Assembly (NCBI GenBank): GCA_012845835.1
Contig: JABAKD010000028.1
Location: 8,559,632-8,623,631, forward strand
Length of the DNA: 64,000 nt
Source of the DNA: Undaria pinnatifida
Taxonomy: Eukaryota; Sar; Phaeophyceae; Laminariales; Alariaceae
Direction: 5' to 3'
Shown here: piece after piece, positions 1-64,000 of the stretch
How positions within the stretch are numbered: position 1 is the stretch's first letter
How the letters are laid out: each line of letters begins with the position of its first letter
Made by a program: the position numbers and the translations under genes
The notes under the pieces: model-generated
The model's input: the letters and a program-made list of their open reading frames with translations, nothing else
What the model was told of the DNA's origin: nothing
The model's database searches: none

Positions 1-480
1 CAGTTGCGGCTGTCTCTAGGACTGTCGCGTGGCGATGGCAGGGTGCAGCTGGCTGATCTAAAGAAAAGCCGGCTGGACCCACGTGATCCCAAAGGGGGTC
101 TCGATATTGTATCACCGAAGCTCTGGGAGGGTCTCCGTGGGTGGCTGTTAAAGGAGTGGGGCGAAGATACCCTGGGAGTCCTGTGTCCAAGCGTTGGAGG
201 AGAAGGGTATAACTCGCTAGGAAATGCTGTACTTGTGGTCCGTGTCCACGCAATGCACCAAGGTTGCGAGGAAGACGGGGCAGGGGGCTCAGGGCATATC
301 CTGGTCAAATATGATCGCGAGTCTTCCGTCGTCATGACGGGACTGTCCCTCGGGCCCAGGGGCAGTGGTGCTGTCAACACCGTGGCAGCGAGTGGGAACC
401 CGTCGTTCGCGGGCCCACCGCTGGCACTTGAAAAAGGCGTACGTCGTGGGCCGAGCGCGGGTGGAACCGCCAATAAATAA
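1..480 (+). CDS. Possible partial open reading frame at left edge, unrecognised
   Basis: The frame is open from the first base of the window to a stop at 478-480, giving about 159 residues without a clear start, so if real it is the 3' part of a gene that begins outside the window. The translation is mixed hydrophilic with Gly-rich stretches and matches no family I recognise. There is no obvious splice-site structure or motif. It could equally be chance open sequence in GC-rich DNA. Confidence 0.18.
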   Translation, partial: QLRLSLGLSRGDGRVQLADLKKSRLDPRDPKGGLDIVSPKLWEGLRGWLLKEWGEDTLGVLCPSVGGEGYNSLGNAVLVVRVHAMHQGCEEDGAGGSGHILVKYDRESSVVMTGLSLGPRGSGAVNTVAASGNPSFAGPPLALEKGVRRGPSAGGTANK

Positions 481-3400
481 GCGAGGCGCTCAGGGTGCGA
501 TGACCCGGAATGTGAAGCAGAAGTGTCGTGCTGTAGTCCAGAACCCCCTGGTGGCCGCAGGTTTCGGCGAGTAGCGTTGCTTATCGGTGGAAGACGTCGA
601 GTGGAGCATCCTCGGTGGGCTCTGCATCTTAGCCTCCTTGCACCCACGCCTCAAAACCGTCGCTAAAACAATGGGATCAGACTTGGACAAGCGATTCACA
701 TGTATGGGGTTGGGCGGGGGGGGTGGATTGTTGGGGGGCGGGGGCGGGGGTGAAACTAGCCCCTGCAAAGGTGAAGCTGGGCCCTCGTCCCGCAACTAGA
801 TGGCCTGGCACCGGAGGTACTGTGTCGGTTAATAAGCGTGTAGCGTTCAAGGTTTCGTGCCGTCGTGGTTGTCGGCCGGCCACGCTGCTGCTGTCGATGT
901 TGTCGTCGTTTTCGCAGCAGTTGCCCGGGGAAGAAGGGCGATGATGGCGCTTTCGACCCAAAAAATAGTTGTCACGGCATTTATAACGAGCGGCACTGGT
1001 TGTCGCGGGTTATTGCCGGGTGATGACGCCGGGTTTATGGTCCGCACGTTTCCGCAAATACCGAAAGTAAAAACAACATCCTGGAGTATGCCCAAATCTG
1101 GGTTGAGCGCACCAGAGGCGTAGCGGTGTTGCTACAGTGGGAGAGTATCGCTGGCACGGTGCAGACGTCAGGGAAAACGCCTGAAAGCCATCGGAATGGT
1201 ACTCAGACTGATTCTACGATGCCCCCCGCCCCCCCCAACAGCGATTTTCTTAAACGGACGTTTCATGGCTGCTCGACACAAGGAAGGACGTCATGAAAAA
1301 ATTTCCTAGTAATAATGTATTGTCTTGTTCGCAAAGACTGCCAAACGATGACGCCGGGTTGGCAAGGGGCACGTATTTCAGGAGATAAGGCCGGGAGGGA
1401 GTTGGTTTCAAAACCGGCGATTCCGTTGAAGAAAAGCTAGGGGGGCTACCGTAGAACGACTCCTCGATGGCCAGGTTGTCGAGAATGATGCTCGTTGCAG
1501 ATTATGTTTCGTATCACAAAAAGGGGTGGTTGCAAGTTGTCCCTGGTTGCGGTTTGGGACGCAGAGGCAGGCGCCATGGGCGTCGCAATTCGAGGTAGTC
1601 GCGACCGTCGTCGCGGCCACTACGGATAGAATGGCGTCTGCATGATTGGGCGACTTCGCTGTCGCTGCTGCTGCGGGAAATATCGGTGATGTAGGTGGTA
1701 GACGGAGAAGAACGGTGGTGTAGGTGGTAGTCGGAGAAGAATGGTGGTCTTGGCCCGAGCGGTAGGTGATGCTGGGGGGGGTGCGTGCGGCGTTCTTGGG
1801 GGCTGGTTGAGTAGGGTACGTGCAGCGTTTATGTGCCGTGGGTTCACAGGTGATGGGTGCTGGGGCTTGGGGCGTGTAGGGCAACGCGGCAATAAAGTTG
1901 GTGGGCGGCTCTGTGGCCGTTTTAACAACTTTAGTAACGACGGGAGTGGGTCGTAGTTTCAAGGAAATAGACCAAACAGGCAGTGGCGTAAAAAGGCGGC
2001 GGTCGTGGCAGGGGGATTGGTTTGACTCGATCGCCGTTTGAACAAATGCGTCAGTGGGTCGTAATTTCAAGGAAAAAAAAAAAAACAGGCAGATTACCGC
2101 AGACGGAGCGTCTGAAGATGGCGAAATGAATCGTAGTTGGGTGGGCACCTCGTGGTCATCACCCAAAAAATATTATACCGCAGACGGGGGTGTCTTTGGG
2201 TGCCGCCCGGTCGAGACCGTGGACACGCCGTATGCAGTTGTGAGCGAGTGACCGCAAACAAAAGCAGAGGCGCTTGGGCGCAGGGGGGTGAGCGCAGTGA
2301 TGGGCGGGCGATGTTGAACCGTTGTGGTGATAGATGCGGCCGCATGGGGTGGGCGGCTATGGGAGCCGCGGATGGGATGTGAGCAGCAGCGTGTCGGTTG
2401 GGACGGTAGTCATGGCTCAAATGGAGGAATAGGGGGGCGCGCAAGAAGCGGTTGAATTCGGCACAAAGGTCTGTAATCGCGGTGGCATAATATGTGGAAA
2501 CCATTGCGGCACTCGCCTCATGGATGCCGTCGCGGCGACACGCTCTGTGGTAGTCGTCGCGGTCCTTGCGGCGTTCTTGCGATCCCCCGCCTGGAAATAT
2601 TGAACCTCTTGCCATCAGGCGCCAAAACACCAACCGCGCAGTCGCACCAGGTGGGCGTCTCTCGTAGAGTTGTCCGTCCTCCTAGTCTCGGCGTGTAAAG
2701 TGGCCGTACCAAACACCGAGGGGTCCGGTTTGACTGAATGAGTCGGGGCCAGTGGCGGCGGTGGAAATGCCGTCAACGACCCCGGCCGCAAAAATGCGCC
2801 CCGAGCCTTTTTTCGATTATATTGAACAGAATGACGACGTCCTTGACCGTAACTGCTCCACCCATGGCTACAGCAGGAGAAAAACGCGAAGCACACTGTT
2901 CATTGTGAGGGTTGGGGGGTTGGGTCCTGGTTGGTCCGGGATTTACCGCGAGTTGGGGGAGGGGTCCATGTTGGGCCGGAATGGATGGGGAAAGAGGAGA
3001 TTTGGTATCGCACGCACTGGAGTAGAGAGGTAGGATGCAGTACAAGTAGCTTTCAAACGTCACCAAGGAGACCGGAAGATGAAGGACGAATGTGCACATT
3101 CCCGGGAGAGGATCGTGGTGCTCGGGATATGGGTATGACAATCGATTTGTCCAGTCGAAAACAAAACAAAATCAGACGTTACAACACGGAAATCATGCGT
3201 ACCTCTTGTACCCGTCGATAGCCTAAACTATAATGGAGGTGCTTCAAAGGAAAAACCCGGGACCTCAAAAACGACGGTGTACTTCTGGCGTTGATTGTTT
3301 TTAAATTATCGGGGGGCTCCGTTTAACACGCGTAATATACTCATGAAACGCTACGCACTCGGAGTGCTGTTTCACTCAACAGCGTTTTGCTCAAGCATAA

Positions 3401-3859
3401 CCATAATAAAGTTTGGGTCATTCCAACGCTGCATCAGGTCGGGGGTGCGTAGCAGCATTAAACGGGAGCCTTACAAGAATACTCGTAGCTCAAACACGTG
3501 TGGGATATTAAGCGTATAGTCGAGGCTCGTGGCAGGTTGAGTCTTCACCTTCACAGATACTTTCCTATAGAACAGTGCACCAGGAGAAGATTTTATAATA
3601 TGAGCATAGTACCGTTATGATATAGTGGAATGCTTGACGGGTAGTACCGTCGTTCGCGCATTCCGGGGTTGAAACCCCAAAACCATCATGCACTGTAGCA
3701 AAGCAGTCATTGCCAATTGCGTAAGTCAGCATTATGTGCAGCGCGTGTTGATACTCGTGACAAGCCGATCATTGTTGCATGCTCGTTCTTGATCGTATTG
3801 CACGAGGTGCGCGCCAGCATTATGAAAGCAACAACGGGGAGCATACGGTCTCCTGCACT
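481..3859. other. Stretch without a recognisable gene
   Basis: Both strands contain open frames (for example minus 1408-2166 and 2094-2633), but their translations are low-complexity Pro/Thr/Arg-rich and match no family. Short G-rich runs occur near 710-755. At 1680-1745 the phrase 'gtaggtggtagtcggagaagaa' type repeats about 37 bp apart. I see no RNA gene or mobile-element ends here. Confidence 0.4.
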
Positions 3860-3869
3860 ACTTGTTTTT

Positions 3870-5236
3870 TGTGTGGAAGTTCATGAACGTTTCTGCGGAA
3901 GCTTCCACTGCTTCCATGAAAGCTTCTGCGGAAGCTTCCACTGATTCCATGGAAGCTTCCATAGCGCGGTGAATCTTCCATGAAAGCTTCCGTGGAAGCT
4001 TTCGTGAAAGACTCCGTGGAAGATATGGAAGCTTCCAAGGAAAATATCCCAGAAGCTTCCACGAATGCTTTCGCGAAAGCTTCCGTGGAAGTAGCTTCCA
4101 CGAAAGCTTCCACGGAAGCTTCCATGGAAGTAGTGGAAGATGCCGCGGAAGTCACTTCCACGGAAGCTTCCACGGAAGCTTCCATGGAAGTAGTGGAAGA
4201 TGCCGCGGAAGTCACTTCCACACGGAAGCTTCCACGAAATCTTCCACGGAAGCTTCCGCGAAAGCTTCCACGGAAGCTTCCGCGAATACTTCCACGGGAG
4301 CTTGCAATGCTTCCACGGAAGCTCCGCCGATTCGAAAGCTTCCACGAAAGCACTTCCACGAATAATTAGGTTTTAGTTCCATGGAAGCAAGCGGCAGCTT
4401 CCATGGAAGGTCGGAAGCTCAGCGGCTTCCACGAAAGCTTCCACGACATCTCTCACGGATACATTTGTATTGTACACTACTGTGCCTCCAGTAGAACTTA
4501 CCACTTTTTCGACAACATGGTTGACGCACACTGTGTACGAGACGAAGGGTTTCACCGTACATTGGTTGCTGCGTTTCATTGGGTTAGGATAAGGCTTAGG
4601 GTTAGGGTATATATAATTTATATATTATGTCAACCACATGCCGGAAGCTTTCACAGAAGCTTTCGTGGCAGTAATTTCCTTTCGCAGAAGCTATCGCGGA
4701 AGCTTCCCTGGGATTTGTTTTTGAAAGATTCCGTGGAAGAAAATTGTTATTTATTATTTCTAATTCATTATTTACTTCCACGAAAGCCTCCGTGAAAGCT
4801 TTCGTGAAAGCTTCCTTGGAAGCAAATTTACTTTTACGAAAGCTTCCGTGAAAGCTTCCGTGGAAGCAAATTTACTTCCATGAAAGCTTCCGTAAAAGAT
4901 TCCATGAGAGCTTTCGTGAAAGCTTCCGTGGAAGCACATTTTTATTTCCACGAAAGCTTCCGTGAAAGCTTCCGTGAAAGCTTCCGTGAAAAAAAAAATA
5001 CTCCCACGAAAGCTTCCGTGGAAGTTTCTGTAGAAGTAACTTCCATGGAAGCTTTCACGGAAGTTTCCGTGGAAATATCTTCTTTGGAAGCTTCCGTGGA
5101 AGAAAAACTTCCGTGGAAGTTACTTGCATGGAGGTTTCCACGGAAGCGTCCATGGAAGCGACGAAAGCTTCCGTGGAAGCCGTGGAAGCTTTCATGGAAG
5201 CGATGGAAGCTTCCATGGAAGCTTTCATGAACTTCC
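3870..5236. repeat. 12-bp AAGCTTCC minisatellite array, about 1.35 kb
   Basis: The stretch is built mainly from a 12-bp unit close to GAAAGCTTCCGT/GGAAGCTTCCAC, whose core is the palindrome GGAAGCTTCC. It is interrupted around 4440-4640 and 4740-4780 by unrelated sequence. A perfect 60-bp higher-order duplication covers about 4098-4217. Because the unit is a multiple of three and self-complementary, both strands stay open, producing spurious proteins of repeated Lys-Ala-Ser-Val-Glu or Ser-Phe-Arg-Gly type. I treat these as non-coding. Confidence 0.9.
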
Positions 5237-5239
5237 ACC

Positions 5240-7500
5240 CAAAATGCAGGTAGTGCAGATGGCCCGGAGCAAAGCGGTACAGTTTTGATTTTTTCAGCAC
5301 GGACAAAACATAAACACAGGGGGCACGTCATAATGGAGACATGCCAAACGAGTGCCGATTTGGCAGATAAACGGGGGCAGCATTTCGCGGTTGCTCGCAA
5401 GATCATCATCAAGCAACTAACAGCAGAAACGAATGCCGTCGAACCATAGAAGCTCAGCCGGAAAAAAAAGGAAGATCATAAATGACGAGAGGGATACAGA
5501 TTTTAACAGCCAGCAAATACCAATTAGTGGTTAATTTTGGCAGCAATAAAAAGAAAAGAAGCTGCTCTACCCGGTGCCACAATAAAAACGGTTTAATCGA
5601 AAGAGATAGCTGATTCAGGATTTTGAGAAAGGGTGCGTTCGTCCCTATTCCATTGTAATACTCAGCTGGGTTTTTTCTCTAAACTGCTGCTGTGCACGCT
5701 GATTCGAATACGCCACCGGCACCTATATTATTCCAACCATGGTACGCAGGCTGTTCTGCAGGTGTATGGCCGAGTTGGTTGAGACCCATACAAACATTCC
5801 GGAGATCGCAGAACGTTCTGATGGTGTTGGCACCAGGTACGTATCATATGTACCATAGATGAGACAAAAAAAAAATGCGAACAAAAAAAGGAAACGATTG
5901 ACAAGTGTTGTGCCGTATTCGATGCCAGTGAGCCTCCGAGCCGGCGTCGGATGCTTCACAGCATGCATCGGCGGAGGGTACGTAGCAAAACAATGCAGAC
6001 GCAGTGCCGCCGAACATATGATCAGCACCAATACCGCCAGATACCTTGCAAGTAGCGCGGATGAGGGAATATTTCGGGGTAGACAGCGAGTATAAATATC
6101 ACCGTTTAAAATACTCCGACGCTTGGAACCTACTGCAGTACAACATTCTAAAAGTAAGACAACATCAGCCGCGCGGTGCAGCGAAGGCAGACGGATGACC
6201 TATACTGTTTGTCCGATACACTCTGTACAGATAGATATAAGGAAGCCCAGGAGGCCTGCTACTACTCGGGGCACTCGAGGGCAAAGGGGTCACGAGGAAG
6301 TCACAGTATTACAGCAGCAGACTTGGTCTGCGAGATACTGCTGTTCACCAGCGGGGTATCCCAAGCAGCTTGGAAAAAAACACATATCTCGTAGCGGGGC
6401 TTTAGGTTAACCCTTTTAGCACTGCACTCCTAAAATGGGCACAAACCACTTGGAATTAGAATAGGAACGTTTTTGAAGCTGAAAAAGAAGAGGTAAAGAC
6501 AAGTATAGAACCAAAAAATATATAGGGGAGCACTTTCTATGTTAAATTGTCATAGTAGTGTCCCACGAAGAGCGAGCACCGGGAAACAATATGTCGAAAA
6601 GCTGCCGCCGAAGCCGTAGCAGCTTCAGACTCAACGTGTCGTCACAAGCAGAGGCCCAGAAGAGCCCGTGGTTCAACGGATAGGAGACGAAAGGATAACC
6701 AAGCTCGCTTCTGGAAGAAAGAATGTTAAACAGCAAAAGGAAAAACAACAAAACTATTCGGAAAAAAAAACGGAAAAAACGTCAAAAATGCACAGCGATG
6801 CAACGCCAAAAGAGCTTGCCTAGGGGAGAGAAGAGCACCGGGAGGAGGTCGCGCAAGCCCAAGGTTGACACGTCCTGCCGATGACGCCAAATGTCACGGT
6901 ACTCCGAGTGGGGGATGCGTGATTGGTCGGTGCTGGGAAGCGTGTCCCTCATGGGTTCCGGTGTCTTTATTGATTCTCCATAGGCTCGCTGGATAGGCTC
7001 AAAGCTTCTGCCTTATTCCCTACATAGATACCAAAAGACAGACATAACAGGGCTAGGTAGGATAGGACAGGGTAGTGAGATGAGGGGCGTCCTGCCTGTC
7101 CCATCATCGTCACGTACATTATCGCCCATCTATGATGGCCTTGACGTGTGTGTGACATCCAATATCACGTGGTTTCACCTCAACCATGACATGTTTTCAC
7201 GTCGAATCTATAAACTATCCTTTTATGGAGGGCACTCCATTACACTGACCTATCAAGATAGCATCACTGGCCTTCCGCCTCACGCCTCCAGACCTGCACC
7301 AACACCCTCTAAACTTGGGGGCAACAGCGTGGGATCGTAAAACTACTTTTCGTGTTTTCGTCCCCCCCCCCCCCCCCCCCTCGCCACTCTCTCTCCTAGG
7401 GGGAACGTCGCCACTTGGCCGATAAAACGCGATACGACAGCCTCACTCAATGGCCTCGAAGAGGCAGAGCCGGCAGCGGGAGGGCGACACATATCGCCCT
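5240..7500. other. Stretch without a recognisable gene
   Basis: Only short open frames are present. The plus frame at 6176-6394 has ordinary amino-acid composition but no recognisable motif or splice context. A homopolymer run of about 18 C residues lies at 7363-7380, just downstream of the 3' end of the minus-strand ODC-like gene. No RNA gene, LTR or transposase was seen. Confidence 0.4.
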
Positions 7501-7501
7501 C

Positions 7502-10452
7502 TTACTGGCGGAGGCAGTAAAACAAGCCCAACGGCTTCAACCCGTTGAAGTCGGTCGCATCCGCGCCCGCCCGGGTGCCCGTGTCAGGGAAAAACAGCCA
7601 GTCCCGCCCCGGTTTCATGTTGTCGGGGAGTGGTGTCACCCGTGAGACGCAATCCAATCCATCGCAGGTCGGGCCCCACACCGTGCACAGAGGGTACTCG
7701 CGAGGAACGGCGGCACCGGCACCGGGAGAACCGGCGTCCGTCGAAGTCGTGCCGTTAGCAGCGTCCTTCTCTTCGTGGTCGGGTTCGCTTGGAAACGCGG
7801 GGGACAACGGCGACGGCTGCATCTGCACGCCACGGAGAAGGGCTCCGCTTAGAGACCCGTAGCATCCGTCGTCGATGTAGTACATCGCACCTCTGGTGTC
7901 GGCGTCAATGGCGACGCCATCGCCTCTAGAAATATCGCTGCCATCGCTACCACCACCGCTACCACCAACGCTACCGCTGCCGCTAACGCTACCGCTACTG
8001 CTAACATTAACTTCACCGCTATCACTAACTATACCGGTACTGCTACCGCCGCCCGCTTTCGCAGCCCGCACAATCGATGAATCAGCGACGGGCGCTACAT
8101 CCTTGCGCCCGATAATGGAAGCGACCGTTGACCACACCCCGCCCGCAACGAGATGCGCAGTAGCATCGGCCGAGACGGTGAATGGCTTACCACCGGCGCC
8201 ACCCACGCTCGCGGCGCTCCCATTGTTCGACCCTGCCTTGGGAAGGTACCGACACAGCACAGACTTTAGCGCGGTAAGAGGTTCTCCGCGTGCGCCTCCC
8301 TCCCCCAGGCCTGTCACGTGCAGGCGTTGAAAAACGAACGGAGCACGGGGCCGCGTCGTTCTAGATATGTTGCCCCTTTCGCCCTTGGTTTTACTGTTCG
8401 CATCCTCGACGATGGTTGCCCTGGCCAGCGGCGTCGCGATCGCGGTGTCCACTGTGGCAGTGGTGGCAGCAGCGGCGGCACAGCGCGCCATCTCAAAGGC
8501 AGCGGCAATTGCGGCGTCAATGTCTGCGAGAAGGGTAACCGAAGCCACGGCCTCCCCGGGAGCCGCGCTATCATCCAGAGGAGGGTAGGAACCGGCACAG
8601 GGGGGGGAATACACCTCCTCCGCCACGGCATGTGAGTCATCCCAACAAGCAGGTCCCACGTCAACCGAGAAGCCGACGATTGGAATGGGACCGTCAAGCC
8701 AGGCCGACGTCGCCGCCGCGGCCTTAACGATCTCCACCACAGCTTCGGCGGTCGCACCGTACGCCCCTTCCAGAGGTCTCGAGCACGCGGGCGCGGTCGA
8801 ACCTCCGTCGGTTGGAGCGGTTGGGGAGCAGTCAGGAACTTGACGCGCCTGCCGAAGTGGCGTGGCCAGTCTGATCAAGACGTCGGCTGGGCCCCCGTCC
8901 GGGTTGCAACAAGACATCGCGTTTTTGCTTTCGCGGGAGGAGGCGGTTTCAGACGAGTCTCCCCTGCGCCTTGAAGCCCAAACTCGACGCAGCTCGTCAG
9001 CAGAATCAACCTGGACATCATCACGAACAAGAAACACGTGAGGACAGATAGCGTGCGAATAGCATTAGCGACTTTCAAAGTTGGCGGTCGTGACGGAACG
9101 ACTTAAGTCTGCCTTAAGACAACGAGGAAGGGGCGGGGGTGGAGGGGGGGGCATTGTCCGGGCCAGCGCCGGTGGAGTCGCTGCCATGGACAGGGAGGGC
9201 AGAAAAAGGGGTCACATTCTCAACGCTATCGGGTATGAGGGAAACTGTCCTCGCATCTCCGACGTTGCAGCCTTAAACATTTTGAACAGCGACAGGAAGA
9301 CGAGGTACTCCTTTAGCTCAGCGTCATCTTAACCCGCAAAGCAACCGTCTGGTTTTCCCCGTAAAAAAAACACTTTCCACGCTAACAAACGCAGTCAAAA
9401 CTACTACTTGGTAAACAAAAAACGCGCCATCAACTGTGACGCTCACCTCGTAGACCTGAACCCCAGCCGCAGACGACGTTCGCAGCAAGGCGGGAGGGCG
9501 GCACACGTGGGTGTCGAGCAGCTTCGGAGAGAGGGCAGAACCCGTGCTGACGCAGCGAGCGGCCACCACGGCGGCCTTGACGTCGTTGACGGACGAACAC
9601 GACAATCGGACGCCTAACGCGTGGGCGACCCCAAGCACGATTTCGTCGCGGTTATCGCCGACACGAAAGCAGGGTTCCACCTGTATAACAAAACAGGGCG
9701 TCTTGTTTTAGTTTATTAGACGCGGCGACAGGGTAAAGGACGATAGGACCGATCGCCTCGTCTACACCCTTTTCAAGAACTGCAAAAGTAGCCCACGCTA
9801 ATTTCCAAGCAGCTTGTATCTAAAATGCTCGGGTGCCGTCCTAAAGGGAGATAAGATCAACTTTCAGGGGCGAACGATAGATAGGGTTAGCTAATCGTCT
9901 GAGTAGACTTCGCAAAGATTATCCACCTCGCCCGCACAATTGTAGAAAACGTACTCACATGCACTACAAACAAAAAGCAACATCAACCTACGCATGCACC
10001 TTGGGGAGGCAGTGGCGCCACTCCACGCAGTTGCGCACGACGCCATGCAGGTCCACAAGGTGGAAGCCGCGCACGGGAATCTTGGCGGTAAGGGGCGAGG
10101 CGGACCGTCGGACGAGCGCGTCCTCCACAGACGTCTTGACATCGACGGTCATGCTAACGCCGCCGTGCCGCTCCTTAGCCTCTTTCACCTCTTCTTTCTC
10201 GTCCGCCCCGCCCCGCCCCGTCGCCCCGCCGGTCGCCAGGAGGACCTCAACTTTGCCCGACGACGCGGCCGGTGAGGAGGAGGCGTTGAGAGTGACCACA
10301 GGGCACCTCCCCTCGATCACCGCACGGGCCGTGAGCTTGGTGCAAAAGCTCGGCGGGGCGGAGGCGGAGGCCGGGGCGGCGACAACGACGTGGTAACCGT
10401 CATAAACACCACTAGCAATACCATTGGTGAAGGCCGAAGCGCCGCCGTGCAT
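7502..10452 (-). CDS. Ornithine decarboxylase-like pseudoenzyme (fold type III, antizyme-inhibitor-like)
   Basis: Three exons on the minus strand, 10452-10000, 9680-9447 and 9010-7502, all joined in phase 0 with AAG|GTGCAT, GAG|GTGAGC donors and TACAG, TCCAG acceptors, give about 731 residues. Exon 1 ends with the first beta-strand pattern of ODC (FHLVDLHGVVRN...W...LPK). Exon 2 carries the segment PCFRVGDNR, which aligns with PFYAVKCND of animal ODC. The last exon ends with YYIDDG.YGS (about residue 606) and WGPTCDGLD (about 674-682), the ODC C-terminal substrate loop. Compared with human ODC, the Schiff-base Lys69 position is Gly, Asp88 is Ser, His197 is Asp, the Gly235-237 loop and the EPGR phosphate motif are lost and Tyr389 is missing, while Asp332, Cys360 and Asp361 remain. 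The protein is long (human ODC 461) because of Ser/Gly/Ala-rich insertions. I infer a non-catalytic paralogue that might bind antizyme or active ODC. The start is uncertain: an in-frame ATG at 10500 is an alternative. Confidence 0.8.
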
Positions 10453-10509
10453 TCGCTGCCTACGAAGCACCGTCTGCAGCATAAGCGTAAGCATAAGCAT
10501 TCGCAGAAG

Positions 10510-11920
10510 CACAGCCAGGCCAAGAGGGTTAGGGAAGGGGTGAGGACGACGGCAAGGGCGGCGGATGGGCGGGCGGGCGGGTGGTGGGAGGGAAGGGGGG
10601 GGAACGGGGAGGGGTAGTTTAGTTTGGGTGGATGAGGGCGACGAAAAAAAAGCGGTTTGCACTGTTCTACGACCCTTGCATGACCACCAAAAAAAAGGTA
10701 AGCTGGTCATTATTATCTCGGCTGCTGCTATAACTACACACGGCACTTTTCAGAGCCTTCTTCCGTCGTTGAAAGTTTCAGTGTGGAGTTGACAAATTTA
10801 AGCGAAACGCGAAAATTGACGAGCAGTGAGTTGTTTGAAGAGCTCTACCCGCGAAAAAAATGAAGGCAAGCGCAGGGGGGATTTAAGGGACAATACCCAA
10901 AGGCGACGGCTAGTCCAGAAGACAGCTGAGGGTTAAACCTCCTACGAGTTAGGCTGGAATGTAAAACAAAAGTGATGGGACAAAAAAAAACAACAACGGC
11001 ATGCTATCCCTTTTATTGGGAGCATCCATGCTACTGTGCCCTTTATTTACTCCCGTAGTGTTACGTGATGTTTGCTCGTTGGGATACCGTATCCACCATA
11101 TGCACCAAAGGACCGCGCGGGGGGATATATACTACCGCAATCTCACCATTTAATGCTAAAAATCAGGCATGGTTCGTTACGGCAAAAAAAACGTATTCTA
11201 TGGGAAATTACGGAGTTTCAGCATTTAGGATTTACGTACGCATAATTACAAAAAAAAAACGGGAAGGCAGACGTAAATCCTCAGGAGGGGATGAATCGAA
11301 TCCACCCCGTCACAATAAAAATATAAAAAATGATGTGCTAAAACCGCCGCATTTTCTTCCCGGGGCAAAACCAAAAAAACACAGGCACACCTGACTCTGT
11401 TTCACATATTAAATTAAGGCAAAAAAGCAGTTACGTACGGCTGACTTTGATATGGGTAATTGCCCGTAACTCTAACGTATCATACATACCTGCTAAAATT
11501 AACGTATTTGCAGGCGACGGATTCTCACCATGGGTACGCCGGCCAATCGGCTAACCTTGCGACGCAGCAGCTGCTCCCGCCACGCAATCTGGGCCTCGGG
11601 AGACATGGTGTCGCTCAGGCTGCCCCACGAAGGAAGGAGGGTGCTGGCGTCTTTTCCCGAGAAAGATTCTCCTCGCTGCAGCGACAGGGCGGGGGGAAAA
11701 AAAAACACACACAATCATTGAAAAAAGGTCAATCTTCTCCGGCCTTCAGCAAGGGCGTAGAGAAAAAGAAGAAAAAAAACACACACACGTATGTGTGATG
11801 TGCGAAAAAGAGGTCACGTTCGTCAAGTCAGGGCAACTCTGGTCTTTGCTTCGACTCCGCGCTTTAGCAAGGGCGCGGAGAAAAAAAAAATGTACACAAA
11901 TTACAAATGAGATATCTCTT
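10510..11920. other. Stretch without a recognisable gene upstream of the ODC-like gene
   Basis: This contains the presumed minus-strand promoter and 5' region of the ODC-like gene, with GC-rich runs (10555-10615) and poly-A tracts. The short plus frames at 11065-11394 and 11460-11798 are Lys-rich from A-runs and are not convincing as genes. Confidence 0.35.
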
Positions 11921-11924
11921 TTTA

Positions 11925-12090
11925 ATCCTCCGGCGGATGGGGAAAAATAAAGCTTAATCTCGCCACACTTTCACGTATTTTCACACACACACCTCGTGCG
12001 CCGATTTAACTCAATTGCATTCGCAACCCCGCGTTAGCTGGCGCGTGCTTCTGTTCCCTTGATAGCGATAGCGCGAACTGTCTTTTACAG
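11925..12090 (+). repeat. Dispersed repeat with CCTCCGGCGGATGGG head, copy 1
   Basis: The sequence begins with TCCTCCGGCGGATGGG, continues with an A-rich spacer and CGCCACACTTTC, then a block with TTTAACTCAAT and GATAGCGATAGCGCGA. The same order recurs at 25795-25930 in the same orientation, and inverted at about 28990-29062 and 62650-62745. Confidence 0.75.
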
Positions 12091-12730
12091 ATATCATATT
12101 ACTAGTACACTGGTGCGTTCACAGCCGCCAGGTTTTGGTCCCCCTCAAAAAACGGCTTTTATACTTTCAATGCACTTCTGTATGTAGTGCTATGCTGTAC
12201 AACCAACCACGGTAGGATTGCACCTGAAATACACCTGGTATTACATCTGGTATGCCTTCTTCGTCTCGTGTGGCGTTTTTAGTTTTTAGGTGGGAAAGCG
12301 TAGCTTTTCCCGGACGAATTTGTATTTCATTGTCGTTTTTTGGATCTTCCTAGCGCTCCAGAACCTTTGTGTATCCACGGACTCTAGATTTGAGAAGAGT
12401 TTACAACATCAACAGCGACAAAAAATTAATTATCTTGCTCGCTTGAGGAGCTCCGTACCCTGTACCACAGCAACCAAAAAGTGACTTGGAGAAACAACGA
12501 AAGTGCAAATCGATGGGTGGCCAAGCAACAAAAAATGTTGATGTTCCAACCAAATCTAAAAATAACTAAAAATACACTGGAGCAGGCTGAGATCGAAAAG
12601 TTAATCAAAAACTCAATTTTTCAAGCTGCGTTGGTTACTTCGAGCGCGTATTACTTTATTATTATTGCGTAAAACCGTGAGTTGAGTTGAGGGGGCCCGT
12701 CAGACAAATGCCACAGCAGCATGTAGTAGC
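12091..12730. other. Stretch without a recognisable gene
   Basis: AT-rich sequence with only short open frames (12290-12484 and 12481-12672 plus) that show no motif. No RNA gene or repeat boundary was identified. Confidence 0.35.
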
Positions 12731-12734
12731 ACGG

Positions 12735-13105
12735 TATAGTACAGTAGTAGAGTAGAGTGGCAGATTCGAGTCGAGTCGAGTAAAGTGGAGTAGAGCAGAG
12801 TAGAGCAGAGGAGAGGAGAGTAGAGAAGAGTAGGGTGAAATAAAGTAGAGAGTAGAGTAGAGTAGAGTAGAGTAGAGTAGAGTGGAGTAGAGTAGGGGAG
12901 GGGAGGGTAGAGTAGAGTAGAGTAGAGTAGAGTAGTGCAGAGTAGAATAGAGTAGAGTAGAGTATAGTAGAGTAGAGTAGAGGAGAGGAGAGGAGAGTAG
13001 AGTAGAATAGAGTAGGGTAGAGTAGAGTAGAGTAGAGAGTAACGTAGAGTAGTATAACGTAGAGTAGAGTAGAGTAGAGTAGAGTAGAGTAGAGTAGAGT
13101 TAGTA
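12735..13105. repeat. AGAGT pentanucleotide microsatellite
   Basis: About 370 bp of nearly uninterrupted GAGTA units with scattered point changes and occasional slippage (for example TAACGTAGAG near 13045). The open frame across it on the minus strand, with Tyr-Ser-Thr-Leu-Leu repeats, is a consequence of the repeat. Confidence 0.95.
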
Positions 13106-13317
13106 CAATACAGTACAGCAGTTACGTGTTTGCGATGTGTGCATACCTCTGTTTCGTATGTAGTGACCACAAAGCTGGTCTCCGTATAGGATGAGACGGC
13201 GGCATGATCGGCATGGGTGTTGAGTGTGCTGGATGTCGATGGGCGGAAATAACAGTTTAATGCGAAGAACACACACATACCTCTAGTCCATAGTGTTATA
13301 TTTATATTTAGGTAAGA

Positions 13318-13620
13318 GCTCATAAGCTAGCCCATCCATCGTGCATAGCTCACGCGTTCAAAACATGCGCAGATGAGCTATCGCCTATAGCTCAAGCATT
13401 GAAAACGTGTGCGGATCATGTAGCTCCTATACTCATCCAGGGCCAAATGAGCTAGCTCATGCAGCTCGTATAGCTCATCCTGGGCAAACATGTGCCAATG
13501 AGCTATCGGCTATAGCTCACACTTCAAAAACATGTGCAGATGAGCTACCTTCTGTAGCCGAAGCCGGGAAAACATGTGCAGCTCATGTAGCTCCCGTAGC
13601 TCACCGGTGAGCTGCCGTCG
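13318..13620 (-). repeat. 42-bp hairpin minisatellite, array 1 (inverted orientation)
   Basis: Several degenerate copies of a 42-bp unit whose core reads GAGCTATCGCCTATAGCTC and is nearly self-complementary, followed by a spacer like AAACATGTGCAGAT. The orientation is opposite to the arrays at 22865-23415 and 24890-25530. On the plus strand the copies keep an open frame encoding repeats related to KTCADELPSVAEAG. Confidence 0.85.
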
Positions 13621-13984
13621 AAAAGAAAATTTAGATGCCAACTTGGAAATTATGCCATTCTGGATATTATGCCAATTTGGAAATGTTTTCCCTATATTTA
13701 TTCGTTCAAGCTCTACATATGCCAAGATCCAAGAATAGCTCGGGCGTAAACCGCCCAAAATACAAAAAAAATCGCACTTCTCGCTTGTCTCGCTCAGCGT
13801 CTATCCGCGTTCTCGTCGAGGTGCAGAACGGATAAGGCAGGGCGAGGGGCGTTGGAGCCTCCTCCTGAAGACGGCGCTCGAACGAAGCGATCTGACCGAT
13901 AAATTCCAGTTCCGAGAATCCTATACTGAGGCCGAGACGAAAAAAACTCCTGACCAAATTCCTGCCCCCTCAGAAAAAAGAATA

Positions 13985-14260
13985 ATTATATACATATATA
14001 TTCCTATATTACCGCTCAAATTTTCGCGATCTATGGACATGCAATGGAGATGCGCACGAAGCGGCAGCACCGCAGAAATATGGGGTATGGTGGCGTGACA
14101 AATGTCTCGCTCCGATCAAAGAATCAAGTTCTACAACAGCAGCCACACGCGCACAGAGTAGCAGGCTGCTGCTGCGAGGGGGCTGGACCGCTGCTGGGCT
14201 GCATGATCGTAGCGTGGTGCCATCAGCGTCTATATCCAGTGCTGTTTGCTTTTAGAGTCA
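13985..14260 (+). repeat. Repeat family B, left copy
   Basis: Starts near TTCCTATATTACCGC and runs through GCGATCTATGGACATGCAA, the AGCGGCAGCAC block and a CTGCTG-rich part to GTAGCGTGGTG. A second copy lies at 20976-21200 directly outside the copia element, so this repeat is older than and separate from that element's LTR. Confidence 0.75.
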
Positions 14261-14569
14261 AGAAGAATTACGCTAGATTATTCTGATCGTCGTCCGATTC
14301 GAAATCGTCCCCTCGTGGAGACGGAAGCAACTCGCCTCAGCATAGCGAGGACTCGCCACGCGCACACACATGATGTATCCTACTACTGCTGCTGTGCGGC
14401 AGGGTTGCACACGTAGCGTTGTGCTGTCCTCATGTTGTCTGATGCCTGTTATCTGTGGTGTAAGCAAAATCTCCCGACACAAAACATTACCCCTCTGGTA
14501 TGTACGTAAAGATACTGTCTCTTTGGACGTAAATGTAAGGATGGGTTGGTATATAAATTACTATACAAA

Positions 14570-14574
14570 GGTTC
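14570..14574. repeat. Target-site duplication GGTTC, left copy
   Basis: Five bases immediately outside the left LTR, identical to 20975-20979 outside the right LTR. Five base pairs is the usual duplication size for copia integrases. Confidence 0.85.
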
Positions 14575-14842
14575 TGCTGATAGATTTCTAAAGGTGTACA
14601 CGAAGCTGGCGCGGGAAGGCGTGGTGGTGACCCAAGACGGTGACACAGAACTCTCTCTTATATTATCCAGCCGTCGAGTGACAGCTCGTGGCGATCAATG
14701 CAAGGAAGCAATCAGCAAAATAAACCTCCCATCCTTCCGCTGAGTGTCCCCTTATACCTTATACATAGATCCCTTTATCAATACGTATAACTCCGTCATA
14801 TAAAATGGATCCTAACCGCCGTGTTCATGAGGACAACCAACA
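14575..14842 (-). repeat. 3' LTR of the copia element
   Basis: 268 bp, closely similar to 20709-20974, with TGCTG at its plus-strand left end (one change from TGTTG) and CAACA at the right end. It directly follows the target-site copy GGTTC. Confidence 0.9.
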
Positions 14843-15172
14843 TCCCCCCTCCTTATTATACACGGCGAACATACTGATATCCCCCCTGCTCTGTTTATGA
14901 CAAGGCACGACGTCCCAGGGTCGAGTGACAGCTCGTGGCATTTAATGCAAGGAAGCAATCAGCAAAATAAACCTCCCATTTCTTCCGCTGAGTGTCCCCT
15001 TATACCTTATACATAGATCCCTTTATCAATACGTAGAACTCCCTCATATAAAATACTGGTATATCCTAACCGCCGTGTTCATGAGGACAACCAATATCCC
15101 CCCTCCTTATTATACACGGCGAACAAACTGATATCCCCCCTGCTCTGTATATGACAAGGCACGACATCGCAG
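14674..15172. repeat. Tandem duplication of LTR tail plus adjacent internal DNA
   Basis: A block of about 247 bp (14674-14920) comprising the rest of the LTR, the polypurine tract and about 80 bp of internal sequence is repeated at 14921-15172 with a few differences. The second copy therefore contains an internal, mutated LTR end (CAATA in place of CAACA) followed by a second polypurine tract. Confidence 0.8.
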
Positions 15173-15189
15173 GGTTGATATATCGCAAT

Positions 15190-15700
15190 ATCATATTCAA
15201 CGCAAATCAACCTCAAGAACAAATTCGAACACCAAAAACGCAATATGAAAACTCAACTCGTCTACAAAAAAATCAAAACTCTCAAATCAAAATCCTCAAA
15301 TTCTCAAACACAAAAACAACAGCCATGCAAACATCAAACACTCTCGGAAACAATTGCCAGGAAAACGGCACCATCCTCGAAATAGCCACAGAAAACGGGA
15401 TTTTTCTTCGGATTTATGACTCAAATAAACTCTCTGATTATCCCCGATATTCTTGAAATAGCAGTATCAGTACAGGACCTAGCTGAACCGGGAAAAACCC
15501 AACTCTTTATTTATACGAAAATGAAAATGTCCACAGAAACTCGATCTAGTCGTACTCCGCACGCACGACGATGAACCACACGTAGCGGCGGGACATTTTG
15601 CACTACTCAAAAACTCAGTTTCGAATAAACAAATATCTCTCAGAAAAACTGACGATTAAAATCCCTACTCTGAAATCAAGATAAAACTACCCTCCATCCG
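15190..15700. other. A+C-rich non-coding 3' region of the copia element
   Basis: Between the end of the pol relic and the duplicated LTR tail the plus strand is dominated by A and C with recurring CTCAAA-like words. The deleted copia at 54650-54780 has the same character in the corresponding position. Confidence 0.5.
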
Positions 15701-15709
15701 AAAAGCGCA

Positions 15710-18700
15710 TCAAATGTTCATCGGAACATCGCGGCGATAGCAAAAAGCCGTGTAGTCGGGCGGCTTTGTCAAGACGTCTGCATGCTTATCATCCGACTCG
15801 ACACTGGTAATAACGAACTCCCCCTTACAAATAAATTCCGGCAAAAAGTGGCGTCGCACGTCAATGTGCTTCGATTTCGACGTGCACACTGGGTTTTGTG
15901 CCAGGTTCTTCGCCCCTTCATTGTCCTCAAAAACCGTAATGCACATCGTACCAAACCCCGGAAAAATAATACTCCACATGTACCGCAAGAACATCGCCTC
16001 CTTAATGGTGCTTGCCAGTGCTACGTACTCGGCTCCAGTGGTCGAGAGCGTGATTTTTGGGTTCTCGAAAGCCAGCACACACATGAGCTCGCAAATATTA
16101 TAGAACCACCTGAAACTGACCTCCTGTCAGCGGCTTTACTAGCATAGTCAGCATCTGCAAACGCTACCAGCTCAAGTCCACTACACCCTTCTGGCATGTA
16201 ATACCGAAACCACTCGTAGAAAATACATACTCCAAAATACCAATCGCTGTCCTCCAGTGTACCTCCCTAGGCTGGTTCGCGTACCTTGCTACCGCTCTTA
16301 CCGCGTATGCAATATTCGGTCGCGTTTGGTTCGCAAGCCACATCAAACATCCTACCAACTCGCGAAAATGTCAATCACCCACAGGTCCATTCTTGTCGAA
16401 CTCCTCGAGCTTCAGACCACTTCAAAGCGGGGTACTCCTCCAATAACTTACATTAAACCTTGCCGCGGTGTTTTCAGCAAAAGCTTGTTGCGAAATCGTC
16501 AAAGTACCAGTATCCCAATCCCTCGAAGAACGACAACCAGCATACCACCGCAACTCGCCCAGATTGCTGATCGGAACAAGGCGGTTCAGATTTTCACACA
16601 ACTGACAAGCCCTACTGCAAAAGTATTATCCACGTGCATCACTGTTACTATGGAAAACAGAGCCAATCTCGACCAATCTCAAGAATTTTCATGTGGGTGA
16701 TAAGATAGTTATGCCAGGACCTCGACGCTAGTTTTAAGCCGTAGAGACTGCGATTCAACCTGACTATTTTACCCGACACTTCGCCACAACTGCGGGGTAG
16801 TCGCATAAAAACATCCTCTTCCAGACTTGACTGAACGAGTGCTTGTTCGGCATCAAAATGACACAAATCCAAACCCAACTCACACACAATAGCACCCAAC
16901 AAACGAAAACAAGACGCAGCAGGCGTCGGGGCAAAAGTCTAAAAAAAAACAATACCTTCACGCTGCTTAAAATCTCGCGCCAGCAGCCTCGCCTTCGCTC
17001 GAACCACATAGCCATGCTCGTTGGGCTGCCAGGCGAACACCCATTTCGCCGAGATGACGTTCAGTCCGTCTGGTCGCTACATCTCCCCAAACATCCCCGC
17101 GCTCGCCAGTCCACGGTACTCATTTTCCATCGCCTGCCTCCAAACAGCCGAATACTCATCCGCACACGCTTCAGCATACGAGTTCGGCGTTGAAAGCTCG
17201 CTCACCGGGCGTGTGGGAAGAGGGGGATTATCGTGCGGCGGGGCTTGGTAATAAAGCACGTGACTTATGCTTTCTCTCGCTGCCATTAACGACAGCAGCC
17301 CATGCTCCGCAGCCTCTCGGTGCCGCCTCGTCCTGCCTAGCTGCACATCATCACCATCCGGGTCCGCCGCAGCCTCTCGGTGTCGCACTGTCTTCCCCCT
17401 GGTCCTGCCCCGCTGCACACCGTCATCCTTCGGGGCCCGGATTGTAACTATCCAGTTCCCGGGCAGCACGCCTTGAAACTGTGGCTGCAGTGGCTGTTGC
17501 GGCGGTCACGACGGTGACGACGGCGGCGGCGGCGGTGACGGTGGCGGTGGCAGCGGCGGTGACGATGACGGCGGCTGTAGCGGCGACGGTGACGGCGGTG
17601 GCGGTGGCGGCGGCAGGGGCAGCGGTGGTGGTGACGGCGGTTGCGGCGGCAACCGCGAGAACGGTGGCGGTGGCTCGGACCATGCTCTGGGATCTCCCAG
17701 AGGCTCCGGCGTACCCGGGGACGGCGGCGGCGACGGTGGCGGTGGAGAGATCTTCTCCTCCGGAGGCAGTACCCCCACAAACGATTTCCTCGGGTGTTCC
17801 CATGCAACGTCGCGGGAGTATGACGTACGCCCATACATCAGCATAATTTTGCAACAATCTGCCGCGTGCTTGTTTCCGCCATTCAAGTAGAAACAAGACT
17901 CTGACGTGGGCTTCGACTTTAGGGTCCTCCTTACGTGGTGAAAACCCGGGTTCACGAACGGGAGGAGTCGCGCAAACGACGGTCTCCGGTGGAACTTTCG
18001 GTATGGCGAGTGCATGTCCGGCTTGTCCCTGACCCTTGCCGTCATGTTGATAACGCCACTGGCGTACTTACACGCCTCAGCCCAGAGGGGCTGCGTCGGC
18101 GGCATCTTCGCGTCGCAAACAAATGGGGGGCCTCCAGGCGGGACGCCATAGCAAGCGCGAGCGTCATGGCTATTCGAAGCTCAACCACACCGTCGTGTTT
18201 CGGGGAGTTGACAGGCGTGTACTCGCGGCGGATCCCACGCGCGTTGAGTAACGACACGAACAATGGCCTAGAAAATCCAGTGCCGTTGTCCGAGCGAATG
18301 CACTCGACGATGGACGAGGCACCGCTGGCCTTAAAGTCGGTCATAAAACCAGCGAAGGCCATCGGGACGTCGGACTTCCGTTTCAAGAAATACGGCCATC
18401 CCATCCGCGGGTAGTCGTCGACGAGCATCATCAAGTACTGCGCACCGCCGGCAGACGTATGCTGTTGCCCCGATAGATCCATGAAGAGACACTCCAGAGA
18501 CCTGGTGGAGCGGCAATCGGTTGTCTACCGCCATCCTCCTCCCCTTCGCCTCGGAACACCCAGCACACGGAACCAACTCCCCAAAAACTTTAATTCCCAT
18601 CTGCCGCGCCGTTTCTCGAAGGGCATCAGCATGGGAATGTGCGAGGGAAACATTATAGTCGTTAATATTAATTATCCGCACGTTTCCGGGAGACAATACG

Positions 18701-20635
18701 GCGGCAGCAATCGGGGTCTCAACTACTCTAGTGGCCTCTATATAAGACCCAGCGTCCCTGCGCAAGAAGGACAAAACTCCATCCAATGGACTCCTTCAGC
18801 ATCGAGCGAGACGGAGCATTTCGGCATGACGGCATGGAGCGAGAACAGATTAAATTGCACACCAGGTACATAAGCTACGTCTAAGAGCTTAACCTGAACA
18901 TCTCCCTGCTTGCAATGCATTATCATCGGTATTTTACAAAGCAATGCACCCGCAGCGACCTCATGTCGCCTACTACCAAAATACTCCTACCAGGAGGAGG
19001 GGGGTTACAATCTACCATGTCAACGGGGTTACCAGTTACATGAAAGGTAGCCCCCGAATCAGCTACCCACTGCTCTCTCCCATTCCCCCCAAAAATACCG
19101 CTACGACCATTCTTGTCTTTTTGTGTAAAGTGCGCGGTAAGAAGATGCGGGTTGAACGTAGGCGCACAACTGCCGTCGTTCTTCTGTTCGTCGGAATTGT
19201 TCGAGGAGGGCTGAGGTGGGGGAGCTACGGTTGAGGTGTGCCCACCACTGCCGGGGGGTGGCTCTTGTACCCAGCCACCACCGTAGTATATGGGGTGGGG
19301 GTATTGTGGAGCTGTAAAAGGGACCACCACGTTCATGTGTGCTGGGGAAATCGGGCACTCCGCTACGTAGTGACGCGGCCGGTGGCATCTGTAACATACC
19401 CCCTTCTGTCCCCGTGGTGCAGGATTAGGTGGGGGACCCCAGCCGTCGGATTTCCCACCGGCGGCGGGGGCATAGGCGGCATAACCCCTGGCGGTGGGTC
19501 GGTAGGTACCCAACCCATTGCAGGAACCTGTTCCCCCGTCCCAAATGAATTTGGGCCAGAGTTGTCCCAATAATTTTGCTTTGGGTGACCGTGCTGCTGC
19601 TGCTGCTGCTGCTTGTGCCTCCCCCCTCTCTTGTTCCTCCCTCGACTACCTGAACCCGTGCTTGCTCCACCGGCAGGCTGAACGGCGCCAGCGTACAAGA
19701 CATACGGATCTACCCCCACCTTTACTCCCAACGCCTTAGTCACCATCTCCTTTTCAAACTTATCATTTACATATGCGTCGCGGATAACCTCGTCGATTTC
19801 GGAACGAGGGATTGACCGGCGAGAAAGAATCGATTTGCTCTGGATTGTGTACAATGATGAAAGGTTGGTGACGATGTGCCTGTTCACCTCTTCTACACTT
19901 TTTCACAACCAAGCATGGCCAATTCATCGTCCACCTTATCAATTCTACCGAGGGACACAAGGGGGTCCTCTCCCTCCTCCATGTATATTGCCTCAAATTA
20001 TCTATTCAGCCTGTGGGTTGCGGCTAGGGTTCTCGGCATGTATGAGTAGTAGTTCTCTAGTTCCTGCCATGCGCCACTTGACGACTTGGCTTGCTGCATG
20101 CGCAATTCTGCAACATGGAATATCCAGTCATGGAGTCCATCAACAATCCATACACCACACGCGCATCAATGATCTCTTTCGGTGTGTGTCTGTTCCAATT
20201 ATTCCGGAGACACAGGGTTACCGGTTGCCTTGAGAACGTATAGACAACCAATCGACGAAAAACACGCCTGAAACTTGCTGCGTCACATTCCGAAGTGCGC
20301 CTATCAATTTTGGGGAGTTTTAGCTGAGTCAAATTCGGACGAGACAGAGAAAGTTGCGACGTGCCTGGTTGGGTTGCCAGATGTTGGCACAGCAGGAGAC
20401 GATGTAGAATTCCTCGCTGTTGCTTGTCCGCTCCTCCCCCCACCGGCCCCCCTAGCCACCTCAGCGTTCAGCGTGTCCCTCTCGGCGCGCAGCTTCTTCT
20501 CCTACATTTTCCTTCGCAGAACCGTGATCTCCTGTTTCATCTCTTGTATCCCTCTCTAGCTCTGCTCGCTCTCTCTCTGCTCTCTCTCTATGCTAACACG
20601 CTCGCCTCAATGTTTTGACCATCGTGATCTGACAT
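15710..20635 (-). pseudogene. Copia gag-pol polyprotein, disabled
   Basis: The ATG at 20635 is followed by an early in-frame stop after 15 codons, then gag-like sequence with a Gln-run. A CX2CX4HX4C zinc knuckle lies at 19355-19396 and the protease motif VADSGAT at about 19043-19066. The GAG-pre-integrase finger lies near 18560-18700. The integrase core (18042-18482) has the exact DD35E spacing from SDNGTGF to VVELR. A Pro-rich linker (about 17480-17760) precedes the reverse transcriptase, whose blocks include RAKARLLARDF, SLYGLK and LTISQQAF; one TAG interrupts it at 16939-16941. The catalytic YVDD box has become HVDN (16625-16636). RNase H and the C-terminal KHIDVRRHF and LTKPP segments end at 15710. 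Several frame breaks confirm decay. Confidence 0.9.
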
Positions 20636-20708
20636 GTTTGGCCTTTTCCCACCTCTATAGGCTGGCCTTGGCTGCGCTTACCAATATAAGTCAACGGGCT
20701 CACTAGTG

Positions 20709-20974
20709 TGTTGATAGATCTCTAAAGGTGTACACGTAGCTGGCGCGGGAAAGCGTGGTGGCGACTTAAGACGGTGACAAAGAACTCTCTCTTATATCAT
20801 CCAGCCGTCGAGTGACAGCGCGCGGCGATAAATGCAAGAAAGCAATCGGCGAATAAATCTCCCATCCTTCCGCTGAGTGTCTCCTTATACCTTATACATG
20901 AATCCCTTATCAATACGTGGAACTCCTTCATATAAAATGGATCCTAACCGCCGTGTATATGAGAACAACCAACA
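20709..20974 (-). repeat. 5' LTR of the copia element
   Basis: 266 bp with perfect TGTTG...CAACA ends, matching 14575-14842. In the minus-strand direction it precedes gag. The internal sequence next to it begins CACTAGTGAGCCCG on the minus strand and offers no standard TGG primer site, though GGTAAGCGCAGCC lies about 30 bases in. Confidence 0.9.
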
Positions 20975-20975
20975 G

Positions 20976-21200
20976 GTTCCTATATTACCGCCCAGGTTGG
21001 CGCGATCTATGGACATGCAATTGAGATGCGCACGAAGCGGCAGCACAGCAGAAATATGGGGTATGGTGGGGTGACAAATGGCACGCTCCGATCAAAGAAT
21101 CAGCTACTACAAGAGCAGCCACACGCGCATAGAGCTGCAGGCTTGTGCTGCTGGGGGGCTGGACTGCTGTTGGGCGGCAGAACGGTAGCGTGGTGCTCTG
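20976..21200 (+). repeat. Repeat family B, right copy
   Basis: Matches 13985-14260 from TTCCTATATTACCGCC through the CTGCTG-rich part to GTAGCGTGGTGCT. It begins immediately at the target-site copy, so the copia element inserted at the start of this repeat. Confidence 0.75.
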
Positions 21201-21684
21201 TGCAAAAAGAGGGAAATGTACGTGTACCCTTTAGCATAAAAACCGGTTTGTATCCAATTCTCACGTGCGTACACGGGGATAGGGGATGCAGAAGCCCAAT
21301 CCCCGGGGATGTTGCGGAAACCGGGGGATTTGCCTTACCCGTGCCCAAGGCCAAAAAGTTTAAAAGGCTTGCCACGCGCGACACGCTGCACGGGTCACGC
21401 CCAAACCCTCAGGTAACGTGAACGCATGGGTCGAATTGTGCCCACCCCATCTGACGTTTAGGATAAAGGCGCGAGCACGAAGAGGTGTGCCCGAAGAAGA
21501 AAAAATGACAGTTATACGTATACGTATGGGCTCTCTTTTTCAATAGTATTTTTAAGTCGATCGATTGTAATGGGCACACTATTTGACCCCTTTGAATCTT
21601 ACTGTGCTACGCGCTCTCGCTCCCCTGTGCCCCAAGCGACCGTCTCTGGCAAGCGCGACAGCGCTTCTGTCGCTGCTCACGGGC

Positions 21685-21776
21685 TATCCTAAAATTTCAA
21701 ATTTTCAATCCTTCAGGCCAACACAAACAATGAATTATTTATCGTTGTTCCAGAATCTACTAAATAATCCTCCACT
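21685..21776 (+). repeat. 92-bp direct repeat, copy 1
   Basis: Runs from TATCCTAAAATTTC to ATAATCCTCCACT and recurs at 22413-22506 with few changes. The 636 bp between them holds no coding signal. The pair could be the ends of a small element, but no TG...CA termini, target duplication or primer site are visible. Confidence 0.7.
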
Positions 21777-22412
21777 CTGTTTTGTCTTTCGAATTGGATT
21801 GTTGTTTTTCTTTTTCTCTGAGACGCGGGAGGGAGTTTCCGCTGGCGTAACCTACCGACGGCACTGACGGTATCCACAGGTTTTCACCTATATCGCTACT
21901 ACTCCATGTTCATAGCGCTATTACTCCGTGTAATAGTTTAATTACTTCCTCCCCTGGCCCCCTCGCCTGGGGTCTACAATACGGCTTCGAATTACCGAAT
22001 TCCCCAAATGGTCCCCGATCATTCAAACTCCTCACCGTAATTTTGCTGCAGACAAAATAAATCATACTTCGTAATAACTCCTTCCCCTCACCTTCGAAAG
22101 AAAAGAGGTGGGCGGGCGGGAGAAACTACTGCAATTCCTGGTAGATTAGCGTGAAATCACCAGACTGTAACGTCTTCTCGATCACGACGTTAGATGGTCA
22201 GCTGAGGTATCGCGCCTTTTGCGTGGGACAAAGAAGTTAGCTCGTGAGAATAATGATCTCATGGGGTTGTTCTCCATGTTATTATCGTTTGTCCAATACC
22301 TGGGCTGACATAATCCATTCCGTTAATTCAACGACCTGCCTGAACCCCTCAGTTTTACGGAAGTTTGGTTTGATTGTCTTCTCGGAGCTATACAATATTT
22401 CTTGTCATGATC

Positions 22413-22506
22413 TATCCTAGAATTTCAACTCTTCAATCCTTCAGGCCAACACAAACAACGGATTATTCATCGTCTTTTTCCAGAATCTACTAAATAATCC
22501 TCCACT
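22413..22506 (+). repeat. 92-bp direct repeat, copy 2
   Basis: Same as 21685-21776, including CCTTCAGGCCAACACAAAC and CAGAATCTACTAAATAATCC. It is followed directly by different sequence containing the GACACCGGTGTCG palindrome. Confidence 0.7.
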
Positions 22507-22589
22507 TTACGCCATGCCATACCAGACGTGGGAGCGTCTGGTCGAGCCGGCATGTGTGCCGTGAACGTGCCGCGGTGTCGTAAACAAGG

Positions 22590-22862
22590 TATTTGCGACA
22601 CCGGTGTCGTGAAAAAGGCCTGCTTTAGGCTTATTTACAATACCGGTCTGATGGTGCTGCTGGTGCACCAGGATACGGCGTATCTCGCCCATTACTGGGC
22701 CGTTTCGTTTACTGGGCCGTTTCGGGTACACGGTAGCTTCAATCATAGCCCTACACCATGTCAAACCAGCCGTGACGGAATCTAGGCGATCGGGGGTCAG
22801 CGTCGTGAACGTTCCGCACGTTATTTGCGACACTGGTCTGAATATTTCACACCTCGGACAGA
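22590..22862 (+). repeat. Repeat containing GACACCGGTGTC palindrome, copy 1
   Basis: GACACCGGTGTCG is followed by blocks related to CTGGTGCACCAGG, TACTGGGCCGTTTCG and CAGCCGTGA. The same blocks, in a different arrangement, occur at 25541-25768 next to another 42-bp array, which suggests that array and flank moved or expanded together. Confidence 0.55.
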
Positions 22863-22864
22863 TC

Positions 22865-23415
22865 AGCTCACCGTAGCTCGAGCTAGCTCTTTTCGGAGCT
22901 TGCTCACCCGTGAGCTACGTGAGCTACATGAGCTGCACATGTTTTGCCCGGCTTGAGCTATAGGCGATAGCTCATCTTCACAAGTTTCGAAGGCTTGAGC
23001 TATAGGCGATAGCTCGTCTGCCCGTGTTTCCAAACCTTGAGCTATAGGAGCTACATGAGCTAGCCCATCTGCCCCCGAGATGAGCTATAGGAGCTACATG
23101 AGCTACACATGTTTCCCCCGGCTTGAGCTATAGGCGGTAGCTCATCTGCACATGTTTCCCCCGGCTTGAGCTATAGGCGATAGCGCATCTGCACATGTTT
23201 TCAAAGGTTGAGCTATAGGCGATAGCTCACCTGCACATGTTTTCAAAGCCTGAGCTATAGGCGATAGCTCATCTGCACATGTCTTCAAGGCCTAAGCTAA
23301 AATAGGCGATAGCTCATCTGCACATGTTTCGAAGGCTTGAGCTATAGGCGATAGCTCATCTGCACACGTTTTCAAGGCTTGAGCTATAGGGGATAGATGA
23401 GCTTGCTCACGAGCT
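22865..23415 (+). repeat. 42-bp hairpin minisatellite, array 2
   Basis: About 12 units of GAGCTATAGGCGATAGCTC plus a spacer such as ATCTGCACATGTTTCGAAGG, with variant units reading GGAGCTACATGAGCTA. Each core can fold on itself. Unit length is 42 bp when complete. Confidence 0.9.
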
Positions 23416-23580
23416 GTATAAGTGACCAATACAAGTACGCATAATAGAAAGACATCAACACAAACAACCATGGACTATACTTTTACTTTTTGTACGTACC
23501 AAGGTACAGCAGTACCAGGGATGTGATTTATATGAGATCGGATCTGCTTCTGTTCTGAATATAATATACCTGACGAATAG

Positions 23581-24380
23581 GTCGACACACGGCAGAACTT
23601 GCTGTCAGCTGTCACCACACAAGAAGCGCTCGCACACAACACAACACTGACACCATACAGCAACACCCCTAGCATGCCCACGACCTGGGGCAGCAGCTCT
23701 AGCGGCGCTTCGGCCGTAGACCAGGCTGGCGGCGGGCAGCAAGCGGACCCATCGATGGATGTGGACCCCACCAACAACGCCATCGATGTGGATGAAGACA
23801 ACGATCAAACCGAGGCTGAAAACAAGGTGGGTGGTTCGGAGGGTGTGATTTTGTCCCCCTAGACCATGATGCTGCTGTTCGAGCTGCATCATCCAATCTG
23901 TATCTGTATGTCTCTCTGGAGTAGTAGTAGTGTAGTTGAAGGGTAAGGGTCTGTACATGTATGTGGCGAGCTGTAGCTGTACGGGGTTTCATTACTCGTG
24001 CAGGTGTTTGTGTTTGTATACCGTACTCGCACGAGTACAGCAGGAACGATGACAGTACCAGTAACAGTTTGTTGTTTGTTGATGTTATTATGCTTCTCTC
24101 ATAATACAGATACGTTGTGCATGATGTGTGTACGATATGCCTCGCTTGTTCCGCATTCTAACGCGTGCTGTGCATCTTCTCACGCTGTGCTTACCAACAG
24201 GAGGCGAAGGAGACAGCCATGCGTGACATACCAACACCAATTGGGTTTAGGTGGTGGCCCTTTCTCCGGGCGAAGAGAAGGATGACGACGCCTGCGACGA
24301 GTACGAAGGGGAAAGCTCAAGCTTCACGTAGACGCCTTGAGGATAAATGGGGGCAGCGGCGGATCTTTTGTGTTTTGTGA
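23581..24380 (+). CDS. Hypothetical acidic protein, two possible exons, unrecognised
   Basis: Exon 23581-23826 is preceded by AATAG and followed by AAG|GTGGGT; exon 24201-24380 is preceded by ACCAACAG and ends at TGA. Both are in phase 0 and join to about 141 residues. The first exon is Ser/Thr-rich then strongly acidic (MDVDPTN, DVDEDNDQTE); the second is basic (RRRLEDKWGQRR). There is no start codon in exon 1 upstream of Met residues in the middle, so an earlier exon or a chance frame must be assumed. No family is recognised. Confidence 0.28.
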
Positions 24381-24566
24381 TGAGAGTTCATCTGTTGTCT
24401 GCTTGTTTTTTTGGCGATGTAGGTGTTTATCGCTTTTTGTTTCTGTCTCTCTGTCTCTTCCTATTCTTGCACCTTGTGGTAGGCTGCAGCCACGCAAGCC
24501 GTGTTTAAGGAACGGTAACGGTGTGTTCGGGATTCAGATTATACTGTGATTCAATATAGCCTTATT

Positions 24567-24600
24567 AATGGGTGGTGGGTGGGTGGGTGGGCGGGTTGGT
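24567..24600 (+). other. G-quadruplex-capable G-run cluster
   Basis: Six or more GGG runs separated by one or two bases (GGGTGGTGGGTGGGTGGG...) satisfy the simple G3N1-7 pattern. It lies in DNA without a confident gene. Confidence 0.5.
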
Positions 24601-24889
24601 TTTCGCTGGCGTTGCAGCTAAATCACTAGTAGTAGCCATATTAATCGTGCTCATGTAGTTTTTATGAGTAAAGTATAAGTATAAGTATGCGAATAAATGC
24701 TAATAATAACATCAATATAATATTAATATTGATACCAGTACCCTGGTAAGTCTTAATGCTGTCCTGTCGCTCGTACTGTCGTTGAAATTTCATATGCATG
24801 GTAAGCTGTACAACCCATATTATTCCTATACATTCGCACGTGTCGCGGAGGGTGGGCTTTTTCAGCTACTCATCTTACATGCATGTGTT

Positions 24890-25530
24890 GCCGAGAAAGA
24901 GCTACGATGAGCTGCGTACATGAGCTATGATAACGTTCTCCGGGGGTGAGCTATAGGCGATAGCTGACCTGCACATGTTTTCCCCGATTGAGCTATAGCA
25001 GTAGCTGATCTGCACATGTTTCGAAGGCTTGAGCTATAGGCGGTAGCTCATCTGCACTTGTTTTGAAGGCTTGAGCTATAGGCGATAGCTCATCTGCACA
25101 TGTTTCGAAGGCTTGAGCTATAGGCGGTAGCTCATCTGCCCATGTTTTGAAGGCTTGAGCTATAGGCGATAGCTCATCTGCACACATTTGCCCAGGCTGA
25201 GCTATAGGCGATGGCTCATCTGCACACAATTGCCCAGGCTGAGCTACAGGAGCCACATGAGCTAGCTCATCCGTCCCCGGGATGAGCTATAGGAGCTTCG
25301 TGAGCTGCACATGTTTTCCCCGGCTTGAGCTATAGGCGGTAGCTCATCTGCATATGTTTCGAAGGCTTGAGCTATAGGCGATAGCTCATCTGCCCATGTT
25401 TCCAAAGCTTGAGCTATAGGAGCTACATGAGCTACACATGTTTGCCCCGGCTTGAGCTATAGGCGGTAGCTCACCTGCACATGTTTTCAAAGTTTGAGCT
25501 ATACATGACAGATGAGCTAGCTCATGAGCT
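24890..25530 (+). repeat. 42-bp hairpin minisatellite, array 3
   Basis: About 14 units of the same repeat as at 22865-23415 and in the same orientation. The minus strand from 25256 to 24993 is open, encoding a 14-residue repeat of the form SPIAQAFETCADEL, because the period is 14 codons. Confidence 0.9.
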
Positions 25531-25540
25531 GTCCGGGGTG

Positions 25541-25768
25541 TGGAATATTTTGCCGGTGCACCAGGGTGCGAAGTATTTCGTCGAGTACTGGGTCGTTTTC
25601 GGCACAGGATAGCTTCCGCGATAGCTCTTCACCGTGTCAAAACAGCCGTGAGAGTTCCGAGGTGGTCCGGGCGTGTGGCGCAGACAAGGCGCGGTGTCGA
25701 AAATAAGAGCTTATTTACGACACCGGTGTCGCGAATAAGGAACTACGACACCGGTGTCAAAAATAACA
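25541..25768 (+). repeat. Repeat containing GACACCGGTGTC palindrome, copy 2
   Basis: Contains GGTGCACCAGGGTGCG, GTACTGGGTCGTTTTCGG, AACAGCCGTGAGAG and two copies of ACGACACCGGTGTCG/C. Shares these blocks with 22590-22862. Confidence 0.55.
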
Positions 25769-25794
25769 TGTAGTAAATAACATTACCCTTTTTG

Positions 25795-25930
25795 AAAACC
25801 TCCGGCGGATGGGTAAATATAAACCTAAAGCTCACCACACTTCCCACGCATTTCGTACACGTGCGTCAATTTAACTCAATCGCATTCGTAATCCAGCGTT
25901 AGCTGTCCTTCAGTTCCCGTGATAGCGATA
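25795..25930 (+). repeat. Dispersed repeat with CCTCCGGCGGATGGG head, copy 2
   Basis: Same order of blocks as 11925-12090: CTCCGGCGGATGGGTAAA, CACCACACTTCC, TTTAACTCAATCGCATTCG and GATAGCGATAGCGCGAG. Confidence 0.75.
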
Positions 25931-25975
25931 GCGCGAGCTGTCTCTAGCGGCGGTCCCCGTTACTACTCCCGGAGC

Positions 25976-26375
25976 GCAAGCTGCCGTTGTATACGGATGC
26001 TCAAGTATGTCGACCCGACCTGACCCTTGGGGGTCAGGTGCGGTGGAGATAGCCACCCGGAACGGCATGTACTGATTATTCTTCCCCTTTTCGGCTTGCG
26101 ACACCCCCAGGCATATCAAATTTCAAGCCAACTAGCAACCAGCTCCGGAAGCAAAGGGAAATCTTAATCCCAATACCAGGGTATTGCAGCGCACGCTGCC
26201 GTTGTATACGGATGCGCAAGTATGCCGACCCGACGTGACGCCTGGGTCAGGTGCGGTGGAGACAGACACCCGGAGTGGCATGTGCTCACTATTCTTCCCC
26301 TTTTCAGCTTGCGACACCCCCAGGCATATCAAGTATCAAGCCAACTATTATTAGCAATCAGCTCCAGAAGCAATG
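25976..26375 (+). repeat. Tandem pair of about 180-bp repeats, period 215 bp
   Basis: The copy at 25976-26155 begins CTGCCGTTGTATACGGATGC and passes through GTCAGGTGCGGTGGAGA, TTCTTCCCCTTTTC and CCCCCAGGCATATCAA. It is repeated at 26191-26375 with small changes. Short minus-strand frames across both copies start with the same MICLGVSQAEKGKN peptide but end quickly, so coding is unlikely. Confidence 0.75.
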
Positions 26376-26916
26376 GGAGGGTATGTGTACCTACAGGTAC
26401 AAATCAACCGTCGAAAGCACCGTGCACGTCAACGAAACACACTCTAGTACAAACGCATCACCGGATCGTGCGTACGGTATCATGAATCATGAAACACACC
26501 TGTCGAGTAGTCAAAGCGTGACCTCCCAGGACCCGAGGGTGCGATGACCTTGGCCTCGGCTCGGCAGAGGGCGCGGCTTGCATCCATTTCCTGAGAAGGC
26601 TGTCGTATACCCTATTGCGTCGGGCGCGTATGTCGCTGTCTTGGTGTTGCTTGTCGGCATCGACGTAAGCAGCAGATTCTGGTACCGGCCGACACTGCTG
26701 CTGCGCTGCAGACGTGTTAGCCGCTTCACCGCCACTTCTGCGCGCCGATCCCGTGCCATTATTACAGATACACTCTTCCTCGACATTGCCAAGGCTTTTC
26801 TGTGGTTCCACCATCTCTCGGTGCGGTGCGGTTGGGTGCTAGGCGCTAAGCGAGGTCAATACCAGCAGGCCGCTACAGAGCTACAGGTTAGTTTGTCCTC
26901 CTCACAGGCTCACAGG

Positions 26917-27273
26917 TGTGGTGGAAAAATGAGTTTAGAAGGAAATAACTCGAGTAGCATTTGTTGTTCAACACTTTTAGTCTACTTCCTCACAGTGGCG
27001 TCGTCGGCAGGACGTGAAATTATGACAGTGAGTGAGGTCGCTGGTTCGATTCTCTCACCGTCTTTCCCAGAAAAAGAAAAAATAAGGGATCATTGCAAGT
27101 CACTCCAATACCGAAGAAGTCGCATTGGATACCGTGGGTACCTCATCGGGGTTCCTGACATAATCTGGGAAATATGTCAGGTTTAGTGGGGGAGAATGTG
27201 GGGGAAAAACGAGTTTAGAAGGAAATAACTCGAGTAGCATGTGTTGTTCAACACTTTTAGTCTAGGCATCACA
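26917..27273 (+). mobile_element. Miniature LTR retrotransposon (TRIM/SMART type), copy 1
   Basis: A 357-bp element with LTRs at 26917-26994 and 27197-27273 (78 and 77 bp), each starting TGTGG and ending CACA. One base inside the left LTR is a likely primer-binding site, TGGCGTCGTCGGCAGGAC (26996-27013). Immediately before the right LTR is a polypurine tract AGTGGGGGAGAA. The 200-bp interior has no coding capacity and contains a tRNA T-arm-like word GGTTCGATTCTC. No clear target duplication is visible. Confidence 0.75.
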
Positions 27274-27281
27274 CTCTTTGG

Positions 27282-27719
27282 TGTGGTGGAAAAACGAGTT
27301 TAGAAGGAAATAACTCGAGTAGCATTTGTTGTTCAACATTTTTAGTCTACTTCCTCACAATGGCGTCGACGGCAGGACGTGAGATTATGAACAGTGAGGT
27401 CGCTGGTTCGATTCTCACCGTCTTTCCCAGAAAAAAAAGAAAAAAAAAAGGGATTTTCTCACGTTCAAGAACCTGTAAAACTCTACCACTTGAAAAACAA
27501 CGATGAGAGCAATGTAGAGGATCATTGCAAGTCACTCCAATACCGAAAAAGTCGCATTGGATACTGGGTACCTCATCGGGGTTCCTGACATAATCTGGGA
27601 AATATGTCAGGTTTAGTGGGGGAGAATGTGGTGGAAAAACGAGTTTAGAAGGAAATAACTCGAGTAGCATTTGTTGTTCAACATTTTTAGTCTACTTCCT
27701 CACAGTCTACTTCCTCACA
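27282..27719 (+). mobile_element. Miniature LTR retrotransposon (TRIM/SMART type), copy 2
   Basis: LTRs at 27282-27359 and 27627-27704 (78 bp each), with the same primer site (TGGCGTCGACGGCAGGAC at 27361-27378) and the same polypurine tract before the right LTR. The interior is longer than in copy 1 by an insert around 27440-27520 with an A-rich tract. The last 15 bases of the right LTR (GTCTACTTCCTCACA) are repeated once more at 27705-27719. Only 8 bp separate it from copy 1. Confidence 0.75.
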
Positions 27720-29440
27720 TTGGTCGGAAGGAGTTGCAGGATTATTATAAAGCTCTAAGAGACGGGGGATATTTCATTAATTTCCCCGTTTCTGCGGGGT
27801 TCGAAAGGCAGACTAACTGCATTGTCGTGCTCCACTCCTCACGACACGTTGCGAGCACTCGGATAAGAGACGTCCTTAGGTGAGTACCTGTTGCAATAGG
27901 TGTATCCTGTCTCTTATCAATCGGGATCAGTGCGCAAGAACAGCGGGTGTGACTAGCCGCCTTGACTATTTCAGATTCTTGGGACAGCCGAAGCAGCAGC
28001 AGTCAAGAACACACACCACAGGCGCCTCTCTCGCTGCTTGCAACGTGGATTTGCGCTTGGCCGGGACAGCGGTTCCGGCTGTTTCGGACTTGTTGATGAG
28101 GGGTGGCTGTCAGTTTGCACGGTACCATGCATTGCACGATTGCAGCGGATTGCCTCCCACGCGCGCATTCTAGTACCCTACGTTTTGGACGACATTTTGT
28201 TCGTACTGGTACACTCGTACCGGGTATCAGCTACCTGGTACAATCAGCTTGATCAGCACTGCAGTGAGTACTTTTCGTCGAAGTGGGCTGTGTTCTGTCC
28301 CGGAGTTGGGCTGCTGTGCTATCACTGCTTCGAGTTGTGCACTACTGTTTTGACCTGATACCTGGGAGTCTTGCACTGCTGCTGTAGGCACTTGATAGCT
28401 GGCCATGCCGCTCAATCTTTTAGCTTACATCGCGGATTTGGTTGCCGTGGTTGCACTTGTTCTTTCAGCCGCGCCTTTTTGTCCATTTCCCTACGAGTGC
28501 AGCATCTCTGATCTAAGATGGGAGACGCACAGAAAAGGTGCCGCTACGAACGAAGATACAGACTTGTTCCACAGACAATCAGCAACGCAGCAAGCTTTAC
28601 AAGTACGGGTACGTAATCTCGTATTACACCGTATGTAAAACTTATCAAACTACCCTCAGCTTTACCAGTACAGTACTCCCACCTGCTATCCATGGTACGA
28701 ATACCGCACCGGTATTGATTACTGGTTCCAGTAGCCGATGGCTCCAACTAATCTGTACCGGGTTATGGTACCTGGTGCGCAACAAGTACCTTGTTGATAT
28801 CTCTACGAGTACTTGTCAAGAACAGTCAGGTCGGCACACTCACGCATTCGTATACAGCGGCAGGTTGGGCTGCTGGAGTAGTAACGGTGACCGCCGGTAG
28901 GGACAACTCGCGCTGTCGTTGCCACGGGAACTGAAGGATACGCCGGCTATCATAGCGCTGGATTTCGAATACAAACTTGACGCGACATGTACAGTATGAA
29001 AATATGTGGAAGTGTGGTTAGTGTGGTGAGCTTGCGCTTCCCCCCCATCCGCCGGAGGATAATCGTACGCGCTGTTCGAGCGCGCACAGCTTGCATCCCA
29101 TGTACCAGGTTCTCCCTCTGTACGGCGCATGGTCCGAGTTATATTCTGTAGAGCTGGGCACTACTGCTGTAGCGTAGTATGTATATACGGGCAGTATACT
29201 GCCAATGTGGTTGTGCTGAGGGCGAGCCACATTTGGTTGAACAATATTTAAGCGGTTGTGAAACAACCCACAGGTAGGAGTACACTAAAAATGTACGTAC
29301 GTCCCACAAAACGCCCTCCCTTCCAACAGAAAACCTCACCAAAGCAGCAGCGAATAAACAAGAGGGGGCAGAAGAGTAGTAGAACCTCGCACACGATTGA
29401 CGTCCCGCTACACCAGCCCAGACCATATTTGCCTGGGTTG
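27720..29440. other. Stretch without a recognisable gene
   Basis: Short open frames only. Words such as GTACTGGTACACTCGTACCGG give a local excess of GTAC around 28190-28830. An inverted copy of the CCTCCGGCGGATGGG repeat lies at about 28990-29062. Confidence 0.4.
28990..29062 (-). repeat. Dispersed repeat with CCTCCGGCGGATGGG head, copy 3 (inverted)
   Basis: Reads GAAGTGTGGTTAGTGTGGTGAGC then CCCCCATCCGCCGGAGGATAA, the reverse complement of the head segment at 11925 and 25795. Confidence 0.7.
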
Positions 29441-29509
29441 TGATGGAAGGTCAAGCGAAACGATCGCCTTAAAAAAACGCCCCTTGGGGACCCCCTCACC
29501 ACCACAGGG

Positions 29510-29659
29510 GAGGTCGGTGTCTCGCGGCTTCGCCCCAACGATGTACTGAGCGAAACTATTATTGAAAATAGTAGTATATCCTGGGAGGTCGGTGTCTCGC
29601 GGCTTCGCCCCAACAATGTACTGAGCGAAACTATTATTGAAAATAGTAGTATATCCTGG
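29510..29659 (+). repeat. 75-bp perfect-like tandem duplication
   Basis: The unit GAGGTCGGTGTCTCGCGG... to ...TAGTATATCCTGG occurs at 29510-29584 and 29585-29659 with one base difference (AACGATG versus AACAATG). Each unit contains CTATTATTGAAAATAGTAG, an imperfect inverted repeat. Confidence 0.9.
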
Positions 29660-30236
29660 TTGCTGATTTCTACAGTACACCCATTTATTGTTTAGGGGTA
29701 TACTATTAATATGTATTCCTGGATTGTGCTGGCTGCGCCAGCCAGTACGCAGCCGTGCAAGCATAGGAGCAGTTATAATCTAATGAGGTTATTTTTTCCA
29801 AGGGTCCTCACATGTGAACAAACACCCACAGACAGGGCGTAGGCCACACGGTAGCATTGGTCTGGGCTTAAGTTCACGGTCGCCTCCCCCCTATCGCTTG
29901 CGTCCTCCGATACCCACCCCCACCTCTACCTCCGCCTTCACCTCTGTTAATTCCTCCGCGTCCGTTCTCGATGTCCAGCTCCCATATCTTGTCACTCAAC
30001 ACGAGATTGTCCCGCGCCGATTCCGTCGTTCACCAGACGATCCGCCGCACAATCGGACTGCTTTTGGAGAGCTTATGCAGATTTATGCCCCCGTCTCCAC
30101 ACTCACCCCTATCCCCACCCCGATCCCCGCCCTCACCCCGGCCCCGCCTTCAATGTTCACCGTACTAAACGACAATATTCTGCCCGCCTCCTGCTCCTCA
30201 GGTCGTTTGTGCGAAACGCCCTGCGATAACTATTAA

Positions 30237-30423
30237 TTGCACCGCATTTTTCTTTTCACTCTGCAGGGGATTTCTGGAGAACGTTTTATTGCTTCAAGGT
30301 TTTTTCCTCGTAACGAAGAACGAACGCCTCCGAGGAGCTTTGAGCACCGCGTGGGCGAGAGAAGAAGCACCAACGTACGCGCACAACCACGCACACCCAC
30401 CTTACTACCCTCCCCGGGCACAA
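30237..30423 (+). promoter_or_regulatory. Likely 5' untranslated region of RPN1
   Basis: The sequence TTTTTCTTTTCACTCTGCAG at 30246-30265 has the form of a 3' splice site, so a 5'-UTR intron is possible. An in-frame ATG at 30289 would add 45 residues of unusual composition (Tyr/His/Pro-rich) that the family lacks, so translation probably begins at 30424 (CACAAATGA). No TATA box is evident. Confidence 0.4.
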
Positions 30424-33400
30424 ATGACGGACCCATCGGGCAAGAAAGCCGTCAAGATCATGGTGCCTTCGAAGGACAAGGACCCCAAGGATAAGAAGGG
30501 GGGCGATGACGGGGGAAAGGAGGTGCCTACCTTAGACGGCGTGGAAGGAGGGGAGGGGGGAGGAGGGCTGAAAAAGGGCAAGAAGAAGACGAAGGGGGGG
30601 AAGGACATCGTAGAGCCGGAGGAGCTGAGCGAGGAGGACAAGGCACTGAAGGAGGGGCTGGAGCTTGCGGTCACCCGGGTGGACGATCCGGAGCCGGGTA
30701 TCGGTAGGTTTTGTTTCCAACATTATTCGGTACGGAACTGTAAAGTTAAGGAGTCCCGATTTTCCCCAAGGTCTTCGTACTTGATTGGTGGTGGTATGAG
30801 TCTACCTCACCTCGCGTTTTCGTGTCGTGTTATAGTTTTATCGGTTTATCTGGTCCAGAATGATCCTTCACGGCCTTCCTCCTTCACTGTGGTCGCCAAC
30901 CACCCAATTCCTGTTCCCCCCTGTCGTTCCCGCCTGCGTTTTGCTACTGGAACCGCTACGGCGTTACCCTCTTAACCCCCCCCCTCCCTTCCGCTCTCCC
31001 TCCCTCCTCTCTCCCTTCTGGTGTGTTGTTTTGGTTTGCGGGGTTGATGGTGCAGTGCGCAACGCCCTGAAGCACCTCTCGTCTGAGATTCGCTCTGCGA
31101 CGACCAGTATGACCAGCGTGCCGAAGCCCCTCAAGTTTCTTCGCCCTCACTACGCCCAGCTCAAGAAGTGTGAGTGGGAATGAAAACTCGTTTATTTTTA
31201 GGATTGTTGTGTATGCGTTTGTTTGTTAAGGGGGAGGGGAGGGGGCGTCCCGAGGTGACGAGGGGGGTAGGTTGTTGGGGGAAAGGCTATGCGTTCCCTG
31301 CGGGGAGGATCTGTTTGTTAAATCGAACGCGGTTGCTGAATATTTCCTGGTCGCTTTGCTGGACAGCAGTTTACAGCGCTCATTCCTTGTTCTACGTTGC
31401 AATCGCCTGGGGTGTTATGAGAATCCGCGACTTGGGGTACGGCGGAGGGGTTGGTCGGGGTATACGACCGTCTTTATATATGTTGTTTTAATTTGTCTGG
31501 GTGTCCTGGTGTCTTTCTACGGTATGTAGAATGTGCTCGTGCCTGGTGACGGCGAAGTCGATGCAATGCAAGAGAGGGTACGAAGGGCGTCAGAGCCCGG
31601 TCTAGCCCAAGGCTCTGGGCAAACACAATTGCTCCGAGCTTTTCGTTTCCCTCGTAGTCGTAGCTTGCCCTGCTGCCACGCCCCTCTTTTCTGAGTTGCT
31701 GTAGGTCGCCCCCCCCCCCACCCACCGTCCTCCCTTCCCCCGTGACCCGTGTTGTTTCATCCTTCACCCCTTTACCTTTTTCCTTCCTTTACTCTTGAAT
31801 TGATTTACCCTTCACGTTCATCTTTCACGAGCCAGCTTTCACCCTTTCTCCTTTTGCCCCATGCCCCTTCGCTTTCTACCTTGCACCGCTTTCCATTCCC
31901 CGTTTTCCCTCTAACCTTTAACCTTCACCTTTCACGTTTCACCCACCACCCTTCCCCCCCTACCACCATCCACCTTCTCCTTTTATCTCACTGTTCATCC
32001 CGCGTCTGTGCCGCGTGCGTACGTACCCGAAACGTTTTCGCTCACCACCTCCCCACCGTGTGCGCCTCCCATCCCCCTTCAGTGTACGAGAGCTGGCCGG
32101 CCGCGCAGGGACCGCAGCCCGTGGCCAAGCCCCTTGTGAAGGCGACGGGGGAGGCAGGGTCGAAGGAGAAGGAGGGGGGGGCGGAGGAGGAGGAGGATGA
32201 GGGGGAGGCCACACCTGACGGGAACAAGCGATTGTTGGCGGACATCTTGTCGGTGAGAACGGACGGCCGGTCCGCGATTGTTTTGTACTGGATTGGGTTG
32301 GAATGGCTTGACTTCGCTTGGCATGGCGGTTGCTTGGCGGTTCCTTGGCGGTCGCTTGGCGGGCGTTTCGGCTTGGCTCGGCTTGGCTCGGCTTTGCTTT
32401 GCCGCCGCCGCCGCCGCCGCCGCCGCCGATGGAGGCGGCATGTCATGCTGGAGTTGATCGTCAGGGGTTGGCGTACAAGCAGGCAGTGGGCGCGCAGAAG
32501 GGGGGCGCGCTCCGAGACGTTGGGCGTAAGGGCATCCGGATGTGGAAATTAGTTCGTGTGTACTTACAGATATATCGGGTATATTACGTACCCGTAATGC
32601 ATTTCGTCTCCCTTGGATGTTGAAAGTTATATGCTCGTTCATTTGATGTGACGCGCAGGTGTTAGCCATGACCATGGCGGAGCCCGGAAGCCGGCTGAGC
32701 CTCCGCTTCAAGCTCGAGGGCACTAAGGGGGACCTAGGCCGGTGGGGGCACGAGTTCCTGCGCTCGCTCGCCGGAGAGATCGGGCAGGAGTACTCCGCGC
32801 GCCGGATGCGCATTGTCGGGGCGGGGACAGTGGCCGGGGAGGGGGCGGATGAGGCGGGGAGAGAGGGGGCGGAGGCTATGGATGAGGGGGAGGCGGACGT
32901 GTCGGAATTGATCGAGCTGGTTGATGATATCGTGCCATTTCACTTGCAGCATAATGCGGAGGCCGAGGCGGTGGATCTTCTGGTGGAAGTGCAGGTGTGT
33001 GGGGGAGGGGATAAAGGTGACGGTGGGAGGAGTTGGGGGGGGCAGGAGAGTTAGGCGGAAAGGGGTGTTTAGTGTTTAGGTCCTCTATTGAGTGCTGTGT
33101 GTTAGAATTTTGTAGGTTTTGGGTTGTTGTGTTGAGTATTTGGTTCTTGGCCTTGTGTATTGTGTATTACGTGTTGGGTGTTGAGAGTGGAGTGTTTTGT
33201 CATGGGTATGGAGGAAGCGTGTGATGGGTTCTATGTGTCTGTGTGTTCTCAAGCGTGTGTTCGGAAGACTTCGGGAGTTTTGAAGCTGGAAATATTCACA
33301 TTCGGCTTGTCGATGGTGGGGTAGATGTTGGTCGAGTTGTTGGCAGCAAAGATGGTGGTTGACAGACTTTTTACCCCTTGACGGACAATCAAGCATGAAA

Positions 33401-36400
33401 CACCTTCACAGACAGCCTTGACAGGGAAACGCCTGACCATATCGCTGAAACCTGATGATCACCCACTTCTCCTCTGTTTTTTCTCGAAGTGACAAAGGAG
33501 CCAAGATACCTGTGTGCTCGGTATGGTTTATGTCTGTATCTGTGTGCGTGGTCTGCTGTGCTGTGTGCTTCTGTCAACGCAGAGGGAGCTCGAGAATATA
33601 GGGGTTTCCAAAAAGATAATGAGATGTTATTTACCCCGGGGGCAGGGGGCGTATTGTCATGCCACCAAATGCCTTGACAGACAGCCTTGACAGACTGACA
33701 GGTTGACAATTTGTCGTCAACCACCATCTTTGGTTGGTGTTGGCCGTGCTGGCTGTCATACCTGTCGTCGTGAGTGTTGGTGTGATGGTGGGGTGGCGAG
33801 AGATTGTGGTGGTGATGGAAATGGAAGCGTTGTTGTTTCTTCTTGTTAACTACCATCTTCGGTTGGCGGTGTTAGCCGTGCTGGCTGTTGTACCGGTCGT
33901 CGTGGGTGTTGGTGTGATGGTGGGGTGGCGAGAGGTGGTGGTGGTGTTTATGGAAATGGGGGCGTTGTTGTTTTTTCTTGTTTGCTTTGTTTTTGTTGGT
34001 TGCAACGAACTCTTCCGAGCATGAAACCCTTGCCTTACGCTTCAACTTATTTTCGGACCTTTCAGTACATGTGGCGCCCGGTACTACTCTTATTTATGAC
34101 CGCGGGGGTGGAGGTATCCAATGTCCAATCGTTGTTGGTGACCGGTAACAAGCATGACCCGCCCGAACCCTGAAAGTCCTTACCGTAAATATGTTTACCC
34201 CCCCCACGCGTGATCCATCGGAAAGCCGAAACCTCTTTCTGTAATTTTATCATGGCGTGCCGTCTCATGACAGGCCATGGTACATCATGTACGTCATGCC
34301 ATGCTATCACATGTAGTGTCAAGTGTCGGGTATTTGCCCCCCACCCTCCATCCTTCCGAAACCTAAAGCTCCTGTCATGGTACATGATGTATCTCGTGCC
34401 ATGCTATCACATGTAGAGTCAAGTGTCAGGTATTTCCCCCCCACCCCCCATCGTTCCAAAACCTAAACTACTTGCCCCTAATGTTATCCCGCACCCCACT
34501 TCTCCCATCCCCCCATCTCACAAATGCAGCGACTGAAGAAACTGCTGGACCTCCCATACGTGGACGAGAAGAACTTCGAGCGCGTGTGTCTTTACCTGCT
34601 GAGGATGGCGGACTACATGTCGGACCCGGATGACTTGCTGGTGAGGCCAGGTTTCGAGAACCCACCGCCTGGTTCACCCCTTCCCCCCCCCCCTTTTTTG
34701 TTTTGCTCTCCTCGCTGGCGTCGTTTGTACTTGGTTCGTTTGTCGTTTATTGTTTCATTTGCGGTTTATTGTTGCTGTGTTGGTATTCGTACTCGTGATG
34801 CTTTGACTACAATTTGCACATGGTACTGTCTTTTCGATATTTGGGTGTCTACCGCGTTCAAAGAGTACCGCATACTCCCCTCCCCGTGCCCTGCGCTCTT
34901 TTTTCGCTATTGAATACGCCAGCTTAACATTCATTTGTTTGTTTGTTTGTTTGTTTGCTTCATACCGATTTTGCCACCCGCCTCCCAGGAGATGATGTCC
35001 ACCGCGTTCGAGCTGTACCGCATGCAGGGCAAGTATTGCGACGCCGTGAGGGTGGCTTTGAGGATGGACGACCCCGACCTATTAGCGCAGCTACTAGCTG
35101 AGTGCGACGACAACGGCATGCGGCAGCAGATGAGGTAGGGTCAGACGCGAGAAAGAGGGAGGGAGCGGGGGGGGGGGGGGGTAGCAAGGACGGATTGAAA
35201 AGGATGGATCGCAGAGTATACATGAGGTTTACAAATGGAAGGGATGTTGTCGTTGTCGCTTTGTATTGTCGTGTTGCCGTTGTCGTCGTTGCCGCTGTTG
35301 CTGGCAATTTCGTTGTCGTTGTCGTTGCTGTTGCTATGCTCGTTGTTGCCATGTCTGGCGTTGTTTTCCACTCTTGCCGGCGCTTACCTTTTACGCCCGC
35401 CAACCCGCCCCGGCCTCAGCTACATCATGGCGCGCCACCGCGCCTCGTACGAGCACCCGGGCGACGACGCCGTGAACGAGATCATCGGGAACGGGAGCCT
35501 GAGCGAGCACTATCTTGCCCTTGCGAGGGATCTCGATGTTATGGAGGCGAAGGTGAGGGACTGAGCAGCCCCTGCAGCGTTGATTTATTTCATGACACCG
35601 AACTACACATATCTTATTTTTTAGTTATTCATGCAGTGTTTTCTTCCCTGTGATACTGTTTTTGTTGTCTTGTTATTGGTTCTGTCTTTTTTCAATTGTT
35701 TTGTCCATCGTAAGATGTGATTTGTATGTCATTCCACGTTCGTAACTTCAGGCGCGTCATCCCTAAGGTGGACAGCATTTGTTGTTTTACATGTATTGTT
35801 TTTTCGTCTGTACCCCAGTTAGCGATACATCGGTTAACTTGCTGTCCGCCTATCATACCTACATTTTTTCGTGGAGCAGACGCCCGAGGACATCTATAAG
35901 AGCCATCTGGCGGAGTCAGGAGGGGTGTCTCGGCGCAGGGATGGGGGGGGGCAGCAGGTGGATTCTGCCCGTGCTAACCTGGCCTCGACGTTTGTGAACG
36001 CCTTCGTCAACGCTGGCTACGGTCAGGATCAGGCAAGGGGTTGTATAGACCGGTCAGGCGGTGGCAGCAGTGACGGTGGCATTAATCATTGGTTTGTAGA
36101 TTTTCAGCGGTGGCGGCGGTCATGGTTGATTTTTTACTTTCAGTGTTTATCTTTTTGTAAGTTTTTCAAGGTATTCCAGCAGTGATGTTTTCTGGGTGTT
36201 TTGTTTTTGGCGTTTCTTTGGAGAGTTCGTCGAGGTACAACTGCGGCGGGAACTCGCGGAATACAGCCGACTGGCCAGTCATTGGTCGCCGTTGCTCGGG
36301 ATTGTCGTTTCGTTTTGTTGTGGTTTTCTTTGTGTTTGTTGCTCGTTTGGTTGTGTTCTGTTTTTGCGTCTGCTGTTTTCATCTGTTGTGTTTTCCCCCA

Positions 36401-39400
36401 CCTGACTTTTCCCATTTTCTCTTTATGTGTTTCCCCCCACCCACATACGTTGCTTTTTTTACATGTTTTATGCGTCTGCAGCTGATGACGACCGAGGGCA
36501 ATGCTTGGCTGTACAAGAACAAGGACCACGGCATGATGAGCGCTGCGGCCTCCCTCGGGACCATTCTCCTCTGGAATGTCGAGGAGGGTCTTACTCAGGT
36601 ACGTAGGTTTTTGGGCATGAGGGGAGAGGGTGGGAGCGAGGAGAGGAGAAAGGGGGAGAAAGAAGGACAGCGGTGGACGAGGGGGGTCAGAATCAACGAG
36701 CAGGCGGGTTTCATAGGGAACGGCTCGGTGCTTGCTCGGAAGCCTGACGTCAACAATCTATTTTTCAGTGCGACGCGCTTTGAGCGAAATTGAGCAGGGG
36801 AGGAAGGGGCACGAGGGGGGATGTGGCATCCTGTGTGTTACGTTAATTCCTCCCCATGACGCACCTGCGGCGTCTTGAGCTCCCCTTCCCCCCACGACTC
36901 CCACCAATAGCTCGCTCAACAAACCCACTGCCCCTTCCCTCCTGATGCGTGCCCTTGCTCCCCCCCCCCCTCCCAGATTGACAAGTTCTTGTACTCAAGC
37001 GAGGACTACATCAAGGCCGGCGCAGTGCTAGCCGTGGGGATCTTGAGCAGGTAATGTGACTCCCTGAATCCCCCCCCGCACACTCCATCTCAAAAGGGAC
37101 GCACGATCATTGGTCAAACGTAATGCAAATCGATGAATGCGCCCCCCCCCCCCCCCCCCCCGCTCGCACGCTCCCGCCCCGCCCCCTCCTCGTCCTCGTC
37201 TTCCTCCGTGTTTCTTAGTTGCGCGTCAGGGGTGCCGTTCCCCTTGACGGCCCTCCCCCGGTGTTGTTTTGCGGGTGTATTGCCCACTGCTGTACGCGAT
37301 GCTGCGGCCGCAGGGAAGGAAATTGAGGGGAGAGTCTGACTTTTCCGTCGGTCCGTCCGCCCGTTCGTCCGTCCGCCGGTCTATCTGTCCGCCCTCTTTT
37401 CGACGTTACAACAACAGCGGGGTGCGGAACGAGAGCGACCCGGCCCTGGCCCTCCTCTCCGACCACGTTGACTCCCCGTCCCACGCCATGCGCTGCGGTG
37501 CCTGCGTGGGTCTGGGCGTGGCGTACGCGGGCGCGAGACGGGAGGACGTGGTGGAGCTGCTCACGCCCCTCGTGGCCAACACGGAAAACGCGAACATGGT
37601 GGAGGTGAACAAGCCCTTGTTTTTGGCGTTGATGTTGTGGGTGTTGGTGTTGGTGTTGATGCTATTGGTGTTGGTGTTGGTGTTGATGTTGGTGTTGGTG
37701 TTGGTGTTGGTATTGGTGTTGGTGTTGGTGTTGGCGTTGGTGTTGGTGTTGGTGATGGTGTTGATGTTGGTGTTGGTGTTGGTGTTGGCGTTGGTGTTGG
37801 TGGTGGTGTTGGTGTTGGTGGTGTTGGTGTTGGTGGTGTTGGTGGTGTTGGAGGTGTTGGTGTTGGTGGTGTTGGTGGTGTTGGTGGCGGTGGTGTTGGT
37901 GTGTGTGGTGGTGGTGGTGGTGGTGGTGGTGACGATGGCGTTGGCGATGGTGTTGTGGGTGGTGTTTTGTGGTTGTGGTGGCGGTGGTTCTGGTGGTGGT
38001 CGCGGTTATGGTGGGTGGGGTAGTGATGTTGATGGTGGTGGCGTTTGTTTAGTGTTTTGGTTGCTGGGTTGCTTGTTTGCGCGTTTGCTAGCTGCTTGTT
38101 TGCGTGTTTGCTTGCTTGCCTACTTGCTAGAAATATTTTATAAAATGCCTGACGAAGTATCTAATGCCACATCTGATGCCGTGTCGCGCGCCGATGGTTT
38201 GATGGCGCGAGCAGGTGGGCCTAGCGGCTTTGTCTCTCGGCATGATCTTCGTAGGGACCTGCAACGAGGAGGTGGGCTCCGTCTTGGTGCAGAGGCTGAT
38301 GGAGAGCAGTGACACCGAGCTAGAGCAGTCCATGGCGCGGCTGGTGTCCCTGGGGCTAGGACTGCTATTCATCGGGAAGAGCGAAAAGGCTGACGCCATG
38401 ATGGAGGTGCGATAGACAGATTGCGAGAGGTGAAATGGGGTGAGATGCCTGCGTGCGGCGCGGTGGGGTGGGGTGCCCCCCCCAGTGTTTTCGATGCGGA
38501 TCTGCTACGCAAACGCTTCGATGTTTCGAATATCATAATTACACCAGGTATCGACTACCGGTATTTTTTCACTTGATCGATTTCGTGTCCACCAGTAGAT
38601 GTGTTTCTGCCATGATGCCTTGTCTCTTCGATGTTGCGTTTTCTGTTACACCCTTGCCCGTGCCTGTCTTCCTGTTTTGGTGTTTTGCCTTTGGTGTTTC
38701 GTGTTGTATGGGCTGTGTGTTGTCCTTTGTTTTTTTATGCGTTTTGTGTTTGTGTTTTCACGCCCTACAGATTGTGAAGACGATCGACCACCGCATGGGG
38801 CGGTATACCCAAGTGGTGCTGGACACCTGCGCCTACGCGGGCACGGGGAACGTCCTGAAGGTGCAGGAGATGCTGCACGTCTGTGCCGAACACCTCGACG
38901 AGAACGCGGAGCACCAGGTGAAGACTTAGCGTTGTTGTCGCGCACTGCAATGTACTCCTATTACCCTGCCCGTTTTGTAGTTGATGTAATATATCGTTGC
39001 TACGTGTGTACGTACTGATGCCATTGTCACTGCCGTTGTGTATGCTACTGCTGTAGAGTAGGGTTGGGCTCGTTCATTGCTCGAGCCTTCGGGTTCTTTT
39101 TTCTGCGACACTAGGACCGAAAGTAGGCTGGAGCCAAAGCCGAAATCGAAGCCGTCAACCGATACCGAAATTAAAACCGAAACCGGAACCGAAACCGAAA
39201 GTGAAATCCAAACCAAAACCCGCTGTCGAAACCGAACCGAAAACCAAACCATCAACCGTTTTCAGGATCGCTCTACTAGTAGTACTGTAATACTACCCAG
39301 TTACCTTGTTTTCTAACCAAAGCTGAAACCCAAACCAAATGCAGGCCGCTGCTGTTCTGGGGATCGCTCTGGTGACGCTCGGGGACGACATCGGCTCGGA

Positions 39401-42400
39401 GATGGCCCTTCGGACGTTCGACCACCTCCTCCACTACGGGGAGCTGCCAATCCGACGGTGAGTAGACGGGCTGTTAAGGGGGTCGGGGACGGGGGCGGAG
39501 GAGAGGTTACTGATGGAAGGATGCGAGAGGTAGAGGGAAGGTTGGGGGAGGGGGTACTCGTAGAGATAGGAGGGCAGAGGGGGGGAGGCGGAGGTTCTCA
39601 TCGAGGGAAAAAGAGAGGCAAGAGGGAGGTGAGGAAGGAAGAACATGTGTGAGGTATATTGGGAAGGAAGGGGTAAGCATTTATTTTCATTTTCCGTGTT
39701 GCGGTTCGCGATGGAATTGATTCTTCCGTTTGTTGTCACCACGGCACGAGGAACTTCAACCTAGTCCGGCAAAATCGCCGGGTTTGGGTATGCGAGGATC
39801 CAGTGCGGTCACACCGCGCCGGGAGACAGCGCGGTGCGTCTACGCGTCAATACTGTGACGGCCTGCCCCCACGGCCATAGAATCCCCCCCGTTTCCTTCC
39901 CCTCTTATCCCCTTGCACTGTCTCGTGGAACGCTGCCATAAGCACTACCACCGCCCCGAAAATAACCATGGCCATCTCGACCACTACCGCCGCCGCCTCC
40001 ACAACCACCAATATCGCTATGGTCACCACCACAGCCACAACCCCCCCCCTACCACAACCACCACATCGTACCAGTACCATCACCACCACCACTTCATCGT
40101 ACCAGTACTACCACCATCACCACAACATCACCGCCACCTCCGCTCGACCTGCGCAACCCGACCCGACCTGACCGAAAGCCCCGTTGTCTGCGCGCTGCGC
40201 CCGCTTTGTGTACCATGTGAGCCAGGGTGGTACCTCTGGCCCTTGCCCTGCTGAACATCAGCCACCCTGACTTCGCGGTGATCGACCAGCTGTCAAGGTT
40301 GACCCACGACGCTGACGCTGACGTGGCACAGTCCGCCATCATGGTGAGTATGACACGGGGGTTTCCAGAGCCTTTCCAGGCTTTTACCCGGGAGTTTCCT
40401 GGGCTGTGACCCAAGAATTTTTATTTTGGGATTAGTAGAATTACTTTTTTCGGGTTCGCACAAGTGGAAATGAGGTAGATGTTTTTCCCGGGGTTTTCCC
40501 TGAGGCTTTCCAGAGACTTTCCAGCGGTTTTCCGTATTAGTGGGCGTGTCCTCCCCCCCCTTTCCTTCCCCCCCAGTGCGTACCGGGGGGGAAGGAAAGG
40601 GGGGGGGGGGAGGGAGGCAAGGGCCACGGCAGAGTGTCGACTGATTGGGCCCATGGATGGCCAAGTTTAAGTGTACTATCGTGTGTGTTGACCCCGCGCC
40701 TCGGCTGGTTTTCTTCCTGGGCGATTTGACTGTTGTTGCTACTGCCACTGCTGTTTATTTGCTTGTAGGCCCTCTTGAATTTTCTAGGTTGTGTTTGGTG
40801 TTTGGTGTGTTTTGTTTGTTCGTGTGATTCGCCCCCCCCACCCGCCCCCCGTTCCCTCCTTGTGTGCGTGTATTTTTGTCTGGAAGGCCCTGGGGTTGGT
40901 CTCAGCGGGTACGAACAATTCCCGCGTGGCGCAGCTGCTGCGACAACTAAGCGAGTTCTACGCGCGAGAGGCATCCCACCTGTTCGTCACGCGCATCGCA
41001 CAAGGGCTCAACCACATGGGCAAGGTGGGTGCACCTTCGACGGTACCTGTGCCCGCACCCGTATTCCGTACCTGTACCATTAATATAGCACCCGCATCCG
41101 CGCTCGTGTCCCCTATTCGTACACGGACCAGTACCTGCACCCGTACCCGATCTGTTCATTTCCTGTATCTGTGCAAGTACCTGTATAATATCCGCCCATA
41201 CAAGTACTCGCACCTGAAGTGGATACAGTACCTGTACCCGTATCCGATTCACACCCGTACCCGTGCCTGTACTCGTACCCGTACAAGCACCTGTATCCGT
41301 ACCCACACCTATACCTTTGCCCCTAGCGGTACTCATACCTGTACCCGAACCCGCCCCTGTACCTGCACCCGTACTCATGTCGATACCCGTAACCCATCTG
41401 TGCCAGTGCCCGTCATCCTTGCCGCACCGTCGCGGCTACCACTTTGCCGTACACCCTCTCGCCGCCTTCACGACCCAATGAGTACTCTCTTGGTCTTCCC
41501 CACGGCCTCGCTCTCCTGCTTAGCACGGCGATCATGAGCGTGTGCGCAATCAGATCTACCCTCCGCCGTTTTTTAGAGCTGGTGTCAATTTTCTTCGGTG
41601 TATCCCGTCATCCGCCCCCGCCCCCTCCCTCCCCCCTCCCTCCCCTTACTTCCGGTCTTCAATCGTTTTTTGCGGTTTTTTCAGGGGCTGATGTCGCTGC
41701 ACCCCTTCCATTCGGACCGTCTGATCATGAACCCGGCGGGGCTGGCGGGGGTTTTGACTGTCATGCACCTGTGCATGGACATGAAGAACACACTGCTGGG
41801 CAAGTACCACTATATGCTCTTCTACATCACGGCGGCGATGAACCCGCGAATGCTCATGACGGTGAGCGATTGCCTCCCTTCCACTTTTGCATCAATTTTT
41901 GCTGGGGGTGGGGGGAGGGGGTGGAGGCCGACGATTTAATCACTGTTGTTGTTGTGATGGTGATGGTGGTGGTGGTTGTTGTTGTTTTTGTGGTTGTGGT
42001 TGTGGTTGTGGTTATTGTCGTTGGGGTGGCGGTGGCGGTGGCGGTGGCGGTGACGGTGATGGTGGCGGGGGCGGGGGAGCGGGGGCGGTTGCGGTTGCGG
42101 TTGCGGTCGCGGTGGTCGTGCTCGTGCTCGTGGTGGTGGTGGTGGTGGTGGAGGTGGTGTTGGTGGTGGTTTGTTGTTGTTGTTGTTGTTGTTATTGATA
42201 TTGTGTTACTCACACACTATCGTTTTGTTGTTGCAGGTTGACGCGGACCTAAAGCCGCTTCCGGTGAACGTTCGAGTGGGGCAGGCGGTGGAGACGGTCG
42301 GGCAGGCGGGTAAGCCGAAGACCATTACCGGCTTCCAGACTCACACAACGCCGGTTCTACTCGGCGTAAGAGACCGTGCAGAGGTGAGTACACTCCCGGC

Positions 42401-43228
42401 CTTTTAGAAAGAGTCCACTAGAAAGCTGGCCTGAAAAGTTCGACAAAACAAGAATCAACCGCTGTTATACTGAAGTTAGAGTAGGAAACACCCTATCTCA
42501 ATTATAAAAGCCCTCGTCCGTTTTCTGGCCGAGGGCCGATGCTGTTTTGTATCATACGGACAAGACACATTGACGTGGTGTGAGAGTGTAATTATTCATG
42601 TATTGCTTCGTTTTAGGCAACGATATCAGCGCTGCGTGCTTGCTAACGTGATGAAATGCTGTGGGATTGTGGTTGCAGAATGTCGGATTTTAGGTACTGG
42701 ATGTCGGGTTTGGAAAATAGAAAATTGGTGTTGGATGTGGATCGGCCTATCTGTAATTGAGGCGGTCGTTGCTGAGCTCACGCGCGTGGTATTACTGCGT
42801 GCCCCCGGAGAAATATATTGCTTACCAAAACCGTTTTTTTTCTGCTCTGGACTGGGTAGTAGCCCGCCACCCCCACCACCGATGATTACACCCCGCCCCC
42901 GCACCTCCCCTACCCAATCCACCCCATCCCACCGTACTCCACCCCTACCTCCAACGCCAACCCCCCGACCGATCCAGAACTCAAACTCAACCCTAACCAA
43001 CTCCCGAATAAACCCCAACCAACCTCCAACCCAACCTCAACCCCCTGCTCGCTTTCTTCGCTGGCTTACTTGGCTCTCGCTTTTACACTTGAAAATACAC
43101 AGTTGGCGACAAACGAGTGGATCCCTTCCACGAACGTTCTTGAAGGCGTGGTTATTCTCACGCGGAACCCGGAGTTGGATGACCGCCCGGCGACAGCAAA
43201 AGAAGACGGCAAGGGAGCGAAGGACTGA
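30424..43228 (+). CDS. RPN1: 26S proteasome regulatory subunit RPN1 (PSMD2), complete, 19 exons
   Basis: RPN1 is the large non-ATPase scaffold of the proteasome base. It binds ubiquitin, shuttle factors and USP14/Ubp6. Exons: 30424-30703, 31056-31169, 32083-32252, 32659-32994, 34530-34640, 34989-35134, 35420-35552, 35880-36032, 36482-36598, 36977-37050, 37418-37604, 38215-38406, 38771-38917, 39345-39457, 40226-40343, 40887-41024, 41685-41861, 42237-42383, 43103-43228. They total 2,979 bases (992 residues plus stop) and every junction keeps frame. Human PSMD2 has 908 residues and yeast Rpn1 993. Recognisable family segments are [83 protein letters not shown] and [20 protein letters not shown]. 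The proteasome/cyclosome repeats lie from about residue 482 to 850. The Lys/Glu tail before residue 100 is acidic-basic low complexity, and the human KEKEED insert is absent. Intron 8 uses a GC donor. Confidence 0.97.
32995..34529 (+). other. RPN1 intron 4 with two internal tandem duplications
   Basis: This 1,535-bp intron holds a duplicated block of about 130 bp at 33713-33990 (CTGTCGTCGTG...GTGATGGTGGGGTGGCGAGAG, twice) and another of about 110 bp at 34266-34480 (words such as ATGCTATCACATGTAG and CCCCCCACC, twice). No nested gene is visible. Splice sites are CAG|GTGTGT and ATGCAG|CGA. Confidence 0.75.
36033..36481 (+). other. RPN1 intron 8, GC-AG type
   Basis: The exon ends GATCAG and the intron begins GCAAGG. 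Only this position joins in frame to the next exon, which starts CTGATGACG after a CTGCAG acceptor. The protein across the join, [17 protein letters not shown], aligns with the animal segment AFGQDKLLTDDGNKWLY. Nearby GT dinucleotides give a wrong phase. Confidence 0.8.
37610..37960 (+). repeat. Hexanucleotide GGTGTT repeat in RPN1 intron 11
   Basis: About 350 bp of (GGTGTT)n with GGTGGT variants toward the 3' side, lying wholly within intron 37605-38214. The plus strand contains almost only G and T. It creates long false frames of Val-Leu or Gly-Val repeats. Confidence 0.93.
39115..39245 (+). repeat. ACCGAA hexanucleotide repeat in RPN1 intron 13
   Basis: Runs of AAACCGAAACCG and CCGAAGCC type words lie between exon 13 and exon 14. 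The period is six bases with many substitutions. Confidence 0.75.
39955..40140 (+). repeat. CCACCA-rich simple repeat in RPN1 intron 14
   Basis: C/A-dominated stretch of CCACCACCA and CATCACCACC words with an embedded CGTACCAGTACCA pair, wholly intronic (intron 39458-40225). Confidence 0.7.
41030..41390 (+). repeat. TACCCG/TACCTG hexanucleotide repeat in RPN1 intron 16
   Basis: Dozens of hexamers TACCYG, CACCCG and TATCCG in register cover most of intron 41025-41684, giving false frames rich in Arg-Thr-Arg and Val-Pro-Val. Confidence 0.85.
41940..42190 (+). repeat. GGTGGY simple repeat in RPN1 intron 17
   Basis: Blocks of GGTTGT, GGCGGT and GGTGGT hexamers follow one another in intron 41862-42236. 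The plus strand is nearly free of A and C over long stretches. Confidence 0.85.
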
Positions 43229-45160
43229 TAGGAGAAACTACAGCTTAGGCTGAAGTTTCAGAGGTTCACGTGGTAGTCTTCAAGGGGGAAAGGGGTGGGG
43301 GGAGCGGTTTTGTTATGGTAGCGTGGGGGGTTGTTTTTGGAGAGGGTTGTCTTGTTTTTTTGGCGAGTGGGTGCGCTTTTTGGGGGCGGGGAGGGAAGGC
43401 GGCAGGTTAATTTTCCCTTGGCTAGCGACTGACCTGAAAGCGCCGGCTACTGAGATGGAACGGTAGAGTACCACACTTTGATGTGCGTTGTACTATGCCC
43501 TCCGGGATTGAGGGGGGGGGGTATCTTCTCTGGAGTAGTGACGTCTTGCGACCTGACAAAAGACAACATTCCACACCATACTTGTTGCACTTCCGGGTAA
43601 GGGCTTTTCTACTGTAGTATTTGTCAGACCCAGGTGATCTTGTTTTCTCCGGAAAATCGCGAGCAGGGTACATATGTGTCATGGTAATCGTCCGATCGGG
43701 GTCCTGTGTGTCAAGGGGTAATGATAGTCACCCGCCGAAGACTTCGAACGTGACGGTAGTCATTCGACAGCGTTCCCTGTGTACCTGCCACGAGACTTGT
43801 CTGACCAGGATGCATGCACACTCCCCTTCGCCATGTTTCCGGTGTCTAAAACGGAATTATTGTTTTGTTTTGACCGTCTGTCTGACCTTTCAATCTAGGT
43901 GTTACGCTTTTTTTCCTCAAGCGATATTTCTGCGTGTATTGTCAGGGTAGCAGCCGGAACAGGGTCCTGTAGGCCTAAAAGACCGCCAAGGTATTATTCG
44001 ACCGTCTAGAGGAAGATCGTTTGCAGTACCAGGTGCGACAAGAAGCCCAATCATGCTGTGCGCGTGTCGTACATCTGCCTAATTACACACTACTCCGGAC
44101 ACATCTCTTGCCCCAGGGGCATGCTTCGTGTTGGTCAAAGCCGCAATCGCCATGATGAACGTTTGGTACTTGTTGTCCCTTTTGAACCCTCGAAGGGGTT
44201 ACGCCAAAGAACGGGGACGAGGCGTTTTGCACAGCATAAACGCCGCACTACGACGAGATTAACCCCTCGGAAAGCGCCCCTTCTGGTGTGTATTCAGCGT
44301 AACTTTGCTGGAAAAATTACTGTCTAAAGTTTGTTTGGATACAGTGGCTGTGGTTGTTCGTTGTCCCTTCCAGGTACCAGGGTGCCAGGTATTAAACAGC
44401 AAGCAGTTTGCTGCATGCACCTGTTGTTGGCAATATCGTTGCACATTAAATAATTTAGTACGCAGCATGTGCCTACTCAACATGTTTGACGATATGATAC
44501 CCCCCTTGCAGCGAACATCAGTCCGCCGCCCCCTCTTGATAATCACGTTTATTATTAGTTACTGCAAACTATATTTTCCGACTCTAGTTCCAAGGAGTTT
44601 TGATGGCAAAAAAAGTTTTTTTAGTTGTTTCAGTACGAGAAGGATTCCATCTCCGGCCACAAACGACAATAACACTCGTACCTTCGATATTTTGGCATTT
44701 TCAGCGGAATCACCTGTACGCGCTCGTAAACACGAATGAGTTGTTGGCCCCACCGGCGTTTTATCCATGCACATCCCTGCCTGCACCTCACCTTACCGTG
44801 CGTTTTCGTTGGATACAGCAGCGATTATCAGGGAGTGATTGAAGCTGATATAAAAGATCCTGGCAATGGCGAACCAAACCATCACGCACCTGGTACATAG
44901 ACTAAACTACACATAAAGCATACGTCCTGCAGCAGCTATTTTTTATTGCACTTAGTTTCTGTATGTACCCTACGGGTGGACGGGATCACCCTCCTTCAGC
45001 ATAGTAGCAGGTACCGGATATATCTTATTAGTGGAAGGTGGGCAAAAGGGCAACTTTCTGAGCATCTTTTAGAACGTCAACCATCACAAAACGTGCGGAT
45101 TTGCCCACGTTCCGTGAACTAGGGGTACTTTTGGGCATTCAAAAATGTGTTTTTATAAAA
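43229..45160. other. Stretch downstream of RPN1 without a recognisable gene
   Basis: The first few hundred bases are the presumed 3' UTR and terminator of RPN1, though no clear AATAAA signal stands out. The rest shows only short frames. No mobile element ends or RNA genes were identified. Confidence 0.4.
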
Positions 45161-45164
45161 AAAT

Positions 45165-45390
45165 TACAAAAATTGAAAAACGTCAGCGGTGAGTACAACC
45201 GATTGAATGATTGAAACTCAACTTTGCAAGCTGCATGGCACATCTAGACTATGTCTCACTAAATATACAATAGTTGCACAAAATATACGTAAAATTGAAA
45301 AATGTCAGCTGTGGGTACGGCCGATTGAATGGTTGAAACTCAGTTTTGCAAGCTGCGAGGTACATCTATGTTTCGCTAATACCTGGCACA
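45165..45390 (+). repeat. Tandem pair of about 115-bp repeats
   Basis: AAATTGAAAAACGTCAGC...GATTGAA.G.TTGAAACTCA.TTTGCAAGCTGC appears at about 45171-45290 and again at about 45291-45385 with roughly one change in ten bases. Confidence 0.7.
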
Positions 45391-46226
45391 CAGATGTTTC
45401 CCAAAAGAAAGGCTGTCGTATGGAGTTTTCCGACGTTCTGTGGATTGTGCGTCATGTGATAGCTGACTTTCATATGCAGACTGATAGTTTGTGATCCAAA
45501 ACATTACTTTCCTCTCAGGTTGTTGCTGTCATTCGAAGCTCATCTAGATTCTGGTTTATACGGCCCTCCCGTTGCCTTGAAGATGCACAACCCTTGGCAA
45601 TTTTCTATGCTCTGCGTCATGCATTCGACGCAGCAGGAATGCAGCAGGAAGGTCGCCGTTGAAAGATACTAGACTACTTCTAAAACGTTCCCGTCGTTGC
45701 AAAAATAAAAACGCCTGCATACAAAAATGTTCCGGTTCAGAATTTCGCCGCAATCTGTTTTGCGATATTCGGCTTTCGACATCGTTCGTCAGTCCGTGCA
45801 AAGACTTTCGACATCGTTCGCCAGTCGGTGCAAAGCCTCTACCCCTTGCAGTCTGTAGAGCCTAGCTATCCAGCTGGACAGACTGCCGTAGGATCTCGGC
45901 TCGCTCCTGCACCAACGGCGGAGAGAGATACCTGGACGAAGATACATGGCCACGACCTCGGGAAGTGGTGGTATTTTGCTCGTCGCGGGCGAAGGTAATT
46001 TTTTTTTGCGTCTTGCGTCGATCGACGTCGTTGACGAAATCTCGTTCTACTCGTACGTGTCTGGTACCTAGTACTACAGCAGCAGTATACTGGTAGTACA
46101 CATCCATGACTAGCAGAGAAAAAAAGAGGTGAACAAGCGTTTGAGGACGGGGGAGGATCGACTTGGCACGCAGAGAACCTGCAACCCGCTCCAACGATGG
46201 AGTGCGCCCAGCGTGGGGACAGGGAG

Positions 46227-46388
46227 CACATCGCCTGTTCCGCGCCGTGCTCTACTCATATCACGAACATGTACAACGTGCTTGCCTGCTGCTGCGAACG
46301 CACGATACACATCGCCTGTTCCGCGCCGTGCTCTACTCATATCACGAACATGTACAACGTGCTTGCCTGCTGCTGCGAACGCACGATA
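46227..46388 (+). repeat. 81-bp perfect tandem duplication
   Basis: The unit beginning CACATCGCCTGTTCC occurs at 46227-46307 and 46308-46388 without any difference that I can see. Its length is 27 codons and all three plus-strand frames remain open across it, so a coding role cannot be inferred from openness. Perfect identity implies a recent event. Confidence 0.93.
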
Positions 46389-46745
46389 CGCGCCTGTGCG
46401 CGGATTACTGCGTTTTGTTCTATTTTTTTAACCCCTCAATTGATAAGCGCAAAGCCAAACCAATCCAAGTTTGTTGTCGTCATACGGTAGTAGGTCTCGT
46501 TTTGCTCGAGAAGATTGCCACACCCTGTCTAAAGGGGCTCCACGGGCAACACCACCGCAAGTTGTCGTAATATACCCATCCTCCCCGTTCTCTGGTGCGT
46601 TTGCCGTTGAACCCCTTCCCGTCTTTGCTCTTTAATTTTTTATTGGTATGCCGTGCTTGCGTTTTGACATGCAATCTCTTTCGCTCCTGTTTTTTTCTTT
46701 TTCCCGAACGGTGCGTCCTGTAACATACGGTGTCAACGATAGCCA

Positions 46746-47279
46746 ATGTCGCGAAATGCGCCTGCAGAGGTGCAAGATAATTTGGCGAGAGTCGCGCCCC
46801 CTCTGCAGCGGCTCTCCCCGACACAGGTTCGGCTGGTCCTGAACGCGCTGATGCGAACTCCGGTGGCAGTCGTGAAGCAGGTCGGTCTGCTGATGATGCT
46901 TTTTGTGGCGGCGGCCGAGGCAGGTTCGCCCGACGCTGCTGCTTTGTACACCGAACGCCTCGCTGGCCCAGCATCCAGCCGGCATATCGGTGTCACTGAG
47001 GTAGAAAGAAGAAGTGCACTCCAGCTCGTGGAGCGCATGCGGCCCCGAGACAAGAAGGGGAGGAAGGGTACGAAGCAGGGCGGGAATGGTCTGGTGGAGA
47101 AGCGCGGGGGTAGGCCGACAACTGAGGAGTTGCGGTGCTGGGCAGTGCAACGCAACCAAAAGGTTCGCCGACTCATCACGCTCCTGGGCGGTGAAGGGAT
47201 AATGCTGAACCACGTTCTTCTGGTTCGACATTACGTCAACCAAATAAGTTTGGTTGACGCTACGAAGGTGAACATGTGA
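46746..47279 (+). CDS. Hypothetical protein, 177 codons, unrecognised
   Basis: ATG at 46746 has an in-frame TAG six bases upstream (or that TAG is part of an acceptor, GATAG|CC). The frame is open for 177 residues. The translation begins with an amphipathic segment (VQDNLARVAPPLQRLSPTQV), then a hydrophobic stretch near residues 40-58, a basic patch RPRDKKGRKGTK and RRGGRPTTEEL-like sequence. It has ordinary amino-acid balance, unlike the repeat-derived frames nearby. It might be a first exon of the IQ-motif candidate 340 bases downstream, but no join could be proved. Confidence 0.38.
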   Translation: MSRNAPAEVQDNLARVAPPLQRLSPTQVRLVLNALMRTPVAVVKQVGLLMMLFVAAAEAGSPDAAALYTERLAGPASSRHIGVTEVERRSALQLVERMRPRDKKGRKGTKQGGNGLVEKRGGRPTTEELRCWAVQRNQKVRRLITLLGGEGIMLNHVLLVRHYVNQISLVDATKVNM

Positions 47280-47615
47280 AGAGCATAACTACAAGAAACG
47301 TTTAGTGGCCGTAGTGCTATCCCATTTATGAGCCGTTGCTTCACGAAAACAAAAACACGTACGTTGAATGTCGTGTAGTTGGTATAGCGGTGGTTCGAGC
47401 AGTTCCTCGTAGGTCGCAATATGCGGGCTGCTGAGGCAGGTGCAAATTTTAGAAGTCTTTATTTTCTAGCAATGCAGTCTAGTGAGTATGGAGCAAGTAT
47501 CATGTGCGTATACCCTACTCTCCTATCACATACATCGTATACCAGCAACGTTCCTCGCCGCATTGTTATACGGTAACCGGTACCTGGTTCGTTTCGGCCT
47601 CTCTGCAACGAACTG

Positions 47616-48380
47616 GTGGTAAAGGGGAATGATTGCCCATCGTGGCGTGTATCACTCGGAGGAAACCTACGCCTACATGTACGTGCGTACCCGCAGCAGC
47701 ATACAGTGGTGTTTGGAGTATTCAGTGGGCGTTTTATCGTCCCCTCTTCCGATCCCGAAGTCACGCGTCCGCATTCCGTTTTCGTCCATGAGCGACAGGC
47801 TCTGGCAGTAGCTACACACGTACTGCAACACATGGCGTTGACAACTGAGACCAAGCTCAGAAGACCGAGGCAGGCGGCTGTGGCTATCCAGCTGTTCTGG
47901 CGTGCAGGCCGCATGGTGAGGAGCAAATGGCGGGATGAGCAGCGATTCTCCGAAATCAGCGAGCCAGCGCGTGCCGCCGTCCGTCTGCAGGCCTTGGTGC
48001 GAGGAATGCTTGCTCGTCGTGATGTTCAAGGCGTGAAAACATCGTCGATTTCAGAGGTCACGTGGGTTTGGACCGGAAGAGGCCAGGTGCGCGGCGAAGC
48101 TGTCCGTCGTGCGGCAGGCGGTGCCAACACGATTGTTGGCGCGGTTGGGGGGTACGGGTGGAGAATACCACCACGGGGAAGACATGAAGCAGGTTGGCGT
48201 CGCTCCTCTAACGCTGTCGATGTCCAGTCCGCGGGCGGGATATCGTCTGCGGTCGGCCCGCAAAGGTGCACGCGGTACTGCGGGCAATCGCAGGGGAATT
48301 TCCAGGGTTGGAACGGCGATGTGAAGGCGAGGGAGATTCCGGCCTCGAAGATGGCCGTGGCAACAATGGCACAGAGGTGA
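47616..48380 (+). CDS. IQ-motif protein, exon limits unresolved
   Basis: The open frame encodes two calmodulin-binding IQ motifs. The first is AIQLFWRAGRMVR (about residues 90-102) and the second RLQALVRGMLARR (about 123-135), which fits the consensus [ILV]QxxxRGxxx[RK]. They lie at 47886-48020 and are separated by about 20 residues, a usual tandem spacing. The part before (VFGVFSGRFIVP) is ordinary sequence; the part after about 48035 becomes Gly/Arg-rich and may be intron read-through, as GTGAAA at 48034 could be a donor. There is no ATG at the start, so upstream exons are expected. IQ motifs bind calmodulin or myosin light chains; the full protein type is unknown. Confidence 0.5.
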   Translation: MVKGNDCPSWRVSLGGNLRLHVRAYPQQHTVVFGVFSGRFIVPSSDPEVTRPHSVFVHERQALAVATHVLQHMALTTETKLRRPRQAAVAIQLFWRAGRMVRSKWRDEQRFSEISEPARAAVRLQALVRGMLARRDVQGVKTSSISEVTWVWTGRGQVRGEAVRRAAGGANTIVGAVGGYGWRIPPRGRHEAGWRRSSNAVDVQSAGGISSAVGPQRCTRYCGQSQGNFQGWNGDVKAREIPASKMAVATMAQR

Positions 48381-48698
48381 GGAGAAATAATGCCATCTAC
48401 TCTCAGTGCTTTCCCCGCCCAGGCTCCTGAGAACACTAACCCATTCATACATATACATAGGAGTACGCCTCAGCTAGCGTGAGACCTTTTTGGAGGTATG
48501 AAATTTCCATGGCATAGTTGCCTTCAAGTTTTTTTCATGTAGCGTAGGCCTCCGACAGTATTCGTCAGGGGTAAATAACTCCGGGATAGCTTTCGAGGTA
48601 TTGATTGGCGTGCGTCGGCTTTCGATGTACGTTTCTCAACAGCGCTATCGCTTTTATTTTTTTCAACTTTTTTTTCTCTTCCCTCCGCTTTATCGCAG

Positions 48699-49271
48699 CC
48701 CTGGTTCGTACGAACAAGACAAGGAATCAAACACGGACTCGGATGATGGCGCGGATTGCGAGTGTTCGTCACCACCACCACCATCGCCACCCGCATCGGC
48801 TTTCATCGAGTCTGCTGACAGCTACAGCCAACCCAGTCGCACCATCCCGTCTCTGCTGGATGCTTCGCTCCTGGAGTCCCGGCCTACGCTGTCAAGGGAC
48901 ACCGCGAGCGAAGCGTCTAGCGCAGCACCCGGGACTTCAACACAGTCCTCGCCAGGTGTACACTGCAGTAACGATACCACCCCGTTGCCAATGGACCCCT
49001 TTTTACCAGCCTGCGAAGAGAAACCTCAACCGGTGCGGTGGTACGTATGTCCGCAGTCGGGGCGCATGCTTGAAGGACAGACGGACACACCGCGGGACAC
49101 AACTTGCAAAGCAGGTGGGATGCTACTCTGCAACGACGAAACTACCGGGGCCAACGATGGTTTAGACAACGCACTACCTCAGAGGAATGGCCTACCCACC
49201 ACGTATATCGAGAACGATGCAAAAGCTCCTATCGTTGTCATCGTGCCCTCCGCGGGCGATGCTTCCTTGAG
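48699..49271 (+). CDS. Possible Ser/Pro-rich acidic exon
   Basis: A strong polypyrimidine tract and TATCGCAG precede 48699, and TTGAG|GTGAGC follows 49271, so this is a good internal-exon candidate of 573 bases. The frame starting at 48700 encodes an acidic opening (SYEQDKESNTDSDDGAD), Pro/Ser-rich low complexity and an end with WYVCPQSGRML and a hydrophobic IVVIVPSAG. It lies 320 bases after the IQ-motif frame on the same strand and may be part of the same gene. No domain is recognised. Confidence 0.35.
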
Positions 49272-49282
49272 GTGAGCGAGTA

Positions 49283-49395
49283 CTGGTAGTAGCATTGGTG
49301 GTGGTAGTAGTAGTAGTGGTAGTAGTAGTAGTGGTAGTAGTAGGAGGAGGAGGAGCAGCAGTAGGAGTAGCAGTAGTAGCAGCAATGGTTAGTAG
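49283..49395 (+). repeat. GTA/GTG trinucleotide microsatellite
   Basis: Mixed GTAGTAGTGGTA units followed by AGGAGGAGGAGCAG and CAGTAGTAGCAG. It sits just after the donor at 49272, so it may be intronic. Confidence 0.85.
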
Positions 49396-49639
49396 TAGCG
49401 TCAACAAGAGCGCCGAAGGCTGCTCAAGGTCGCCTAATTATATATCAAGCGAAGAGGGCGATCGTCCCGAGCGACTGGGCGATCAAGCGAGCGACGGCAA
49501 GGTCGCGAGCAAGGGCGCGGCCGACCAGGCTATGGCGTGCCCGACGGAGGCGGCCCAAAGGCTGCACCAACGAAATACCGAGCGACCGGACGATCGACGG
49601 TCGCGAGCGAGTGAAAGGCGCGATCATGCGAGCGAACGC

Positions 49640-50310
49640 ACGAACGAATGCACAAGCGAACCCACAACAAAATTTATAAATACGCAGAACCCCCCCCAAA
49701 AAAAAACAAAACCCATCAATACCCTTCAAACGCCATCAAAATTCACCGAACCCACGAAAAGCCACCAAACACCATGACACCCCACGAAATCATCAACACT
49801 CGCCCAATTCACAAACCCCGCACAAAAAAAAACAGAAAGCCCACTACCACCCGCATAATAACCCAATAAAAAAACATCGAAACCCATCACTCCGGACCAA
49901 AACTCTCGAAAAAATGCGAAGATAACATTCCCGTGACCAATCAGCGAAAACAACTGACAAATAGCAGCGACCAAGCATGAAACAACACGAAATAACCTGA
50001 AAACCCAAGAAAACCCTTTTCAAAACCCACCATAGCCGACCCAACCGCCAAAAAAAGTAGATAAAACGCGAGAAGCGACGAGAAACCACGACAAACCACC
50101 AAACGAGACAGAACCCATCAAACGCACTAATGCTCGCGAAACAAACGGAACGAACTCGTGAGAACCCACATGAATCAACGAACCCCCCGAGAATCCCCGA
50201 AAACTCACTAAACCCCACAAAAAGACACCAACAAAAAGCACGCCATTGAAAATCACGAAAACCACACAAAAACAAACGAAACCCCACGAAAATTTTCAAG
50301 GCTGTCCTCC
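49640..50310. other. Strongly strand-asymmetric A+C-rich region
   Basis: For about 650 bases the plus strand is dominated by A and C with words such as CCACGAAA, AAACCCAC and ACCAAAC; G and T are scarce. The minus-strand frames across it (Phe/Trp/Val/Gly-rich) are compositional artefacts. A shorter similar stretch lies at 51310-51560. No gene is visible. Confidence 0.6.
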
Positions 50311-52690
50311 GTATCCGATTTTATACCACGGTACACTTATGTATGCGTGATCACGGTAATTTCACGGTTGGTTACGCTTCCGCGGTAATCAGAAGCCACG
50401 GTTTTCTTGGTGCCGTAAGAAGCAACCACTGTTGTTACAGTTCGGCGGTAAATATCCGCAACGGTTTTCCTGGTACAATAATGATAATGGCGTGTTTGCG
50501 ACGTCCAACCTCTGATGGGTGGGGAAAAAATCAAAATAGTACCGAAACCGACGAAAGCTATAATAGCCCAACGTAAACCAATCCACGAAAAAACTAGGTT
50601 AGAAAATCGTAAATGGTAGGAAAACGTTTTTCTTATCCAACTTTTCCTTGATTTTTCACGGGTTGGGTTGGCCTCGGATTGTGACGTTCGGCGGTTTCAA
50701 TACTTTTTTTTTTGTGTTTTCCTACTAAACTCCGACCCAACCAAAGTTGGTACATCGCAAGCACTCTAACGAGAAAGCACGGTAATTACACGGTTTCGCT
50801 TCGGCGGTGCTCGTTCGCCACGGTAACACCACCCGGTTTGTACGGTAGCCAGCCGCCAACGATGGGTACGTTGTGGAAACACGCAACAAAAAGTAACACA
50901 AGGTTGTAAGATCGATATCACTCTTCATGTTCGTACATGTCTTTGTATATTTCCCTCGCTGTTATCACCGAAGAGAAACTCGCCGTCGCAAGGCATACTC
51001 AGGCGCCCTGGAACGAAGCAGTTCAAGACAATATATACAAAATATACAACGAAGCAAAATACTCGTATTTCTAGTTAACAGGTTCCTGGCGTGCGGAATA
51101 ATCGTACATACACCACTCCGTCACCATGCCAGGTTCGAATACCAACTAGATTAATGACTAGATTAATGCCTAGATCAATGACTAGATTGATGACTACGTT
51201 CATGGTTGTCTTTGTCTACTCTGAACTGTCTTGCCAAGTTTCAAACACAATAACGGTATACTACAACACGCAATTAACGGCGGTAACATTACCGAGGACA
51301 GCCCTGAAAATTATCAAAACAATCGTGTAAACCCACGGAAAAACAACGAAAGCCCCACGAAAACCCACGCAAACCCGACCACAGGTTACCAAAACCTACG
51401 ATCAAACACAAACAAACACGAAATCCCACCACAACCCACTAAATCGTAACTTAAATATATATATATATGCCAAAAAAAGCCAAAATAAAAAGAAGACGTG
51501 CCCACAAAAAACGATGAAAGTAACAAAAAAACGAGAACCCATGAAAACCCCGTTGTGGATGCACCGTATATGCCGAAATACGTAGGCCTGCTGACTTACG
51601 TCAGGCAGTCTACCAGGCAATCGCTTGCAGTCGATGCCGTCCAATTGGCTGCGTGAGCTGCAAGCTCCGAAGAGCGCATGAGAACCCCCTAAGGGGAGTT
51701 GTGTTTATGATCAGGTGCCTCGCAGATGAGACGATGGGGCGAAAACAGGGAGTGGAAAAAATTACTGAGTGCGGGGTTCACGGTCGACTGATCACTTCTG
51801 CTGCTCAAGACCCTCAATGTATGTGCGGCAGGATGCCCAACACGCAAAGCCAGGGACGAAAAAAATACTCGGGGAGTAGTGTTGGCAGCAATTAGTAATG
51901 AAGCATGCTTGATCATTTTAGCTTGCTTGTGACAAGCCAAATCAAAGCAACCATGTCTTGCTTGTATGCCTCTTAAGCGAAATATGCATGCTTAACAATA
52001 ACCAAGTTACCAAATTGATCGATTTAAGCATACTTATTTACTTATTTAGTACTACTACTAAGCTTCGTAGTTTGGTGTCGTGGTGCTTTTGTAGGCCCCC
52101 TTTAGCATGATACAGGCCGACCTATATTCATCGTTTTGGATAACATGGATAAGAAGAGGTGGCACGCGTCCGCCAAACAGCTCCAAAAAACGTCGTCGCA
52201 GGCCTGTGAAACTGTGCCGAGGCTGCCTCGGCGCAAAATTGTCTGTCTACGACGACACCCCCTAAAGACTGCTGATAATGGGGGCTGGTGGCGAAGCACT
52301 CCCCGACACTAACGGGTTTGTTATGGGACTCGCGTGCCAGGAATCCGTGTGCTGAGCGTTGTGTGGGACTTGTTGTAAAGCGTGGTTTGACTCGTTATGT
52401 GCGGTCTCTTATCGGCGTCGAAGGACCGATGTGGGTGCTTTTAGTATGTAAATGGCCGGAACAAAAACGTACGTACCATTAAGTAAACGTGATCGATTAT
52501 TTTGTTATACGAAGATTGTTTATCTATTTTTTTTCCGGACGACGTCCATACAGGTCGGCGCGGGGTTGGGGCTAGGGTTTGGGTTAGGTCCTATGACCTT
52601 TTATCCCAAATCCCTTCTCATTACCTGTTATACTGGCACTACACGCTGTACGCACAAAATTTTATTTTTGTCATCCTGATGTATCCTGTA
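50311..52690. other. Stretch without a recognisable gene
   Basis: Contains recurring CACGGT words at 50340-50470 and 50770-50850, repeated GACTAGATTAATG words at 51150-51200 and the A+C-rich piece at 51310-51560. No coding exon, RNA gene or mobile-element boundary was found. Confidence 0.4.
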
Positions 52691-52693
52691 TAT

Positions 52694-53416
52694 TGTCAAG
52701 ATTCGGCCTCGAAAGGCCTGTAATTATCCGAATTTGAGATCATTTGGATAGGTTTCGTATGATAAGGTTGGCGTTTCATATTCGGGAAAGTTAGGAAATA
52801 GATCGGAGGCACGAGCACCTGCTCATTTGGCAGACCTGCAGGGGGCACTCTGTGTCTCCACCAATAGCCGTACAAATGGCGTTGTCAGGTTCTAGAGCCT
52901 TTTCTGCCCTCCCCCGCCACACCGGCTGTACGCGGCAGGTCTTTGACGGGTGGCTTTCGCCTTGTTGTAGGGTCTGCGTTTCCTATAACTGCTTTTCTTC
53001 GCGTGTTCCTGGCTCCATAGCCAGACCGTTAAAGGTGTGGGAGTGGGTTTTGATGAGCCGCATCTTGGACTTATGGTCTAGTTCGTAGAACCGGACTTTC
53101 CCCGAATCTCCCATATTTCTGCATATGCGACTCATCAGGGTGGGCTAGTGTTAAGATACGGCCTCGAAAGGCCTGTAGTTATCCCAACTTGACATCATTT
53201 GGATGGGTTTCGTATGATAAGGTTGGCTTTTTATATTCGGGAGAGTTAGGAAACAGATCGGAGGCACGTGCCTCCGACCTCAGAAGCCATCCGGGGCTCT
53301 GGTGGAATCGAATAAAGCTACATCTCTACGAAGGCAAAGAAAGTGAGTACTCTCCGAGGACCTGCTCAATTGGTAGACCTGCGGGGGCACTCTGTGTCTC
53401 CACCAATAACCTTACA
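52694..53416 (+). mobile_element. Miniature LTR retrotransposon (TRIM type), third element
   Basis: A 723-bp element with LTRs at 52694-52874 (181 bp) and 53149-53416 (268 bp). Both begin TGTYAAGATWCGGCCTCG and end CNTACA. The left LTR lacks about 85 bp present in the right one. A likely primer-binding site TGGCGTTGTCAGG lies at 52877, two bases inside the left LTR, and a G-rich tract AGGGTGGGCTAG abuts the right LTR. ATAT is found on both outer sides. The 274-bp interior has no coding capacity. Confidence 0.7.
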
Positions 53417-53419
53417 ATA

Positions 53420-54130
53420 TGTAGATTCTTGCATGCCTTGCGTATAGGCGACTCTTTTATTATTTATTTACGGAACCCGCATATTGTGCGTGTACGTACA
53501 TAATGTTGGGTGTGTGTGTTTTTTTTTTGTCGTTTTCCGACATTTTGTTCAGCACTGTTTTTCTCCCGTTTGTTTTCGTTTTTTTTCGTATATGTTTCAC
53601 TACTTTTTATCATGTTTTTTGTTTTGTTTTTTACATCACACAGTTTTGATTTTCATTTCATTTTTTTTAAACTACGTATGTGATTTCGTTTTGCTTTGGC
53701 CTCGCGTTCAACCTCTGTAAACCATTTTAACAAGATGCAAAAGTTATACAACACTAAATCCAAGTAATCCCCCCCCCCTAAATCATTGATACACTTCTAA
53801 AGGGCCTGATCCTGGCATGGAAACGTCTTCCATTCCACCACAAATAAACAAATATGCACGCTTTCGTTAACACATACTACAAACATGGTTTAGCACGGCC
53901 ACTTGCTTAAACAGTAAATTAGAATGGTAACTAAGCAACTTTTTTGCCAAATAAGCAAAAATCGAAGCATCCCTTTTATTGGAGTTGCTTGCTTGCCAAT
54001 ACTGCTCGGGAGAGCTCAACGGAGTGTGTGGGTTTATGCCGCACTATGAAACCGTGAAAACCAATCCTATATTTTGATTATTTGAACGTATTGCTACTCT
54101 CTTATGCCAGTATAGCAGTTGAGAGATTTT
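53420..54130. other. T-rich stretch without a recognisable gene
   Basis: Runs of T dominate 53510-53690, followed by ordinary AT-rich sequence. No gene or repeat boundary is visible. Confidence 0.4.
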
Positions 54131-54143
54131 TTTATCAGATGCT

Positions 54144-54444
54144 TGTTGATCCCTACGAAGCGTTGAGGGCTCACCCGTTGAGCCAACAGTAGTGGGGTAG
54201 TGGAGTCACCGGTATAATGACAAGTAAAAGACGTACAAATATATATTGTGTTGCTCCTAGTCAAGGCGCAGCGTGGAGAGAAGACTCACTGGGTAGAAGA
54301 AGAACAACGAGGAGTGACGGCGAAATAGACAGAATGATTCCACCATCCCGATATCCCGCTACCATATAGCCAACCTATCACTGGAAGCCCCTACTATACT
54401 CAACCGCAATCATATCCGTATCATATCCAAGCATACAATCAACA
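54144..54444 (-). repeat. LTR of deleted copia element, left copy
   Basis: Pairs with 56312-56612. Shared landmarks include CCGTTGAGCCAACAGTAGTG, GTGTTGCTCCTAG and GAAGAAGAACAACGAGGAG. Confidence 0.88.
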
Positions 54445-55589
54445 GCCTCCCTGCTTCGTTAATGATACGGCATGATGCTATATTGTCATATCCTTAGGGT
54501 AGAATGCTTCAATGAAAAATACGGTCGATCAGTATCCTCCCAGTACCACTGTGACAAGAAGGGAAGATTGTAGCATCGTAGTCGTTGAAAAGCACTCCAT
54601 AAATCTAGAGACACAATTCAGTGACAGTATCCAACATCAATCTTCGCGAACCTGAGATTTTTTAAGTCGTAAAATCTCAAGTCCAAAAACAAAACTCAAA
54701 TCCGAAATCCATACACCAAAAACTCAAATTTATAATCAAATTCCAAAATCCGAAAACTCAAACATCGGCCCTAAATCAGCACTCACCTTCCTTACAAAAC
54801 GGTTGTCAACTCCATAGAATAGGGCTGCCTACAAGTGTGATTGGAAGCAGTCTCAAAACTCACTTTCGAATTAGACAAATGTCTCCCGGCTTGTACATAC
54901 ATACCAAAAATCCGTTCAAATTCCCAATGCTCAAATCCAGGGCAAAATAATGCCATACTAGACCGTGCAATCGCGAAAAATATTATTTCAAAAGTCGAGA
55001 AACAGCTACTTGTCTCCCTAAGCGCCATGCACTCTTAAACGTACCAAAATCCAGCTAATATGTGCAGAATAATCCGTCAACAAACAATTCAAATGAGCTC
55101 GCGCAATAGTTAGTCGCCCTCGGGTTCAGACGTATCGAACTCGTCGAGTTTGAGACCTTTTTCCTACTTAACGAGCCTTAATCCTTTGGAGTGGTCAAGC
55201 GCATCGTACCCCGCACAAGCGGTAGCAGGTGAGTGTGACCCCTCCTTGCAGGATAAAACTGAACGATTTGGCTCAGCTGGGTCTCACTACGAGGCTAGTT
55301 GAGAAAACCATAGACTGAGAACGCAGGGATGACCCCGGGTAGTCTACAAAACCATTGCCGTCCCCAAGTCCCAAAATTCTCATACTTCCAGCTTATAATA
55401 AACTCCGTATTATCCACCATCAGCGATTTATTACTGAAATGGAAACGAAAAGTCTCAAATATCATTGCCAAACTGTAGAAACAGAGAACCTCGCGTACTA
55501 AATCATGAGATATTCTACCATTTTCGAAAACCAAATGTTCCATCATAAAATCCCGGTGAAAGCGAAAAAACCAACCTCAGTTTTCCAGT

Positions 55590-55790
55590 GTACCTTCCTC
55601 GGTGAACTCGTGGTCCTAGCCACCGCACTCACTGCGTCGCAATATCCGGATGTGTCTGGTTAGCAAGCCACACCAAGCATCCGATCAGCTCGCGAAAAAG
55701 GCCAGTCTAATAGATACCTTCCTCGAGCGGGCTTCTCCTACCTGAACTAACACATATATCACCATTCACCGCAAACCCCGCGAAAATATA
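55590..55790 (-). pseudogene. Copia reverse-transcriptase fragment
   Basis: The minus strand encodes RELIGCLVWLANQTHPDI followed by frame breaks, and aligns at DNA level with 16240-16370 of the larger copia element (RELVGCLMWLANQTRPNI there). It is the C-terminal part of the reverse transcriptase. A stop and a shift soon after it show that it is dead. Confidence 0.8.
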
Positions 55791-56311
55791 TCAAATCCCG
55801 CAATATGTCACTATATTTCAGAGTTGACTCGAAAACTGATGCCGGTATAGCACGAATTCAACAGCGTGTTTCTTTCTGTTTCAGAGTACCGATAGATCAG
55901 AGCGCAAACGCCGCGCTACACGTGACGAAGTTTGTTATATCGAGGGTCAAGTTTTTCCGCATGTTCCTCCCCGGAAGAGCGATACGTTGTATCACAGTGC
56001 TGCAAGAGTGTTAGTTCATGCTGCTACTTGATAAGCTACCGCAATAAAGAAATAACGACCCTTTAAACTGTTTGTCAACCTTGACTAAAACGCGAATATA
56101 TAATACGGTATCAGGCAAACTCCATAAAAATCGCAGGAGTTTTGGCCATTTTCGTCTGTACTCTAAATGCTCGTATACTACGTACATAAAATGTTTGAGC
56201 ACCTAACTGTGGACTATACAAACTTCATAGTCTACCCCATTCCCCCTGCTCATTTTTTTATGTCCGGCCTAAAGATACCGCTTACCGTACCACTCTGCAC
56301 ATTATCGTGTT

Positions 56312-56612
56312 TGTTGGTCCCTACGAAGCGTACAGGGCTTACCCGTTGAGCCAACAGTAGTGGGGTAGTGGAGTCACAGGTATGAAGACAAGTAAAAGCC
56401 GTACAAATATATACTGTGTTGCTCCTAGCCAAGGCGCAGCGTCGAGCGAAGGAGACTCAATCGGTAGAAGAAGAACAACGAGGAGTGACGGCGAAATAGC
56501 CAGAATAGTTCCATCCCGATATCCCGCTACCATGTAGCCCAACTATCACTGGAAACCCCTACGATACTCGACCGTAATCACATCCGTATCATATCCAAGC
56601 ATATAACCAACA
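56312..56612 (-). repeat. LTR of deleted copia element, right copy
   Basis: 301 bp with TGTTG...CAACA ends, matching 54144-54444. On the minus strand GGTAAGCGG lies about 35 bases inside it, similar in place to GGTAAGCGC in the larger element. Confidence 0.88.
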
Positions 56613-57990
56613 TCAGATGACTATGACTATGCCCCCCACAGCGAAGGCTACTAACTACTACATACAGCAGAACTGTTCCGTGGCAACGTTTTATTACTGG
56701 CATTGCTATAGCTATCGTTACTATCACTCCGCGATGGATGATACGTTGAGTCAAGTTGTTATTCAACTAAAGTCGAAATATCCAACAAGTTTGTTATAAC
56801 GCACACCTGCTTGGCACTTACTACAAGTGCCGTTGTTAACCTATTCTAATTTTTCCGTCAGAATGTTCTGACGCTCGCTACTTGATCAGTGTACTTGATT
56901 TACTACTTGGCTGCGTATTCACGAAGTGGAATAATTTGCTATGTCGCAACAAAGATTAATTTATATTTTCCCGCGTCCAAACAATGTCAACTGCTCCTGT
57001 GCTTCGCTTTCAACGAAGGAGCAATTCTTCTAAAACTAGCAAAACAATTCGTGCACAACCTGCACACGCGAAGTCGTATGGCCGTTGTTAAGGGCTCGAC
57101 GCATGGACTAGTTTGCCAACTGGATACCATCATACTAGTAACCTTAAAACCCGCGCAGGTATCATTGTACTTTAGACCAGACAGACGTAGACAGTAATGG
57201 GCTGACCCGTACGGGGGGGTTCCTTTCTCACGATGACATGTGGGTGGTACCCTGGGCCGCCATGGGGCAGGGAGAAGCAGAAGACCAGGCCCCGGGTATC
57301 ATATATTTATATAGCCACTACTTTATTCTTCAGATCAACTCGCAAGAGGTTTTGCCCTCGGCGACCTGCAAGGCAAGCCGTGGTCACGAGAGTTTTCAGT
57401 TCTCCCCCCAGGTGCTTGCCTTCATTTTCATCGCCCACAGGGTCCAGTGTATCCACTCTTCAGCTTTTTATGCTCGTCGAGTTGCATCGATTTTGCGAAG
57501 TCACGCTCTCGCGCTTTATTGTCCAGAAGGTCGCTGACTCGTCATGTATAACCTATTAGGAGTTGAGAACTAAAAAAGGTGACCAAGCAAAAACAAAGAA
57601 AACGACATCACCGGTGGAGTAGGGGTAAACCTCGTTCCTACTATAGTCGATGCCGTGGGTTCAACCCCGACGAGTGCATCCTTATTATATGTCAGGTAAT
57701 GCAGGAAACACGTCGGTTTATATGTCTGTTTGATGTCATGATCTCGTCGCTCAGAGAGTTTCAGCCCCGCCTTGCCTTATTATGGGTAGGGGGGGCGCAT
57801 GGCACAGCTAGCGGGACACTTGGTCTCGTGCCGCGGCGATCAGTGGCCGTAGCGTGGTGAACATTCCCGACAATCCCGAGGCAGTCCTGACAGCCATCAA
57901 GCCAGCCTTGCTGCTGAAGTCCACTTTATAATTACGATTCTCGCCGCTGATTGGCCTATGAAATCCCTGCCGTATGCCACCGGTTCTTTT
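56613..57990. other. Stretch without a recognisable gene
   Basis: Short frames only. At 57600-57675 there is a tRNA-like pair of words, TAGGGGTAAACCTCG and GGGTTCAACCCC, spaced about 40 bases apart as in a polymerase III A and B box, but no cloverleaf can be folded. Confidence 0.35.
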
Positions 57991-57999
57991 CTAGAGGTT

Positions 58000-60150
58000 T
58001 AGAACAGGAATGCTCCAGAGAAACAGCCATCGAGGGTCAACCGCAAGCGGGGAGAATATGATCCTATTCCCGAATCATTAATCATTCCATATCTCAACAA
58101 ATCCCGTGAAAGCGAAGAAAACAGCGATCTAGGTATGGAAACCCCGATCCATAGGCTGATCGCTGATAGGCCGAGGCTCGTGGAGTCAGCCGCGCCCAGG
58201 GAAGATAGCGTGACATCCCCGCATCGGAAATCATTAGGCAAATCTACAACTCCTACAACCCAGGGACGATAAGGGTACTCACCCAGGTCGATACCGCCCC
58301 GTACGGTGTGGAAATCTCAGCCCCTATGGCTGATTGGTGTTTGTCTGAGGCTCATAGAGACAGCACGCTGCGAGACTTGCCCCTCGGGACCACGCCGAGG
58401 TCCCACCGCAGCCGGGGAGGATGAACCCCCATCCCCGGGTCATAAATACCTCCGTGCATTTACAATTACAACAACCCGGGGACGAAACCGATGATCTCCC
58501 GGATATGTACCGCCCCGTACGGTGTGCAACCCCACCCTCAATCCGCTGATTCCAGACTGGCTAGTGCCCATAGAGCCAGCGCGCTGCGAGAGCTTCCCCT
58601 TGCGGCAACGTCGAGGTCCCTCCTCACACGGCATAGACAAGCTCCCACGCCCGGATCATAAAATTTCCACGCGTCTTCAACTCCAACAACCCAGGGACGA
58701 AAGCGGTGATTCCTCGGGTCGATGCTGCCTCGCACGATGTGTGAACATTTCCGCCGTCTGTTATTTGCTGATTGACTGGGACTCATAGAGCCAGCACTAT
58801 GCGAGAGTTACTCTTTGGGACAAAGTCGAGGTCCCTCCGCACCCGGGGAGGATAATGTCCCACCCTTGCATTAAAAATCTCTCCGTATACTTACAATTTC
58901 AACAACTCGGAGAGGAAAACCATTATTCCCCTGATCCAGACCACCCCGTACAATAAGGAAACCTCATCCGCTGACTTCTGACTGGCTGCGGTTCATAGAG
59001 CCAGCGTGCTGCGAGAATTTCCCCTCCGAACAACGTCGAGGCTCCTCCGCAAACGAGACGGATAATATCCCATACCCAGATCAGAAAATAGTTTATACGC
59101 CTACCACTCCAACAACTCGGGGACGCAAACGTTGATCCTCCGGGTCGTTACCGCCCCGCACAGCGTAAAAACCCTACCCCCCACCCGATGATCGCTGATT
59201 GGCTGAGACTCATGGAGTCAGCAAACTGTGAGAGTTGCATCTCGGACCAACGTCGAGGTCCGTCCTCAACCGTCAGGAACCCTTCCATGCATCTACAACT
59301 CCAACAACCCCAGGACGAAAACGGTGATCCCTCCGTTCGATACCGCCCCGCACTGTGTGGAAACCCCACCCCCCATTGGCTGATCGTTGATTGCCTGAGG
59401 CTGGTACGGCCGTCGCGCGGGGAAAGTTGACGCTTGGACTAAGGTCAAGGTCCCGCCGTACCCGGGGGGGATATAATCCTATCTCCTGACCATAAACCCT
59501 TCCATACATCCCAACATTCCGGGGACGCAACAACCCGGAGACGGAAATGGTGATCACTCGGATCAATACCTCCTCAGCCGTTGTGGAAGCCCCGCCGCCA
59601 TCCGCCAATTGCTGATAGTTGGTTAGCTGGGGCGCACAGAGCCAGTGCCTCCTTGGGCAATGTCGAGGTCCCACCGCACCCGGGTAGGATAAATTCCATC
59701 CCCGGATCAGGAATTCCTCCATACATCTACGGCTCCAACAACCTAGGAACTAGCCCGTTTTTCCGCCGGGTCGATGCCGCCTTTCATAGCGTGAAAACCC
59801 CTCCGCCATGCATTGATTGCCGACTGGCTGGGTCTCACGAGGCCAGTAGGCTGCGATAATTTCCCCTCGGGGCAACGTCGAGGTTGCATCGCACCCGGGG
59901 ATGAACACGTGTCATGCCCAGGTCAGAAAAATTTAAATACGTGTACAATTCCGACAACCCCCGGACAAATACGAGCGGTCGGCGTATCGCGCCGCTCGCA
60001 AAGATGAGTATCGATCCCAAACTTATAGAACTCACAGATGAGGTATATTGGAATAGCTTCATAAAATACGTGGACGCCCCGGGTCGATACCGCCCCGCAC
60101 AGAGTGGAAACCCCGCCCTCATCGGCTGATTGGCGATCGGCGTGTGAACG
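58000..60150 (+). repeat. Satellite-like tandem array, unit about 215 bp
   Basis: About nine or ten diverged units share the order TCGATACCGCCCCGCAC, GTGGAAACCCC, GCTGATTGGCTGAGGCTCATAGAGCCAG, CAACGTCGAGGTCC, CCGGGGAGGATAA and CAACAACCCGGGGACG. The TACCGCCCC landmark recurs near 58284, 58500, 58720, 58938, 59147, 59340, 59563, 59772 and 60084. Frames through it are scattered and non-conserved. Confidence 0.88.
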
Positions 60151-60475
60151 ATACATGCGCCCCTGGAGACGGTGGAGCATTCCTAGCTTGCGACCAATCA
60201 ATAGCATCAATAAACAGATATTATGCTGCTAAAATAGTAGTAGTATAAGTTGTACTAGTAGTAGTGGTGGTGATAATGGTAGTGGTAGCAGCTGTAATAG
60301 TAGTTGTAATGGTGGTGGTGATGGTGGTGGTGGTAGTCGAAGTGGTAGAAGTCGGAGTATTAGTAATAGTAGCAGCAGGAGAAGTGGCAGTAGCAGTAGT
60401 AGCAGTAGCTGTGGCAGAAGCAGTAGTAGAACCCTGCACGAATAGCTCGCGTTCTGCATCTTCATTAAATTAGAG
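60068..60475 (+). repeat. Duplicated module, copy 1 (satellite end plus GTA compound microsatellite)
   Basis: The last satellite-like unit with its end GATTGGCGATCGGCGTGTG is followed by a GTAGTAGTGGTGGT compound microsatellite (60232-60430) and a short tail CTGCACGAATAGCTCGCGTT. The same three parts occur at 62358-63130. Confidence 0.75.
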
Positions 60476-60953
60476 TGCACCTTAGCATCGTGCTGAATGA
60501 ATGCGTCACAATTGGGGTGGCTATTGGTATATGGAGCGCGTTCAGTGTCCAAACAGTAGATGCTGTGGTCTGGCTAGTGGTTGAACTCCTCTAACGCAAC
60601 CTCCAGTGCCCCAGATTGCCTGATTACTCTGAGCAAGGCAATGTTAATCTGAGTCCATCAATCGCCATAGGAAATGTCAACGTGTCGAGTAATCACCACA
60701 TGTTCAATCATTTAGCAGCACTGATGTGCTGATTTACAAAGCGATTCTGATACCCACAACAGTAATATTAACCTATGAAAACTCACCAGAGGTGCTAGCT
60801 ACTGAAGTATCGGTATTGATGACGTTATCTTCTTCACTTAGAATAAACACACCCTTCTCTTTTGGCGTATGCCGCCCGCCAAATATTGGCATGGCGACGC
60901 GTTGTCATTGTCCCTTGCCTTGGTTGAGAACTACCACGCCACCCCCCTCGTGA

Positions 60954-62203
60954 TCACTCACCGGTTTCACGATCCACTGCGCCATTAATCGACACCTGGT
61001 ACCTGATAGGTCTTTGGGCACGGAGTCGTCCGATGAGGAGAAAGAACTCGTCGAGGATTTGGAGAGTGACGACAACCTTCCCATATGTCTGTTTGCTCCA
61101 TTTCGGATGGACTTCCTTGACGAGGCACCGGACACAACCGCGCCATCGTCACCCGGTTGGAGCAGACCTGCTGGCGGCAGTGTCTCGCTACTCGCAGAGA
61201 ACGACGCAAGTGTCACCTTGGGTCAGACGACAGAGAGGCAACTGTGTAGCCCCATTAATGTCAGTGAGGGAACTGAGGCTGTTGACTGGGAGATAACGTG
61301 CAGGGGTCCCCGTGCGTTCGGGTCAAACGGAAGCACTATCCGCCACACGGCTGATCTAGCCGACACGGGTAGTTACTCGCGTAACGTCCCGCTGCCGATC
61401 AACCACGAAGAAGGTATGATGGGTCAGGCGACCAAATGTTTACCTGGTTGCCCCGCAAGGGCTCGTGGCAAAAATGAGATCGTCGACGTTGGGGCTTCCC
61501 GAAGGGTTGCTCATTATTTCAGATCGAAGTGCGGCTGTATTCGTAGCACAGCTGGTCTAGCTGAACACAATATCTACTCAGCATGCACGTACACCACCCC
61601 TCACAGTCCCAGGGGGGGGGGTCAAAATACTGCCGGAAATAACTGTACTCGGCATATTTTCCTCGACAATATATCTAGTGAGAACAACGACTTTGCCGCG
61701 ACGATGGAGGAGCACTTGAGCAGTGAGTGTGCACCCAACACATGCAACGGGAAAAGGTAGAGTCGCAGGTATAACGAAATGTACACGTCCGACATAGATT
61801 TTCTCCACGGCCCGGCTCTTGTATCGCTCCGACCCGGATCATGCGCTTCCGTGCAGGGCTCCTCAACATCACACACTGTCCATTCTCGACAACAACTGCA
61901 AGGAGTTCGATGGTTTGGCGACCGGTGACACGCCAATTGTCATTCGAGCCATGTATTTTGGTTGTAATATCTACAGAGACAGGACAACGCCATGAGCGCA
62001 CCTCAATTCTGTCCAGAAAACCGTTGACCTGCTCCAGGAGGAGGTTTCACTCCTACGCTCGTCGTTTGCTCTACCCGAGATTAGCACTGCAACGTGTACG
62101 CTCGGCAAGGTGAGTGGTTGAGAGGTCGTCGGGGTCGTTGTGGGCTTCCATCAACGATGCAGGAAACGACGGCTATTCGAACTATGAGTAGGCCGCACGC
62201 GTG
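60954..62203 (+). CDS. Group of possible exons, hypothetical protein
   Basis: The frame 60954-61760 is open and has an acidic opening (GTESSDEEKELVEDLESDD) and Ser/Thr-rich remainder; AAAAG|GTAGAG at 61756 could be a donor. Continuing in phase from an acceptor at GTGCAG (61854), the frame reads LSILDNNCKEFDGLATGD and RAMYFGCNIYRD. A third piece, LNSVQKTVDLLQEEVSLLRSS, looks like a short coiled coil and ends in AAG|GTGAGT at 62110. The pieces do not all join in one phase, so the model is incomplete. No family is recognised. Confidence 0.3.
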
Positions 62204-62357
62204 AGGCTTTCTAACCTACAGCGCGCGACCGCTGACGACAATATTTAACTATTTAGCTGCGCATTGTACATGGGCCTCGCGTCGTTCGCTGATCAGGCGG
62301 CATTGCCAAATGGTTTGACGCTGGCTATTTGCCGCAGGCCATTACAGCGCAGTAGTA

Positions 62358-63130
62358 GTTGATTCCCCGGGTCGATACCGCCATGCATGCGTGGAAACTC
62401 CACCCCAGTCGGCTGGTTGGTGATTGGCCGGCGTGTGCGCGATATCTGCGCACTGGGGACTGTGGAATATTCCAATCACGGAGATCCATTGTTAACAGGG
62501 GTAAATGCCTTATCATCACCATATATTGTTAAAAAATTCTCATAATTTCGCACTATTCCGGCCAGAACATCACCTGATAGGGACAGCTTACGCTATACCT
62601 ACAATGGGACTCGAAGGGTGCGCCAGCTAACGTTGGGCTGCGAAAGCAACTGAGTTAAATCGACACACGACGCGTATGAAAATACGCGGAAGTGTGGTGA
62701 GCTAAAGCTTTATTTTTCCCCATCCGCCGGAGGATAAAAAAAAAAAAAAACATATATATTGCGCCGTAACCGTAAGGCCTATACGAACAATCCAAGTTAT
62801 CGTTTACTGTTATCGACGAAGAATTGACAGAGTTATGACCCCGAAGGCATTTACCCCTTTCAACAGTGGATCTCCGTAATAGCTTGTGACAACAAAAAAG
62901 CAAAATAAACGTTTTCGTACTGCTACAACAGTCGTAGTCGTAGTAGCAGTAGTAGCAGTAGCAATGGTAGTAGTAGCAGTAGTGGTGGTGGTAGTAGTCA
63001 AAGTAGTAAAAGTCGGAGTGTTAGAAATAATAGCAGCAGGAGTAGTGGTAGTAGTAACAGTAGCAGCGGCATGAACAGTAGTAGAATTCTGCACGAACAG
63101 GTCGCGTTTTGCATCTTCCTTAATTGAGTA
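62358..63130 (+). repeat. Duplicated module, copy 2
   Basis: A satellite-type unit (62358-62475, GGGTCGATACCGCCATGCAT...GATTGGCCGGCGTGTG) is followed, after an inserted dispersed repeat, by a GTA compound microsatellite (62925-63085) and the tail CTGCACGAACAGGTCGCGTT. It corresponds to 60068-60475. Confidence 0.7.
62650..62745 (-). repeat. Dispersed repeat with CCTCCGGCGGATGGG head, copy 4 (inverted)
   Basis: Reads GAGTTAAATCGACACACG, GGAAGTGTGGTGAGC and CCCCATCCGCCGGAGGATAA, the inverse of copies 1 and 2, and sits inside the second duplicated module. Confidence 0.75.
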
Positions 63131-63475
63131 CACCTGTACCGCTGTGGTCGTATCTTTAAGCATTTTGCCGTACATAGAATGGTCGGATACATTTTGTCAG
63201 GGAGTTCAGTTGTCACTGTTGGCGTTTCTTGTGAGCTCTTGAGATCCTGAGACACAAACGGGAAGGTCCATGGCCGATGACATGTCACTCCCCCGTGTGA
63301 TGACGAAGGAACTATTGCATCGTGGACAAGCGCACTCTGAGCCTACGAGGGGAAGTCCTTGCAGTTGATACCACCGGGCCCGCGGTCGCGCGAGTCGGTG
63401 CAATTCAGTTGAATTGGGTAAGTTCTGCCTACTGCCCAAACCGTGACCAATTTGCTTTTCGGAGGCTAGAAAGCA

Positions 63476-64000
63476 ATGCTTTGTGCGTTGGTGTTGGACT
63501 CCAGCGGAAAGCGATGGAAGAAGACCCTACAGCAGCGGGAGGAACGCGAGCGCAGGGCGCTGGCCGAGTCCATTCTGCAAGTTGGGGCAACCCGAGAGGT
63601 GGAGGTCGTGCCGGTGGCCGGCTGAAGCTGGAAGTGGCGGACCACCTAGGTGGGGTGGTGATGTTGTTACGAAGATATGCGTGAATTTCTTGCAGTCTAC
63701 TCGGAGTACGAGCAGCGGATGCATATCACAAACCGAGATGGAGGAGACCGTGTACTCGCGAGCAGGCGAGAGCTGGTAGATTTGGCGACCCAAATGATGG
63801 TGGTTGACGATTTCTATATCGGCAAGTCCTGGGTAGACCTCTCCAAGGAGGAGCTAATGCAAGGGCTCAAAAGGTTTGCTGGCGTTGATATGCGGTAGAC
63901 GAGTTATGACGGTTTTTGCCGCCAGATATTCCGTGTGCTGAAGATGGATGCGAGCGTACCGATAGATGGCAGGGTGTTCATGCAAAAACGTGCCCTGCGG
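63476..64000 (+). pseudogene. Gag-like retroelement relic, truncated by window edge
   Basis: Three plus-strand frames read in succession like one decayed coding region. First, 63476-63625 encodes a charged helix (KRWKKTLQQREERERRALAE). After a shift come LEVADHLGGVV and then MREFLAVYSEYEQRM (63677 on), with KSWVDLSKEELMQGLKRFAG, a TAG at 63896-63898, and further in-frame sequence SYDGFCRQIFRVLKMD up to the edge. The charged helix followed by short helical segments resembles retrotransposon Gag, but no zinc knuckle or pol is inside the window, so the assignment is tentative. Confidence 0.35.

Follow-up and report, generated by a model that had tools for sequence, protein, structure and literature searches.

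Probable division of an ornithine decarboxylase active site between two genes in the brown alga Undaria pinnatifida

A gene within the 64,000-nucleotide stretch of Undaria pinnatifida DNA analysed here, referred to as the window, probably encodes the beta subunit of an obligate alpha-beta heterodimeric ornithine decarboxylase (ODC) with one composite active site, a reading drawn from sequence to which we give a probability of roughly 0.7. ODC, a target of the drug DFMO, is known from textbooks as a homodimer whose subunits share their active sites. The dimer is arranged head to tail, and each active site is made from the PLP barrel of one subunit and the Cys360 loop of the other. The window protein retains the loop side of this arrangement and has lost the chemistry of the barrel, and a partner gene with the opposite loss, termed alpha, is found on contig C22 of the same genome. 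From homology, the folds predicted for one relative of either protein, the reciprocal loss of residues in the genome and among relatives, and the failure to detect a complete ODC, we infer heterodimer formation, activity and substrate.

The window gene and its family

A Pfam scan of the 731-residue protein first predicted from the window returned Orn_Arg_deC_N at 33.2 bits (cut-off 23.4) and the C-terminal sheet domain at 40.2 bits (cut-off 23), such that both the barrel and the sheet domain of the ODC/group IV decarboxylase fold family are present by homology. The top structure matches are to Trypanosoma brucei ODC, namely 2tod, the K69A mutant (E 3.1e-19), and 1f3t, the wild type (E 5.5e-19), and the predicted structure of a Scytosiphon relative, P0004, has the ODC fold. 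The initial annotation held that the PLP lysine had been lost and the substrate loop kept, and both observations are upheld. The alignment to 1f3t pairs PFYAVKCND with PCFRVGDNR, placing Gly at K69, and comparison with human ODC confirms the changes of H197 to Asp, of E274-P-G-R277 to D-A-T-A, of G235 to Thr and of Y389 to Arg, while YYIDDGCYGS and WGPTCDGLD are intact, as is FNGL, which carries F397. The same alignment reveals that D332 is also lost, to Arg. Compared with a complete ODC, the protein lacks K69 and the PLP contacts H197, E274, R277 and Y389 but has the C360/D361 loop and F397; given the loss of K69, it is expected to be inactive as a decarboxylase by itself.

The gene is longer than first described. 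The three exons of the earlier 731-codon frame (10452-10000, 9680-9447 and 9010-7502, reverse strand) do join in phase 0 without a stop to give 731 amino acids, but the proposed start at MHGG gave way to two more exons upstream, revealed by the Scytosiphon and Choristocarpus proteins. The Met at 10452 is probably internal, since the frame continues upstream and homology shows exons beyond it. The resulting homology-based model has five exons and 892 codons in an open frame from 26814 to 7502 on the reverse strand, with four introns that all have GT-AG borders and phase 0; its start codon and splice sites are placed by homology and frame, and the two upstream exons by homology. Exon A (26500..26814, reverse strand, as are all the exons) was recognised by eye and by pattern, without an E-value, from its likeness to the N-termini of P0004 and P0014 (RRNRVYDSLLRKWMQAA..PRPRSSHPRVLGGHAL) and from its in-phase open frame; the putative start Met lies at 26814 and the donor GT at 26499. 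Exon B (11529..11675, RGESFSG...SRLAGVPM) was matched by tblastn with P0004 (E 1.7e-14) and P0014 (E 5.6e-6), and is bordered by the acceptor CTGCAG and the donor GTGAGA. Exon C (10000..10473) begins the barrel (GFHLVDLHGVVRNCVEWRHCLPK), exon D (9447..9680) contains the K69 block as PCFRVGDNR, with K69 changed to Gly and D88 to Ser, and exon E (7502..9010) carries the rest of the degenerate barrel (H197 to D, G235 to T, EPGR to DATA), the intact trans half with Y323, C360, D361, D364 and F397, and the stop.

The proposed first intron (11676-26499, reverse strand) is about 14.8 kb long and holds other open reading frames, such as 18923-19645 on the reverse strand. Elsewhere in the window, an open reading frame at 37248-38312 on the forward strand matches the proteasome/cyclosome repeat PF01851 at 32.6 bits and probably belongs to a 26S proteasome Rpn1/Rpn2-like gene, and another at 47577-48380 on the forward strand has an IQ calmodulin-binding motif at 20.3 bits, exactly the Pfam cut-off. 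No second copy of the window gene was found at E<=0.001 in the 511 Mb, 68-contig assembly, and a contaminant origin is ruled out by its introns and its brown-algal relatives.

A search with the whole window protein, using words that span its length, gave 33 matches among 7992 candidates scored. The best 31 (P0001-P0031) make up one family, all at E 1.7e-32 or better, of which P0001 shares 99% identity with exon E. Four of the 31 are named, as Scytosiphon promiscuus, Choristocarpus tenellus, Sphacelaria rigidula and Discosporangium mesarthrocarpum, which we take to be brown algae; the other 27 are nameless and are called brown by similarity. P0032 is a complete ODC. P0033 led to a second set, for which its C-terminal part served as the query and the best 120 of 161 matches (P0033-P0152) were used. 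Organism names accompany nine of these best 120 of 161 (Seminavis, Amphora, a truncated 'Amphi', Epithemia, Chaetoceros, Odontella, Cylindrotheca and Nitzschia twice), all presumably diatoms, and the precomputed domains in the same 120 include the PF00278 sheet domain in every case and the PF02784 barrel in only eight. The family to which the window gene belongs is seen in brown algae and diatoms, for which the earlier phrase 'lineage-specific pseudo-ODC' is too narrow.

Residues required for ODC activity were listed from passages of PMC5518511, and were assigned to subunits from passages of PMC3543441, PMC3289617 and PMC11912471. This gives a PLP side of K69, D88, E94, R154, K169, H197, S200, G235-237, E274, R277, D332 and Y389, and a partner side of Y323, C360, D361, D364 and F397. 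In an alignment of 152 beta members, comprising the window protein, P0001-P0031 and the best 120 of 161 from the second set, the partner side is almost invariant, with Y323, C360, D364 and F397 in 152/152 and D361 in 151/152. K69 is Gly in all three brown models that reach the column (the window protein, Scytosiphon P0004 and Choristocarpus P0014), the rows of P0017 and P0024 there being stray alignments outside the barrel, and is kept in 7/115 of the second set (best 120 of 161). Retention across the 152, again with the best 120 of 161, is 3/151 for H197, 24/151 for S200, 0/152 for G235, 6/151 for K169, 13/152 for R277, 0/120 for D88 and 6/122 for D332; it is 11/119 for E94 and 10/152 for E274, both of which are otherwise Asp, and 0/71 for Y389 among sequences with a letter at that position.

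Some features of the barrel do persist. In the same alignment (with the best 120 of 161 as its second set), R154 is found in 115/150, and a single Gly of the GGG loop survives at position 236 or 237, depending on the alignment; here G237 is present in 124/145 and column 236 consists almost entirely of gaps. The structural glycine G387 is mostly retained, in 30/32 and in 93/120 (of the best 120 of 161). Residues new to the barrel are also conserved among these 152 (best 120 of 161), namely D197 (105/151), T235 (138/152) and D274 (142/152), hinting that an otherwise dead barrel may have some role. Seven beta-type proteins keep Lys69 (P0064, P0085, P0091, P0103, P0106, P0109, which is named Cylindrotheca, and P0117); in these H197, E274 and R277 are changed and Y389 is aligned with a gap.

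When 'kept' is defined as 90% or more, the partner side scores 5/5 and the PLP side 0/14 (Fisher p 8.6e-5), and p becomes 0.0018 if R154 and G237 are counted as kept, both values being descriptive in that they treat residues as independent and ignore ascertainment. Conservation of the motifs in the second set is partly ascertainment, since its search words came from C-terminal motifs; P0002-P0031 are less affected, because they have between 15 and 109 five-letter words in common with the window protein outside the motifs.

A mirror-image gene and the search for a complete ODC

The alpha gene is a multi-exon gene on the reverse strand of contig C22, at about 23858792-23864538, found through a PF02784 match. 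Its PLP-side motifs are those of an ODC: AVKCN (K69), EKYGA (K169), SFHCGSGC (H197, S200), LDIGGGFPG, AEPGRY (E274, R277) and MGAYT (Y389). In comparison with the human enzyme, YYVNDGVYGSF has become YYIGEGVDGCF and WGPTCDGLD has become VMGPSGLVTD, all within a single exon that runs to the stop; D332 is Cys, and C360, D361, Y323 and F397 are lost. The C-terminal domain PF00278 is recognised at 23.5 bits (cut-off 23) when the protein is scanned alone. A Laminaria digitata protein shares 70% identity over 90% of the query, and a predicted fold was obtained for a relative of alpha, as for one of beta.

A homologue search with alpha gave 4232 matches among 7996 candidates scored, the best 120 of which were used. 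Within these best 120 of 4232 there are ten named ochrophyte alphas, from Laminaria digitata, Ectocarpus (four), Pylaiella, Scytosiphon, Hapterophycus, Chrysoparadoxa and Seminavis; Gly360 is found in all ten and F397 in none, and Chrysoparadoxa keeps Y323. A set of 22 alpha-type proteins was formed from the Undaria protein and 21 of the best 120 of 4232, picked by Gly or Trp at position 360, and C360 is therefore no evidence in this set, where the other residues alone count. Among these (best 120 of 4232), K69 is present in 18/18, and R154, K169, H197, S200, GGG, E274, R277 and Y389 are present in 22/22. On the partner side of the same set, F397 is found in 0/22, D361 in 1/21 and Y323 in 3/22; D364 is kept in 22/22 and is retained by both partners, alpha and beta. 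D332 is found in 0/22 and is Cys in 21/22 (best 120 of 4232). Leu occupies position 332 in P0191 of Galdieria and in both P0171 and P0172. Position 360 is His, Asn or Tyr in P0171, P0172 and P0202, all of which retain Asp361 and Phe397; P0171, to judge by its record name presumably the Cyanophora ODC, and P0172, with His or Asn at 360, lie near the alpha clade in the tree.

The reciprocal losses extend to whole domains. Human columns 298-312 were excluded from these comparisons, and the 'canonical' set excludes P0171 and P0172. Canonical ODCs share 54.1% identity with one another in the barrel and 50.9% in the C-domain. Beta proteins, compared as three brown by 14 second-set sequences, share 22.6% and 44.6%, respectively; alphas, compared as five brown by 16 canonical sequences, share 47.9% and 28.0%. 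Brown alphas and four diatom-like alphas (one named, Seminavis) are nearly even, at 46.7% and 42.2%, from which it follows that constraint on the alpha C-domain persists, as would be the case if folding or dimer contact depended on it.

No gene with both K69 and C360 was found in the assembly with PF02784, PF00278, the pattern GPTCDxxD or the ODC of Hondaea, a search that could have missed one because of introns, gaps in the assembly or the limited lists of candidates. PF02784 has four matches in three places, on contigs C45, C38 and C22. The best, at 187940 on C45, is a bacterial-type lysA (449 bits, cut-off 298) and not an ODC; this contig (L001) is 210,798 bases long, its lysA lies beside open reading frames that are bacterial by eye, and it is probably bacterial contamination of the assembly. 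The C38 match was likewise rejected as an ODC, being lysA-related but below the lysA cut-off of 298. PF00278, at E<=0.001, finds the window gene, the C45 lysA and the C38 protein alone. GPTCDxxD, a pattern that would miss a loop split by an intron, occurs at five places in the 511 Mb; these matches are at chance level, as a control with the reversed pattern gave 19, and the window site alone lies in an ODC-like frame, the other four being dismissed on that ground. Hondaea is, we assume, a thraustochytrid, and its ODC, P0268, is complete at all PLP-side and partner-side positions compared. As a query against the genome it splits, matching alpha over residues 50-110 (E 2.7e-7) and 179-285 (E 2.6e-15) and the window gene over residues 365-454 (E 8.5e-10), with the C45 lysA as a fourth match. 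The initial annotation had proposed to look for a second, catalytically complete ODC; alpha has the intact lysine but lacks C360, D361, Y323 and F397. A PF04371 (agmatine deiminase-type) gene is also present, so ODC may not be the sole route to putrescine.

The proposed composite site and alternative readings

In the proposed mechanism, the two halves of ODC would have gone to different genes. Alpha would provide the PLP barrel, having lost its own Cys loop, and beta would provide that loop together with Tyr323, Asp361, Asp364 and Phe397, having lost the PLP chemistry of its barrel. A beta homodimer would be without the PLP lysine, and in an alpha homodimer Asp361, Phe397 and the Cys loop would be missing. 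Pairing alpha with beta would form a single site with nearly everything, in which Lys69-PLP of alpha meets Cys360 of beta, along with one dead site, and ODC activity would therefore need both proteins. It is because the homodimers are incomplete and the pair nearly complete, and because of the Entamoeba mixing experiment and the discussion of planarian ODC5 and ODC6 described below, that the heterodimer is held to be likeliest. The composite site would not be fully standard, since the substrate-contact residue D332 is Cys in 21/22 alphas (best 120 of 4232), and the heterodimer does not explain this Cys332, the conserved D197, T235 and D274 of beta, or the seven betas that have Lys69 without H197.

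An unlikely alternative, though the strongest of those considered, is that alpha is a self-sufficient homodimeric decarboxylase without Cys360, perhaps using Cys332 or acting on another substrate, and that beta is separate and, for example, inhibits alpha by heterodimerising or senses ornithine. All of the tested PLP-side residues are kept in alpha except D332 (Cys in 21/22, best 120 of 4232), and Cys360 can be replaced in the clade of alpha, as P0171 and P0172, which lie near it in the tree, carry His or Asn at that position yet retain D361 and F397. Furthermore, according to passages of PMC5518511, mouse ODCrp keeps 20 listed residues yet is inactive and represses ODC. What a self-sufficient alpha does not account for is that beta keeps exactly Y323, C360, D361, D364 and F397 even as identity in its barrel falls to about 20%, or that alpha has lost four of those same five partner-facing residues.

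Still less probable is that beta is an antizyme-inhibitor-like decoy or another non-catalytic regulator of polyamine synthesis. A maintained non-catalytic role had been proposed initially, and this idea has stood in that beta is a maintained pseudo-barrel ODC, has brown-algal and diatom relatives, and is accompanied by a second ODC gene whose lysine is intact; a simply non-catalytic or regulatory function is not supported, as the residues kept are those that complete the site of a partner and the one other ODC gene found is without most of them. The Cys loop is superfluous in a decoy, and such a role would leave the genome with no detected complete ODC. Antizyme itself (PF02100) gave no match at E<=1 in the assembly, in a search in which no control genome rang and from which introns could hide it. 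Animal antizyme inhibitors are inactive ODC homologues with the ODC fold; unlike them, beta keeps its partner-facing residues with no antizyme detected in that search without a working control. The initial suggestion that antizyme inhibitors degenerate by losing Cys360 is not general, since passages of PMC3543441 describe both Lys and Cys as conserved in them except in a few.

A pseudogene or wrong gene model, to which the lost catalytic residues of the barrel and the purely homology-based exons A and B might point, is rejected as scarcely credible in view of five exons joined across GT-AG, phase 0 introns into 892 stop-free codons and 31 family matches with strongly conserved motifs.

Ancestry, precedents and implications

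Whether the two genes of the proposed enzyme differ in ancestry is a more tentative matter. A full-alignment tree of 49 sequences places alpha with Galdieria and P0171/P0172 (UFBoot 86-93) and beta, going outward, with P0032 (53), P0216 (91) and Hondaea (86). In a barrel-only tree, beta joins Galdieria (86), with the beta barrel on a very long branch. An AU test does not reject a sister origin of alpha and beta, with p 0.21 for the full alignment, 0.063 for the C-domain and 0.43 for the barrel. That brown algae and diatoms produce putrescine by means of an obligate alpha-beta ODC whose one site comes from two genes of different ancestry is possible but rather doubtful; the alpha barrel would then be related to those of red algae, with a possible endosymbiont origin, and beta, as tentatively, to the ODC of the stramenopile host. 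Separate host and plastid origins for beta and alpha are thus suggested but not established.

The eukaryotic ODC homodimer (group IV, fold type III) has the same two-domain fold as the algal proteins, but in the algae the halves of the site are divided between two genes, both apparently incomplete. Both inactive ODC paralogues and composite ODC sites made from mutants are already known. Tobias and Kahana in 1993 and Osterman in 1994 reportedly obtained cross-species ODC heterodimers. In engineered hybrids, one working site is formed jointly by a subunit dead at K69 and another dead at C360, as is proposed for alpha and beta; those are laboratory mutants, whereas the algal pair was seemingly made by evolution. 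Mixing K57A and C334A subunits of the Entamoeba enzyme restored about 29% of activity via a half-site, as stated in passages of PMC3289617. In planarians, ODC5 (C360V) and ODC6 (K69S) have complementary substitutions like those of alpha and beta, and a shared functional site is discussed as a possibility in the passages of PMC5574924 that deal with them; the same passages indicate that planarians keep a complete ODC (ODC1/A), whereas none was detected here, and the algal losses involve many residues and two algal groups. No natural split of ODC between two algal genes was found in the literature searched, which covered titles, the starts of abstracts and few subscription papers.

Other enzymes provide more distant parallels. 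The PLP fold type of serine palmitoyltransferase differs from that of ODC. This enzyme also differs from ODC in its reaction, but its LCB1/LCB2 pair is a PLP heterodimer in which one of two homologous subunits is without the PLP lysine and both are required (passages of PMC6148460). In trypanosomatids, the AdoMetDC prozyme and the dead paralogue of deoxyhypusine synthase activate enzymes of the polyamine pathway (PMC5201418 and PMC3663545); the AdoMetDC prozyme relieves autoinhibition, whereas the algal proposal is one of donated active-site residues.

If the proposal is true, it would be a clean case of a homodimer turned into an obligate heterodimer with the halves of its site parted between two genes. 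Each protein would be inactive alone, and the cysteine labelled by DFMO would belong to the PLP-free subunit. The matter bears on how polyamines are supplied for seaweed growth and, as passages of PMC6356823 indicate, for diatom silica. In diatoms and brown algae, some proteins annotated as 'ODC' would be half-enzymes, such as those of Seminavis, in which P0036 and P0214 both have ODC as their record name. The Galdieria ODC P0197 has K69 and Cys360 yet bears the public name 'Antizyme inhibitor 2', which is likely a misannotation.
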